Assembly: GCA_947034885.2 (NCBI GenBank)
Contig: OX344755.2
Coordinates: forward strand, 24,745,052 to 24,809,051
Length of the DNA: 64,000 nucleotides
Direction of reading: 5' to 3'
Source: Thuidium tamariscinum
Taxonomy: Eukaryota > Streptophyta > Bryopsida > Hypnales > Thuidiaceae
In this document: in pieces, positions 1 through 64,000 of the stretch
How positions within the stretch are numbered: the first letter of the stretch is position 1
How the letters are laid out: each line of letters opens with the position of its first letter
Made by a program: the position numbers and the translations under genes
The notes under the pieces: model-generated
Told to the model about the DNA's origin: nothing
Databases searched by the model: none
Seen by the model: only the letters and a program-made list of their open reading frames with translations

Positions 1-3000
1 AGATTGCTCAACAGTGATATTTCAGAGTCGACTCGCAGGGAAGTGCTCAAAGTATTAGGAATAGTGGGTGCTCTAGATCCTCACATACACAAACAAAATC
101 AACAGTCCTTGCTCCAAGGAGCACATGGTGAAGTTTCTCGGATTGGGGGGGCTGAAAGTGGACCTCATAATGCTCGATCCCTTGAGGAGGTCCCTAGTGA
201 GTTTTTGTCATCTGGAGGATTTCTGACTGCTAATGACGAATTCTTTCCTACGGTACACGTCTTCCGCTTTCTCAATTGATGTGAATGGTACCAAAGTCTT
301 CTAAGCTTTTTCTCTTAACTTAGTTCTTTCATGCCAGTTCCTCTCTGATGTTTGTTTTGCAAATATTTCCATGGATTTCCGCTTACAAAGATTATATGAT
401 TTTTCAGGTTGCCATCAAAGCGCTCATGCGCGTTCTTAAAGACCCCACTTTGTCTAGTTATCATCACAGGGTTGTAGGGTCCTTAATGTACATATTGAAG
501 GTATCTTTTCATCGCTCTTATTCTGGCTTTATCGGTTTGTAATTCCTTTCTTTTCCTTGGAAACGGTTTCGCCCCTCCCTTTACAGTTTCTGTCTACCCT
601 TGGTTGGCTTTTAGCTAAAGCATTGGATAATAGGCACATAGTTTCATTTGTTATTGTCGGAAAATTGGCGTCTTTACTTTCCTAGTCTAACAGCATATAT
701 CTATTTTTTTGTGGCAGTCGATGGGACTGAGCTGTGTTACCTACCTACCCAAGGTTTGTCACCTCCACGCTATTAACACTATCACCTCTTTCCCTTCTTT
801 TCCTATTTCTTTGGTTTTGTTGGAAGTGAAGTCGCTTCTTTTATGAGGGTGTGCTGATATCCAAGAGCGCCTTGTTTCAGGTTCTTCCTGAGCTTGTTTG
901 TACTATCCGCAATTGCGAAGATGGTCTTCGAGAATTTAGTTTTTGGCAACTTGGTTCCTTAGTCAGCATTGTTCGTCAGGTGAGAATCCTCTCCTGCACC
1001 CCAAGTTATGGAGCTGAAGTACTTTTTTCTTCTGTAGTTTTGGTAATACTCCGTATCAATTAGGACCACGAATGCTTGGGCTGTATTGCGACGAAATGAA
1101 ACGATTAGACGGAGTTAGTGACCGGCTTACACGATGATTGTTTGATTTGGAAGCGGTTTGCGATCTGCTTAAGTAGTTTCTTCAAGTGTCATAACCCTGC
1201 CATTCTTCCTTCATTTGTCTGTAGCATATTCGCAAATATCTTGATGAAATCCTCAAGCTTGTGTACGAGTATTGGGATCCATTAATGCTCCCTCTTTCAT
1301 TGAAAGCGGGCCATTCAAGCTCACAAGCGAATGTGAATGCACGCAACACGTCACCGGTCAGTATGGGATCTTTGAGTTTCTGCCCCTTTTCTCCCCAATT
1401 ATTCTGAGCTGCTTGTGTACTTGCTTCTTGCTAATGTACTTCTCTCTATTGTTATGGTTCAACCATGTTCATGTGCATGTCGCGCATATGTTTCTTGTGT
1501 TCTATTTGAACCCATAATTGCTTGTTGGTTTATTAGGATTTTTATGCCTCATGATTCACAATTAATTTGTCCTGGTGTAGGTGTTGAACCTGGTGGAGAA
1601 GCTTAGTTTAGCCTTGAACGATGAATTTCGGGTCTACTTGCCGGAATTTTTACCTCGATGTGTTGCTGTGCTCACGGACGCTGAACGCACTAGTGACTAC
1701 AAGAAAGTACCCCCCGTTTTGCATACTTTTGAGGTTCTTGGAGGTGCGTTCTAGACAGTGCCTAGCTTTTGTTTTTATGTAGTCATGTTTCATGTTACAT
1801 CTTTCTGGCTGTCTTGTAGTGCTTGAGTGGGTGTGATTGTTAGTACTGATACAAGGTGTGGTGGATGAACTCAGGAAGTGTCGATGAGCATATGTACTTG
1901 CTACTCCCAGCTCTTGTACGTTTATTTAGACCAGATGTCTCAAATGCTCCTCTTGACATCCGTCGTGCAGCGATCAAAACTCTTGGTCGTCTTCTTCCTT
2001 GCGTGCAGGTAATAATGTTGACCTAATTGTGTTTGCGATCATGCTGTTCCGCAAACCTTGTTTTGGGTTTAAGCATGTTTTAGCCAGAGATTTGAACTGT
2101 CACGTAATCTATTTTAGAATTGCACTTGTACTTGAGATATTAATTACTTGGATATGTGGCTTCTTTTTGGGCAGGTGTCTGGCCTTGTATCAGCAATTTT
2201 ACTTCCTCTTACGAGGGTTCTTGACGGGTATTTCCTTCTTAAGACATAAAATTTTAATGAATCAGTGTTCTTGGAAGTTGGTAATTGAATACTTTCACTT
2301 CGAGGTTGTCATTCGAGTACTCCTAATGAGCTGTATGTTGGTGCACACCTGGACTGATTTTTTTGACTAGATAACGCACTCATTTTGGAATGGTAATCCA
2401 TTGAATCTGGTTTCAATGAGGTGTGTAAACCTTCTGGCTTTTAAGATCGTTAATTTTCTTATTTTCCTCTGTCGTTTTCAAATTTTTGGTCTCTGCAGGA
2501 GTATTGATGAGTTGCGAAAGGACGCTCTGGACACCATTTGCCAGTTAGCTGGGGCTATGGGAGCTGATTTTGCTACTTTTGTGCCCTCTGTTCGGAAGCC
2601 CATGCTACGGCATCACGTACACGTGGGTCGCTTTCATTGATTCATTGATTTTTTGCATCAAGCTATGTGATCATATTTTCTAGTAATATTTTAAGTATCA
2701 TCAATATTCTTGTATTGATGTATTTGCTTACAAGTGTGACGTTCTTTACTGGACTGTGATCAGCATGCTCAGTTTGATAATTTGGAAATTCGCTTGAAGA
2801 GGAGGGAACCAGCATATATGGATGTGCATAGCGTTCCTCCAGCAGCTGCACCGCCTGTAACTGCTAACGGAAACTTTTCCTCGTCATTGTCATTTCTCAA
2901 CCTTGATTGGGACGGAGAAGTCTACGATTCGGACAGTCGTGATCCCACACGCCCATTGATGGTACAGTGATATCGGCTTGATCATTTTGCTGATGCTTTC

Positions 3001-6000
3001 CTATTATTGTGTCTGTGGTCAATACAGTAAAGAGAGCGGCATATATCGTCTGTTTGGGTTCTTTTTTCACACAGGGGACTTGAATGAAAAGGCTTTCATC
3101 TTTACCATTCTTTTTGTCTATCGTTAACAATATTTAAGAATGTGTAGTCACTCTTCAACCAAAACTTCTCCGTGTTCTCTGGTATGATCATCTCAATGTG
3201 GGTTATTTTTTCAGGTCAACGAAGCGGCTTTGAGGGCGGCATGGGAGTCTTCACAAAGAAGTACAAAAGAGGATTGGGCAGAGTGGATGCGTCATTTCAG
3301 TGTAGAGCTTCTCAAGGAATCTCCGTCTCGCCCACTACGTACCTGTGCAGGCCTTGCGCAATTACAAGTGAGTGCTTACGAAGTGGATTTAAAACTTTTG
3401 CATGCTTTCTAGGACGTAACATTTATGTAGTCACAAGTCTGTCGTCAGGTTGTGTTGTAATTATTGCATTATTCAATATGTACCAGGCTAGTCATTTCTA
3501 GATCAATAACTAGACTCATACAACTTGATCGATCTTAATTGTGTTCATCATCTTGATTAGATCTAAATTCTGATTGCTATCCTCATTTCGCATGACACAT
3601 GCTCTGGTTGGGTGCAGCCTTTTGTTGCTCGGGAGTTATTTACTGCCGGTTTTGTTAGCTGTTGGTCACAACTAAATACCCAGCACCAGGAGCAGTTGGT
3701 GAGGAGTCTAGTTAATGCCTTCTCTTCACCCAACATCCCCCCTGAGATTCTGGCCACCCTGCTCAATCTGGTACGTTTTCTTAAATTTCATCTGATTTGT
3801 GTTGCTATATTTGCAGCGTAGAGTAGTTTTGAGTTTTGGAAATATTTTACTATTCCCGTCATGCTTGCATGAAACACAATAAGATATTGCATGCTCTATA
3901 GGCATGCTGACTTGGTCACGCCTTGATAAAGACCACGAAACATTACAGGGGCGTGCTCTTTGATAACGATTTAGAAAGGTTTTACCTTGCGCGCATGTTG
4001 AACTCTTTCAAATGTAGACATGCTACATTTCATCTCTTATTTGATGGGCTAGTGTTGAGTTTATATTGCTGATAATGTGTGCAATTGAGTCGTTTCATCG
4101 TATCAGGCTGAGTTCATGGAGCATGATGAGAAACCACTTCCGATTGACATTCGAACACTTGGTCAACTTGCAGAGAAGGTAGGGGTTTTTAGCATCTACA
4201 GTGCTCAGGCGTACGACATTATTGTGTGGGGAGTATTTTTTGTGTTTATTTGGTTTATAATTTTACTAATCGTTGGAGTGCTTCTGCACCAGTGCCATGC
4301 TTATGCGAAGGCTTTGCACTACAAAGAGATGGAATTTGAAGGAGCACAGTCTCTGGAGTTTGAATCGGTCCAGGCCATGACCGTGGAAACCCAACCTCAG
4401 CCTGTCTCAGCTGTTGAAGCTTTGATCCATATTAATAATCAGTTGAACCAGCATGAGGTGTGCAATTCCTGTTCCGTTGGTCCCAGTTTTCGTTTTTAGG
4501 CTAAAGAAACACCCTCTCTTACAAAGATTCTGAGTTTTTTCCTACGTCTGAGAAATACTATTTTGGATGATTACTTGGTGGGCCAAACGATTCTCTCGTA
4601 TTTCTTGCAGGCTGCTATGGGGATTCTGACATACGCACGGCAAAACTTGAGAGTGGAACTCAAGGAGTCATGGTATTATCTCTTACGTATGCTGGCCCAT
4701 ATTATGGCTTTCATTGTAGCATGCCAGTTATTTCTCTCTTATCAGACCTTTGGGTTGACGAACTGCTCAGAGTGTTTGAAATGATGATATTGAATCCTAG
4801 ATTGTACATTGATTTTTGAAACCCACTGATTTCACGGTCTGGATGCTTATGCAGGTATGAAAAACTTCAGCACTGGGAGTTGGCTCTCGACGCCTATAAG
4901 AAAAAGGCTATTCAAGCCCAATCGAACCCAGATGAATTGCAGTCAACTACTTTAGGTTAGTGGCTAGGTTCATGTGCTTTCTTGATTTTGAAGTGTTTTG
5001 AATGCTAACACCGGTATAGCATATAATGCTTTTCATTGCGTACACCAGTGGGAGGTAGACAATCAATAAATCAGAACTTGACTGTGCAGTTTTAATATGC
5101 AAATTTGATACAATTTTCCTTTGGAATTTCCTCATAGTGCACTACTTTTGTTTGTAGACAGTTTTTGAGAAATTCAGAAGTATTTGTTGCAGGAAGAATG
5201 CGGTGTTTGGCAGCACTTGCTAGGTGGGAGGAGCTGAGCATTTTATGTCGAGAGAGTTGGGCAGCTACGGAAATTTCTCGATGCCTTGAAATGGCACCAA
5301 TGGTTTTTATCTAAATCCTGAATTGTCTCCTTTATAATCCCTCGATGTAGCCGTTATATCGAGTCGAGGTTTAAGCCATGCTTTTTCTGTTTCTGTTTCT
5401 GTGCGTTATAATGCTGGTTCCAGGATTTCAAATTTCTGTGTCCGCAGCTTATTTTGATGTAAAGCGCGGTCTATTTCCTGAGTATTGGTTTGGGATTCTC
5501 CGTTTTCCAGGCTGCTAGTGCTGCGTGGAATATGGGAAACTGGGACGAAATGGAAAAGTACGTTCAGTGTTTAGATGGAGGAATCGACACTCAAGTTCAT
5601 TTGCCTACTCTGAATACTAGTGGGAGCGGCAATGGAGCGAGTGATGGTGCCTTCTTCAAGGCTGTTCTTTGTGTACGGCGCAGCGCAGACAGCTTGAGTA
5701 ATGCAGTAAGCATCAAGTCTAACGTAGCTTACGATATCATGTTTCTACGGTGGTAAAAATGTTCTTGGTTTTTACATCTCTCTCAGTATTTCTTGAATTG
5801 GTTGTCAGGATCAACCTGAGTCTTCGAGGGCTGTAGATACAAAATCCTTCAGTGAATGGATTGAGGAAGCTACGGAGTGTGTGAAAAGAGCACGTAACTG
5901 CTTGGCCACAGAGCTTGCTGCACTGGTAAGAATTTTTAGAGTTGCTGCATAGGTGTTTAAAGTATATTACCTGTGGTGGAAACGACTTCGTGCATTAGTT

Positions 6001-9000
6001 ATTCATAACATTTAGGAAGATAATTTGAGTGTTGCTGCAGGTCATGATGAATATCGTCTACAGTGGTAGTGAATCTTGCTTGTTGACTGAATTAGCTCTT
6101 TATTTTGTCACGAGGGTCCCTGAATCCGACGTTGACTATTGTAAACTCTATAAACCTGCTTTCTTTACTACCGAATATTCATTTAGTTGAAGAACTTTCT
6201 GTTACCGTCATTGCGTTGTCTTTTGTTCTGCTAATGTATCACACCTATGGTCTTAATCAATTCCTGCTCGCATGAGCCGGACAGGTCCTGGAAAGTTATG
6301 ACAGGGCGTACAGCAATATGGTCCGTGTGCAACAACTGTCTGAGCTCGAAGAGGTGAGAAACTGAGAATTATTGTTACAATGTGCTTTATTGCTGGAACT
6401 TACTCTGCACCTTCTTGATTAGAGTGTTCAGTGCTTGGACTTCGATGGAGGTTGTTGATTAATCTTTTTTATATGTACTTATCACATGTAACTGCCTTTA
6501 TACACTCTATGAGCAGGTTATAGAGTACCTTACATTGCAACAAACAGATGCCCGTGCTGATTTAATACGAAGGATGTGGCGGGATCGAATGAGTGGCACG
6601 AAGCGGAAAGTTGAGGTGGGTCTTACTGGATTATTGCCTCAACTTGCTTCTAGAACTGTAAGTTCAAGTTGTTTTACAGCAGGACAAAGTTTCACGTAGG
6701 AAGTGCAGGATACGACCACTTACGGACAGATATTGGTGTTCAGGTTTGGCAATCACTTCTCGCTGTTCGGACGTTGGTGCTGCCTCCAACTGACGATATG
6801 GAAACCTGGCTCAAGTTTGCTTCCTTATGTCGCAAAAGTGGGCGGGACCGTCAAGCGCGAGCTACACTCGTGAAACTTCTTCAGGTTGACTTTCCTCACT
6901 CACGTCTATCAAATCCAAGTTGTTCTCCTACGAACGAATCCCAATTTCATACTTCGTGGGTCCCAGACGGTAGAGTAAAATTGATTTGCTTATCACAACT
7001 TCATTTTCGTAGGGTGAAGACTGTTGTTTCTAAATATTTGTGATTGTTTTTCCTGCATGATAGTATGACCCTGATGACAAGAGTCCACGTGATGACCTTC
7101 CATTTACGAGTGCACCCCAAGTTATGCTGGCGTACTACAAGTATCAGTGGTCTCTCGGTGATGACAGTCACAGGCGAGATGCATTTGATCGTCTTCAGGT
7201 TCGTTCTCTGTTCAACAGTTTTGTTGTCGGCAATCTTCGAGTTTTACTCTCTTAAAAATAGTTTCTTTATTAGATTGCTGATTGCTAAGCATTTTTCTTC
7301 AACAGGACATTGCTGTGGATTTAACAGAGCAAAATACAGTTTCAGCAAATGCCGTAATATTTATGCCAAACCAACCTCCTGATGTTAGCCAGACCGTTGG
7401 GGGTGCGCCTCTTCTAGCACGTGTACACTTAAAGCTGGGTGCTTGGCGGTGGCATCTCAACCCTGCATTGGATGATGAGTCTGTACGAGGTAATCTGCCA
7501 GTGGATGGTTGCTTCAGAATCCTTGTTTCTTATCCTTTTTGTATTAATTGTGTATAGAATTCTGTTGGATTTGTAATACGCTATAACTGCATGCTCACTC
7601 AATTATCACAAAGCGCTGTTATAGATTTAGGAGGTATGATAAAATCAATCTTATGACCTGGCAGGCATTCTCAAAGACTTGTTAAATGCAACTCAATGTG
7701 CCAGTACATGGGCAAAGGCATGGCACAAATGGGCACTCTTTAATACAGCACTTATACAGCACTACACCTCACGTGGTCAGCACCCTGCTGCTGGCCGTCA
7801 TGTGGTTTTGGCTATTACTGGTTACTTTCGCTCAATTGCCAATGGCGCAGCAGACAATGGTGGTGATGGCTGTCTACAGGTTGACATCAACTCATGAAGC
7901 ACATCTTTTTCCTTGCTACGGATGTCTGCTGGCTTAGTCTTGTTATTACTGGTTTCCTTTCCTGGATTGCTCCCTCTTTCACTGCCATCTACATTGGGTA
8001 TATGCCGGTTGCTGATTCCATATCGGTCTCCATTTTCAACAGGATATATTGAGACTTCTCACTCTCTGGTTCTATCATGGTGCCTCACGAGAAGTGCAAG
8101 ATGCATTGCAGAAGGGCTTTGATATGGTAACAGTTGAGACATGGTTAGCTGTGCTCCCTCAAATAATTGCTCGCATTCATTCCAACACCCCTGCGGTCCG
8201 TGCACTCATTCACACTCTTCTTGTGCGGATTGGTAAAAGTCATCCTCAGGTATCATCACTTTCCTTACCAAGAAAGCACTGTTGGACAACTAGATTTTTT
8301 CAGTCGTCCTGATTTAGCTTGCCTAGACGTGCGCATCTGGTTGCTGCCCTGCCTCCCTCTCATGTCGTAATTTGAAGCCTGTCTATCTCATGGAATCTAG
8401 TTTTCATCCAGTGTTTCTATTTTAGTTGGATAGCAGTTAACTTCGTAACGTGTAATCTCGTTGCGTTATTGCTCTTGCAGGCACTAATGTATCCGCTGCT
8501 AGTGGCGTGCAAATCCATCAGTAAGCTGAGGCAAAAGTCTGCTCAAGATGTGGTTGATCAAGTACGCCAACACAGTGGAATACTTGTTGATCAGGTAATC
8601 CTTTCCAGTATCATTTTGCAGTCGTCTCCTGTTCACCTCTCGTCCCAGCCTGTTTAGGAGCATTCTGCTATCTGATGCATTGAAAAGCGATATAATCGAT
8701 CGGCAGGGCTTCAGGATTAGTTCTATTCTTCCCAGAGTATATTTCTATTATCTATCCCTGAGCAGGGATTGTCTTCTCACTGATGCTATAAATGGAGTGG
8801 CACATGCTTTCCTCTCCACATCCTGGTTTTGATTTTCTGTTCATGGATGCAGAATAGCTGGACAACAGCACTAAATGCTGTCCAAATGATTTGTGCAGGC
8901 CCAACTTGTCTCGAAGGAGCTGATACGTGTAGCAATACTTTGGCATGAGATGTGGCATGAAGCGCTTGAGGAAGCCAGTCGATTATATTTTGGAGAAAGG

Positions 9001-12000
9001 AATGTTGAGGCCATGTTTAACTGCTTGCAACCTTTGCATACTTTACTCGAACGTGAGGGTCCTGTGACTGTTAAGGAACAACAGTTCGTCCAGAACTATG
9101 GACGTGAACTTGCAGAGGCTAATGAATGCTGCATGAAGTATCGGCGGACTGGCAAGGAGGCAGAACTTACTCAGGTAATAGAGCAACATGTGCCTTATTA
9201 TCTCCTTTATTATTCATGTGATTTCCAGAACTGTTTCTGGGTAAGTTGCCGACAACTTGCGCCTCTCTCTCACAAACATGCGAACATGTCTTCTAGGCTT
9301 GGGATCTTTATTATCATGTCTTCAAGCGCATCAACAAGCAGCTTCCTAGCCTGACAACTTTAGAGCTTCAGGTACCTCTTTGACCTTTCTGCTTATATAT
9401 ATTCTTTCTATTGGCTCTGGATTCTCCAATGTTGCTTGTTGTGTTGAACGACGCTCTTTGATTGTAGTGCAACGTGCTACGGTACTGTCAGAGTATTTCT
9501 GACTTATAAATTTCTAACCATCTATTATTGTGTTGAGAGCAGTCTGTGTCACCTGAGCTTTTAGAAGCTTCACATTTGGAGCTTGCTGTTCCTGGAACAT
9601 ACAAAGCAGGTTAGATTCTCGATTTGTGCTTCATGATTGTTTGATTTGTCATCCTCGATGGTGCATACAACCGTTCTCTGGCTTCCTTCGCTTTATTCGA
9701 GCGAAGTCATCAGGGAATTTAATATTCAACTGTTAGTGGGTTTGGATTGAGGACATACTGAGAGTCAGAAGCCAACAGTTACTTTACAAAATCACTCCTT
9801 TATCATTATTTCCTTTCACACTTCTTGGAAAATAGTGGATGAAGGGCTTCCGTTGCGATATCTTGACAGATGATCGTAAATACTGATGACCGTATATATT
9901 TGGTATGCAACAGCTGCGCCCATTGTTAAGATTGCAGGGTTCTCCCCCCAACTTGTTGTCATCTCTTCTAAACAGAGGCCGAGGAGATTGACTATCCATG
10001 GTGAGGATGGAGAAAATTATGATTTTCTTCTCAAAGGACACGAGGACTTGCGTCAAGATGAGCGTGTCATGCAGGTATGGCTGTCTGACTGTCGCCTTGG
10101 ATCTCATATTGATGCTTGGAATAACTCTCATCATCTCACCACCTCATGGCTTTTTGCTTTGAAGCCTTTTGACTATCGCTTCGTCTCCTTAATATGAAGT
10201 GGTGAATTCCTTGGTGGACCTCCGCAGTTATTTGGATTGGTCAACACATTGTTGGGGAACTCTCGACTCACAGCAGAAAAAGATCTATCAATTCAACGAT
10301 ATGCGGTTATCCCACTCTCACCCAACAGCGGTCTCATTGGCTGGGTACCAAATTGCGACACACTTCATCACCTTATCCGCGAATACCGTGAAGCCCGCAA
10401 GGTGCGTAGCAGATTTTTGGGTTCTGCGAGTTTTAGGTGTTTGTGATGTTTTCTAATGGTCCATATGTAGTCCTATTGCATAGCTTGATGTTTTACAATC
10501 TGCAATTTAACTACAAAAGTTGCTTGTGGTTCTTGAATTTCGCATCTAAATTTCTGTAAACCACGCAGATAGCTGTCAACATGGAACACCGAACGATGCT
10601 GGCTTTGGCTCCTGACTATGAAAGGCTCACACTTATGGCGAAGGTTGAAGTTTTTGAGCACGCTTTGGAAAACTCTCCTGGAAACGATCTTGCGAAGGTA
10701 TCGTTTTCTCTTCTTTCTGACTACCTTCTGTGGTTATACTTTTTCCTGGCCCGAGTGTTCCTAGTTTTCTGTATTTATGTTCTTTTTATTTTTAATCTTT
10801 TCTTGTAATAATTTCGTTTGAACTGTTTGTGTATCCATCTTCTCAAGGTTTTGGTGTGGCTGTTTGTTTTAGGTTCTGTGGTTGAAAAGCAGGAGCTCTG
10901 AGGTCTGGCTAGACCGCCGGACGAATTACACGCGCAGTTTGGCTGTCATGAGCATGGTCTGTACTTTCTTATTCACAATTTAGATTTCAATTGCAATATG
11001 ATATGTCGCTGTGGTTGTTTGAGCTTGTGCATGGCTTAAAGCTTCTTCGTCATGCTTATCGATATGCACCGACGCCTGCACATGTCGTCAAATGGATTCT
11101 TTCTCGACAGCTCCACATTTTAATTCTGGTTTACTGGCAGGTCGGTTATCTACTTGGGCTTGGAGATCGACATCCTAGCAATCTGATGTTGGACCGTCAC
11201 AGGTACAGTCGTCCTATGGTCCTGTCTCATCTTTTTCAAGAATGAGTGAGCGAGTAATTGTACAGGTTGATTTAGCTCGCTTGTTGGAGGCTTCAATTAC
11301 CTGCTAGATCTTATGGATATGGCGGGGTTACACTCGAGATTAATGTTGTAATGATGGTACCATTGCAGTGGGAAGATACTGCATATCGATTTTGGTGACT
11401 GCTTTGAAGCTTCCATGAATCGTGAAAAGTTTCCTGAGAAGGTGATTCTTTGCCGCAGTTCTATTATTCCTTTTTGGTGCTTGTTTTTAGTTATTTTATC
11501 TTGCTTTGAATCGCCCTGTGCTATGATCGTATTTATGTGATTCTAGTTCTGAATTTTATTTGCATTTCATATGATCAGGTGCCGTTCAGACTCACTCGCA
11601 TGCTTGTGAAAGCAATGGAGGTTAGCGGAATAGAAGGGAACTTCCGGTCCACGTGCGAGAGTGTTATGCAAGTATTGAGGACAAACAAAGACAGTGTGAT
11701 GGCAATGATGGAAGCTTTTGTACATGACCCCTTGATTAATTGGCGACTCTTCACATTACCTGAGGTACCTCACGTGCCTGGTCAGGGCAGGAATGCTGCA
11801 ACTGGGAATCCAGATGAAGGCAACGGAATCTCGAACCTTCCCTCTCCACCGCAACGTGGTGTACGCGAGAAAGAATTGCTTCAGGTTTGGTTATACTCCG
11901 GCAATTCTGATTTATTCAGATTTGATGTTAAAAGTACTTATTGTTTTGTAACGCTGAGTCGCTTGTATAGCTTGATTTTAATTCCCTTCGACACAAGCTT

Positions 12001-12631
12001 ACCCCTGCAACCTATAGGATTAGTTCTAAAGGGTAGTAGAGTTTGATAACTTGTTGGAGGATGCAGATATGGAATGCTTTTAAGATGATCATTTATCTTT
12101 AGTAACACTTACGTTGTCATTTTATGTTTTGTATATTCTTTTTCCGTATCCTCTAGAATTTTCTGTGTTACTTTCCTTTGATCGAGTAGGATATCGTTTT
12201 ATCGTCTTTGCTCTTGCAGGCTGTGGGCCAGCTCGGGGATGCTAATGAAGTTCTGAATGAGAGAGCAGTGACTGTAATGGAGCGTATGAAAAAAAAACTA
12301 ACCGGCCATGATTTCATGCCCACCAACACTGCCTCACACATGCTTGACCCTAGAGGCGATGGCCGGGAAATTGAGCCTGGTCTAAATGTCAAGACCCAGG
12401 TTCAGAAACTGATTACACAAGCTATGTCCCATGAAAATCTTTGCCAGAGTTATGTCGGGTAAGTAATCTCGATATCTTTTTTGCTTTCTCGTTATCTAGG
12501 CCATCAGTCTCTGCATAGCTTGATAAACTGTTTTATCTTGATGAAGATTCAATTTAACCTACTTTCTATCTCTGATATGGCTCGTGTTTTATGATACTTG
12601 CTGATATGGCAGGTGGTGCCCGTTCTGGTAG
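1..12631 (+). CDS. TOR: TOR (target of rapamycin) Ser/Thr kinase, 3' 39 exons; 5' end outside window
   Basis: PI3K-related kinase of TOR complex 1, which couples nutrient and energy state to growth and translation in the cytosol. I read 39 exons, all in phase, giving 1749 residues; plant TOR is near 2480, so roughly 700 N-terminal residues are missing. Exons include 1-252, 408-500, 718-753, 881-979, 1225-1356, 1581-1743, 1875-2008, 2764-2961, 3215-3367, 5511-5705, 7306-7489, 8043-8249, 8899-9174, 9914-10074, 10228-10401, 11141-11202, 11369-11441, 11579-11884, 12220-12458 and 12613-12631. HEAT repeats fill the first exons and FAT follows. FRB starts at [15 protein letters not shown] (8.9 kb). 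The catalytic loop is [12 protein letters not shown] (11.16 kb) and the metal motif is HIDFGD (11.38 kb). FATC ends in GWCPFW, split by the last intron. No break is seen. Introns are about 80-360 bp. A host gene under normal constraint. Confidence 0.97.
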
Positions 12632-14418
12632 AGCCAGCTGAAGGTGACCATATGATTCTGAAGGCATTTTATGCCCCTCTACAATTACATCAATACTCTA
12701 CAAGTCAACGTAATATGGCACAGCAGTTTGGCTACACCATACGCTCTCTTACGTTAATATCTGCTCCCGAATTACTTGCGTAAGTATTCATCCGGGGCAC
12801 TGAGATTGACGGTTGTGGCACATACATCAATGCTGTGTATCTACAACTTGGTGCCGCTCAATGGGGAGAAAATGTGCTGGAACTGCTATCCGCACAGATA
12901 AACCGCATTCATACCAAGCTCGGCAGGCCAAGATGGTATTAATGCTGAGCCCACCGACTTGAAGGCTCATGCAACGATCGGAGCCGATAGATTGGAGTGT
13001 GCAGTAGTGCTCTCTGCCGTGTTAACTGGGACGCGTGAGTATAAGGCCTGTCCCGTGTGTGGTCGTCAATGGGAAAACAGATTCTGGCCTCTCATCATGG
13101 CAGCACACCCTAATCTAATTATCTCGCAACGATCAGCTTACTCACTTGGTAAGACACCTTTTCGTACGTTGCATTCGATTTGAATCTATCTTATCCCGAA
13201 TGCAGAGTCGTTTTTTTTGGAATTGAATTCAATACTTATTTTCTCTGCCTGGAAAGTGAAGAGGTATGCCTTATCTGAATGGTTTCAAGTGCGTAAGTGT
13301 GGAAAGCTGACAACAATTATGTAGATCAATCAGATTTGGCTGCTTGGTTGTGTTGCAGGCTTTCTAGGAAATCCAACTTCAGCACATTAGGCCAAGACGG
13401 CTATCACTTCATTAGAAGTTGTAAGAAGTATGTGACAACAGCGATCTCTACAAACATTCCTTTGCGGCATTCCTTTGACATCACAATGGATCTTGCCGGT
13501 GGTAACTGATAGTCATGAAATCAGGCAGTAGTGAGATTTGTCTCCCGTGTACATGAGAAGCCCTTTGAGACCGTATCTCCTGTTTCTGTACAAATTCTAG
13601 CTTGTAAACTTCTCCGTTGGTAGCAGTGACCCGAATATTGTGCTGAGCCACATCATGCAAATTCGAACTTGGGCGACTCAGTCCTTTCCACTTGCTGCAT
13701 CCTTGCAAAGGGCACAATTTTTGGTTTGAAGCACGTCTTTATATTTGCAGTAAAGCGACTTGTTCTTCTAGAGCCAGGGTTATGTGGGTCAATGTGAAAA
13801 TCATCTTTTCTAAAACCTTGGGAATCATTGATATAAAAAGAAACAAAAGAACTCATTTGAAGTCCAAGTATTGTAGAAGATTTCTACTTTCTACTTTCGT
13901 AGGATAAGTAGTTTTATTTTTGTCCTACACAGGAAAGTGCCTTATAATTCATTGGACATTAAATATCTATGGCATGCTTTCTGGGTTAACCAAAGTTGGA
14001 TGTCTTTGGTGAACAATTTTGAGGCTAGGGTAGCTTGATGGTGATATAAATTAGAATGCATTTATTGGTTCAAAAATTGAATCATTCTTGGCAAACAACC
14101 TTAGTAATAGGTCTCATCATTTCAAAATGTAATGTTCTTCTAGCTTTGCATGTGGTGTGTTTATACTTGATTAATAGTATTGTTATGGAAGTTTGAAGGT
14201 AGAGAATCCATTCCTATACCTTTAATTTATTTGAGTAGTTTCCATTATTTGTTTGGAATGGAATTAATTTCTTCAATTTTGGTTACTAAATATTATGGAG
14301 GTTCCAATGGTTTGCATGCCTAAGAAATATTGATGTTTGGATTCTAATTGTAATTTTTTGAGTTTGATATAAATTTCTAAAGGCCACTAGTTTCATTGTC
14401 GTTTGGCCAAACTTTGTC
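12632..14418 (+). other. TOR 3' UTR and downstream spacer
   Basis: No supported gene. The first kilobase is clearly less AT-rich than the DNA beyond 13.7 kb and is probably TOR 3' UTR. It holds a 74-codon open frame at 12,959-13,183 with a CPVCG motif, but there is no support for its translation. From about 13.75 kb the sequence becomes AT-rich spacer. Confidence 0.5.
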
Positions 14419-15793
14419 CATACTAAGCCCCAAAATTGAGGTTAGTATGGTTAGTGACAAATTCATATTATGGAAAAAAAACTCCTTTGTCACTATTGCA
14501 CTAACCCAATTTGGACCCAAAATCCACCAAGTTTCAGCCCGAAATTCACCAAAATTTGGATCCTAAATCCTAAAAAAAATAAAAGTGTATTGAGTTTTAC
14601 TTGAAGACTATCTCAAGTACACATCCACACACTTTTACTTTTTTTATTGAGCAACCTATTTTTTAAATTTATTTTGCTTCTCATTCAATGAGAGGATTAA
14701 AAATGTACTTGAGGTGTGCTTGTGTGGCACTTTTACATTTTTCATTGAACACATTATTTTTAAAATTTATTTTGCTTTAAATTCAATGAGAAGATTAAAA
14801 ATGTGCTTGAGGTGTACTTGAGGTCTACTTCAAGTACACTTGAAGCACACTTTTACTTTCTTCTTTAAAACATCATTTTGAATATTTATTATGCTTCAAA
14901 TTGAATGAGAGGATTCAAAATGTGCTTGAGGTGTGCTTCAGAACTATCTCAAGCACACCTCAAGTACATATGAAGTTCGATTGCTTGTCCACCACTCCAC
15001 CCAATCGTTTGTATTTGATAGCTCATTTGATCGATTGCTTGGCCGTCTGCCCATCCGCCTAACCACTCATCCACCACTCCACTTGACTACTTCTAATTCT
15101 TATATGTATCTATTTGACCACTCACTTGATCGACCGCTTCGTCGTCCGCTCGTCCGCGCATCCGGCGAGCCGTCTATTTGTCTGCCCATCCGCACGTTCG
15201 ACAAGCTGTCTACTCGTCCACCCGTCCACGCGTCTAACGAGCTGTCTGCCTGTCCGCCCGTCCGCTTGTTCGTGCATCCGCCAAAACGCTTGCTTCTTTG
15301 TTCACTATGTATTCAATGTTTTAGAATTTTGAAAGTCCTTGAGTGCATGAACATTGGATTCTAAGAAAGACCAATTCACTTCCATTCTTTAACTAATAGC
15401 TATTGAATGGTAGAAGTATCCAATGTAGTATGAATGTATAAAATGGTAATTCAAGTTATTTCTCCACACATTTACACTCTAATTCCTAAACCCTAAACCC
15501 TATCCAAACTTCAAATTGTATATTACTTACTAAAATCATTGGTGCAATGTGTACAATATATTTGACTTCAAATTCTTTTTGAATGTCATTATTAAAATGT
15601 AGTACATATGTAGACCTCACTAACTCATTTATTTTGTTTTTTTAATGTTTTGTGGGATTTAGGGCATCAATTTTTGTTTGGCTTTGAAGTATTCTACACT
15701 ACTAGTACCTATACAAAAGTGAAACATTCAAATATGACCTAAGGATTGAAGTGTTTTTTTTGGTTTTGTACTTATATTGTAAAATGCATTGAG
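14419..15793 (+). repeat. Left arm of 4.5-kb palindrome
   Basis: This arm pairs with 17,419-18,956 read in reverse; paired coordinates sum to 33,375 over the outer part. Over 15.0-15.36 kb the arms differ by a single base that I could see. The arm holds several direct copies of a unit containing 'TTCAATGAGAGGATT...GTGCTTGAGGTGTGCTTG', a GC-richer stretch of repeated CGTCCGCC-like words (15,020-15,290), and two telomere-type CCTAAA units near 15,485. A 143-codon open frame here is low-complexity and present in both arms, so I do not call it a gene. Confidence 0.93.
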
Positions 15794-17418
15794 TAGTTCA
15801 AAACACCAAAGTATACATCCTACAAGAAATAAATCAATTATATTTATTATATCATTTTATTATTCTATTAGAAGATGTTGTTGAAAACAATTGAAACACT
15901 TTAATGTAATTTAATGTGATATACTATAATAGGTCAAGGTTAAATATTACATTCATATAACAAAATATAATTGAAGTTTTTATTGTATACCTTTTTACCT
16001 ATATGTACATTCTAAGTTATAAGCCATCAACAATATATTGCATTTTAAAAATATTGGTGCTTATGGAGTAAAAAATGAGATTGACCTTCAAATGTAATAA
16101 CCAATGTTAGTCATGTACAATAATCAATCAATATTAGACCTCATACATATATATTTGTAATGTGTTTCTAAATTAAAAATGATGTCATGATATTATTCTA
16201 TTATAATATGAAAATGTCAAATATATATTTAGTAATTTGAGGGATTTTCGTAAATGTAGGTTTAGGCCTTAGGCCTAAGGGTGCATGCCTAATTGAAAGA
16301 ACCAATATTGTACTATAATTGTACAAGCTATTTTATTAGATGTTAGATGAGATGGTGCTGTATTAGAAAAAATGAAAAATAGAGTGTGACCTATGTCCAC
16401 ATAAGTTCCTACAGTATTACAAAAGCTAAGCATAAATTTTGTGTAGTATTAACATTTGAAGGACCATTTGTCCCTTGGAGAGACACCTTGGATTTTGAGA
16501 AGGTACCAATAGTCTCAATTTTTTATTTTTTGTCATGATATTTAGGAACTCTTTTTGAAGATAGAAAAATTGATTGTCTTTATAGGAATAAATTTTTTCG
16601 TCAATTGATGGGCAAGAATAGAAAGTATGTCTACAAACAAAAGTTCTTCTCAAAATTAGGGAGAGCAGACAACAAAAAAGAATTTCAAAAACCATCATTT
16701 TTATTTATTTTTTCTCGCACATTAAGTTTTTGTCTACATGTAAAACTTAGATTCATTTTATTTGGACAAGTGATATAAAAGTTATGGACAATATTCTTTA
16801 TTGGGCATTGTAAGCACGTATTTAGAAAAAAATACACTTGTACAACTCAATTGTAAATGCAATTTTCTAGATTTTTTTCAAGAAAAGAAATTGTACATAG
16901 TTTAGTTTCTTTGCTAGAAAAATCTCACCAATTTGATATTAATAATCTCTTATTTCATTTTAAATATGTTAAATAATTTAGATTTTCCTATCATACCAAA
17001 CCTACTAGTTCTAATTAGCTATTCTTTTGAAAATCATAATTAATTTTTTTCTTTAATTTTTTTCTCCTAGAGTCTCACCCGTATTCTCCACTATCAAGAT
17101 TCAAAGCTCAAAACTTTGTAGTGCAAAAAAATTTTAGTTGAAAAGGTTTAAAGCTAAATATTGTAGTTCCACAATTAACAATTTGTATATAACTTTAAAA
17201 AAAAAATTCTAAACCCATAATTCTTGCAATTAGTGTTGTTGAAAGTCATTAAATTCATTTCAAGCATTTTGATACATTTAGGTGTAAGATCCTATCATTA
17301 CTTCAAAAAGCACAAGTATTTGGTTGGGATAAATCATGAAATAATATTTAACATTGAAAGAAGAATGCTCTCGTAGATCTGATTTAATCAATCATCGATA
17401 CCTTAATGCCTTCAACTA
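15794..17418. other. Loop of the palindrome, with a copy of a dispersed repeat
   Basis: AT-rich spacer between the two arms with no supported ORF. From about 16,480 to 17,330 it is recognisably related to 34,860-35,670. Shared blocks include GGACCATTTGTCCC-like and TTTTTGTCTACATGTRAA, then GTTATGGACAAT-like, CTTGCTAGAATAATCTCAC-like and TAAGATCCTAT, in the same order. It is therefore a decayed dispersed repeat caught between the arms. A palindromic TTAGGCCTTAGGCCTAA lies near 16,262. Confidence 0.6.
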
Positions 17419-18956
17419 TCAATGCATTTTACAATATAAGTACAAAACCAAAAGAAGCACTTCAATCCTTAGGTCATATTTGAATGTTTCACTTTTGTAT
17501 AGGTAGTAGTAATACAAAATAATGGTCAATTTTGTTAAAATTGCGGTATTCTAAGTGCCATTTTGACATATTTTGTGTACCATTTTGATAGAGGCCTAGA
17601 GGTAGAGGAAGAAAATTTGCCATTTTAATGGAATGTCATGCCATTTTATTGGAATGCCGTCATTTTAACAAAATTGACCATAATACTTCAAAGCCAAACA
17701 AAAATTGATGCCCTAAATCCCACAAAACATTAAAAAAACAAAATAAATGAGTTAGTGAGGTCTACATATGTACTACATTTTAATAATGACATTCAAAAAG
17801 AATTTGAAGTCAAATATATTGTACACATTGCACCAATGATTTTAGTAAGTAATATACAATTTGAAGTTTGGATAGGGTTTAGGGTTTAGGAATTAGAGTG
17901 TAAATGTGTGGAGAAATAACTTGAATTACCATTTTATACATTCATACTACATTGGATACTTCTACCATTCAATAGCTATTAGTTAAAGAATGGAAGTGAA
18001 TTGGTCTTTCTTAGAATCCAATGTTCATGCACTCAAGGACTTTCAAAATTCTAAAACATTGAATACATAGTGAACAAAGAAGCAAGCGTTTTGGCGGATG
18101 CACGAACAAGCGGACGGGCGGACAGGCAGACAGCTCGTTAGACGCGTGGATGGGTGGACGAGTAGACAGCTTGTCGAACGTGCGGATGGGCAGACAAATA
18201 GACGGCTCGCCGGATGCGCGGACGAGCGGACGACGAAGCGGTCGATCAAGTGAGTGGTCAAATAGATACATATAAGAATTAGAAGTAGTCAAGTGGAGTG
18301 GTGGATGAGTGGTTAGGCGGATGGGCAGACGGCCAAGCAATCGATCAAATGAGCTATCAAATACAAACGATTGGGTGGAGTGGTGGACAAGCAATCGAAC
18401 TTCATATGTACTTGAGGTGTGCTTGAGATAGTTCTGAAGCACACCTCAAGCACATTTTGAATCCTCTCATTCAATTTGAAGCATAATAAATATTCAAAAT
18501 GATGTTTTAAAGAAGAAAGTAAAAGTGTGCTTCAAGTGTACTTGAAGTAGACCTCAAGTACACCTCAAGCACATTTTTAATCTTCTCATTGAATTTAAAG
18601 CAAAATAAATTTTAAAAATAATGTGTTCAATGAAAAATGTAAAAGTGCCACACAAGCACACCTCAAGTACATTTTTAATCCTCTCATTGAATGAGAAGCA
18701 AAATAAATTTAAAAAATAGGTTGCTCAATAAAAAAAGTAAAAGTGTGTGGATGTGTACTTGAGATAGTCTTCAAGTAAAACTCAATACACTTTTATTTTT
18801 TTTAGGATTTAGGATCCAAATTTTGGTGAATTTCGGGCTGAAACTTGGTGGATTTTGGGTCCAAATTGGGTTAGTGCAATAGTGACAAAGGAGTTTTTTT
18901 TCCATAATATGAATTTGTCACTAACCATACTAACCTCAATTTTGGGGCTTAGTATG
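17419..18956 (-). repeat. Right arm of 4.5-kb palindrome (with inserted MITE)
   Basis: Reverse complement of 14,419-15,793, longer by a 156-bp insertion plus its target duplication (see 17,524-17,679). The left arm lacks that insertion, so it arrived after the arms formed, or one arm escaped later conversion. The outer edge at about 18,956 coincides with the first unit of a 78-bp tandem array that continues outside the palindrome on this side only. Confidence 0.93.
17524..17679. mobile_element. 156-bp MITE with 18-bp perfect TIRs
   Basis: The ends are GGTCAATTTTGTTAAAAT and its exact reverse complement. The flanks are ATAAT on both sides, a likely 5-bp target duplication. There is no coding capacity. 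The matching place in the left palindrome arm (about 15,700) is empty, so this is a real insertion polymorphism between the arms. The superfamily is uncertain. Confidence 0.85.
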
Positions 18957-19290
18957 GTTAGTGACAAAGGATTTCTTTTCCACAATATGAATATGTCACT
19001 AACCATACTAACCTTAGTTTTGGGGCTTAGTATGGTTAGTAACAAAGAATTTTTTTTTCACAATATGAATATGTCAATAACCATACTAACCTCAATTATC
19101 TAGCTTAGTGAGGTTAATGACCAAAAAAAATTTCCACAATATAAATATATCACTAACCATACTAACCTAAATTTTAGGGCTTCGTATGGTTAATGACAAA
19201 AGATTTCTTTTTCCCAATGTACCATGCATCAGTAATAGTACTAACCTTGATTTTTGAGATTAGTGCGGTTAGTCACAAAGGAAATTGAAT
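18890..19290. repeat. About 78-bp tandem repeat, 5 units, each a stem-loop
   Basis: Units anchored on the 'GTCACTAACC' block begin near 18,917, 18,995, 19,073, 19,149 and 19,228 (spacing 76-79). Each contains ACTAACCATACTAA and its inverted partner TTAGTATGGTTAGT around a short loop, a perfect 14-bp stem in the best units. The later units are more diverged. Confidence 0.85.
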
Positions 19291-20820
19291 CCCTTGCACT
19301 ATTTATTTAATATTAGGTGATTCCCTTCTAAGTGCTACACCTGGGGACTGAAATTAATCTTGAATTTGCTTCAAGATTAATAAATTCAATCATTATACCA
19401 ATTTTTCTTGTAGTACACTTGATGAAATCCTTCTTTATTTGTACATCTATCCATCTTTTGAACTAAAAACATGTTTCAATCATGTCTACACAGTTTTTCA
19501 TCTAAATCTTGTGCATTCATCTATATTTGGAAGGAAAATGAAAACTTTATCGCATAAGAAATTAAGAAAGTTCTTTTGATATGGCGAGTAGTAGCCTATT
19601 TTTTAGAAATTATAAACTCTGGCACCATCATTCCCAAAGAAAAGGTCAAGGTGAACTAGGTCCCTCGTTCCGCTACTTGAAGTCTCCAACTCTCTAAATA
19701 ATTCTAGAGGTGGAAGGAAAACAAAAAGCCCCCTCTTTTGTGCTTATCAAATTACCGCACTACATCACCTATCTAATTTCGGGCCTCTCATTACAAATCT
19801 AAATTCAGAATTTTCAAATTATATTATTTACAATAATAAAGAATTTTGGCATTTTTCCTAATGGTCGAACAAGGGGTCAATTCACCCCGACCAAATAAAA
19901 AGGACCTATAATATAATCCTAAGATCCGATGGACACTCGGACAGTACATCGTCTGCCCGTCCAACCACTTGCCTGTTCTTTCAACCACTGGATGTACAAT
20001 ATTGTGAATGTCAAATGACGTCCGTGGGGCCCCAGACGCTGCCGCGAGATGTCTGGAAATCTTGTCAACCATGTACCTCGCCTATCTGAGCCCTTCATAT
20101 TCTTGTACCAAGCGACACAAGTATTATTTTCAGATGTTGTAGGTAGACCTAGTTGGAAAGTAGTGTTGCAAATAGAGGCCCGAGCAAGATGGGAAGTTAT
20201 GGGCACATTAGATGCATTCATCTTTATAAGAGGTGAGAGTAGAGGGCTAAGAGCACCTACTACATTTCCTCATCTTGAAGATGTGGTTAATCTAGTTGGA
20301 GCCATAGGGTTGATTGAGCAAGAGAACTTGTTAGCTCATAAGGAGTATTAGCACTGGAGTGTTACATTGGTAAACCATAAGTACAACTTCAATAGCACAT
20401 TGTTTGCAACACTTTATCATACATGAGGTGGTTGGATTACCATAAGACATAATAACAATTTTTTTGTATTCAATTTCTTGAAAGAGTCTCACTATTTGTA
20501 GCAGTATTAGCCCATTCAAACATGTGCTGCCCATAAGTCATGGGAAGTCATTCTTTAGTTGTATTGAAGTAGTGTACAAGTCATTCTTAAGTTGCAATGA
20601 AGAGAAATTGCAGTTACAAAATGTGTTGAAGGAGGACACTGAGACAGCAACCATAAAAACGTAGGAGGTCAAGATTTGCATCACAATGTATTAAGACACA
20701 AGCATGTGTGGGACGCAACATAGAATTCCACCACACCGTTGGAGCTCCTACATGTGCGATACAAGAAGACTTCTACGTATGTGCAATGTACATTATACAA
20801 GGAAGTCTTGGGAGATGTAT
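19291..20820. other. Unclassified spacer
   Basis: No supported gene. The part at 19,860-20,350 has a more mixed base composition and short overlapping open frames (up to 100 codons) on both strands, possibly an old coding or element fragment. I recognise no domain in it. The rest is AT-rich. Confidence 0.35.
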
Positions 20821-22213
20821 AGTGGGGTACCAATCACAATGTCGTTTTTGAATCCGCAGGGAGAAAAATTTCAGCATTGCTAACTTTGAAAGCCTCCTGA
20901 GAGCTCAGAAATTGGTGTTTTACCACAAAATTCTTACCACAAAATCATCTTTAAGTTTATTATATTTATGACAAATTTCAAGGCTAAAAAATTCACCAAA
21001 AAAAAGTTATTCAAAATCTACCAACATTGGTAGCTGTGGAAATTTTTTTAGTGCTGCTAACTTTGACAGCCTCCCAAAGATTGAATTATTTTTTTTTTGC
21101 CATGAAATTTTTGTCATAAAACAATATATATGTTTTTAATATGCATAAAAAATTTCAAGTTAAATTTTTTTTTCTTAAGAAGATATTTGAAATCTCCCAA
21201 CAAGTGTAGTTTTGAGAAATTTATCACAATTGCCAACTTTGACACCCTTCCAAGGACTGAAAAATTGGTTTCTTACTATTAATTTTTTTTTGTGAAGTCA
21301 TCTCTATGTTTATAATATGTGCTACAAATTTCAAGTTCAAATGAATTAACAAAAAAAAGATATACAAAATCTCCCAACATGTGTAGTTGTGAGGAGGAGT
21401 TTTTGAGCCCTTAGTATAATGTTATTTTATGGAGCAAAGTTCGACACGAATGTAAAAACTCAACCTCACAACTATACATGTTGAGAGATTTTGAATATCT
21501 TTTTTTGGGTAAGTGTTTTGAACTTGAAATTTGAAACATATATTATCAACATAAAGTTGATCTCATTCAAAAAATTTCATGTTAAATAGACAAATTTTCA
21601 GCCCTTAGGAGGGTGTCAAAGTCAGCAATAGTGAAAATTTTCTCACAACTACACATGTTGGGAAATTTTGTATATCTTTTTTTTGGTAATTCATTTGAAT
21701 TTGAAATTTGGAGCACATATTATCAACATAGAGATGAATTCACATAAAAACATTCATGATAAGAAACCAATTTTCAGCCCTTGGGAGGGTGTCAAAGTTG
21801 GCGATTGTGAAAATTTTCTCAAAACTACACCTGTTGGGAGATTTCAAATATCTTCTTAAAAAAAAATTCTTTTACCTTGAAATTTTTATACATATTAAGA
21901 CCATAGAGATTTTTTCATGAAAAAAATTTCATGGAAAAAGAACAAAAATTCAATCCTTAGGAAGGTGTCAAAGTTGAAAGTGGTGAAATGTTTCTCACCA
22001 CTACCCATGTTGGTAGATTTTGAATAACTTTTTTTCGGTGAATCTTTTGGCCTTGAAATTTGCCATACATATAATCAACTTAAAAATGATTTTGTGGTAA
22101 ACATTTCGTGGTAAAATACCAATTTTTGAGCTCTCGAGAGGCTTTCAAAGTTGGCAGTACTGAAATTTTTCTCACTGCGAATTCAAAAACGACATTTTGA
22201 TTGGTACCCCACT
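20821..22213. mobile_element. Foldback element A1 (1.39 kb), arms made of 176-bp repeats
   Basis: The termini are AGTGGGGTACCAATC and its exact reverse complement. Almost the whole element is one imperfect palindrome centred near 21,517. Each arm is a head-to-tail run of about four ~176-bp units marked by CAACTTTGACACCC-like blocks (20,874, 21,051, 21,226; inverted at 21,610, 21,785, 21,962, 22,140) with an intervening CCCAACATGTGTAGTTGTGAG block. No ORF. A clear target duplication was not found. Confidence 0.85.
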
Positions 22214-24560
22214 GTACAACATTAGTGTATGTTCTTCTTGTATATCAAGTTTCCTTTTAGGTTTTTCCTGAAGTATTTTTGAAAACCCACTAAATGGCTT
22301 GCTCTTCTTTTGCTTTGACAGTCACATGGCAGTCATCATGCAGTAATTGATATCCACGGTAGCAAGAAGGAGCAACCGGACCTTTAGAAGCTTAAAACCC
22401 ACAAAAGTATGGAAAAAGTCTCTGCAATAATTTCTTAGTAATTCCTAAGTCATTTGCAGTCGCATCCTAGCAGCAGTAGTGCAACTGCATTCCATGTCAA
22501 CATGTTGTCCTACCCCCCTTTGCAAGAAAAATCCCATTGGGTCCACCTATAAACCCTTCAGTTATTTAGTAGTCATAAAAAAATAAAGGGTAGTCGGAGT
22601 CAATGACTACATGAACACTGTGGCCTTATTACAGTATCATTTGAATGAATGTCCACTGAACCTTGCCACTTTATAATGTCTTCATCCAAAAGTTGCATAC
22701 AATGACTGGAAAATGACTCCAGAACTGTTTCAAACAAACCTGTGGTGCAATCATGGAAGAGTCAGTCATTTTTGAGTCACATTAGACAAGTTGTCATATA
22801 TTAATCATTTTCTAGAGTCATATATCCCCCCAATTCTAGTAGTAGTTGAGAAAAATTTTCATTTAATTGAGTGATATAGGTGCCTATATTAAAGAAACTC
22901 TCTACTATTATAGTGCAACTACATTATTTATATATATAGTAGGTGTTTATATTATAAGCATTTAGGAATCTTCCTTGTTTGTAGAAAATCTACTTATATA
23001 TATGTTCAAAGCTCATATGCGCACATTTTCAAGCTCACATACTAACATCATTGAGTGTAAGTTATAATAATTAGGAACACAAGAGTGGATATAATTGAAG
23101 GAATTCTTACATGAATTCATAGTTATACATCTTTATTCCAAATTTTTGAATAAATTTTTTTCATTCAATTTTTTTGCATATATTCGATATCACCTTTTTT
23201 GTAAGGTATTGCACAAATAAAAGGCTCCTACTTTGAATTTGCCTACCTCATCAACCTTTCTATATTTGTCTGGGTCCTACAAGAAAAAGGGATATTTTTA
23301 ATGTAGTCCTAATAGTAGAGTCCTTCAAGCATGACCTTAAAGGAGTGTCTTTAGTAATGTTTGATTGCAAATACATAGATTTTAAGTAAAATATTACTAA
23401 AAACACCCTTTTAGATCATTACTAGTTGAACTATACTACTAGGACTATACTTAAAACATCCCATTTTTTTTGTAGTGGGAGCAACTTTTATTTCATGCTT
23501 ACTTTTCTTTGATTCTTTTTATTGAGTTTATATACATCCGATGAAGACTATATGCATCAAAATTCATTACACTCTAATTGAGAATGTGAGGTAATTGCAA
23601 CGAATTGTAAGTTTTTTCTAAAATCAATCTTTATAGATTCTTGTTAAAATTTATAAGTAATTTTGAAGGTATCCAAAAACACATTTGAAGAATCTAGAAT
23701 CCACTTCTTACCACCATTAAGACTTAGAAAAAACTTTGTCAATTCAACAAAAGGATTTCCTCTCAAATTTTCATTTGGGTGAATTGAAGAGTTGCTATTT
23801 GAATCCTATAACATCTTTATCCTTTTTAGAAGGATTTGGCTCAAATAATTATATTATTTTCTTCAATTTCATCAAACTAATTATTGAAAAAGTTTGTTTT
23901 TTCAAAACCGAGGAAGAACTTTGAGTGAATGAGATATTATTGGTACAAAACTTTTGTGAAAGCACTTTGTGCATCTTTGAGAATATAGACTTTAGAATGT
24001 TTAGGTACCAAACTTAAAAATTTTGTTTGATAACCATTCTTTGATTCCAAAAAAAAATTCATTTTTAATATTAGATGAAGACCAATTGCAATTAAAGTGG
24101 CATGAAATCCAAGAACATTATTTGAATATTATACTAAATATAGAAAATTTATTAGGTAAAAAACTTTTAATTGATAAATTTTCTAATATCTTGCAATGAT
24201 TACTATATTCACACTTTAAATATTATAAAAACAATTAGGTACTTATTCTTTGGATTGTTTAGTACTACAAGGATGCTAAATGAGGTAAAAAATTGGCTCA
24301 TGGATGACTTTTAAGATCACTATAGAAATGAAGAATCCACCTACAAGTCCAAAAACTAAATCATTTTTGGCATGCAATTACTTATAATAAGGTTTTCCTA
24401 CCTTATACATCTAGAGACTAGAGTACACTCAAAGTGGTGAGAAAAAAACAATGGATAAAATTGTAGATGGTAATTAGATTATATCAAGAAGGATGCTCAT
24501 AAATTGAATGAAACCATCATTCTCATATAAATTCTTAACCTTGAAATGACAAGACCTACT
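22214..24560. other. AT-rich spacer
   Basis: No gene recognised; the longest open frame is about 60 codons. Near 23,005-23,060 there are AAGCTCATATG / CAAGCTCACAT blocks resembling the right end of the candidate element at 37,251-38,090, so a decayed relative may lie here. Confidence 0.35.
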
Positions 24561-25207
24561 AGGGTGAATGCAAGAAACACTTGTACTATTTTTTGTCAAA
24601 ACTTAAGTGCAGATCTATTTTTTGGCCATAACTTTTGCATTTTTGCTCCAAATGACTCAAGATTTCTAGAAAAGGTATTCATGACTATCATACACCTTAC
24701 ATATTTTTTTTTCATAATTTTCAAAAATATTTTGATACTAAAATAGTATTAGTGATTAAATGTCACAAAAGACAATTTGGAGGTTTTTAGTACCTAGGAG
24801 TACCTTTTTTAATAATTTTGAGATGTAATTTGGATGAGATGGTCTCCCAATAGACTTCTAGCTTTCAAAAGAAGGATTTTTGAAAATATTTAATTTTATG
24901 TGGTGTGGAAGTCCACAAAGTGAGCTTCTTTCTACTTGAATTTTGAAAGATATAAAATATATATATATTTTGGTGAATGACCATTTCCATAGAGTTGCTG
25001 CAAATGGACACTTTTTATTTTTTGTATTTACTTATTTTTACTATTTTTACCAAATAAAAACATGAAGGTATGTATTTTCTTAAGGTTTGGCACTTTTCAA
25101 GTTCTTACTTAGAGAATTTTTCTATATAATTCCTTCCATGGGTACCTAAGTCATAAGTATTGTAGTAAAATGCAACAAATAGTACAAGTGTTTCTTGCAT
25201 TCACCCT
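24561..25207. mobile_element. Foldback element B1 (0.65 kb)
   Basis: The ends are AGGGTGAATGCAAGAAACAC and its exact reverse complement, and the TIR match continues through CTTGTACTATTT. The flanks are consistent with a TA duplication. It is non-coding. It shares ends and the internal block GAAGTCCACAAAG with the larger copy at 58,871-59,961, so the two are one family. Confidence 0.82.
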
Positions 25208-25722
25208 ACTTTGCCAAAAATGATTTCATTCTTAGAATTTCAAAAATATTATTTAATTCTGCATTGATCATGAAGTCACTTATTTTCCATTTGTTGGCTT
25301 TAGTGTCTTTTCAAGATTAAACATTAAAGAAAAACTATAACTCAAGTCTTATAATTCAACAACAACATATGGAATACAAATGTATAATTATAGATGTTAA
25401 TCTTACTAAACTAAACAAATATATTTATACTTTATGTAGAAAACAAATCTAGTTAGAAACACTTTGAAGTAACTCTAACTTGTTATAAAACTATCCCATC
25501 TTGTATAAATTCTTTGTTTAAAATGTAGGTCTTCAAAACATTAAAGTCTAGGATTAATTTTGGATATCCTAGGCTATTTTATTTTTGAGTGAGATATTTA
25601 CAATAGTTTATGTGTTTTCATGAATGCCCTTTCAATGTATTAAAATTTCAAATAATTACTACTTTCTATAGGGATTACAACCATATTAGTGGTCAATAAA
25701 CTACCATCCAAGTAAAATGATT
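25208..25722. other. AT-rich spacer
   Basis: Lies between foldback elements B1 and A2. Nothing recognisable. Confidence 0.4.
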
Positions 25723-27122
25723 AGAAGTGTACCAATCAAAATGATATTTTTGAACTTGCAAGGATAGAAATTTTGATGCTACCAACTTTAACACCCATTC
25801 AAGGGGTTAAAAAATTATTTTCTTACCATGAAGTTTTTTGGCAAAATCAAATTTATGTTGATAACATGCATGACAAATTTCAAGACCAAAAAATTTACCC
25901 AAAAAATGAAATTCAAAATCTACCAACATGTGTAGCTATGAGAAAAATTTCATTGCCTCCAACTTTGACACCCTTGTAAGGATTGAATTTTTTTCTTTTT
26001 CCATGAAATTTTTGGCATAAGATCACTTCTATGTTGATAATATGTATTCCAAATTCCAAAGTCAAAAAAGACACCAAAAAAAAGATATTTGAAATCTACC
26101 AACATGAGCTGTTGTAAGATATAATTTGACTACTACCAATTTTGACACCCTCCTAGGCTAAGAAATTGATTTTTTACTATGAATTTTTTTTTAAATATCA
26201 CCCCTATGTTAACAATATTTGTGACAAATTTCAAATTCAAAATATTTTCCCAAAAGAAAACATTGGAAATCTACCCAACTTGTATAGTTGTGAAAAACAA
26301 TTTCACTATTGCCAATTGAGACACCCGAGTCCTAAAGGCTGAATTTTTTTTAATTTACCATGAGATCTTTTTATGAGATCACCCCTATGTTAATAATATT
26401 TATGCCAAATTTCAAGTTCAAAATATCTTTTCCAAGAGAGATATTTAAAATCTCCCAACATGTGTAGTTGTGAGAATGATTTTTTGCATTTGTGTCAAGC
26501 TTTGACCCTCAAAATGACACTTCACCAAAGGCTAAAAGATCATTCTTACAACTATACATGTTGGGACTTGGGAGATTTTAAATATCTTTTTTGGGAAAAA
26601 TATTTTGAACTTGAAATTTGGCATAAATATAATTAACAAAGGGGTGATCTTTTTTTAAAATTTTCATAGTAGAAAACCAATTTTTTAGCCTTTGGGAAGG
26701 TGTCAAAGTTGGCATTAATCAAATTGTCTCTTACAACAGCTCATGTTGGTAGATTTCAAATATCTTTTTTTATGTGACTTTTATTACCTTGAAATTTAAA
26801 ATACATCTTATCAACATAGAAATGATGTCATTCCAAAAATTTCATGGAAAAAGAAAAAAATTTCAATCCTTACGAGGGTGTCAAAGTTGGCGGCAATGAA
26901 AATTTTCTCATAGCTACACATGTTGGTAGATTTTGAATTTCTTTTTGTGTAAATTTCTTGGCCTTCAAATATAGCATTTATGTTATCAACATAGAAATTA
27001 TCTTGCAAAAAACCTTCATGGTAAAAAAACAATTTTTTTGCCCTTGAAAAGGTGTCAAAGTTGACAACATCAAAATTTCTTTCTTTGCAATTCAAAAACG
27101 CCATTTTGATTGGTATCCTACT
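25723..27122. mobile_element. Foldback element A2 (1.40 kb)
   Basis: Second copy of the A family. The ends are AGAAGTGTACCAATC and the inverse of AGTAGGATACCAATC. Arms carry ~176-bp units with the same CAACTTTGACACCC-like block (25,787, 25,962, 26,140, 26,317; inverted at 26,700, 26,880, 27,055). The units differ noticeably from those of A1, so the two copies are not recent duplicates. No ORF. Confidence 0.83.
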
Positions 27123-27480
27123 ATACATTTGTATAATCCAACAATTGAGTAGCATATATCAATCAATCAATGGACCTTGAAGTATATACATTTAACATTG
27201 TTGAAGCCTACCCATTCAAAATGTAGATTCCTACAAAATAATCTACTAACATATTCAAAATTCCATACTCAAAGCTTATAAAAATACATAGAGAGGATCT
27301 TCTTTGTCACCCAAGTCCTTATAGTATAGCTAGATGCACAATCTCCAACAAACTCATCATTCATTCATGATGACTATTGTCTCATCATATAAACATTATG
27401 ATTATTGCTATTACAACTATTATAGTTAAAATGAGATTTATTACCTTTCTAAAGTCTTTACAAGATTTTGGAGGCCTCAT
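27123..27480. other. Spacer, probable 3' flank of the C2-like gene
   Basis: AT-rich. It lies just past the Gly-rich final exon of the minus-strand gene and probably includes its 3' UTR. Confidence 0.4.
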
Positions 27481-30400
27481 TCAACCAACACCACCACCAC
27501 CACCACCTCCTCCTCCACATCCACCACCACCTCCACCACCACTACCACCACATCCTCCTCCTCCGCCTCCTCCACCACCACCACCACCACATCCTCCTCC
27601 TCCTCCATCACCACTGCCACCACATCCGCCTCCACATCCGCCACCACCGCCACCACCGCCACCATCACCGCCACTAGTGCTACGAAATCCCAATTTATCC
27701 TTATGAAAGCTAATATATCCACCTTCAAATCCAGCAACATCATTGATTTTGATGCCACCACCAAAAATGTCATAAAGTATCTCAAGCATTTCAAGAGACC
27801 ACTCAAATTGTGGGATTATCTTCAGCTTGTCGCGATATATTTTGGCATCAATATTAGAATACGAGGTTTCCTTGAATTTCCACAACAAGGTTGATAATGC
27901 CATGCTGTTGTTGCTATCCATACTCACTACACCTACAATACAAGAAAAGAAGAAATAAATGTCAAATCTATTTTTCAAAAGTGAATGTACTCAAGATAAA
28001 GATAATTCATCTTCCAGTGTCTACTAGACAAATCAAATTAAATAATTTCTAGTACAAAAATACTTTATAAACAATTATTGGATCTTGCATTAGTTGCAAA
28101 AAGATTTGAGTTCCAAAGTTTCAAATGAATACAATTCGATTGCCTACCCCAAATGCCATGCTTGTCTGCTTGAGAATTTTGTACTTGAATCTTCTTGGTC
28201 TCTCTTGCTTTTTTGTCTATAGTCTCTTCTTCATACCAGCCTTGAACAACAAGAGCTGTTACAGTGGCCATCAACATTACCAATGTCACATTTTCTTCTG
28301 GTGAGACCTGAAGAAACATCAAACGGAATCAAGCATGACACATTTAGGGTCGCCTATGAGTGGACATTCCAAAACCAAGGTCTCAAAAGCAAAGGTGTTA
28401 AGATCTCAAACACAACCGCAACCAAAAATCCAAACTCCTTTAGGTTGTCAAAAGCAATGTCATAAAATAAATTCCAATCTCATGAATTTGGCTAATTCAA
28501 AGAGTGCAAGATGCATGGGTTGTTCTATAATTTCGCATCGTTCTACTAGAACCAAAGTTTTTGATTAATAATTTAAAAAGAAAACCATTATTTATAACCA
28601 AAAAGCATGTCAGTCAGCCAAATTTATTTTGAACGAGGGGTTTGGATTTCAAATTGAGTACCTCCACAGCAACGGCTTTCCAATTGAACAACGCGGTTGC
28701 CTTCCCGGTTGGAGAGTCGGGGGGTTTTCGAATGACAGTTACAAATCCTGATTCATAGTCTTGCTCCTTCCCAGGAATTATCTCATATTGCATGTGCCTG
28801 CCTGCACGTAATTCCACCTGATGGAACCCAAAACTCAAATTATTTTAATGCAGATCATAATCATTTACTTGCACACCTAACTGACTACGGTATTATCAAA
28901 CCAGGCAACTGAAGACCAAAGTATCAAGAAACTCATCAATGACAACCAAAGGTAGCTACAGACCCTATTCGTGCCAAAATTTGAAAGCCTTACCATCAAA
29001 ATCTCCATTGAAAATTATGAACAAATGAAATGAATTGTGCTTCTTGAGATAATTCAAGTAAGAAACTCGGCAATAATAACACTAATTTGCACTCATTTTG
29101 AAATTCGTGAGGCACACTGATATGCAAGCAAAATACTTGAGATAAATCAATCTAATGTGGACTGCATACTATTTATGTCCTATTTCAGCAGCAGAGATTT
29201 TCATCTAAAGTTCTGTCACATAATGTTGACAGTAACTAAATCACCTCCATCCCAAATTCAATTCAAGTAGTTTATAGGTGGGATATCTCACCGGATAGCC
29301 GAAGCCGCTGCCAGTGAGCTCCAAGTGCAACTTTTCCATCCATTGAGTATCGTCATCATCTCTTTGCACTTTGAACACAATATCTTCGCCTGCAAATAAG
29401 GACCATTGACGTTGCAAATGGTTGCTCTTCCGAAACAAGTGTGTATCAAATTGTTGTTGAGCCCATCCAGCAACTGCATTCAGTTGGCACACACGAATTA
29501 GACAAAACAGAAAAAAATCCGTTCTCGGTAATGAAATGGCAGAGAGTTGTAAGAGCGTCCCTGCCTTCACTTGTTTATTTGGTAAAGTCGTACCTCTGCA
29601 TTATAGGATGCATTTACAGTCGGAACTGTTTTAGCTACCTTGTAAACTTGGATTCAGTGTTGAATCGAAGTTGGAGAATTCGAGAGTTGTGTGCCATCAT
29701 GAACTTGGAAAGATTTCTCTCAATCCTCAGATCAGAGCACACACAATCCGAGTGAACAACCAAGTCTCCCACCAAAATCAAAAACACCAACAAAACTTAC
29801 CGGAGTCTGCTTGCACGCTCAATTTCTTTCTGTTGAATCCGTCAAATAGAACCCTTTGCTGAAAGATACAAACTTGTTTCTCCCATTCTTCCACAGGGGC
29901 GTCCCATTCCTTTTGATACCATTTCTTCGGTTTAGCTCTCCTGTGAACACAATCAAGAATTTTTCACAAAATCGCACCGTCCAAGTTGAACAGTACAGTA
30001 CTAAATGCACAATCAAAAACAACCAATCCATGATACACTCTTTGATCTTGAGTAATCAGTCCAGAACTAAGGATTCATCATTTCAAAATGACCACTTCGA
30101 TTCATCATACTGTAGGAAGTATGACATCAGTCGGGAGGATATTTGTATCATTGGATTACGTAAAGAACAGTGCATCTATTCGTTCAAGACAATAACCAAT
30201 TCAAGAAAATAAAAAACCCATTTATAAACTCTTCAACTTGAAGGAGATAACACAACTGAAAGCGAAATGTGGCCTTCTCAGTCCTCACAGGACCAACCTT
30301 CAAGGCCCAAGGTTGCTTGAAATGAAAACGACCATTTCGATTGATCGTAAAGTACTAACTGCATAAAGTAAAATTTGAAAGAGGAATATTTTTATACCAT

Positions 30401-32132
30401 TAGAGTGAGAAAAGAGCATTCCATGTGTTTGTTCAAGAAAAGAATCGATCATGCTCATAAAAAATCCACATTCAACCTCTTCCAAACTGCTGAGAAAAAC
30501 ACGAGACCAAAGAAAGGTTGACGCACGAGACTCTCACCTCACGCGAACGAGGTACTTCTCTTCTGAATTGTGGTCTACCATACTTCTGGTCGACCACCGC
30601 CCTTCCGGCTTTTGACCAGCTTTCTTCGGCACAAAAGTTTCCAGGTTATCTTTCTGGAAGTCTCCTATCACAGACCTCAAGAGGAACGGCGCAGGAACCG
30701 CAGGTTTGATGACAGCTTTCACCCGCAACTCGGGTGAACTCGAATTCTTCTGTGGCCCTGACAAGCGAAACCAGGCTTCCACTGAAAGATCCGGTTGTTG
30801 CAAGAGGTATGTGAACGGGATGGAGACTCTTCCCAGAGATTTGTGTTGCCCCATGCTCCTCGTACATGTGAGCTCCAGACACAAACCTCTCGTCGATGCC
30901 TCGAAGTGCATCATGCGGTAGTCCCCAGGCCACTTCAAATCCTCCACCTTCTCCACCACGGGAGTCTCGAGCTTAAATCCACCGCAGTTGGTCATGCCCT
31001 CGAGGGTCACGTAGAAACCCTTTTGCCTGGAGATTTGGGGAATGTTTCTTGCACCCAACACGTTGATGAATACCTGCAGACAGTGTTTTGTGTGTTTAAG
31101 AATACCAGAAAGTAAGTAAGATGAGTCACAAAATATAATTAGTACACGTCGTCCGACTGTCAAATCGATCTGAGGAGTGCCTAATTAGAAGAGAAGGTCA
31201 CACCAAAAATCGCACCTACCATGTGCCTAACGGAATAATTAACGAATTCGATATAGTAGCTTTAGTTTGAGTCACCAGTTCAAATTAGAAGCTGCTATCA
31301 TTCTGAGGCTTTTCTTGAAACAAAAGGGGTTTTGACAGTTTATTCTCGAAATTAGAATGGGAATACAAAGTCAAGCAAAGTTGTATGAAACATGATGTCA
31401 GCTACAACAGTAAAATATAATTGCACTTCTTGTGTAGTCAGTACGTATCGGATGCTTCAACTCATAGATTCAGAAACCGTGAAGGAAATAGTCTCTGCAA
31501 GCCTTGGGTGAATTTGTTCAAGTGACAGATATCTACGAGTTTGGTACTTTTCGGAGAGCGCGGCTTTGAAACGTGAATATACATAGGTCGAAATTTTGAG
31601 GGCTCTGTGCAGAGAGGTACGTGCCAGCCTTTAATTAGCACCCACGATCGCACCAAAATAACTAGAAAAGGTCAATTCGTTCAATTCGAGGTCTTTCACT
31701 ACTTTGGCACCTTTCAGGATGCGCTGTGCTGAAAGAACAGTTAACTTATACCAGTCCTAGTTTATAGAGCCTTAGCTTGTGTAGATTTGAGTCCCCATTT
31801 TCTGCGCAGGAATCACGCCACTTCAACAAAATTGACGATAAATTGGACGATTCTGAAATGCAAAGATTGGAAATACATGCGTGTGAACCAGATGCCTCTC
31901 AGATGACGTGCGTAATTAAAATTGATTGAAAATATGAACAGAAATAATTATGACCCCGTTGCGAAGATCGATTATGCACCTGGTAGCATTGCCGTGAAGT
32001 GAGGTGCTGTTGCTGTTTCTGGAGTTGCTCCTCGAACGAATCCGGAGGCAGTTCGGCAACTGAGGTCACGCTCGTGCTTGCACTTCCCCAAGCTTCTCCA
32101 GATACCTTCGACAACCATGACGCCATCGCCAT
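27481..32132 (-). CDS. C2-like domain protein with hydrophobic segment and Gly/Cys-rich tail
   Basis: Spliced host gene. Exons: 32,132-31,980; 31,073-30,538; 29,940-29,801; 29,473-29,292; 28,817-28,662; 28,307-28,148; 27,932-27,481. All join in phase at GT-AG sites and give 592 residues. Starting at MAMASWLSKV, residues ~52-190 read like a C2 beta-sandwich (VFINVLGARNIP ... GRVSIPFTYLL ... WFRLSG). A Trp-rich stretch (KKWYQKEWDAPVEEWEKQ, ~235) and a beta-rich region follow. Residues ~396-412 are an uncharged hydrophobic run that could insert in a membrane. The last ~55 residues are almost pure Gly with regular Cys. The alternative is to read through the last donor and stop at 28,065, giving 469 residues without the tail; the long pyrimidine tract before 27,932 and the matching phase favour the spliced form. 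It is a plant family I cannot name. Function is unknown; lipid or membrane binding is inferred from the C2 likeness. Confidence 0.75.
27486..27676 (-). repeat. Imperfect (GGT/GGA/GGC)n glycine-codon microsatellite
   Basis: Plus-strand CCACCACCTCCT-type triplets encode poly-Gly with scattered Cys on the minus strand, inside the last exon of the C2-like gene. Plus-strand Pro and His readings of the same triplets are shadows. Confidence 0.85.
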
Positions 32133-34105
32133 TCGACCTTTGTCTTGAGCACAGACTTCAAATTAAAATTTTCGTTCAATCAAAACGTAGAGCTAGAGAG
32201 TCTAGCAGAATGAAGATCAATCGACTCGACTGAAGTTCCCAACACAAATCATTCGTGATCTTCCAGCAATAGTCCGTGCCGGCCGTAAAAACTGCTGGGA
32301 TATAAGGCCCCGATGGGTGAATCGGAATGAAGCTCCGAAACCGAGAGAAACTGAATGAAGTGCGAAAGCCAGTTGATCGATCGATAACAGGAACATCCCC
32401 ATCTAGAAATGGGAAAAAAGTTCAGAGGCAGATCGATCGACCGACCTACAAGAGCGAGGACTTCGATGCAGTCTCTCCGCACTGGCGCGGAAACTCATGG
32501 TTTGCAGACATCGTGACCTCCACTCCACCTGGAGACTGGAGTCGGCACGAGCCGGAGCTAGTCTCACGAAGGACTAAATTAATGAAATTCTCAAACAGGA
32601 GATTTTTTTTAGCAATTGTGATGATCTGGGGTTGATGTCATCATTGTGTCTACAAAATGGGAGACGTCAAGGAAAGGGAGAAACACCCAATAGCGCACCT
32701 GTGGATCCTAGACTCATCCAATTGTGTCTCTAGACTTTAGTGAATGTGTTCTCCAAATGTTGAACTCTAATTCACATACTAAGGACACATATCAAAATCT
32801 GATTGGCTCACTGTTGATTTTAACAGGGTTTGTATTTGGGTGTATAGCTACATGGCAATTTCAGTGGTTTAGGGAGCCAACTCTTTGAAAAATCATAGAA
32901 ATTACATATGACACCTGAAAAATCTATTTTATTTTTGAATATTTATGATCTCCACTGAGTGATACTAGGAAAATATTATTTTTAGAAAAAGTTGCCTCCA
33001 ACAATGCTGAATTTTTTATTTGGATGGTTTTGCGGGTGCTTCCACTGTGGGAACCCTTTGAGCTTTGAGCTTTTCAGAAGCTTGCACAACAAGATATTTT
33101 TCAGTCCCGTAGAAGATTATTTCAAGCATAAGAAGATTTTCAGCTGTTGTACAAGACTGCGAACTCTCAAACGCTGGGAACGTTGGGAACGCAGTGCTGA
33201 TGTGGTCGAGCGATTGCCACGTCAGAAAATACTAATTAATTAATTAATTAATTAAATATTTAATAATAATTTTTTAATTCTTGAAATTTTTATTAAAAAA
33301 TCATTTTCTTTCTTTTTTAAACATTCTGAGATTTTTTTTAATTTTAAACTTTTTTTTTTTTCAAAATTCGAAAATTCAGACCAGCAGGGGGCTGGATTGC
33401 AGCAATGGGAACAGTTTCTGGGAACACCCCAAAACAGTCTTGTTGGGGGCCAGAAATCCTCTTATGGTTGTTCCCTGAAACCATTGCTTGTGCACTACAC
33501 CAACGACTGCTGGTCAGAACTTTTGAAGAAAAAAAAATTAAAATTAAAATTTATTTTATTTCAAAATTTCAGAAAGTATACAAAAACCAAAAACAGTTTT
33601 TTTCTAATTCAAAAAATTATTATTAAAATATTTAATAATTAATTAAAAAAATTAAAACAATAGTGAAATCTGATGTGGCAGCCTCTTCACCACCTTATAT
33701 CACCTACATGGTAACGTTTCCAAAGTTCTCATAGCCTAAGAACTTGCAATCTTCTAAATGCCCAAAAAAACATCCAATGTGGCAATCTCAATAGGGCCCT
33801 TCCCATGCTACATTGCCCAACTCCCTTCATCTCCATCTAAGGTGAACTAATCCCCTCGCTCAGCCACTCAAGAAAACATTGAAATTTTTTAATTTCCATG
33901 CATGACAAAATTTGCAAATTTTGAATTCATATATGAATTAGAGGCCCCAAATTAGCTAGGAAAGTTTCACTTTTAACCTTAAATCCATTTTTCAATCAAC
34001 ACAATCATTTTACAATTAATGGTCATATAGAAAGTTGATTGAAAGTTTGAATATCCAAGGATACTAGCTTTTTTTTTTATGGAAGCAAGAAGGTAATTGT
34101 TAACC
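32133..34105. other. 5' flank of the C2-like gene and spacer
   Basis: 32,133-32,560 is less AT-rich than its surroundings and should include the 5' UTR and promoter of the minus-strand C2-like gene. Beyond that no gene is recognised. A 23-bp AATT microsatellite lies at 33,233. Long A/T runs fill 33,240-33,660. Confidence 0.45.
33233..33255. repeat. (AATT)n microsatellite
   Basis: About six tandem TAAT units in AT-rich spacer. Confidence 0.9.
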
Positions 34106-35762
34106 TTTAACCCCTAAGCGCCACTGGCGCCAATTTTTGGCGTTCGGCAGGCTTCAGAGGGACCCAATACAACGTGAACAATAGTTTTTTCCCTTCATTT
34201 TATTTTAGTGACCTTTCATGTTGAGTTGTAAAGAGTCTCCAATTGAGTTTTTAGTTTAACTAATGTTTGTTTTTATGTAGTTGAGAAGTATTAACTAGAG
34301 AAAACGGATGACAAAATTTGCCATTTTAGTGTATTTTGAGAAATTGACAAATCTGAAATTTCTCCTTGAAAATGACATTTTCTGAGTTTGAGTCCAAATA
34401 ATGAAATGAAGGTCCTCTACTCGAGTTTCTACTCCAATTTAAATTTTGTAAAAATTTATAAAAATGAATATTTTATTGCAGTTTGCACTTTGGCTGTATT
34501 TTTAATGTCCATTACATTCTAATTATAGATGGACACGGTAAATTAGTTTACACCATAATGATTTTCACTGTAATGTTTGCACATGGTGAAATTTTCAGAT
34601 TTTTTGAGATTATTTTCTATTTGATATGATTTTTTCTTCATTTTTACTTCAAAATTTTTCAGAAAATACAATTTTCCTTAAAAAAATCTGAAATTTCTGT
34701 GAATTACAGAGGACATGCAGTTTCATCTCTGAAAAATAAAAATAAAATTTTTCATATGCATCTGATTACAAAATGGCAACAAACTGAGCGACAGAGAGTG
34801 CGGCCTGAAACCCGTGGTCATAGGCCCGGCATTTCAGGGTTAAGGGACCATTGTCCCCTTGCAAGACAAAATGGATTTTGCGTAGGGTCTTGTGACTTCA
34901 ATTTCTTTTTTTCAATTTTTGAAACTTTTTCATAAGATAGAAAAGCTAATTAGCTTTGTGGAGATATAATTTTTTATTTCAATTGGTCCCCGGTAACAAA
35001 AGTTATACAAAAGAAAGTTCAAAATTGAACTTAGTGAGCAACAAATTTTCTTTCATAAAAAGTCAAAATTCAATTTTTAATTTTTTTTTTGAAATAGTAT
35101 ATTTTTGTCTACATGTGAAGCTTTGATTCATCCTATTTGGACTAGTAATTATGAGAAAATTATGGACAATCTTGTTTTGGGGCAGTCTTAATGTTTTCTT
35201 GAAAATAACTCATAGGATTGATTTTTTTATGCAATTTCTACAATTCTCCAAAAAAAAATTGTTGAATAAAGTTACATTTACTTGCTAGAATAATCTCACT
35301 ATTGGCATTATTGTCTTTTAATTCCATCTTAGAGTTATTTACCATTTATTTTTCCTTTCAATCTTGGACCTACTTCTAGTTAACAATTTTTTAAAGAATA
35401 GTAATTAAGTGTCTCTTTTGGAATTTTTTCCTAGACTCTTAATTTAATTATTTAACACAAGAAATTATAAATTCAAACTCTATAGTACAAATTATTTTTA
35501 CAAATGATAGTCAAAGTCATTTGAAATTGCACATTGCTATTAAAAAATAATTATTTTTCAAATTATAATGCTCATATCTTTCAATCTATACAATCAAATT
35601 TCATGAAATTTTTATCACATGATCTCACTCAAGTTAAGTATAAGATCCTATGGTTAGATTCTTAAAAGAAATACTTTTTTTATTTTTTTGGATTAAAGTA
35701 GTATATTGGCAATTTAGAGAGGTTTTTGATAGAAAAATGGCCTTTGTCCTGTAGGGGTTAAA
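34106..35762. mobile_element. Candidate TIR element with ends TTTAACCCCTA
   Basis: TTTAACCCCTA at 34,106 has its exact reverse complement TAGGGGTTAAA at 35,752. The left end is followed by GCGCCACTGGCGCC, a strong palindrome. No long ORF. Internal sequence from 34,860 to 35,670 matches the palindrome loop at 16,480-17,330, and more weakly 41,850-42,310, next to a CATTAACCCGTAAAGCCCC block at 41,740. The short TIR alone is weak, but the repeated internal order supports a dispersed family. Confidence 0.5.
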
Positions 35763-37250
35763 ACATATTGTTTTGAACTTAGAAGAAATTTTTGCTCATT
35801 GCTTTTGAAATGGAATTTTAAGTCAAACTTTTTGATGCAAGAAAAACATTCATGGCTATGAGACTGACAATATGGAGAATATTATACTCTTGGTTGTATC
35901 CATGATAGGTATGGAATTCTAAAAGATCATACGGTTATTTTTGTCTAAAAATGTTTTTTTCTTAAAATCTAGTAGTTGTCTAAGAAATGATAGTTTTGAA
36001 GTAGTTTGGTGAAAATATAGTCAAAAACCTTTAGGGATTAAATAGAATTTTGAACCTTTTTTTACATTTCAAGTTCAATTTTTCTTTTTTTTGGCTTGAC
36101 AGTAGCCACATGTTCTTTTATTATTTTAGGAATAATAAAGGAAACAAGCTTGAAATGAACTTCAAATCCCCTCTAATGCTACAACAAAGCCCTTTCATTC
36201 CTTTGAGAAAAAAAGATATTGAATTTTAAAGTTTTTGCAAATGAAAAAATGAAAAGAATAATTTTTGCTTTTATTTTGATTGTAGCAATGCGGTATATGA
36301 CACACTAGTAAACCTCTAAGGTATGGAGACCTATAATTGTCACTATCTTATGTGAAGGTCAAATAGTGGAAAATAATGAAGTCATTATTTGTCAAAAAGT
36401 TCCACATGTCATTTTGTGATTGGTGAGAAGTGATGTGGATCCATGATAATTTGACATGGAAATTCAATTTCAACACTAGAATATTGAATCAAGCTTTCTT
36501 GTACAGTAATTTCAATTAACAATAAACCATTCTAATAAGACCTTATTGACAATGGATTTTAACACATTTGAGCAAGAATTATGTGGGCACCATATAAATA
36601 AGTTATGATTTTCAAAATATTGTCTTTTGGTATTTTCAAAGTTATTTCTCTATATTCAAAATCAATGGGAGACTCTAAAAACTTGTATGTTTTGATTGTG
36701 TAATCTTGTATATTCAATATCTAAGAGAAACTAATAATTTTGTTGTTGATTATGGGTATACAACCTCATCATTAGTTCTCCTTTGAATTTTAGGACACTA
36801 CTTTGTTCAAGATATAGGTGTTTTGTAGTAGGAGAGATTTAAGAGCTACGGGTTCATTCATTTGGTATTCTATAGGTGGTCTCTAGGATTTAAGTGTGTG
36901 AGTGCCATTCATATTCCCCTCAATGTTCAACTTCAATATAGCAACAAAAAAATTCTATAAGGCAATAAAAATCAAGTTGTAAACACATTGAAGGCAAGTC
37001 TACTTAACCTATGATTGTATTGTTGAACTTCAAACTTTTTGCTTGAGAATGTTCTATATCTCTAATATATTGCTAATTGGTGATTTTTTTTCATAATTTT
37101 TTTCAAAAGTGAAAGCATTTGTCTTCTATAAATCATGAAATTAAAAGGAGCTTTTTTTGCAAAATTGTTTTGAATTTTTGATGGAAAAGTGAAAAAAATT
37201 CATATCAAATAAAAAAATTGCTTCAAAGATCTGAAAAAAATTTAGCATAG
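35763..37250. other. AT-rich spacer
   Basis: No gene, RNA or convincing repeat recognised. Confidence 0.4.
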
Positions 37251-38090
37251 GTACACACCGGGGATGCTATTTTGTAAGCCTGCAAGCGTGAACCTATGAG
37301 CCTTGTGAGCTTGTGAGCCTAGAATTTTTGGTGAAAGTTTTAGCGATTTTTTAGGCAATGAACCTATTACCGTGCTTTAAGAATTTTGGATTTTTATATC
37401 TAGTATCCCCCTCATGGGATTTGAAAATTGTGACTTTCAAAACTCTTTTTTTCAAAAAATTTATTTTTTATTTTTTTCAATTTTTATTTTTTATTTTTCA
37501 AATTTTTTTTGCAACTCCATCACCCTCCAAAATCCCTCTTGATATTGAAAGGGCTTTGGAGGTAGAGGGCTTTGGAGCTCTCAAAACTTTTTTTTCATTT
37601 TTTTTCAATTTTTTTTTTCTTGACTATATTATTAGTTCATTTCTTTTGTGACTTTTCACCCTTGAAAACCTTCTCTCGGTACTGAGAGATCAATTTCACG
37701 GTGAAAAAGTCGTGAAAAAAAAAAAAAAAAACTTTTTTTTTTCCACGACTCTATCACCCTAGAAAACCCCTTGTTGGATTCTAGATTTTGAACCTCAAAA
37801 AAAAATTCAAAAATTCAAATTTTTTTTGAAAGGTATTGAGAGGCCCTTTGGAGATAGTAGGGTTTGAAGTTTTAAAATATATTAACCACATTTCCACGGT
37901 CATAGGTCCACAATCATCAAGCTGAAATTTTACTATAAATAGATTTTTTTAAAATGACTTCACTTTTTTTTTTGTCTTGACTTAAAAAATTCACAGTTTT
38001 TTTGGGTTAATTCTCTGGGCTCACAAAACCTATGGTCACAGCTCACAAGCTCATGCTTTTAGGTTCACAAACTAGCGTCGTTGGGTACAC
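37251..38090. mobile_element. Candidate 0.84-kb TIR element
   Basis: The left end GTACACACCGGGGATGCTA and the inverse of the right end (GTACCCAACGACGCTAG) are imperfect inverted repeats. Inside, GTGAACCTATGAGCC / GAGCTTGTGAGCC pair with GGCTCACAAAACCTATGG-like and GCTCACAAGCTCATG blocks. The centre is T- and A-rich with no ORF. Related right-end fragments (AGCTCACAAGCTC ... ACTAGTGTCGTTG) occur at about 59,995-60,060 and weakly at 23,010. Confidence 0.55.
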
Positions 38091-40629
38091 ACAAGTCCAA
38101 AATATTACGGTTTAAACCAGAATGCCATATCATTCTATAAATAAAAACATGATTGTAGTCATTCAGAGGTGAGAGTTGTAAAAAAGAGTGTTCATTTTCT
38201 ATAGCCATCAGATTTGTATTGTCTATACTATGACCTTTTGAATAATTTTTTTAAAAATAAAATAAGAATACTAATTAATATAACACTAAAATTAATAATA
38301 TCATCTATATTTAAAATCTAAAAAAAAAATGTAGATGAAATGTTCTTCATGAAATAGAATGACAAAATTTTTGAAGAAAATAGATACTTTGACATTAATA
38401 TTAATTTTTAGAAAATAGAAAAAAATACTTTCAAAGAAATTTAAAATTGGCAGTTTTTGAGGACTTAATAGCAATTAAAATTCACCAAAAGAATGATGTT
38501 GAAATCATCTTCAATGTCTAAAAGTGCTTGTGCTAAGGATCCCTATTTACACAAACGTGGAGAACATAAAACAATGTAATTTTTGGCATTTAAATCTATA
38601 TGTTATTTTTATAGGACCTCTAGAAGATGCTTGCGCTCCTTGGACAAAGAACTTTAGCATCCTCCCAAAGGTCCCAAGAACAAAAGTATACTATAGAAAA
38701 ATAAAGAAAAAATAATTTGTTTGAAATTTTCTTCATTCTCAATTTTTGAACAACTAAATCATAATGTCATTGCCACCAAAAAACCTCACAATTCTTGAAA
38801 CATCTTAGAAATGTTGGAACAAATTTATAACAAGAAAACCACAAAAACACTATGAAGAAACTCCAACTTCTATGCATTCAAACTACACAAGTACTGAGGT
38901 AGAAGAAAACAAATGGCCAAAAATAAAATGAAAAACAACTCTTGAGTCCTAGCTATGTCAATAAAAAGTCACAAAACTAATCAATGTGATGAATGCTTAC
39001 AATGGTAGGTGGACTTTTAATTGCTACAAATTGCTAGATAAGAAACACAAACATAGCTTCTATTAAATAGTGAGATTTGTTTCTATTAGGTCAATTTGGT
39101 GAATGGATCCATTGCAACCAAATTTGAATTTATACTTTTGGGTTCCATTAAGTTTTATTGCATTCTAATGTAGTTTTTTTTAATTGCATTGAGTGTGCAA
39201 TTGGGACTCAAAGTTTTGGAATTGGAGAAAAATGGGTTGTAATTGGATTAGAAAGTCACAATTTAGTGAACTCAATGAACTCACCATGCAAGCTTCAACA
39301 CATGGCAAATGGTTCATTGATTGTTTCTTTCTATAGAGGGTACTCTTAGATTTCCATTGGAACCATATAGGGATTCAAGATTCAAGAGTCACATTAGAAT
39401 CCAAAAGGGAAAGAATAACCCCTCTTTGGGAGTAGGGACCACAATGAGAATATAAGTTTTTGATTTGATCACCTATCAATTATGTATCTTTTCTTCCAAA
39501 AATAGAGTGTGATGTTTCTTACAAAAGTCTACAAAGTCTGAAACTAGAGAAGCAATTTCAAGTGCATAAAATATTTGTCTCATAGCTTATTCCAAATTCT
39601 GACTCTTGAAAATTTAACAACACTTACTCTACACAAAATTCAATCATAACTCTAATAAAGTTGCCATTTTCAATGCAATCAATATAAATTTCAAACATTT
39701 TTTTTTCACATTCAACTTTAGGATCTTGGACTAGGATAACATAGAAATTTTTTATCATATCCATGCATATGTGACAATGAGTATTGCATAATTTTTGAGG
39801 GGTCAAATTAATTGGTTACAAGATACAAACATTTAAAATGAAGAAAATGAGTTTTCTTGTAGTACTGAAAGATTGTGGATTTGAAGTTTTGTATATTTAA
39901 GAGTTGAATTGGGATCTTGGAAAAAAAACTTGAACCCCCTCCTCTATACTTTTTTTTTAATAATGAATTGTTAAGTCAAATTAGGTACAAGGTAGAAAGA
40001 AGTATTGAATTGTTGATAGTTCTAGGATGGAATTGAAATATATTATAATTTCAATGGAGACATTACTATAGAAATCAAACTAAATCATTTACAACATTTT
40101 TTGAACTATTAAAATTGAGTTTTAACTTTAAAAATGGATCCAATACATTATTCTCTAAAGAATTTACTTAGATTGTTTCCAAAACAAGAAGCTCTATAAT
40201 TTTCACATTAATTAAAAAAATAGAATGAATTGTAAACCTTTTGACATAGACAAAAATATAATCTATAAGAAATAATTACTTTAAATTATTTTAAATTATT
40301 TATTTTTTGTTCTTGCCTCTCTTCCCTTATTTTGGACTTATTGTTATTGTAGCATAATATTTGCTCCCAAGCACCAATTAAAACAAAAATTATATTCCCC
40401 AAAACCAAATAGTTTCCTATCTTGAACAAAGAATTTAAAAGGTATTGCCAAAAATTGAGATCATGGGTACAAGCCCAAATCCTCAAGAGTCCCCTAATGA
40501 AGACTCTTGGGACTTTAGAGGATAAAAATTTACATTCCTAATTCTTCCATCAATTAACAAACCATACTTTGTTAAAATGGAAATATAAGAATAAATCAGG
40601 ATTGTTCTGTTAGACATATTTTTGGGTTT
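38091..40629. other. AT-rich spacer
   Basis: No supported gene; open frames are at most about 65 codons and look random. Confidence 0.4.
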
Positions 40630-41085
40630 CGGCGTCGTGTTAGACGTCCGATGTCGCGTGTCGTATAAGACAACCTGTCGCTACCCCGTCCCGTCCCGTC
40701 GCGCAAGGGTAAATTTTTTTACCGCGAAGTAAGAAGTTTTTGCCTACGTGGCAGGCTGTCCACGCTGACGTGGAAAGCGAGGCAGGGCGACTACGGGTGG
40801 GGCGACCGCGTCTCTGGTAAGGGCGACCGCGCATCCGATTTTCAGGGCGACAGCGGGTAGGCGACAACGGGTGCAGAGGCGACCGCGGGTACCGGGCTCA
40901 GGCGCGAACGCGGGTTAAAAATCCAACGCGACTGCGTCTCTTTTGCGACCGCGGGTGCAATGGAAGGGCAACTTCGGGTATAGGGCGACCTCGGGTACAA
41001 GAGAAGGGCGACTTCTGGTTAGGGGCGACCTCGGGTGCAGGGCGACCACGCCTCTGTCTTTGATGGCGACCGCGGGTGTTTTTTA
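40630..41085. repeat. GC-rich word array A (orphan)
   Basis: About 13 exact GCGAC cores in the pattern GGGCGAC-NN-CG followed by GGT, CAT, TCT or CCT, with variable spacing and all read on the plus strand. It stands out from AT-rich DNA on both sides. Unlike the other four arrays it has no ORF next to it; the nearest is the hAT transposase, whose stop codon lies 1.8 kb to the right. It may be the far flank of that transposon or a promoter module that lost its gene. Confidence 0.85.
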
Positions 41086-42891
41086 CCCCTAAATGCTCAA
41101 GGCCTTTGGGGGAGTTTCTAGGAATTTGTTCTAATTTCTAAAGTGAAGAAAAAAATTACTTCATGATGAGCTTTAAGAAAGAAAATTTTAAATGTAACCA
41201 TTCTAATTCAAACTAGACATGTCAGAGATCATTTAGGAGAACAAAACATATATCACTTATGGATTGAAAGATTATAATGTTTAATCACTATAGTGTCCAA
41301 ATTGCCAAAGAGATTTGAAGTCATTCAACCCTCCGTTTACAAGTCTAATCTAAAAAGTTTATGATTAAAAAAAACGGGATGAAAGGGCTTTACAAGCATA
41401 ACCCCGGTCAATTTATCGCTTCTCAAAATGTACTCTACAATCTTTTTCCTATATAATGTACAATTCCAATAGACTTTAATTTTGTTTGAAGCGTATACCG
41501 AGCTTGCCTTATAGAATGGTTTTAAAATATAACTACCATTTTCAAAGTTTATTTATAGCATTGTGACCTTTTAAACTACAATCCTTGATTATTACTACAG
41601 GTCTACACTTCATTGTAGTTTTCATTTTAAATAACAACAATATATTATACATTTTGAATTTTTTTCTTGTAGGGGTGTGAGGGTGTGCCTCTAAAGGACC
41701 TTTGTGTTTGTGGTGTATTGAATTGAATTGACACAATCATTAACCCGTAAAGCCCCGAATTGCATTTCTAGGGATCTCACTACCTATTGAATTTCATTTT
41801 CTTTTCTTTGAAATTTTGACACAACATGTGCCCGCAACTTAGGGGAAAAGGACCAACAATATAATCCCTTTTGACTACACGATCAAAAAGTTAGGACATG
41901 ACGTGTTGTTTCCTTTAAAATTGTGCGTAGCCCGGGCACCAAAAAAAAACTTCTTTAGAAATTGTGACATTAAGAAATAAAAATTTGAAATATCTTTATT
42001 AGATTTTTATCTATGTGTAAACCTTTGAATCATTCCATTTCAATACATGAGTCAAAAGTTATGAGGAATTTTAGTTTGGGGTAGTCAATGGGTACTTATA
42101 GAATCTCTACTCTACCAAAAAAGTTTGAAATTCTTTATTCCATTCAATTTTTTATATTTTTGAAAAAAAAGTGAAACATTTGATGAAGATTGTTTCTTAC
42201 AATACTTTAACTAAAGTAATTGGCATTTGTCATTTTTATAAATAATTTGTTGACAACTTAGTATTTTCAAGCATTTTCTATTTTTTTGTTGGTTTCTAAC
42301 TTAATGTTTTTTCTCCCATATGTTGAACAATTCCAAATGATTACAAATTTGTAGAATGTAGAGCATACATACCACTTTGATTCTAATATGAGTTTAAAGA
42401 ATAACCATCAATTTTGAGTGTTTTTTATACTAATGTCACCTTGTCAAGGGCAATTGGCCAATTGCCGGAAAAAAAGGGGTTTTGCTAGTACAAATGTTAA
42501 TATCTTGCAATGTACATGGTGAAGATTTTCACCACATCTTCTGAAACCATCCCACAAGAATATCTCACCATTTCATATGTGACAACAAAAATTTCAAAAA
42601 CATTGCACTTGTATTACAAAACGCAATTTTGGAGCAATTTGGGTAGAAATATACTTAGTTAAAAATCTGTGAGGTTAACCAACTAAACCAAAGGCTAGAA
42701 AATAATAAAATAACCCCAAAGTTAATATGTCGAAATACGATGAAAATGCCTAGTAAGGTGCTACAACATATCAATATGTAAGGTACTAAACTACTAGGCT
42801 ATAAACTTCCGCTAGAAATCTTTTCAAAAAAACATTTTTAGAAGATACAGTGGGATTAATTTACCTTCCAAACAATTGGACTAATATCTAG
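41086..42891. other. Spacer between array A and the hAT ORF
   Basis: AT-rich and probably includes the 3' UTR of the hAT transposase. A decayed piece resembling the dispersed repeat at 34.9-35.7 kb is visible at about 41,740-42,310. Confidence 0.4.
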
Positions 42892-45800
42892 TTACAAACA
42901 AAAATCTGAATCGTTCTGCACTTCGTCAGCATCAGGGTCCGTATCTTCGCGCGATGCGTAACCAGCGTCTGTGTCGCTATCGTGGCTTGAGCTGTCATTC
43001 TCGTCCTCTTCTCTTGTTATTGGTTCTGGTCGTATTTCTCTTTCCACCTCCGAGGTCAAATTCCGCACAACTATGTCTTGACCACCAGGAATCGCAGTCT
43101 GGACTAGTCGTTTTGTGGGACGCGTTGCATCAATAATTCCATCAACTACAGATTCAGGACCTGCTTGAACCGCTATTGATTGGCTTGATTGCTGGACCGC
43201 TTGCGTGGAGCACCCTGCCCCAAGCCTACAAGGTTCCACAATTTGATTTGCGCGCTTTGGATGTCTGTGTGTCCTTTCATCTACTCTTCTAATGCGCCTT
43301 TTTTTACTTCTGTCTCTATTGTTGCTGTTGCGTAGTCGTTCTTCCAACGATATTTCTCTTGGCTCAGACACTGGAGTTGGTTGGGTGGCTTGTGGAGCGG
43401 ACTCGGGGACTTCTTCATTGATGCTGGATAGTGGACCTCCATCTAAAGGCGTCCTTGTCGATGAACTAGGGGCCGATCTTCTGACTCTACCTTGGCTTGT
43501 ATCTTCCCCTCTGGGCACACGGCCCCTTATAGAAGGAGTTGTGACTGACCTTCTGACTGTAGTCTGCCCTGTATGTCCACCTCGAGTCAAGGAAACGTTC
43601 CGACTACGGTTGAGGATGGTATTCAGTGGCGCATCTGAATCATACTCAGCTGCCTCCGTTGTTTGTATGGTCGGTGAATTCATTGCTACCGAAATAGGAG
43701 TTACTTCTTCTACAACCTCTTCAATGTGATCCACCTCTTCTTCTGCTTCAATTCCCGCATTGATTGGTGCAATGTTTCCAATATTCATTGCTCTGCTTGA
43801 AGGAATACGTGTTGGTACTGGAGATGTTGGTACTGGAGATGTTTCTTGAACATCTGAGGCAGGCATTTGATTATCTGCTTGTTCGTTGTTGTCAGAAGGT
43901 GTTCTTGCCGCAGTTCGTGGTGAAACTGTGCCCCAATTTCCGACCCACGCATCATCAGGGTTCCGCTCTGGAGAACGAAAAAGTTCTTCCTCAGCAACAC
44001 CTTCCGCATCATTGCCACTTGCAAATGTGTTTCCATATCGATATGGCGGTGGACTTGGTGGAGGTGGGACCATATCTGCCCATTCATTGTGATCGCGCAA
44101 GAGATCTTCTTCTTCTCTTCGGACTAAATTATCTTCGATAAAATCAAAATAACCCTCGTCCTCCGATCCTGAAGGCATAGGCTCGTCCCTCTCTTCATCA
44201 GTGTCTCCATCCACGAGGACCCTTTCATAAAATTGAGCAGCATTGTACCCACGCTTTTGACGTTCCAAGTGGCAGTTAGCATAAATGTACACCAAATCTT
44301 GAGCCTTCTTTGTGGTCAAACGATTTCGCGTTTTACTGTGCACGAATGAATACATGCTCCAGTTTCGTTCACATGAAGATGCTGAACAAGTCAACCCTAG
44401 AATTCTCTTTGCAATCTTCGGAAGAGCATCGCCGCCTACATGATTCCACCATTGATGAGGTTCTAAATTGGTCTCTGTGATGTCGAGAACCTCTTCTCGG
44501 GGATCAAATGGCCCTGTCTTCTCCTCAAATTGGACAAGCTCTTGCATTGCCACGACCACTGAAACTCCTAATGATGGAGCTAGTTTTCGTATGACTCGAT
44601 TCAAAGCTGCTTTGGCCGCCCCATCGTTTTGAATTTCTTCTACTCCTGCCAAAAACGGATTCAAGAGTGCTCCTGCATAGTGGAGGTCCGTTCGCATTAA
44701 CTTCCAACGAGCTTCAAATTTCTTCTCGTAACGCGTTGCAACCACAGGGTCTAAAAGAAATGGAGGATCCCTGAGAGCATACACGTGTTTCTTCAACTCG
44801 AACATTATCAACCAAGCTTTTGGCATTGCTGGTTTTTTGCCATCAAAGTGTCGTAGAGCAACGAGTACTGGCTCTATCATAAACACGAAATTCTTGCATT
44901 TTGACCAAAACCTTTCAGAATGAATGTTTAGCCGAACATCCATTGCTTTGCGCCTAATGGTACCTCCATTAGTCCGATTCTGCAAACTGAACTCGAAGGT
45001 CATGTAAGCGTCATCTGCAACCACGGTTTGCAAAGCTTGTTTGCAATCGAGCAGGCGGTCTACCATAAGGAAATTGGTGGCAAACCGTGTCAAAGTAGGC
45101 AGCCTAAGCATTTTGTTTGGAGAATGTTTCCGAAACAAAGCCATAGTGAAATGGTATTTCCTGATATGCTTCACCATTGTCCTACACTCGCTTACCAAAT
45201 CCTTCATCGTTTGAGACTTTCCCCAATCTTCCAAAAGCAAATCCAAAATGTGAGCCGCACACCCTTGTTTGTACATGTGGGGATATTTCAGTAACAAACA
45301 TGACATAGTTCCAATCATTACTGAAGCATTGTCTGTACACAATTGCACAATATTTGAAGGACCGGCCTTGTCTATGTACTTCGACATTAAAGCTGTCGTG
45401 TAGGCAATGTCCTTCTTCGCTCCCGTACTGTCCTCTGATCCCAAAAACACATCCCCTGCTGGACAAACGAGCATCACATTCATCAACGGCCGCCTATTGG
45501 TATCTGACCACCCATCTGAACAAATAGTTGCTCCATATTGCGCAATAGAGTTCTTTGTCCGGTCATTGACCATTTTTTGGACAACTTCTTTCTTCACATC
45601 AATCATCCTGGTACGCAACGCGTTGAATGCTGGTGGACGATATAAAATTCCAGCTGCTGCAGTTTCCTTCACTGCATTTATAAATGCAGGGTGTCGCGTG
45701 ATGTTGAATGCAATATTGGCTTCATAAAAAAATGAAGCCCACGTCGCATCCAACTTTTGTCTCAAGCCTATTTGTAATGCTTCATCCATACTTCTTTGAC

Positions 45801-46290
45801 GAGAAACCACAGGGCGGCTTCCTGTTCTGTCAACCGTACTTGGAGTAGAATCCACTGAATCTGGGGTAGGGTTTGTCGGGCCGGTTGGACCCGTTGGATT
45901 TGAAGAACCACCCACCTCACCACCCTCTACCTCTTGAATGAGGGATTGTGCCGCACCAATGGCCTCATTGCCCACAAATGGTGTTTCAAACAATTCTTCA
46001 AAGCTCATGGCTTTTGGAACGTTTCCGCCGCAAGTCATAAACTTTTCACGTGCACTTCTAGGGATTTTTGGACAACGTTCTGCTGTTGCCGAGCCACCAT
46101 ATCCAAAGTGACTAAATGCCCTTTTCCGCACAAAGACTTTGTTCCACCCGCAAAACAAGCATTTCCGAGGATAGGGTGAATGATCATTTGGAACGCATGG
46201 TATAAGCCAAGGGTCCCAATCTTTTGTAGCCCTACGCGTATCGGGCCGACCTTGACCACCACTTGGGACAACCATGGTGTGAATCCACAA
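42892..46290 (-). CDS. hAT-superfamily transposase with long C-terminal extension
   Basis: Intronless, uninterrupted ORF of 1132 residues; an alternative start lies 15 bases inside. It cuts and joins transposon ends in the nucleus. Residues ~26-82 look like a degenerate BED-type zinc finger (CLFCGW ... H ... C). The RNase H-like core begins with CSDGWSD (D259) and CTDNAS (D320), the DUF659-type pattern. SSCERNWS (E641) and NRLTTKKAQDLVYIYAN (~656) form the hATC dimerisation part, so the expected D-D-E triad is present. Unusually, ~430 residues of acidic, Ser/Pro-rich, probably disordered sequence follow, with a basic KKRRIRR patch near the end. Array B lies directly upstream and array A downstream. 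I could not define the transposon's TIRs or target duplication. Confidence 0.9.
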   Translation of the reverse strand: MWIHTMVVPSGGQGRPDTRRATKDWDPWLIPCVPNDHSPYPRKCLFCGWNKVFVRKRAFSHFGYGGSATAERCPKIPRSAREKFMTCGGNVPKAMSFEELFETPFVGNEAIGAAQSLIQEVEGGEVGGSSNPTGPTGPTNPTPDSVDSTPSTVDRTGSRPVVSRQRSMDEALQIGLRQKLDATWASFFYEANIAFNITRHPAFINAVKETAAAGILYRPPAFNALRTRMIDVKKEVVQKMVNDRTKNSIAQYGATICSDGWSDTNRRPLMNVMLVCPAGDVFLGSEDSTGAKKDIAYTTALMSKYIDKAGPSNIVQLCTDNASVMIGTMSCLLLKYPHMYKQGCAAHILDLLLEDWGKSQTMKDLVSECRTMVKHIRKYHFTMALFRKHSPNKMLRLPTLTRFATNFLMVDRLLDCKQALQTVVADDAYMTFEFSLQNRTNGGTIRRKAMDVRLNIHSERFWSKCKNFVFMIEPVLVALRHFDGKKPAMPKAWLIMFELKKHVYALRDPPFLLDPVVATRYEKKFEARWKLMRTDLHYAGALLNPFLAGVEEIQNDGAAKAALNRVIRKLAPSLGVSVVVAMQELVQFEEKTGPFDPREEVLDITETNLEPHQWWNHVGGDALPKIAKRILGLTCSASSCERNWSMYSFVHSKTRNRLTTKKAQDLVYIYANCHLERQKRGYNAAQFYERVLVDGDTDEERDEPMPSGSEDEGYFDFIEDNLVRREEEDLLRDHNEWADMVPPPPSPPPYRYGNTFASGNDAEGVAEEELFRSPERNPDDAWVGNWGTVSPRTAARTPSDNNEQADNQMPASDVQETSPVPTSPVPTRIPSSRAMNIGNIAPINAGIEAEEEVDHIEEVVEEVTPISVAMNSPTIQTTEAAEYDSDAPLNTILNRSRNVSLTRGGHTGQTTVRRSVTTPSIRGRVPRGEDTSQGRVRRSAPSSSTRTPLDGGPLSSINEEVPESAPQATQPTPVSEPREISLEERLRNSNNRDRSKKRRIRRVDERTHRHPKRANQIVEPCRLGAGCSTQAVQQSSQSIAVQAGPESVVDGIIDATRPTKRLVQTAIPGGQDIVVRNLTSEVEREIRPEPITREEDENDSSSHDSDTDAGYASREDTDPDADEVQNDSDFCL

Positions 46291-46501
46291 TGAGTTTCAC
46301 CCCCAAAAAATCGATCCAAGAATCCAGTAACGAGGAAAAAGTTATGACAATGCTACCTACTGTGAGAGGGTTTTTAAACCCCCTCAAAGCAAGGCTCTTG
46401 CCCTCCAATGAACCAAAACATCCGTAAGAAGCCTCTTTCGAAGGTTCAAGGCTAGAGTCTAATCACTGAAGCAAGGTAATCCCTCAGTGTTTCAGCTGCA
46501 G

Positions 46502-46509
46502 CTTTATAC
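46502..46509 (-). promoter_or_regulatory. Candidate TATA box for the hAT ORF
   Basis: The minus strand reads GAGTATAAAGC about 210 bp upstream of the ATG, at the edge of GC-rich array B where promoters of this module are expected. Confidence 0.45.
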
Positions 46510-46514
46510 TCTGT

Positions 46515-47070
46515 CGCCACAGGGGCGACTGCGGGTACAGGGCGACTTCGGGTGAACAGGGCGACTTCGGGTGAACAGGGCAACCGCGGGTGCAGGGCGA
46601 CCGCGGGTAATGGGGGCGACGGCGCCTGCAAGGACGACCGCACGTACGAGGGCGATCGCGCGTGGAAGGGCGACCGCGGGACAGGGTGAGGAACTGCAAA
46701 AAATGAGCCGCGATCGCCCCAAGCGCGGTCGCACTCCCCGGACGGGCGACCACGCATGGAGGTGGCGGTTTAGGTTCTGGCACCGGAGGTCGCCCCTGAC
46801 CCACGGTCGCCCCAAGCGCGGTCGCACTCCCCGGTCGGGCGACCGCGCATGGACGGGCGACCGCGCTTGGAGGTGTCGGGCGGCAGTTTTGGCACCCGAG
46901 GTCGCCCCTAACCCGCGGTCGCCCCAAGCGCAGTCGCACTCCCCGGACGGGTGACCGCGCATGGAGGTGGTGGGCGGCAGTTCTGGCACCCGAGGTCGCC
47001 CCTGACCCGCGGTCGCACCTTTGCAGGTTTTCAATTTTTGGAAAGCGCGGTTGCTGTACACGCGGTCGCC
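46515..47070. repeat. GC-rich word array B (upstream of hAT ORF)
   Basis: About 20 exact GCGAC or GTCGC cores. The plus-strand orientation (GGGCGACCGCGGGT) dominates at 46,520-46,690 and the reverse orientation at 46,700-47,070. The right half contains three longer direct units, each with CGCGGTCGCCCC then AAGCGCGGTCGCACTCCCCG. Open frames through it are Arg/Pro-rich by-products. Confidence 0.88.
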
Positions 47071-47526
47071 TTACAGGACCAGCTGGCCTGAGCAAGGTGG
47101 ACAGTTATTAACCTAGCTGTAACAGGTATTATTTGAGAGATTCGGAGATTCCTCCTAGTTCTACATTATATCCCACTTCATTCTCATTAAAAGCAGCATC
47201 TAAATTACTATATAGCAATAGTTACTCCAAAGTGATTTACCATTTCATGCACATAGAAGCTTTTAAAGGTATTTCCAACCCCTTCACCACCAAGCCCTAT
47301 TGGCTCTTTCTCCAAGAAATCATGAACCTTCAAACCTCAATAAAAAATATCATACTTTTACTTAGGAATGTTGAGTTCTATGAGAGCTCAATTATGGAGG
47401 AGGACAACCCTCAATTTCATGATATTTCAAATGCTTAATCCCTAAAGGACTAAGAAGATACAATGTGTCATCTTCAAAGTTTTCAATGGCAATTTCTTGT
47501 AAGGGTGAAGCAAATCTCAATATGAA
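47071..47526. other. Spacer
   Basis: AT-rich; a 101-codon open frame on the plus strand (47,133-47,438) has no recognisable domain and no upstream support. Confidence 0.35.
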
Positions 47527-48150
47527 ACAAAGGGAATGTAATATTTTTGGGATCTCAGTATTAGACTTAGATTAGTGGGAAAAAAAATGGGAAGACAAAA
47601 TTTTAAAAAATGACACTTATTCAAAAATGTATACTTGAACTTCTACCAAAACATTATGGAGATAGAGTTTCTATTAAAATTCAATGGAACACCCCCCCCT
47701 AGTACTTTAAAAAAAAAGGAAATGTAATATTTTTGAGATCTCAATATTAGACTTAGATTATTGGGGAAAAAAATGGGAAGACAGAATTTTAAAAAATGAC
47801 ACTTATTCAAAAATGTAAACTTGAACTTCTACCAAAACATTATGGAGATAGAGTTTCTATTAAAATTCAATGGATCCCCCCCCTAGTACTTTAAAAAAAA
47901 AGGAAATGTAATATTTTTGAGATCTCAAAATTAGACTTCGATCAGTTGAAAAAAAAATGGGAAGACAGAATTTAAAAAAATGATACTTATCCCAAAATGT
48001 ATACTTGAACTACTACCAAAACATTATGGAGATAGAGTTTCTATTAAAATTCAATGGATACCCCCCCCCCCTAGTACTTTAAAAAAAAGAAGGGAATGTA
48101 ATATTTTTGAGATTTCAATATTAGACTTAGATTAGTTGAAGAAAAATGGG
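47527..48150. repeat. About 187-bp tandem repeat, 3.3 units
   Basis: Units begin at GGAATGTAATATTTTTG near 47,530, 47,718, 47,902 and 48,091. Each has an inner AACATTATGGAGATAGAG block and a homopolymeric C run of 7-11 before CTAGTACTTT. The copies are highly similar, so the array is fairly young. Confidence 0.88.
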
Positions 48151-49229
48151 AAGACAAAATTGAAAAAATATGGCACTTATCCAAGAATGTGGAAATAGAA
48201 GGACATTTACAAATAAAATATTAGAAATTTAAGTTACCTTTTTAGCTCTAACATGGACCTTAATGACATTGATCTAAGCAATTAGATAGTATCCTAAAGA
48301 GGATATCTTAGCCTCCAAAATTTATGTGGATTTAGTTGCAATAATGGATTATGTTGAATGCATCTTAAGGACAAGTATTTATTGTAAAGATGCTTGCATT
48401 GACCAAATGATAACAATGTTGTGTACAATTTGAGAAGAACTTTACTCCAAGTCAAATGAGTAGGAGGTTTCCATAAAAATGAATCCAATCTCATGTCATA
48501 GTATTTTGTGTTTAATCCTTATTTGAAGCCTTTGTGTAGGCTTCTCATGATTTAAGGGTTTAGGTAAATGGTTTTTTTTTTGCTATATAACTTCCATTCT
48601 AAAGTTGTAATTGAAATATCAATTATATTTCTAGATAAATAACATTCCAAAGTAGAGGGAGAATGGAAGTTTAGGGATAATTAAGGATTTCGGTTTTATT
48701 GAATATAATACTCCAAGAACATATAATTTAAGATCTAAAAAATGTTCAACAAAAGATCTTTAGGAATAATTAAGGGTGAAGCAAATTTCAATATGGTAAT
48801 ACTAAATTATCTTTAGACTCCAAATAAATTTTTCTAAGGGGTTAAAAAATCTATATTCATCTTTTTATAAATTTGTTTCTCCCAAAACTACGTTTGTGGC
48901 CCATGATGTTGATCATCAAGAATTGCTATAATGTAAAGATCTAACCATTGAAATGTTCTACAATTAATTCCATACATGCTAGATATAATAATTTTTACTT
49001 TTGTACAGTTAAAATTTTAAAAAATGATAACACCTATGTGCCCAAAAATATGGAAGGATAGAATTGATTGAAATCCTCCATTGTCAAAACTGTTTTAGTC
49101 TTGTAGGGATTAAAGGAATGCAATATTACTATTGCATAAAAAATTTGTAGTTAATAGACACTTGAGCAGAATGCTACTTCAATGTTGCAAAATTAAAAAT
49201 TAAAAATCGAAGTTATACATATATCTTTT
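48151..49229. other. AT-rich spacer
   Basis: No gene recognised. Confidence 0.4.
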
Positions 49230-50660
49230 AGTAAATGGCAAACACCATTGTATTAGAAATGAACATTTAGACCAAAAACATTTGAGCCAGAAGGGGTGAA
49301 CAATAAAAATAAGTTATACTATAGTGAAACTAATACAAATATTTGAATGCAATTCAATGGACACACTCCAAAAATGAATTTTAAGCCTTTAGGTGATTTG
49401 AATCAGGTGGTTTTGACAATTGCTATTTTTAATTCAAGTAATAGATTTTAGGAAAAAATATGAATTTAGGCACATATAATTGTAAGATCCTATATTACAC
49501 TAGTTTGAGAAGATGTGGAGGAAAGTTAACCAATTTTCTACTATGAAAATTGCCAAGATATTAACATTTGAATTGATTGTAATTCTTTTGAGGGCCTTGT
49601 GATGTATGAAAACCTAGGAAGTTGCACTTCATACAATCACATTTGTATAAAATAATTGTCGTAATGGTGTTTCTTTTCTATACCAAATTACCAATGTTCA
49701 AAGGCAATTCATAAGATGCTTGAAATTTTTTTTAGGCAAACTACAAGTGTATAACATTTTTGGAAAATATATGTCAGTACATAGGAATATAGAATGATTT
49801 CAAATAGTAAGTTGTTAAGAGTTGAATTATATAGAATTGAAAATGCCAATTCCAATGGTAATTATTATCCTGCATCTAATATTTCAATTTTTGTTATAGA
49901 TTTCGAATATTGAATTAAATGAAGAACTTTACAGAATTTATTGTGCATTTGTTGATTAGAAAACTAGGAAATCCCTAACAACCCTTAATCAAAATACCTC
50001 TTAACGATCATGACAGATGCTACTATATGAGTCTAAAAATGTGAATCCCCAAGACTATTCACCTATAGTATAGGTGTTTAAATCATAGAAACTTTTTATA
50101 ATTAGAGATTTCTAGTTTGATTATACTATACACACTTATATTATTGGTGCATATGTTATAAACACATTGAAATATTCAATAGTTGTGGGATACCTACTTA
50201 TATCTATAATCAAGGCTTACATACTTGCATTTCTATCTTCTCATGCTAGCATTTTAGTAACAAAATCAAATTAAGAAATTCACATTTTAAATTTATTTTG
50301 AAAATTTGTAGAGCACTTATTTCAAAGCCCAAAACTTATTGGGGTTATGCGTCTCCAATGTATGCATCTCCAATGTTTGTATCTCATTTTTTCGGTGACC
50401 AAATTTTTTAAATTGAACATATGAAAAGAGGATTGTAAGACTGTGCATGTGTTTTGTAAATTTAACACACTCGTGAAGTCGTGATCAAACATTATAATCT
50501 GTCATCCATAAGTGATAATATTCTATTTTCTTTACCTTCATAACCTCTAATATGCACAGTTTAAATTTGTATGCTTATAATTTAAAGAAAATTGATGAAG
50601 CATATGAAATATTATCCTATTTCTAAAAACTAAAAAGGAATATGAAAGTTGCATGTACAA
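49230..50660 (+). repeat. Left arm of the 6.7-kb long-TIR element
   Basis: Diverged inverted copy of 54,770-55,920. Matching anchors are TGAGCCAGAAG-like, GAGGGCCTTGTGATG-like, ATTGAATTAAATGAAGAACT (shared exactly), CTACTATATGAG and CATAAGTGATAATATT. About 280 bp near 50,205-50,490 is absent from the other arm and is probably a later insertion. Confidence 0.75.
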
Positions 50661-51007
50661 AAATGTATTAATTGAAAGAAACATCTATTTTATGAAATTT
50701 AGATATGGACACTTTCTTCATAAAAATTTGAAATGTCTACATATTACATATTGAGCATTTTATGGAGATGCTTTTTGAAAGATTGAATGAGCATTTTGGA
50801 TGTTTAAAAAAAACCCATCAACATGCAAACAAAGGAATATGAATTCTTTTGCATCCATACACATCAATGATAGAAATGAAACACCCCAAGTTTGCAAAAT
50901 AATACTAAAAAATAATAGTAGCCTTTTTATATATAGATGTTTACAAAAGTCATAAGTCCTCCAAAAAATGCTAGCATTGCTAGCCCCCCAAAAGATCATA
51001 CAACATT

Positions 51008-52405
51008 CTACTTGCTTTGTTCATCTGTCTTTAGCCTTTTCTTAGCTTCCAAGTCTTTCTTCGCCTCCTTGTAGGCACTATCCAAATTGGATTGAAGAGG
51101 AAAATCCCACCATTTATTTTTCATGTACTCTTTCTTCAAATTCAGTGCATTGAGCAAATTCATCTTCTTCTTCTCCACTTCCCCGGCCACATCACTTTCC
51201 AATGCGAGAGCATGGGCTAACTTCTTCTTTAGGTCCTCTGCTTCCAACTTCAATGTCTCATGTTGCCTCTCATGATCTTCAGAATCTTGTATATCAACAA
51301 TACGATCAAGAGGGGCTTTGTCCTTCATTTTCTGAAGGTCACGTAATTTTGATTGTGCACCTTCAAGAGATCTTTTTTCATTTTCCAAGCAGTCAGCTTC
51401 GATGTGACAATCTTCCTTGAGTTTAGCCAATCGTTCTTCTACAAATTTGTTAGTTGAAGAACTAGAACCTTCACCCCCTGAAACGGAGAAGTTCAGATAG
51501 AATGCTTCCAAGTTCAAGATTTGCTCATGTTGCTTGGACAACTGAATTCGTCCCGATTCAATGAGGGCTTGAAGGGTTGGAACATCATCAGAAGTATCAG
51601 TCACTGCCCCTTCCTCCAAAGTCCTTTTCTCTTCATTTGCTCTATCCAACTCTTCAAGCACACTCTTCAATTGAACTTTATAAAAGTCGTTCAATGGAAT
51701 ATCTTCGTTGGCCTCCACACTTGCAGCTTCAATAGATCCTTCAATTCTTGGCATCCCTTCCAATGAAGGCAATGTCAACGTGGGGCCCGCCTCCACTTCC
51801 CCCTCCTCCAAAGGCTCCAAATTAGCCAATGTCTCACCCACATGTGGCAGTCCAACATCCATCAACTCATCTTCACTACTTTCGTGATCCGACCACACGA
51901 ACTCATTGTTCGGAACTTCATTCTTGATGAAAATCTTTTTCCCTAAACCTTCACGTGGGTTTTGGGAGGGACCCGCCCTAGGAATGTCCTTGGTTGACGG
52001 TTTTTGGACAAGCTTTGCTCCCTTAATGGTGCTCCAATCCACCCTTCGTCGAAGAATAACTTCCGCGTACACCATCTCACACAGAAACAAGGGAATTTCA
52101 TTCCGAGGCACACTTCGTGTCTTGTACAAGTATCGATATACTTCGATACATCTTTGTACAAATCCATCGTGAGTGCAAGCATGAAGATTTGCCATATTTG
52201 ACTTCAAGTGGATTTTGTGTCGATGATAGGGGAAAAGCTTATCGATGTGGCACCATTGTACAAATGCCCTACAAGTGGTCGCGGTCCAAAAGCCTTCGAT
52301 CCTCTCCCAACCTCCATGAGCCACGACATTAGAGTCCACAAGGACGTGTCGTTGTCTTTTTTGCATCTTGCCTTTGGCTTTACGGTTCCTCCGGGTGGCG
52401 TCCAT
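51008..52405 (-). CDS. Intronless coiled-coil protein with novel N-terminal CHIxKLFP domain
   Basis: 465 residues from the ATG at 52,405. The frame stays open 26 codons further upstream, but MDATRRNRKAKGK gives a basic N-terminus like that of the paralogue at 63.5 kb. Residues ~33-124 form a domain shared with that paralogue: W(C)HIDKLFP, RHKIHL, ANL-x2-C, RC-x-EV, LY, MVYAE and VDW, with several conserved Cys and His. An acidic linker follows (~165-245). Residues ~245-300 and 320-460 are charged heptad-rich coiled coil. No family is recognised. A DNA-binding or assembly role is only a guess from the basic start and coiled coil. It lies inside the 49.2-55.9-kb inverted-repeat element, with array C and the shared promoter core directly upstream. 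Confidence 0.75.
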   Translation of the reverse strand: MDATRRNRKAKGKMQKRQRHVLVDSNVVAHGGWERIEGFWTATTCRAFVQWCHIDKLFPYHRHKIHLKSNMANLHACTHDGFVQRCIEVYRYLYKTRSVPRNEIPLFLCEMVYAEVILRRRVDWSTIKGAKLVQKPSTKDIPRAGPSQNPREGLGKKIFIKNEVPNNEFVWSDHESSEDELMDVGLPHVGETLANLEPLEEGEVEAGPTLTLPSLEGMPRIEGSIEAASVEANEDIPLNDFYKVQLKSVLEELDRANEEKRTLEEGAVTDTSDDVPTLQALIESGRIQLSKQHEQILNLEAFYLNFSVSGGEGSSSSTNKFVEERLAKLKEDCHIEADCLENEKRSLEGAQSKLRDLQKMKDKAPLDRIVDIQDSEDHERQHETLKLEAEDLKKKLAHALALESDVAGEVEKKKMNLLNALNLKKEYMKNKWWDFPLQSNLDSAYKEAKKDLEAKKRLKTDEQSK

Positions 52406-52508
52406 TGGATTGAAGTAGATGGAGGTATTAAAAAATACCAAAATGCGACAATAGTTGCCCCAATAGATGCACGAACCACACAATCACAGTAAAAAAAAAC
52501 CAAGTACT

Positions 52509-52541
52509 GGACACGCAGTCAGCCACGAGAAGCGGGTGACA
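52509..52541 (-). promoter_or_regulatory. Shared promoter-like core (copy 1)
   Basis: The minus strand reads GTCACCCGCTT, four bases, then GTGGCTGACTGCGTGTCC, about 105 bp before the ATG of the 465-aa ORF. The same block, with the same spacing, stands upstream of the kinase-like ORF (56.79 kb) and of the 63.5-kb ORF (63.21 kb). Confidence 0.65.
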
Positions 52542-52577
52542 GAGCAGTGTGCAGCGCTGGAATTGCAAGTGGGCGAA

Positions 52578-52855
52578 TGCGGATGGGGCGACCACTTATA
52601 AACCCGATGTCGCCTGGGGCGCGTGCGTTCCGTGCGAGGGCGACTGCGGGTGGGGCGAGTGCGGGAAGGGCAACCGCACGAGGGCGACCGCGGGTCCTTT
52701 GAAGGACCTGTTTTGCGGTCTGGGCGACCGCGCCTGGGCGAGTGCGCGAAGGGCGACCGCGGGTCCTTCACAGCAGTGGCGACCGCGGGTCCTTTTACGA
52801 GGTCATTTATTTTTGAATTTCCCGCCTTCTGACTTGGGCGACCACAGGTTGTTCA
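52578..52855. repeat. GC-rich word array C
   Basis: Eight exact GCGAC/GTCGC cores plus near variants, with GGGCGACCGCGGGTCC recurring four times on the plus strand. It sits directly upstream of the shared core and the 465-aa ORF, which is on the minus strand. Confidence 0.85.
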
Positions 52856-52859
52856 TCAA

Positions 52860-53704
52860 GGAAATCTGAATTTTGGATTTCGCCCTCTGAAAAATAGTTG
52901 TAGAAATGAAAAGGAAGCCGATGTGAACTAAAAAAAGGATTCATGGGAAGAAATGGTGTGTAAAAGAACAAGGAAATGCCCATTTTTTCAAAAAATAAAA
53001 GTTTATAAAAATAAAAAGGGAAATCATATTAACTAAAGAATGCTCATTTGGAGAAAATTCCATGAGAAAATAAATATAAAAATAACACAATCAATGAAAG
53101 GCTTGAAAGAAAAATGCATTGTAGGAATGAAAAGAAAAATCTCAGTATCAATAAAAAAAAATCATGAATTCAACTACAATAGTGCAGTAATGACCTGAAG
53201 TATGTCAAAGCTAAATGCTCAATAATGTAATTGAATGCCTATATAAGTTAAAATGCAATGGTATACATTTCCACCAATATTTGGTGTGTAATTTTTGAGC
53301 ATAGGAAGCTGAGATTCATTTTATATAGATTAATAATGATGTCCAAAGTTGTACACCATCTAATTTGGTGGGAAAAATATCTAACTAAAGAAATTGTTGC
53401 AAAAGTATTCTATATAAAAATAACTACCAAGTGGACTACTAAGTATTATTCAACCTTCTTTTTTGGATCCATATTGCTTACATAAAAAAATATAGAAGCA
53501 TGTCTATTCTTTATTGTTTTTTTATTTAAGTTGAAGGTGACATTTGAGAGCCATTGTAAATACAAAATCACATCATTTCTTTGTTTTCCTTACGACCCCC
53601 AATCAACATCCAAGAGCATAATAAAACATGAATTTCTTTTTTGGGTTTTAGAATATGATGATTATGGTGTGAAAGACCCTGAATCCAAAAGCACATTAGC
53701 CTTG
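52860..53704. other. AT-rich spacer inside the long-TIR element
   Basis: No gene recognised. Confidence 0.4.
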
Positions 53705-53709
53705 TTTTT

Positions 53710-54150
53710 GTGGGAGGTTTCTATTGGGAACCTCATTTAATTCTACGACATATTTTTTTATTTTTTTAGAAAGTTTCCCATCATAACTTCATTAAATTCA
53801 AAAGAGCATTTTCTTTTAAGAGGTTCACATCAGAAATCTCATTTAATTATAAAACTAATATCTTAATTATTTAGTAAGGGTTTTCATTAGGAACCTTATT
53901 TAATTCAAAAACATATTTATCTTGAACCCCTTTTTTTAAAGGGTTCCCACTAAGAACTTCATTGCACTCAAAAACACATTTTTTTGGATGTGGTTCCCAT
54001 TGGAAACCTCATTTATTTCAAAAACACAATTCCCTCTTTTTTTGGCGTGGTTTACATTGCAAACCTCATTTCATAAAAAAAAACAATTTCCCTCTTTTTC
54101 AAAAGAGGTTTGCATTGGGAACCTCATTCAATCCAATAATTTGTTTTATT
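53710..54150. repeat. Minisatellite, ~57-bp units, 7 copies
   Basis: The block GGTTTCYATTGGGAACCTCA, or variants of it, recurs near 53,716, 53,820, 53,877, 53,940, 53,991, 54,048 and 54,105, followed by TTTAATTCAAAAACACA-like sequence. Spacing is 51-63 bp apart from one longer gap. Confidence 0.8.
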
Positions 54151-54769
54151 TTATAAAAAATTTGGTTCTTGTTGTGCATAAACTCATATGCATTAAATTC
54201 TGTGATGCCTTATTTGGAATACTCATTCAAAAGATGTTAAGTGATATAACCTCACCTTTGGAATTCTCGGAAAAAAATTAAATTTTTAAGCTATTAGTAG
54301 TTGAGGTTAGGGGTCAACTTTAAATCAACCTCTACTTAAATAACTATTTAGAGAGAACAAAACATTATTTTCTTTAGGGTGAAATCGTAGATCAAATATT
54401 GAAAGATTCCTTAGTTATTGGTCACAGGATTGATGATATCATCATTTGGAACATGAAGGGGGGGGATTTTAGTGCTCAATTTCCTTTTCTATCTAGCCTT
54501 TCGGCCCTTTTCAAGCTTGGCCGCTTTGTATATTGGATTCATCTTAATGCAATAGTTCTTCCATTTTTTCAAATACATATTTAATTTTATTTTTTTCAAA
54601 TTCATTTCAAAAATAAAGTATTACAAAATCTAAATTCAAAGTGGAAAAATTTTAGGATCTAAATATTCTAAAACGTAGGTATTGTATATGGTATTATTGT
54701 CCAACAATATGTTATAATCTTATTAAAATATCAAGGATTATTTTGAGTTTTCTTCTATTCTAATCCTTG

Positions 54770-55920
54770 CCTTTATCCTTTACAAATTAATATCAATCCT
54801 CTTTAGTTTTTTGAGATAGGACAAGTTCTTATACACTTTAACAATTCCTTAAAATTATAAGCGTACAAGTTCTAACTAGGTAAATGCAGAGATTATCAAG
54901 GTAAAGAAAATATAATATTATCACTTATGGAATTATGGATCAAGAGAGTATAAATAGGTATGCCACAACTATAGAATATTTCAACGTGTTTATAACATAT
55001 ACCCTATAATATAAGTGTGTATAACATAAGTGTACTAGAAATCTCTTTTCTATGATCCAAACACGTATATTATAAGTGAATCGTCTTCTAGTCTTAGGGA
55101 CTCACATTCTTAGGCTCATATAGTAGCATCCGTCACGAGTTTTAAGAGGGATTTGGGATGCAATAGATCTCCCATTTGTTCAAAAAATAAAAAATAAAAA
55201 ATTGTACAATGGTTTGTAAAGTTCTTCATTTAATTCAATATTCAAAATTTATTACAATAATTAAAATATAATGTGTAGGATAATTCTTTGAAATTTGAAC
55301 CATTGAAATTAGCATTTTCAATTCTAGAATTGAACTACTAACAACTTAGTCTTTGAAATCATTCAATATTCCTATCTACTTGCTATGTTTTCCCAAAATG
55401 TTATACACTTCCAAATGGTTAAAAAGTTCTCAAGTATATTATCAATTGCCTCTAAACATTGGTATAAATAAGCACCACCATTTACGGCAATTGTTTTATA
55501 TAAATGTGATTGTATGAAGGGCAACTTCCAGATTTTCTTACATGTCACGGCCCTCAAAAGAATTTCAACCAATTCAAATGTTAATAGCAAGGTAATTCTC
55601 ATGGTAGAAAAATTTGAAATTTCCTCCACCACTTTTCAAACTAGCATAATATAGGATACTACAACTATATGTGCCTCAATTCATTTTTTTCCTCAAAATC
55701 TACTACTTGTATTCAAAAGAGCAATTATGGATAAAACAAAATTCAAATCACTTAGAGGTTTAAAATTCATAGTTGGAGAATGTTCATTGAATTGCATTCA
55801 AAGATTTGCATTAGTTTGGCAAAGGTATAACCTCTTCTAATTCTTCACTCCATTTGGCTCAAATGCTTTGTTCTATTAAATGTTAGATTTTAGTACAATG
55901 AGATTTTCCATTTACTAAAA
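54770..55920 (-). repeat. Right arm of the 6.7-kb long-TIR element
   Basis: Inverted, diverged partner of 49,230-50,660. It ends about 60 bp before GC-rich array D begins. Confidence 0.75.
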
Positions 55921-55977
55921 AACTAGGATACAATACATTAAACTATTCCCTAATGACAAATTTTTAGTTGTCATGTA

Positions 55978-56737
55978 AAGCGACCGCCTTTAGAGCGACC
56001 ACACTTCACAATTTATTTATTTATTTTGAACCAAAGGGGCAAGCCCTCTGCATGAAGAAGCTTAACAAAATTTGCAAACCCTGAAAGTAAGGCGACCGTG
56101 GGTAAGGGGCGACCGCGCCTCAAGGGCGATCGCCAGTGCCACAAGTTGCGTCAGAACACACTACCATTCCAGGCTCGATCGCCCCTTAAGAGAATATTCT
56201 ATTTACTAAATAGGTTTCATCCAGTGTCCCGCAATGCTCTATCAGCAGGGTTGAAGTTCGAGTTTCAACGAGATATTTCTCGATTTTATCCATCTTCAGA
56301 AGTTTTTTGTTGTAGACATCATAAACTCGATTGAAAACATGATGAGCACTTTTCACTTGCAGCTCCGACGACACGGGATTATCTCGACACTTGGCAGTGC
56401 ACAGCACAATTGCCTTCCCGAGCAAAACTTCCACCACATTCTCATTCTCAACTCCCTTGATACTGCCTTGCGATATAAACACCTCCTTCCCGGCCTTGCG
56501 TGGAGGAAGCTCTTTCTTCAGAGTAAGGGAGCTCCTCAACCGCAGTCGCCCCCCATCCGCGGTCGCCCCCCATCCGCGGTCGCCCCCCATCCGCTGTCGC
56601 CCCCCAGCCGCGGTCACCCCCAGCCGCGGTCGCCCCCAGTCGCGGTCGCCCTACCCGCGGTCGCCCTACGCACCCGAGGTCGCCTACCCGCGGTCGCGTC
56701 TGGATCCGCACGCGCCTGGGGCGACTTCGGGTACTTA
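55978..56737. repeat. GC-rich word array D
   Basis: About 14 exact GCGAC/GTCGC cores. The left part (55,978-56,180) has scattered plus-strand words. The right part (56,535-56,700) is a compact run of ~17-bp tandem units, CCATCCGCGGTCGCCCC, decaying to shorter ones. The AT-richer DNA between them (56,185-56,530) reads only as short ORFs on both strands. Confidence 0.87.
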
Positions 56738-56836
56738 AGCAGTCTCCGGGACCGCATTCGCCATCTTGCCTCGGCCTTGCGCATTGTCTTTCACCCGCCT
56801 TGGAGTGGCTGAATGCATGCCCGTAGGCCGAGGTCC
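56709..56836 (+). promoter_or_regulatory. Shared promoter-like block (copy 2), kinase-like ORF
   Basis: CACGCGCC, GCGACTTCGGG, TACTTAAGCAGTC, TTGCGCATTG, CACCCGCCTT and GTGGCTGAATGCATGCCCGT appear in this order, ending about 85 bp before the ATG at 56,920. The whole order is repeated at 63,138-63,262. TACTTAAG is placed where a TATA element could be. Confidence 0.75.
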
Positions 56837-56919
56837 TTTATTCGATTTTGGGGGGATTTTTTTGTCATTTTGATCTATAAAATTCCTCAAAGCTACGGTG
56901 AAGCTTTTGATTACACGCA

Positions 56920-58575
56920 ATGTCCAACCCAATAGAAGATGGCGACGTGAGGCACAAAGGTGTTTTGGATACTCATCCAATATTCTCAGAAATGCCTAAT
57001 CCCACAGAGGGTACCAGTACCTTGAGGCGAAAATCCCTTTGGGATTTGGATGATCCACAACACTTTCTAGAGCCTATATTTACAAGCGAAACAACAGGGA
57101 ATGAAGCTCGATTGAAGAAAAAGAAGTCCAGGTCTGCTCATGATAAGGATCCAACATATCCTCCTTCAAGTTATACGAAGTATGCATACGAGGTGTGCCT
57201 TCAATGGTACGCTGGCAAAAGTGTACAATTTTTGGAGGCAAACTATTTGAGGGATGCTGGAACAGGCACGGAGAAGCTGACGGGGGATTTGGAGGCCCGA
57301 ATCTTAAGCAAGTGTTATGAATCAGAGGACTTCAAAGACGTGGACTTAACGTACAATTCCAGATTTTGTGATTGGATGACTGATACTATTCAGGCAGTAA
57401 CTTTTAATACCAAGAAATTGATGATAGAGTTCCGTGCACCAACCACAGGACGAGTGGAAGATGAAGAGGCAAAGGAATTCCGTGCGAAGATGGAGTGGTG
57501 GCATACTGCGTCCAAGAGATTGTCAAAGTTTGGATCGAGGGGTTTCAAGTGGAAAAATGACGCTGTGAAGGCTGCATTTGCAAGAGATAGTGGAGTGAGT
57601 ATCATATGGATTCCACCCACGGCAAAGGTTGAGGCCCTCGGTGGTTTTTCTCGTGAAGGTGGCCACAGAAAGGTGCGAAAGGTTCGAATAACAGGTCTAG
57701 ATACCATTCCACCAAATATTGCTCTTGCGGGGAAAATGCCAAAAACGAAGGACTTGCGTGATCAACGGGTGGAGCGGTCCGTAGAGGCCTTGGCATGCCC
57801 TTTAAATCATGCAGGCTTAATTAAGTTTTTTGCCTTAAACTCAATTACCATGGAAGCGTATACATTGTGGTGGAATGGAGGTCATTTGGGTGACTTACTG
57901 AATGTGGATAAGCTGGTGTCACGAACTACTGAATGGCACGAAGTGCATCGAATCAGAGAACTTCCTGAAGAGAAACAAAAGGAAGTTAGCCTTTTTCGAA
58001 GGCATAAGGCAAAGTTGGCATGGACCTTGGTGTATGTGACTCACCTCATGCACCAATCATCAGTGCTACACAACGATTTATCTCCGAGAAATGTATTGTT
58101 GCACTATCCTGATTATTCAAATGAAATAATCAACATTGGGATTTGTGATTTCGGAATTACAAGCCGTGTAAACGAAAAAGCCCCATCGCATTATGAATAT
58201 CCTACCAAGGAAGAGACACGGAAGCAACAAGAGGGACGATGGTGGGTGGCTCCAGAGTTGTTTTATACATTTGGACCACCTAATTCGGATACAAGCATAC
58301 CAATTATGCAATCGAGGCATAAATATACAAAGCAGTCAGACTCGTATTCTATTGGAAAGCTGGTGGAAGCTATGAAGATTGGGGATATGTATCCTTTTGA
58401 CAAAGAGACATTCACAACGATGGATGCATGTAGGTATTTTGCTATGAAGGTGGGCCAACTCAAAAATGAAGATCTGAAGGAGAGACCAACATGTACAGAG
58501 GTGGTGAATTTGGTCCTGGGGCCTCCATGGTATATGAAGCCTCCAACATTTGTATTGCGCGATTCCCCCCTGTAG
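56920..58575 (+). CDS. Intronless protein-kinase-like protein
   Basis: 551 residues, no interruption. The C-terminal half has a kinase fold: VLHNDLSPRNVLL (~382-394) is the catalytic loop with D386 and N391 but Asn in place of the usual Arg; ICDFG (D410) is the metal motif; WWVAPE (~441-446) is the end of the activation segment; QSDSYSIGKL (~472) is the helix-F Asp. An alpha-C-like stretch (VERSVEALACPLNHAGLIKFF) lies at ~284-304. I see no clear Gly-rich loop or VAIK lysine. Residues 1-250 (with YEVCLQWYAGKSVQFLEANY) match nothing I know. With a catalytic Asp, Asn and DFG it could be active; the lost loop Arg suggests no activation-loop phosphorylation control. Its upstream region is the shared GC-array and core module. 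Probable role unknown. Confidence 0.82.
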   Translation: MSNPIEDGDVRHKGVLDTHPIFSEMPNPTEGTSTLRRKSLWDLDDPQHFLEPIFTSETTGNEARLKKKKSRSAHDKDPTYPPSSYTKYAYEVCLQWYAGKSVQFLEANYLRDAGTGTEKLTGDLEARILSKCYESEDFKDVDLTYNSRFCDWMTDTIQAVTFNTKKLMIEFRAPTTGRVEDEEAKEFRAKMEWWHTASKRLSKFGSRGFKWKNDAVKAAFARDSGVSIIWIPPTAKVEALGGFSREGGHRKVRKVRITGLDTIPPNIALAGKMPKTKDLRDQRVERSVEALACPLNHAGLIKFFALNSITMEAYTLWWNGGHLGDLLNVDKLVSRTTEWHEVHRIRELPEEKQKEVSLFRRHKAKLAWTLVYVTHLMHQSSVLHNDLSPRNVLLHYPDYSNEIINIGICDFGITSRVNEKAPSHYEYPTKEETRKQQEGRWWVAPELFYTFGPPNSDTSIPIMQSRHKYTKQSDSYSIGKLVEAMKIGDMYPFDKETFTTMDACRYFAMKVGQLKNEDLKERPTCTEVVNLVLGPPWYMKPPTFVLRDSPL

Positions 58576-58870
58576 TGATGAATGCATTAGTTGAAGGCAA
58601 ATTGTTGAGCTATTAGAAGAAATTGTTGGCAACAATGTGAGCCTATCATTTTGTATTACTATACACGAATATATAAATTTTTCTTTGGCAAAACAAAGTG
58701 TACATACCATTGCCTTCCATGCATTGTATTTTAAAAGTTAAAATATAATTTATCTTGGAGTCAAATTTGTCTTCACTGTGAGTTGAAATGTCATATGACA
58801 TGTTTGTATCAAGTCCATAAGATCACCTTTTTGGGGAGTATGGGGAAATAATATATTACGCAGGCTTTAT
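58576..58870 (+). other. 3' flank of the kinase-like ORF
   Basis: AT-rich, probably 3' UTR; it abuts the foldback element B2. Confidence 0.45.
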
Positions 58871-59961
58871 GGGTGATTGCATGAAACACTTGTACTGCTG
58901 TGTTGCATCATGTTTTGTGGTGACTAGTTTTTTAGCCATAACTTATGTTTTTTAGCTCCAAATGATTCAAATTTTTAAAAATGGGTACTCATAACTATTA
59001 TACATCATTTAGAATTTTTGAAGATTTAAAAAAAATATTTTACTATTTTTAAATAGCCCCCAATTTTTTGTCACATATTCCAATTTAGGGGTTTTTAGTA
59101 CTATTTAGAACCCCAAAAAAAGAATTTTGAGCTGAAATTTTGAGAGAATGTTTTTTTAGTAGAATTATAGCTTACCTCCAAAGGAATTATAAAAATAGTC
59201 ATTTTTTGGATGTATAGAAGTCCACAAAGAGACCTTCTTTCTACTTGCTTTTTGAAACATATTAAACATTTTTTTGGTGATTTTCTTGGTCAAGCCTTAT
59301 CACCAAAAAATCTTCTCAAATGGCCAATTTTTATTTTTATTTTCAAAAATGTTTTTTATTTTTTATTAATTAGAACATTGAAGTATGTATTTTCTTCACC
59401 GGAATTCTATGTGTTGTATGTCCAAAATCCTAGTGAAGAAAAATACAACTTCAACATTTTAATTTGTAAAAAATAGAAAAAACAAATTTAATGAAATCTA
59501 AAAATTGGCCATTTGAGAAGACTTTTTGGTGATAAGGCTTGACCAAGAAAATCACCAAAAAAATGTTTAATATGTTTCAAAAAGCAAGTAGAAAGAAGGT
59601 CTCTTTGTGGACTTCTATACATCCAAAAAATGACTATTTTTATAATTCCTTTGGAGATAAGCTACAAGTCTACTAATAGAATATCCACTCAAATATTCAA
59701 CTCAAAATTCGGTTTTCTGGGTTCTAAATAGTACTAAAAACCCCACAATGTCAAAGTGTGACAAATTAACAAAATTGAATTTTAAATATCAAATGTTTTT
59801 TTTTAATTTGTAAGAAATAAGAATAATAATTTGAGTCAAGATATCGAGGAAGTGTTTTTTTATTTTGGACACTTAGTTTTTTATTCAAAAGTTAGAGCCA
59901 TCTTAAAGCGGTCAACCCAAAAAAACGCAACAAATAGTACAAGTGTTTCCTGCATTCACCC
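58871..59961. mobile_element. Foldback element B2 (1.09 kb)
   Basis: A near-complete palindrome: paired coordinates sum to 118,832 and the centre is at 59,416. The ends are GGGTGATTGCATGAAACAC and the inverse of GGGTGAATGCAGGAAACAC. The arms around 59,210-59,330 and 59,500-59,620 match almost base for base (e.g. GAAGTCCACAAAGAGACCTTC). It belongs to the same family as 24,561-25,207 but is longer. No ORF. Confidence 0.88.
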
Positions 59962-61326
59962 TTAATATGCTCACAAATTTCATGCTCATGCCTCATGGAG
60001 TCATGGCTCTTAGCTCACAAGCTCTTTGTTGCAAGCTCTCATACTAGTGTCGTTGAAAGTGAACGTGTTCAAATTACTTGTTAAATTGTGTTAAAGGATT
60101 TTCATTATTTTGTCATTTTTTATTTTTATATTTTTTAAAAATATTTTGTCATATTTTTAAATAGTCACTTGATTGCTTGAAGTCAATGACATTGACATGT
60201 TTGTTGGCCCTTTAGTGTGCAATTTTTTTTCCCAATAATAGACAATATTGAGTAAAATTACAATTCCCAAAATGTTATAGGTTTTTTTTGTCCATAGTAC
60301 TCTATAGTATAAGGGATTTTTTTCCTCTAGTCATTTACATCCTTAAAGATTTAAAATAGACTTAAGAGATATGGGACTTCAAGCAACAAAGGACCCAAAC
60401 ATTTGAGACTTCATTCACTTCAAGAGTTCAAGTTGGTAGTAATTAAATAAAATATGATGAGCCTTTATCCGTATAGTGAAACTAAAAAGTCCTTGATAAT
60501 TGTATCCTCCATTTCTTTGCTCCTCAATCCTTACGTGCAAAGATTTTTAGGTGATTTTTTAGATTAGAGATGAATTAGAGATGAATTGACATGATTGACT
60601 AGTGCATGTATTCAGAATTTGAATTTTCTATTAAAAATTTCCGATCATTATGAAATATGAATTTATGAAGAAAGCTTAAAAGAAACTAATATTCAATACT
60701 TAATCCTTGAAGGGCAAAGGGGGACATAATGTACTTACTCGAAATTTTCAATGACAAATTCCCGATAGGGCAAAACTAATTTAAGTCTTCATTCTTAATA
60801 CACAAAGAAAACTTTAATTTTATTTTCAAATTTTATTTATTATAAATCTGAAAAATATTACCCTAAACCTAGAGTTCTAGAATTATAGTGTGAATGTATG
60901 ATAGAAAATACCAAATAATTAGAATGATTCCAATTTTCTGGGAAGATGTTTCTATTTATGGAATGATAATAAAAGATTTATAAAATTTGAAAATTTACAC
61001 ATATATAGTTTTTATAAAAATGTTAAGATCCAATTTGGCCAATTTCCCTATTTTTTACAAATTGAAAAATAAAAGTGCCTATTTCCATGAGCCATTTGTA
61101 TTTTTCTAGTTCACCACTTCACCTACTTAGAAACCTTTTCTACACTTTTCCTTCATCGGATATCTTCTTCTAGAAGAAATATACATTCCCTATATTTTTT
61201 ATATTTTTTAAAAATTGTTTTTGTATTTTGAAAGTACTCCCGGAAAATCAAGAGTACTATGGCCAAAGTGTACCAAAACCGGTCAACCCTCCTATGAAGA
61301 TAGGCTGTTTGTTTGTTTGGATGTTT
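59962..61326. other. AT-rich spacer
   Basis: No gene. 59,995-60,060 carries a fragment resembling the right end of the candidate element at 37,251-38,090. Confidence 0.4.
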
Positions 61327-61620
61327 GTTACGTTGAGATCTCCCGGACCGTGAGTCCCCCGGGTGCGTGTTTGGTACCATTGGAAAGCCCTCGGCGAGGA
61401 GGGGTGCACGGGCTTTGATTCATGGTGTTCTGACCTACGGCATGAAAGTTATTGAATTTTGAAGTTTCTATATGTTACGTTGAGATCTCCCGGACCGTGA
61501 GTCCCTCGGGTGCCTGTTTGGTACCGTCGGAAAGCCCTCGGCGAGGAGGGGTGCACGGGCTTTGATTCACGGTGTTCCAACCTACGAAATGAAAGTTATT
61601 GAATTTTGAAGTTTTTATAC
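61327..61620. repeat. GC-richer 147-bp tandem duplication
   Basis: GTTACGTTGAGATCTCCCGG starts both copies (61,327 and 61,474). The copies share AAAGCCCTCGGCGAGGAGG, GTGCACGGGCTTTGATTCA and ATGAAAGTTATTGAATTTTG, and differ at only a few bases. A short GC-rich piece (GGCAACGGCACGGGCCACCC) follows at ~61,656. Confidence 0.88.
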
Positions 61621-61828
61621 ATTTATAAAAATATTTTTTTCTTTTCTTTTAGACCGTGGCAACGGCACGGGCCACCCTAGTCTTTCTTGAACTTACGATA
61701 AATGGTCTACAACATAAAATTCTTTGAAAGATCTAACATGTTGAATACTTGAATTAGAATTTGAACAATTTTAATTAAAAGAAAGTTGTCGAACTTGTCA
61801 AAATGTAGACAATTTTTTCAATTTACAA

Positions 61829-62835
61829 CAAATTCCAAGAAGCTCAAAATAGGCCTTGGCGCCTTGTCATTAAGGAGTTAATGGCTTTACATGTGGAGAA
61901 GTTTCTTGTGCCATTCCATGTTTGATAGTTTTGCTATAGATCTTGAATAAAGTACAAGATTTCAATTTAGAAATTTTGAATGGAAACGAAATTTAATTCC
62001 AAATATTCGGTTTTGTTACCTTTTATGAATAGCTAATTGGTTAAGTTTGAATGTCAAAATGAAGTTATAAATTTGTAATGGGAGAAACCAAGAAAATATT
62101 GAAAGGCACTATATTTTTTTATTTTCTTTAATGATTTTAGATTGGCTTACTGACATATTGGATATTTGGATGAGGAAATGGAGTTTGTCATCATGCTTTA
62201 CAATAATTTGTTTATTACATTTTGGAAGAATGGATGTGAATTCATTTATTCATGGTATATTTAACTTCTTTATCTTATATACTATTATAGATTGAATTCC
62301 TTTATTTTGTTTTGTTTGCAATATTTTCAAAGAAGGAAGAAAATGATAGATAGTACTGAACTATGTTGTTTAGAAATCATTTAAACCATAGGGATGGTCA
62401 ATTATGTTATTCCATCAACACTTTTTTGCCATTTTGGCATGTACAATAATTTTCTACCTTTGCCTATTTACAATTTATTTCCCTTATCATATATAATTTG
62501 AATAGTTTTAAAACCTTTTAATACAGTATCAAATTTGTTTTTTTCGTAAATATAGAAGAAGACTACTATTTTTTAACTACTTGCAAAACCATTTCTAGAT
62601 ACATGAGAGGTTCCTCAGAAATAAATTATTGAAAATAGATATCTTTTTTTTGGTGAACTATTATCTTCAAAGATTATAGAAAGTTACAACACAAAGGATT
62701 TTTCGATTTCAACCATACAAAATTCTTACAAATTTGGGACTTCACGACTTTAGGGGATGCTAACTTCGTAGAAGTCACTGAACTAATCATTAACCAGTAA
62801 ATGGCCAGGGCCTATTTTGAGCTCCTTCGAATTTG
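61829..62835. repeat. Inverted-repeat pair about 1 kb apart
   Basis: Left AAGCTCAAAATAGGCC ... GTTAATGG and right CATTAACC ... GGCCTATTTTGAGCT pair imperfectly over about 50 bp. The sequence between has no ORF. It could be the ends of a decayed TIR element. Confidence 0.45.
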
Positions 62836-63021
62836 CTTTCATTAAAACGGAATGTAAACATTTTCATAAGTTTTTATTATTTCACTCTTGATTAGAAATG
62901 ACAAACATTATCATCAAAGGTTGCATAGGAAAAAAAATATATCACTTATAGAGTGAAAGACTATAATATTTGATAATGAAGGTGTTAAAACAACAAAAGA
63001 ACTAGAAGCCCCAAACCCGAA

Positions 63022-63185
63022 GGCGCGGTCGCCCATCCCGCAAACGCGCACCCGTGGTCGCGCACCCGCGGTCGCACCCCACGAACGCGCACCTTCCTGG
63101 ACTCGCGGTCACCTTGAATGCGCAGTCGCCCTTGCGCACGCGCCCTAGGCGACTGCGGGTACTTAAGCAGTCGCCCCGACCCGTA
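63022..63185. repeat. GC-rich word array E
   Basis: Six exact GCGAC/GTCGC cores and close variants, mostly in the CGCGGTCGCCC orientation, directly before the shared promoter-like block and the ORF at 63,502. Confidence 0.83.
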
Positions 63186-63262
63186 GTCCACCTCCCTTGC
63201 TTTGCGCATTGACCTTCACCCACTTAGATGTGGCTGATTGCGTGCCCGTGAGCAAGGGATTC
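63138..63262 (+). promoter_or_regulatory. Shared promoter-like block (copy 3)
   Basis: CACGCGCC, GCGACTGCGGG, TACTTAAGCAGTC, TTTGCGCATTG, CACCCACTT and GTGGCTGATTGCGTGCCCGT lie in the same order and at nearly the same spacing as at 56,709-56,836. The ATG lies about 240 bp further on, after a T-rich stretch that might contain a leader intron. Confidence 0.72.
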
Positions 63263-63501
63263 CATACTTCACGTCGGGATTTGCCATTTTTGCGCTCGAG
63301 CTCTGCACATGCTTGGCATACTGTTATGTATGAGTATGTGCCTTTTTTTTTATAAATTTTTTTTTTTGTAAATGCATATAGGTTTGTAAATGTGTAGTTT
63401 GCTTGTTCTAGGGATTTAGGTTTTTAGAAAAGAACATTTTAGTCGTAGAACAATTAGTTAAGTTAACCATAGAGTAGCATAGTACTCAGGTAGCAATAGT
63501 T

Positions 63502-64000
63502 ATGGAGGATGAGACTGGAGCAGCCCAGCCTAGTACAGGCAAACCATTGACTTCACCACAGAAGAGGGCAGCTCGAGACAAGGACCGTAAAAGGAAGGGG
63601 AAATGTCACAAGAAGCGAGTGCCTCTCCTTCAATATCTAAAAATCAAGGCTTTTTTGGGTTGGAGGACTGAACCTGAGCCTTGGACTTACAAAACAGTCA
63701 ACAAATATGTTGATTGGTGCCACATCAACAAGTTGTTTCCACATTGGCGCCACAAGATTCATTTGGGGCAAAACAAGGCCAATCTTGCATATTGCAAAGA
63801 TGAAGACTTCACACTCAGATGCTTGGAAGTATGGATGAGGTTGTATGGGGAGACCCAGCCATATAGAAACGACAATTTCTGTTTCTTCCTGGTCCAAATG
63901 GTGTATGCTGAAAACATATTGAAGAAAAAAGTGGACTAGTCAACATTGAAGGAGCTTCTAGTTGGAGACCATGTGGAAGAAGCATCTATTGTGGCAGAAG
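63502..64000 (+). pseudogene. Paralogue of the 465-aa coiled-coil protein, stop in frame, runs off window
   Basis: From ATG 63,502 the frame gives 145 residues: a basic start (KDRKRKGKCHKKR) and then the same domain as at 51.0-52.4 kb (WCHINKLFP, RHKIHL, ANL-x2-C, RC-x-EV, LY, MVYAE, VD). In the paralogue VD is followed by WSTIKG; here the Trp codon is TAG, and the frame continues open (STLKELL ...) to the window end. It could be a fresh nonsense mutation, a sequencing error or a short form; the rest of the gene lies outside. Upstream are array E and the shared promoter-like block. Confidence 0.7.

Follow-up and report, generated by a model that had tools for sequence, protein, structure and literature searches.

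In the sources cited here, the Pr77 hallmark of trypanosomatid L1Tc/ingi retrotransposons is described as a 77-nt 5'-end sequence that combines a promoter with a structured RNA and is common to different elements (PMC4035085, PMC4748587, PMC8190864); it has an HDV-like ribozyme fold and heads the retrotransposons. In plants, Pack-TYPE transposons are described as DNA transposons that pick up coding sequences and reshuffle them (PMC8903248), and retrozymes as non-autonomous elements in which a promoter is joined to a conserved RNA fold (PMC9695139, PMC4918200). The hammerhead ribozymes of retrozymes lie within LTRs. Among the literature matches listed, there was no earlier description of a unit consisting of an array, a TATA-like box and a hairpin such as the one presented here.

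The stretch of DNA analysed, 64,000 nt long and called the window throughout, is presumably plant nuclear DNA, to judge by its TOR-type FRB, PI3/PI4-kinase, GRDP-type C2 and hAT families (Table 1). Three ATG ORFs of at least 200 aa were found in it, encoding a hAT transposase, the protein CHI-C and a kinase, and a fourth frame, CHI-B, shares 45% amino-acid identity with CHI-C. The original prediction had placed one promoter-like block upstream of three intronless ORFs; the kinase and CHI-C frames stood, while the ORF at 63 kb is interrupted by a TAG at 63,937-63,939, where CHI-C has Trp. The hAT ORF was the only one with hAT domains (DUF659, E 3.4e-32; Dimer_Tnp_hAT, E 2.1e-7). The kinase was recognised by Pfam (Pkinase, E 3.9e-12) and contains the catalytic motifs ALAGK at 268, HNDLSPRN at 384, DFG at 410 and APE at 444; its predicted structure had a pLDDT of 34, and a pattern search against IMG/VR gave no matches. 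For CHI, Pfam returned only KxDL, below cut-off (E 0.22), and NCBIfam returned nothing. The predicted CHI domain model was weak (pLDDT 56), and of the 37 Foldseek matches listed for it, 0 had E<=0.001; a PDB profile search gave one match (E 0.046) with no stretch passing by itself, and 20 pattern matches of CHI-C in IMG/VR included 0 relatives. As originally claimed, the kinase and CHI proteins showed no detectable homology to each other (best blastp against CHI-C, E 2.6; hhalign against the CHI-C/CHI-B profile, probability 0.4%).

Table 1. Positions of the genes, upstream blocks and block components in the window.
Feature	Position	Strand	Details
TOR-type FRB exon	8,890-9,354
PI3/PI4-kinase end	11,510-12,046
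GRDP-type C2 domain	30,534-31,184	-
hAT transposase ORF, intact	42,892-46,275	-	1127 aa
GC-word array with adjoining GGCGACAGAG-TATAAA	46,520-47,070	-	upstream of hAT ORF; without hairpin of the block family
CHI-C ORF, intronless	51,008-52,405	-	465 aa; outside known families
Block, copy C	52,629-52,494	-	upstream of CHI-C; gene orientation
RNA hairpin, copy C	52,500-52,560	-	61-nt core
TATA-like box, copy C	52,595-52,602	-	TTTATAAG; GGCGACATCGGG before
GC-word array, copy C	52,629-52,800	-	upstream of CHI-C
GC-word array, copy A	56,540-56,703	+	17-bp tandem repeat 56,540-56,666; words; CpG o/e 1.20
Block, copy A	56,704-56,840	+	upstream of kinase ORF; gene orientation
TATA-like box, copy A	56,732-56,739	+	TACTTAAG; GGCGACTTCGGG before
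RNA hairpin, copy A	56,768-56,834	+	67 nt
Kinase ORF, intronless	56,920-58,575	+	551 aa; catalytic motifs
GC-word array, copy B	63,010-63,131	+	upstream of CHI-B; CpG o/e 1.35
Block, copy B	63,132-63,271	+	upstream of CHI-B; gene orientation
TATA-like box, copy B	63,160-63,167	+	TACTTAAG; GGCGACTGCGGG before
RNA hairpin, copy B	63,193-63,259	+	67 nt
CHI-B reading frame	63,502-63,939	+	145 codons from ATG to stop; premature TAG relative to CHI-C

The block upstream of the kinase and CHI genes

The three copies of the block, designated A (kinase), B (CHI-B) and C (CHI-C), are homologous beyond chance by self-comparison of the window, profile search and shuffles. Self-comparison aligned 56,707-56,824 with 63,135-63,249 at 77.1% identity over 118 columns (E 2e-15), bearing out the claim that A and B share a series of motifs, and 52,509-52,692 on the minus strand with 56,641-56,822 at 70.2% over 191 columns, array included (E 2.5e-8). 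In dinucleotide shuffles (n=1000) restricted to 125 nt starting at the TATA-like box, the strict score was reached in 0/1000 for A-B, 0/1000 for A-C and 3/1000 for B-C, and the lenient score in 0/1000 for each pair. The copy at 52.5 kb was present as predicted; rather than a shorter version with three motifs, it spans the whole unit. Sequence alignment of the three copies extends from ~26 bp upstream to ~93 bp downstream of the TATA-like box. Of the aligned block positions, 73/99 (A-B), 63/100 (A-C) and 61/97 (B-C) are identical, and identity is near the shuffle level past about +105 and likewise past -100. An nhmmer profile of A, B and C found no fourth copy in the window (next match, E 1.3), and the known copies number three, at one locus within these 64 kb. 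The block pattern gave 7 matches in IMG/VR viral contigs, judged by a rough estimate to be chance. The neighbourhood of the blocks is repeat-rich.

Directly upstream of the TATA-like box, all three copies have CGCACGCGCC, a short gap and GGCGACNNCGGG. The GC-word array expected before each ORF was found there and is not specific to these genes: it recurs upstream of the hAT ORF and, by itself, at 40.8 kb, giving five arrays in total, all between 40 and 64 kb. At a distance of 6-17 kb from the blocks, the hAT gene is flanked by the array on either side and shares their TATA position; at the kinase, arrays lie on one side only, except for a single word at 56.1 kb. GGCGAC occurs at 55 sites in the window and is followed within 8 bp by a TATA-like box at 5/55, namely upstream of the kinase, CHI-B, CHI-C and hAT, the fifth being copy C on the opposite strand, and a stricter dyad pattern matched hAT only. 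CpG o/e was 0.21 in the CHI-B coding part, 0.20-0.45 in non-coding stretches of the window and 1.35 in the CHI-B array, a retention that either a protected unmethylated promoter or a younger promoter would explain. The promoter-like features seen in the block are the TATA-like boxes and their spacing. A CA is found in all three copies ~31-33 nt downstream of the TATA-like box, and the CpG-rich tandem array and the box probably start transcription at this position, which would place the transcript start a few nt ahead of a hairpin of 61-67 nt.

The predicted RNA hairpin

The block had been described as a promoter only, a reading that did not hold, since most of its conserved length is a predicted RNA hairpin with covariation. 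Predicted folding gave the copies a common plan, in which the hairpin starts 36 (A), 33 (B) and 42 nt (C) after the first TATA-like base. Folding z-scores of 86-88-nt pieces were -3.3, -3.7 and -2.2; folding energy alone was ordinary for a window rich in repeats, the best GC-corrected ranks being 50 (A), 125 (B) and 635 (C) of 6,392 windows.

The hairpins of A and B align without indels, and B retains 24 of the 26 pairs of A (5 changed on both sides, 3 with compatible one-sided changes), with 2 broken. When the 15 stem substitutions between A and B were placed at random, as many pairs were kept in 6/200,000 cases, and in 1,574/200,000 when the substituted positions were fixed and the letters random; for A-B alone, the covariation measures were matched by 26/500 shuffles. 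Only A (26) and B (24) exceeded 21 pairs in the exact structure among ~127,900 67-nt windows on both strands. A covariance model from A and B alone (filters off) found C with E 2.5e-10; the next scores were E 0.19, for A on its reverse strand, and E 0.51 upwards for unrelated matches. In the three-copy alignment, which was fitted to the structure and comprises n=3 sequences from one locus, 93.3% of cells were paired and 8/25 pairs had changed on both sides, with 0/500 shuffles as high; when the partners were slid by 1-3 columns, 27-45% were paired. In the basal stem, identity between copies is 36-61% although pairing persists, compared to 73-79% in the inner part. That paired bases changed together between copies suggests that the shape has been preserved by evolution. 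Among sense-strand cells G-U outnumbers A-C by 9 to 1, which speaks for RNA and against a DNA palindrome, the ratio being partly built in, as energy folding admits G-U but not A-C; two C-C mismatches occur in 3/3 copies. A splice donor at the common CCC/GT was considered and is disfavoured because this is where similarity declines, in the 3' basal arm, whose sequence varies but stays paired.

The hairpins end 85 nt (kinase), 242 nt (CHI-B) and 94 nt (CHI-C) before the ATG, and 3/3 thus end within 250 nt upstream of a same-strand ATG, with a rough chance of 5e-7, for which the 250-nt limit and the four ORFs were picked after the data were seen. Rfam gave no match at gathering level in the window and no fitting family for the blocks, weak searches included.

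Plant microRNA precursors have conserved arms, a variable loop and a variable but paired basal stem. Since the block hairpin has conserved inner arms, a variable loop and a variable but paired basal stem, the block might be a MIRNA-like gene, in which a promoter and a short hairpin precursor give rise to a small RNA and the position before ORFs is secondary. However, all three copies lie a short distance before a same-strand ORF, no Rfam microRNA family matched at gathering level (a sub-threshold mir-2830 match, E 2.1, overlaps copy C on the other strand), and no arm-complementary site with fewer than 6/21 mismatches was found elsewhere in the window, and we consider this reading quite improbable.

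We put the chances at about even that the block is a conserved 5' module (array, TATA, start site and RNA hairpin) of unrelated multi-copy, probably transposon-borne intronless plant genes, with the hairpin as a cis RNA signal. The hairpin shape would then be under selection, and in the mRNA it could gate translation, act on stability or bind a factor common to the family. Points against this reading include the impediment that so strong a hairpin close to the cap would pose to ribosome scanning. In addition, the hAT gene has the array and TATA position yet lacks the hairpin: the A+B covariance model did not find it there, and the hAT leader, tried as a further copy, was rejected, its fold being stable but different and without a match to the model.

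Age, sharing and mobility of the module

Nucleotide identity between CHI-B and CHI-C was 0.584, 0.584 and 0.376 at the three codon positions (125 codons), 9/19 comparable fourfold sites agreed, and NG86 yielded no dS estimate. By these figures the pair appears near saturation at third codon positions, its coding parts having evidently diverged under constraint. This divergence, together with the TATA-like box and the conserved spacing, would also fit an ordinary promoter of old host multigene families, that is, a core promoter and leader inherited or copied between genes without a mobile element. Such a promoter by itself leaves the covarying hairpin unexplained, one CHI copy is broken and the neighbourhood is rich in repeats, making this explanation a rather poor candidate in our estimate. 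Blocks B and C are identical at 61/97 positions, compared with 0.376 for the CHI pair at third codon positions, a difference consistent with selection acting on the block or with its later homogenisation. Because the CHI pair is near saturation and the blocks still align, an old selected module would fit better than a recent exchange of cargo, and the block was probably kept by selection rather than spread recently.

The block of CHI-B is nearer that of the kinase (73/99) than that of its coding paralogue CHI-C (61/97), which could reflect exchange or faster change in C, the three copies being unrooted. Because the kinase and CHI lack detectable homology and the CHI-B block is closer to the kinase's, the sequence comparisons support the original view that the upstream unit is separable from the coding part and shared independently of it. 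Module and coding parts would have been joined by recombination at some point, because one module serves at least two unrelated proteins. Of the further proposal of a mobile promoter with exchanged cargo, separability was upheld; mobility was not, the scan for ends having given nothing convincing and the known copies being three.

A scan for hAT-like and MULE-like element ends, covering 8-9-bp duplications with 11-14-bp TIRs around the kinase, CHI-C and hAT (CHI-B, cut by the window end, lay outside it), gave only chance-like pairs, mostly AT-rich. With up to 3 mismatches allowed in the TIRs and 1 in the duplication, no convincing hAT-type TIRs with 8-bp duplications were found at the kinase and CHI-C. 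CHI-C lies between the arms of a 77% inverted repeat, where no clear target duplication was seen. These results bear on another reading, in which a single DNA-transposon family, perhaps with hAT as its driver, contains the array, TATA and leader internally and carries the kinase and CHI as cargo, mobilised by a hAT transposase that binds the array words. The intact hAT ORF with its flanking arrays and matching TATA position, the confinement of all five arrays to 40-64 kb and the inverted repeat around CHI-C speak for it, but the scan found no ends or target duplications, the hAT gene has no hairpin and the kinase arrays are one-sided save for the single word. We regard this reading as unlikely, if somewhat less so than the microRNA and ordinary-promoter ones.

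Other routes of spread were also considered. A and B make unlikely LTRs of one element; they flank the kinase in a common orientation at a distance of 6.4 kb, but have only array words and the ~120-bp block in common. Five strings resembling a primer-binding site (PBS), which an LTR retrotransposon would have behind its leader, were absent from the window. mRNA retroposition is disfavoured because the expected transcript starts only downstream of the array and TATA.

Comparison with known systems

If confirmed by other copies, the preferred 5' module would mean that plant genes can begin with a structured RNA that stays conserved although the protein encoded behind it changes. It would constitute a new RNA family and open a direct way to study how control regions are retained or traded by transposon-borne genes; the covariance model of the hairpin is usable on any host assembly.

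The window's hAT transposase gene has the GC-word array and TATA position of the blocks, whereas the scan assigned no hAT ends to the kinase or CHI units and the hAT gene is without the hairpin. Unlike in retrozymes, no hammerhead match was found in the Rfam search of the window or in weak searches of the three blocks. The unrelated proteins behind the block recall the capture of coding DNA by Pack-TYPE elements. In those elements the constant parts are the element's ends; in the block genes the constant part is the promoter and leader, and the scan found no ends.

The likeness to Pr77 is one of analogy: the block unites a putative promoter and an RNA structure and is common to different genes. 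It is not a member of the Pr77 type, as its RNA is one extended hairpin without an HDV-type or other ribozyme match in Rfam, a TATA and array precede the hairpin, and the products are a kinase and members of an unknown family, encoded by genes that are not retrotransposons. A more ambitious reading, which we advance tentatively and hold to be possible rather than probable, is that the locus represents a new plant class of structured RNA coupled to a promoter, in which array, TATA and covarying hairpin would together form a 5' hallmark that is itself the unit of selection in an element family and would recombine with unrelated protein genes (kinase, CHI and perhaps with a hAT system), Pr77-like but with a new RNA fold.

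Surroundings of the hAT transposase ORF

The intact hAT transposase ORF has the same array of CpG-rich repeated words (GC-word array) on either side, and these two arrays are possibly its subterminal repeats. Its leader adopts a stable fold (z -3.7), which differs from the RNA hairpin of the kinase and CHI blocks.

Flanks of the kinase and CHI-C genes

An open frame of 154 codons is directed away from the GC-word array of the kinase; no Pfam match was obtained for it up to E 1. The intronless CHI-C gene and its array are flanked by an inverted repeat (77-79%), diverged pieces of which were also observed.

Other repeats

A MITE-like palindromic repeat, with TTA at both sides as judged by eye, has a relative in the window. 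Separately, a two-copy tandem repeat (unit 147 bp) has copies 93% identical. Another inverted repeat is 99.9% identical over 1,276 bp; its two arms may stem from a recent inverted duplication or be the long terminal repeats that bound an element of ~4.5 kb.

Window coordinates of the features described
Feature	Position	Strand
GC-word arrays beside hAT ORF	40780-41090; 46520-47070	
hAT ORF leader	46360-46508	-
Open frame	56189-56650	-
CHI-C-flanking inverted repeat	49226-50639 / 54797-55920	
Its diverged pieces	near 41187-42550	
MITE-like palindrome	58867-59965	
Its relative	24560-25208	
Tandem repeat	61326-61619	
Near-identical inverted repeat	14418-15693 / 17682-18957
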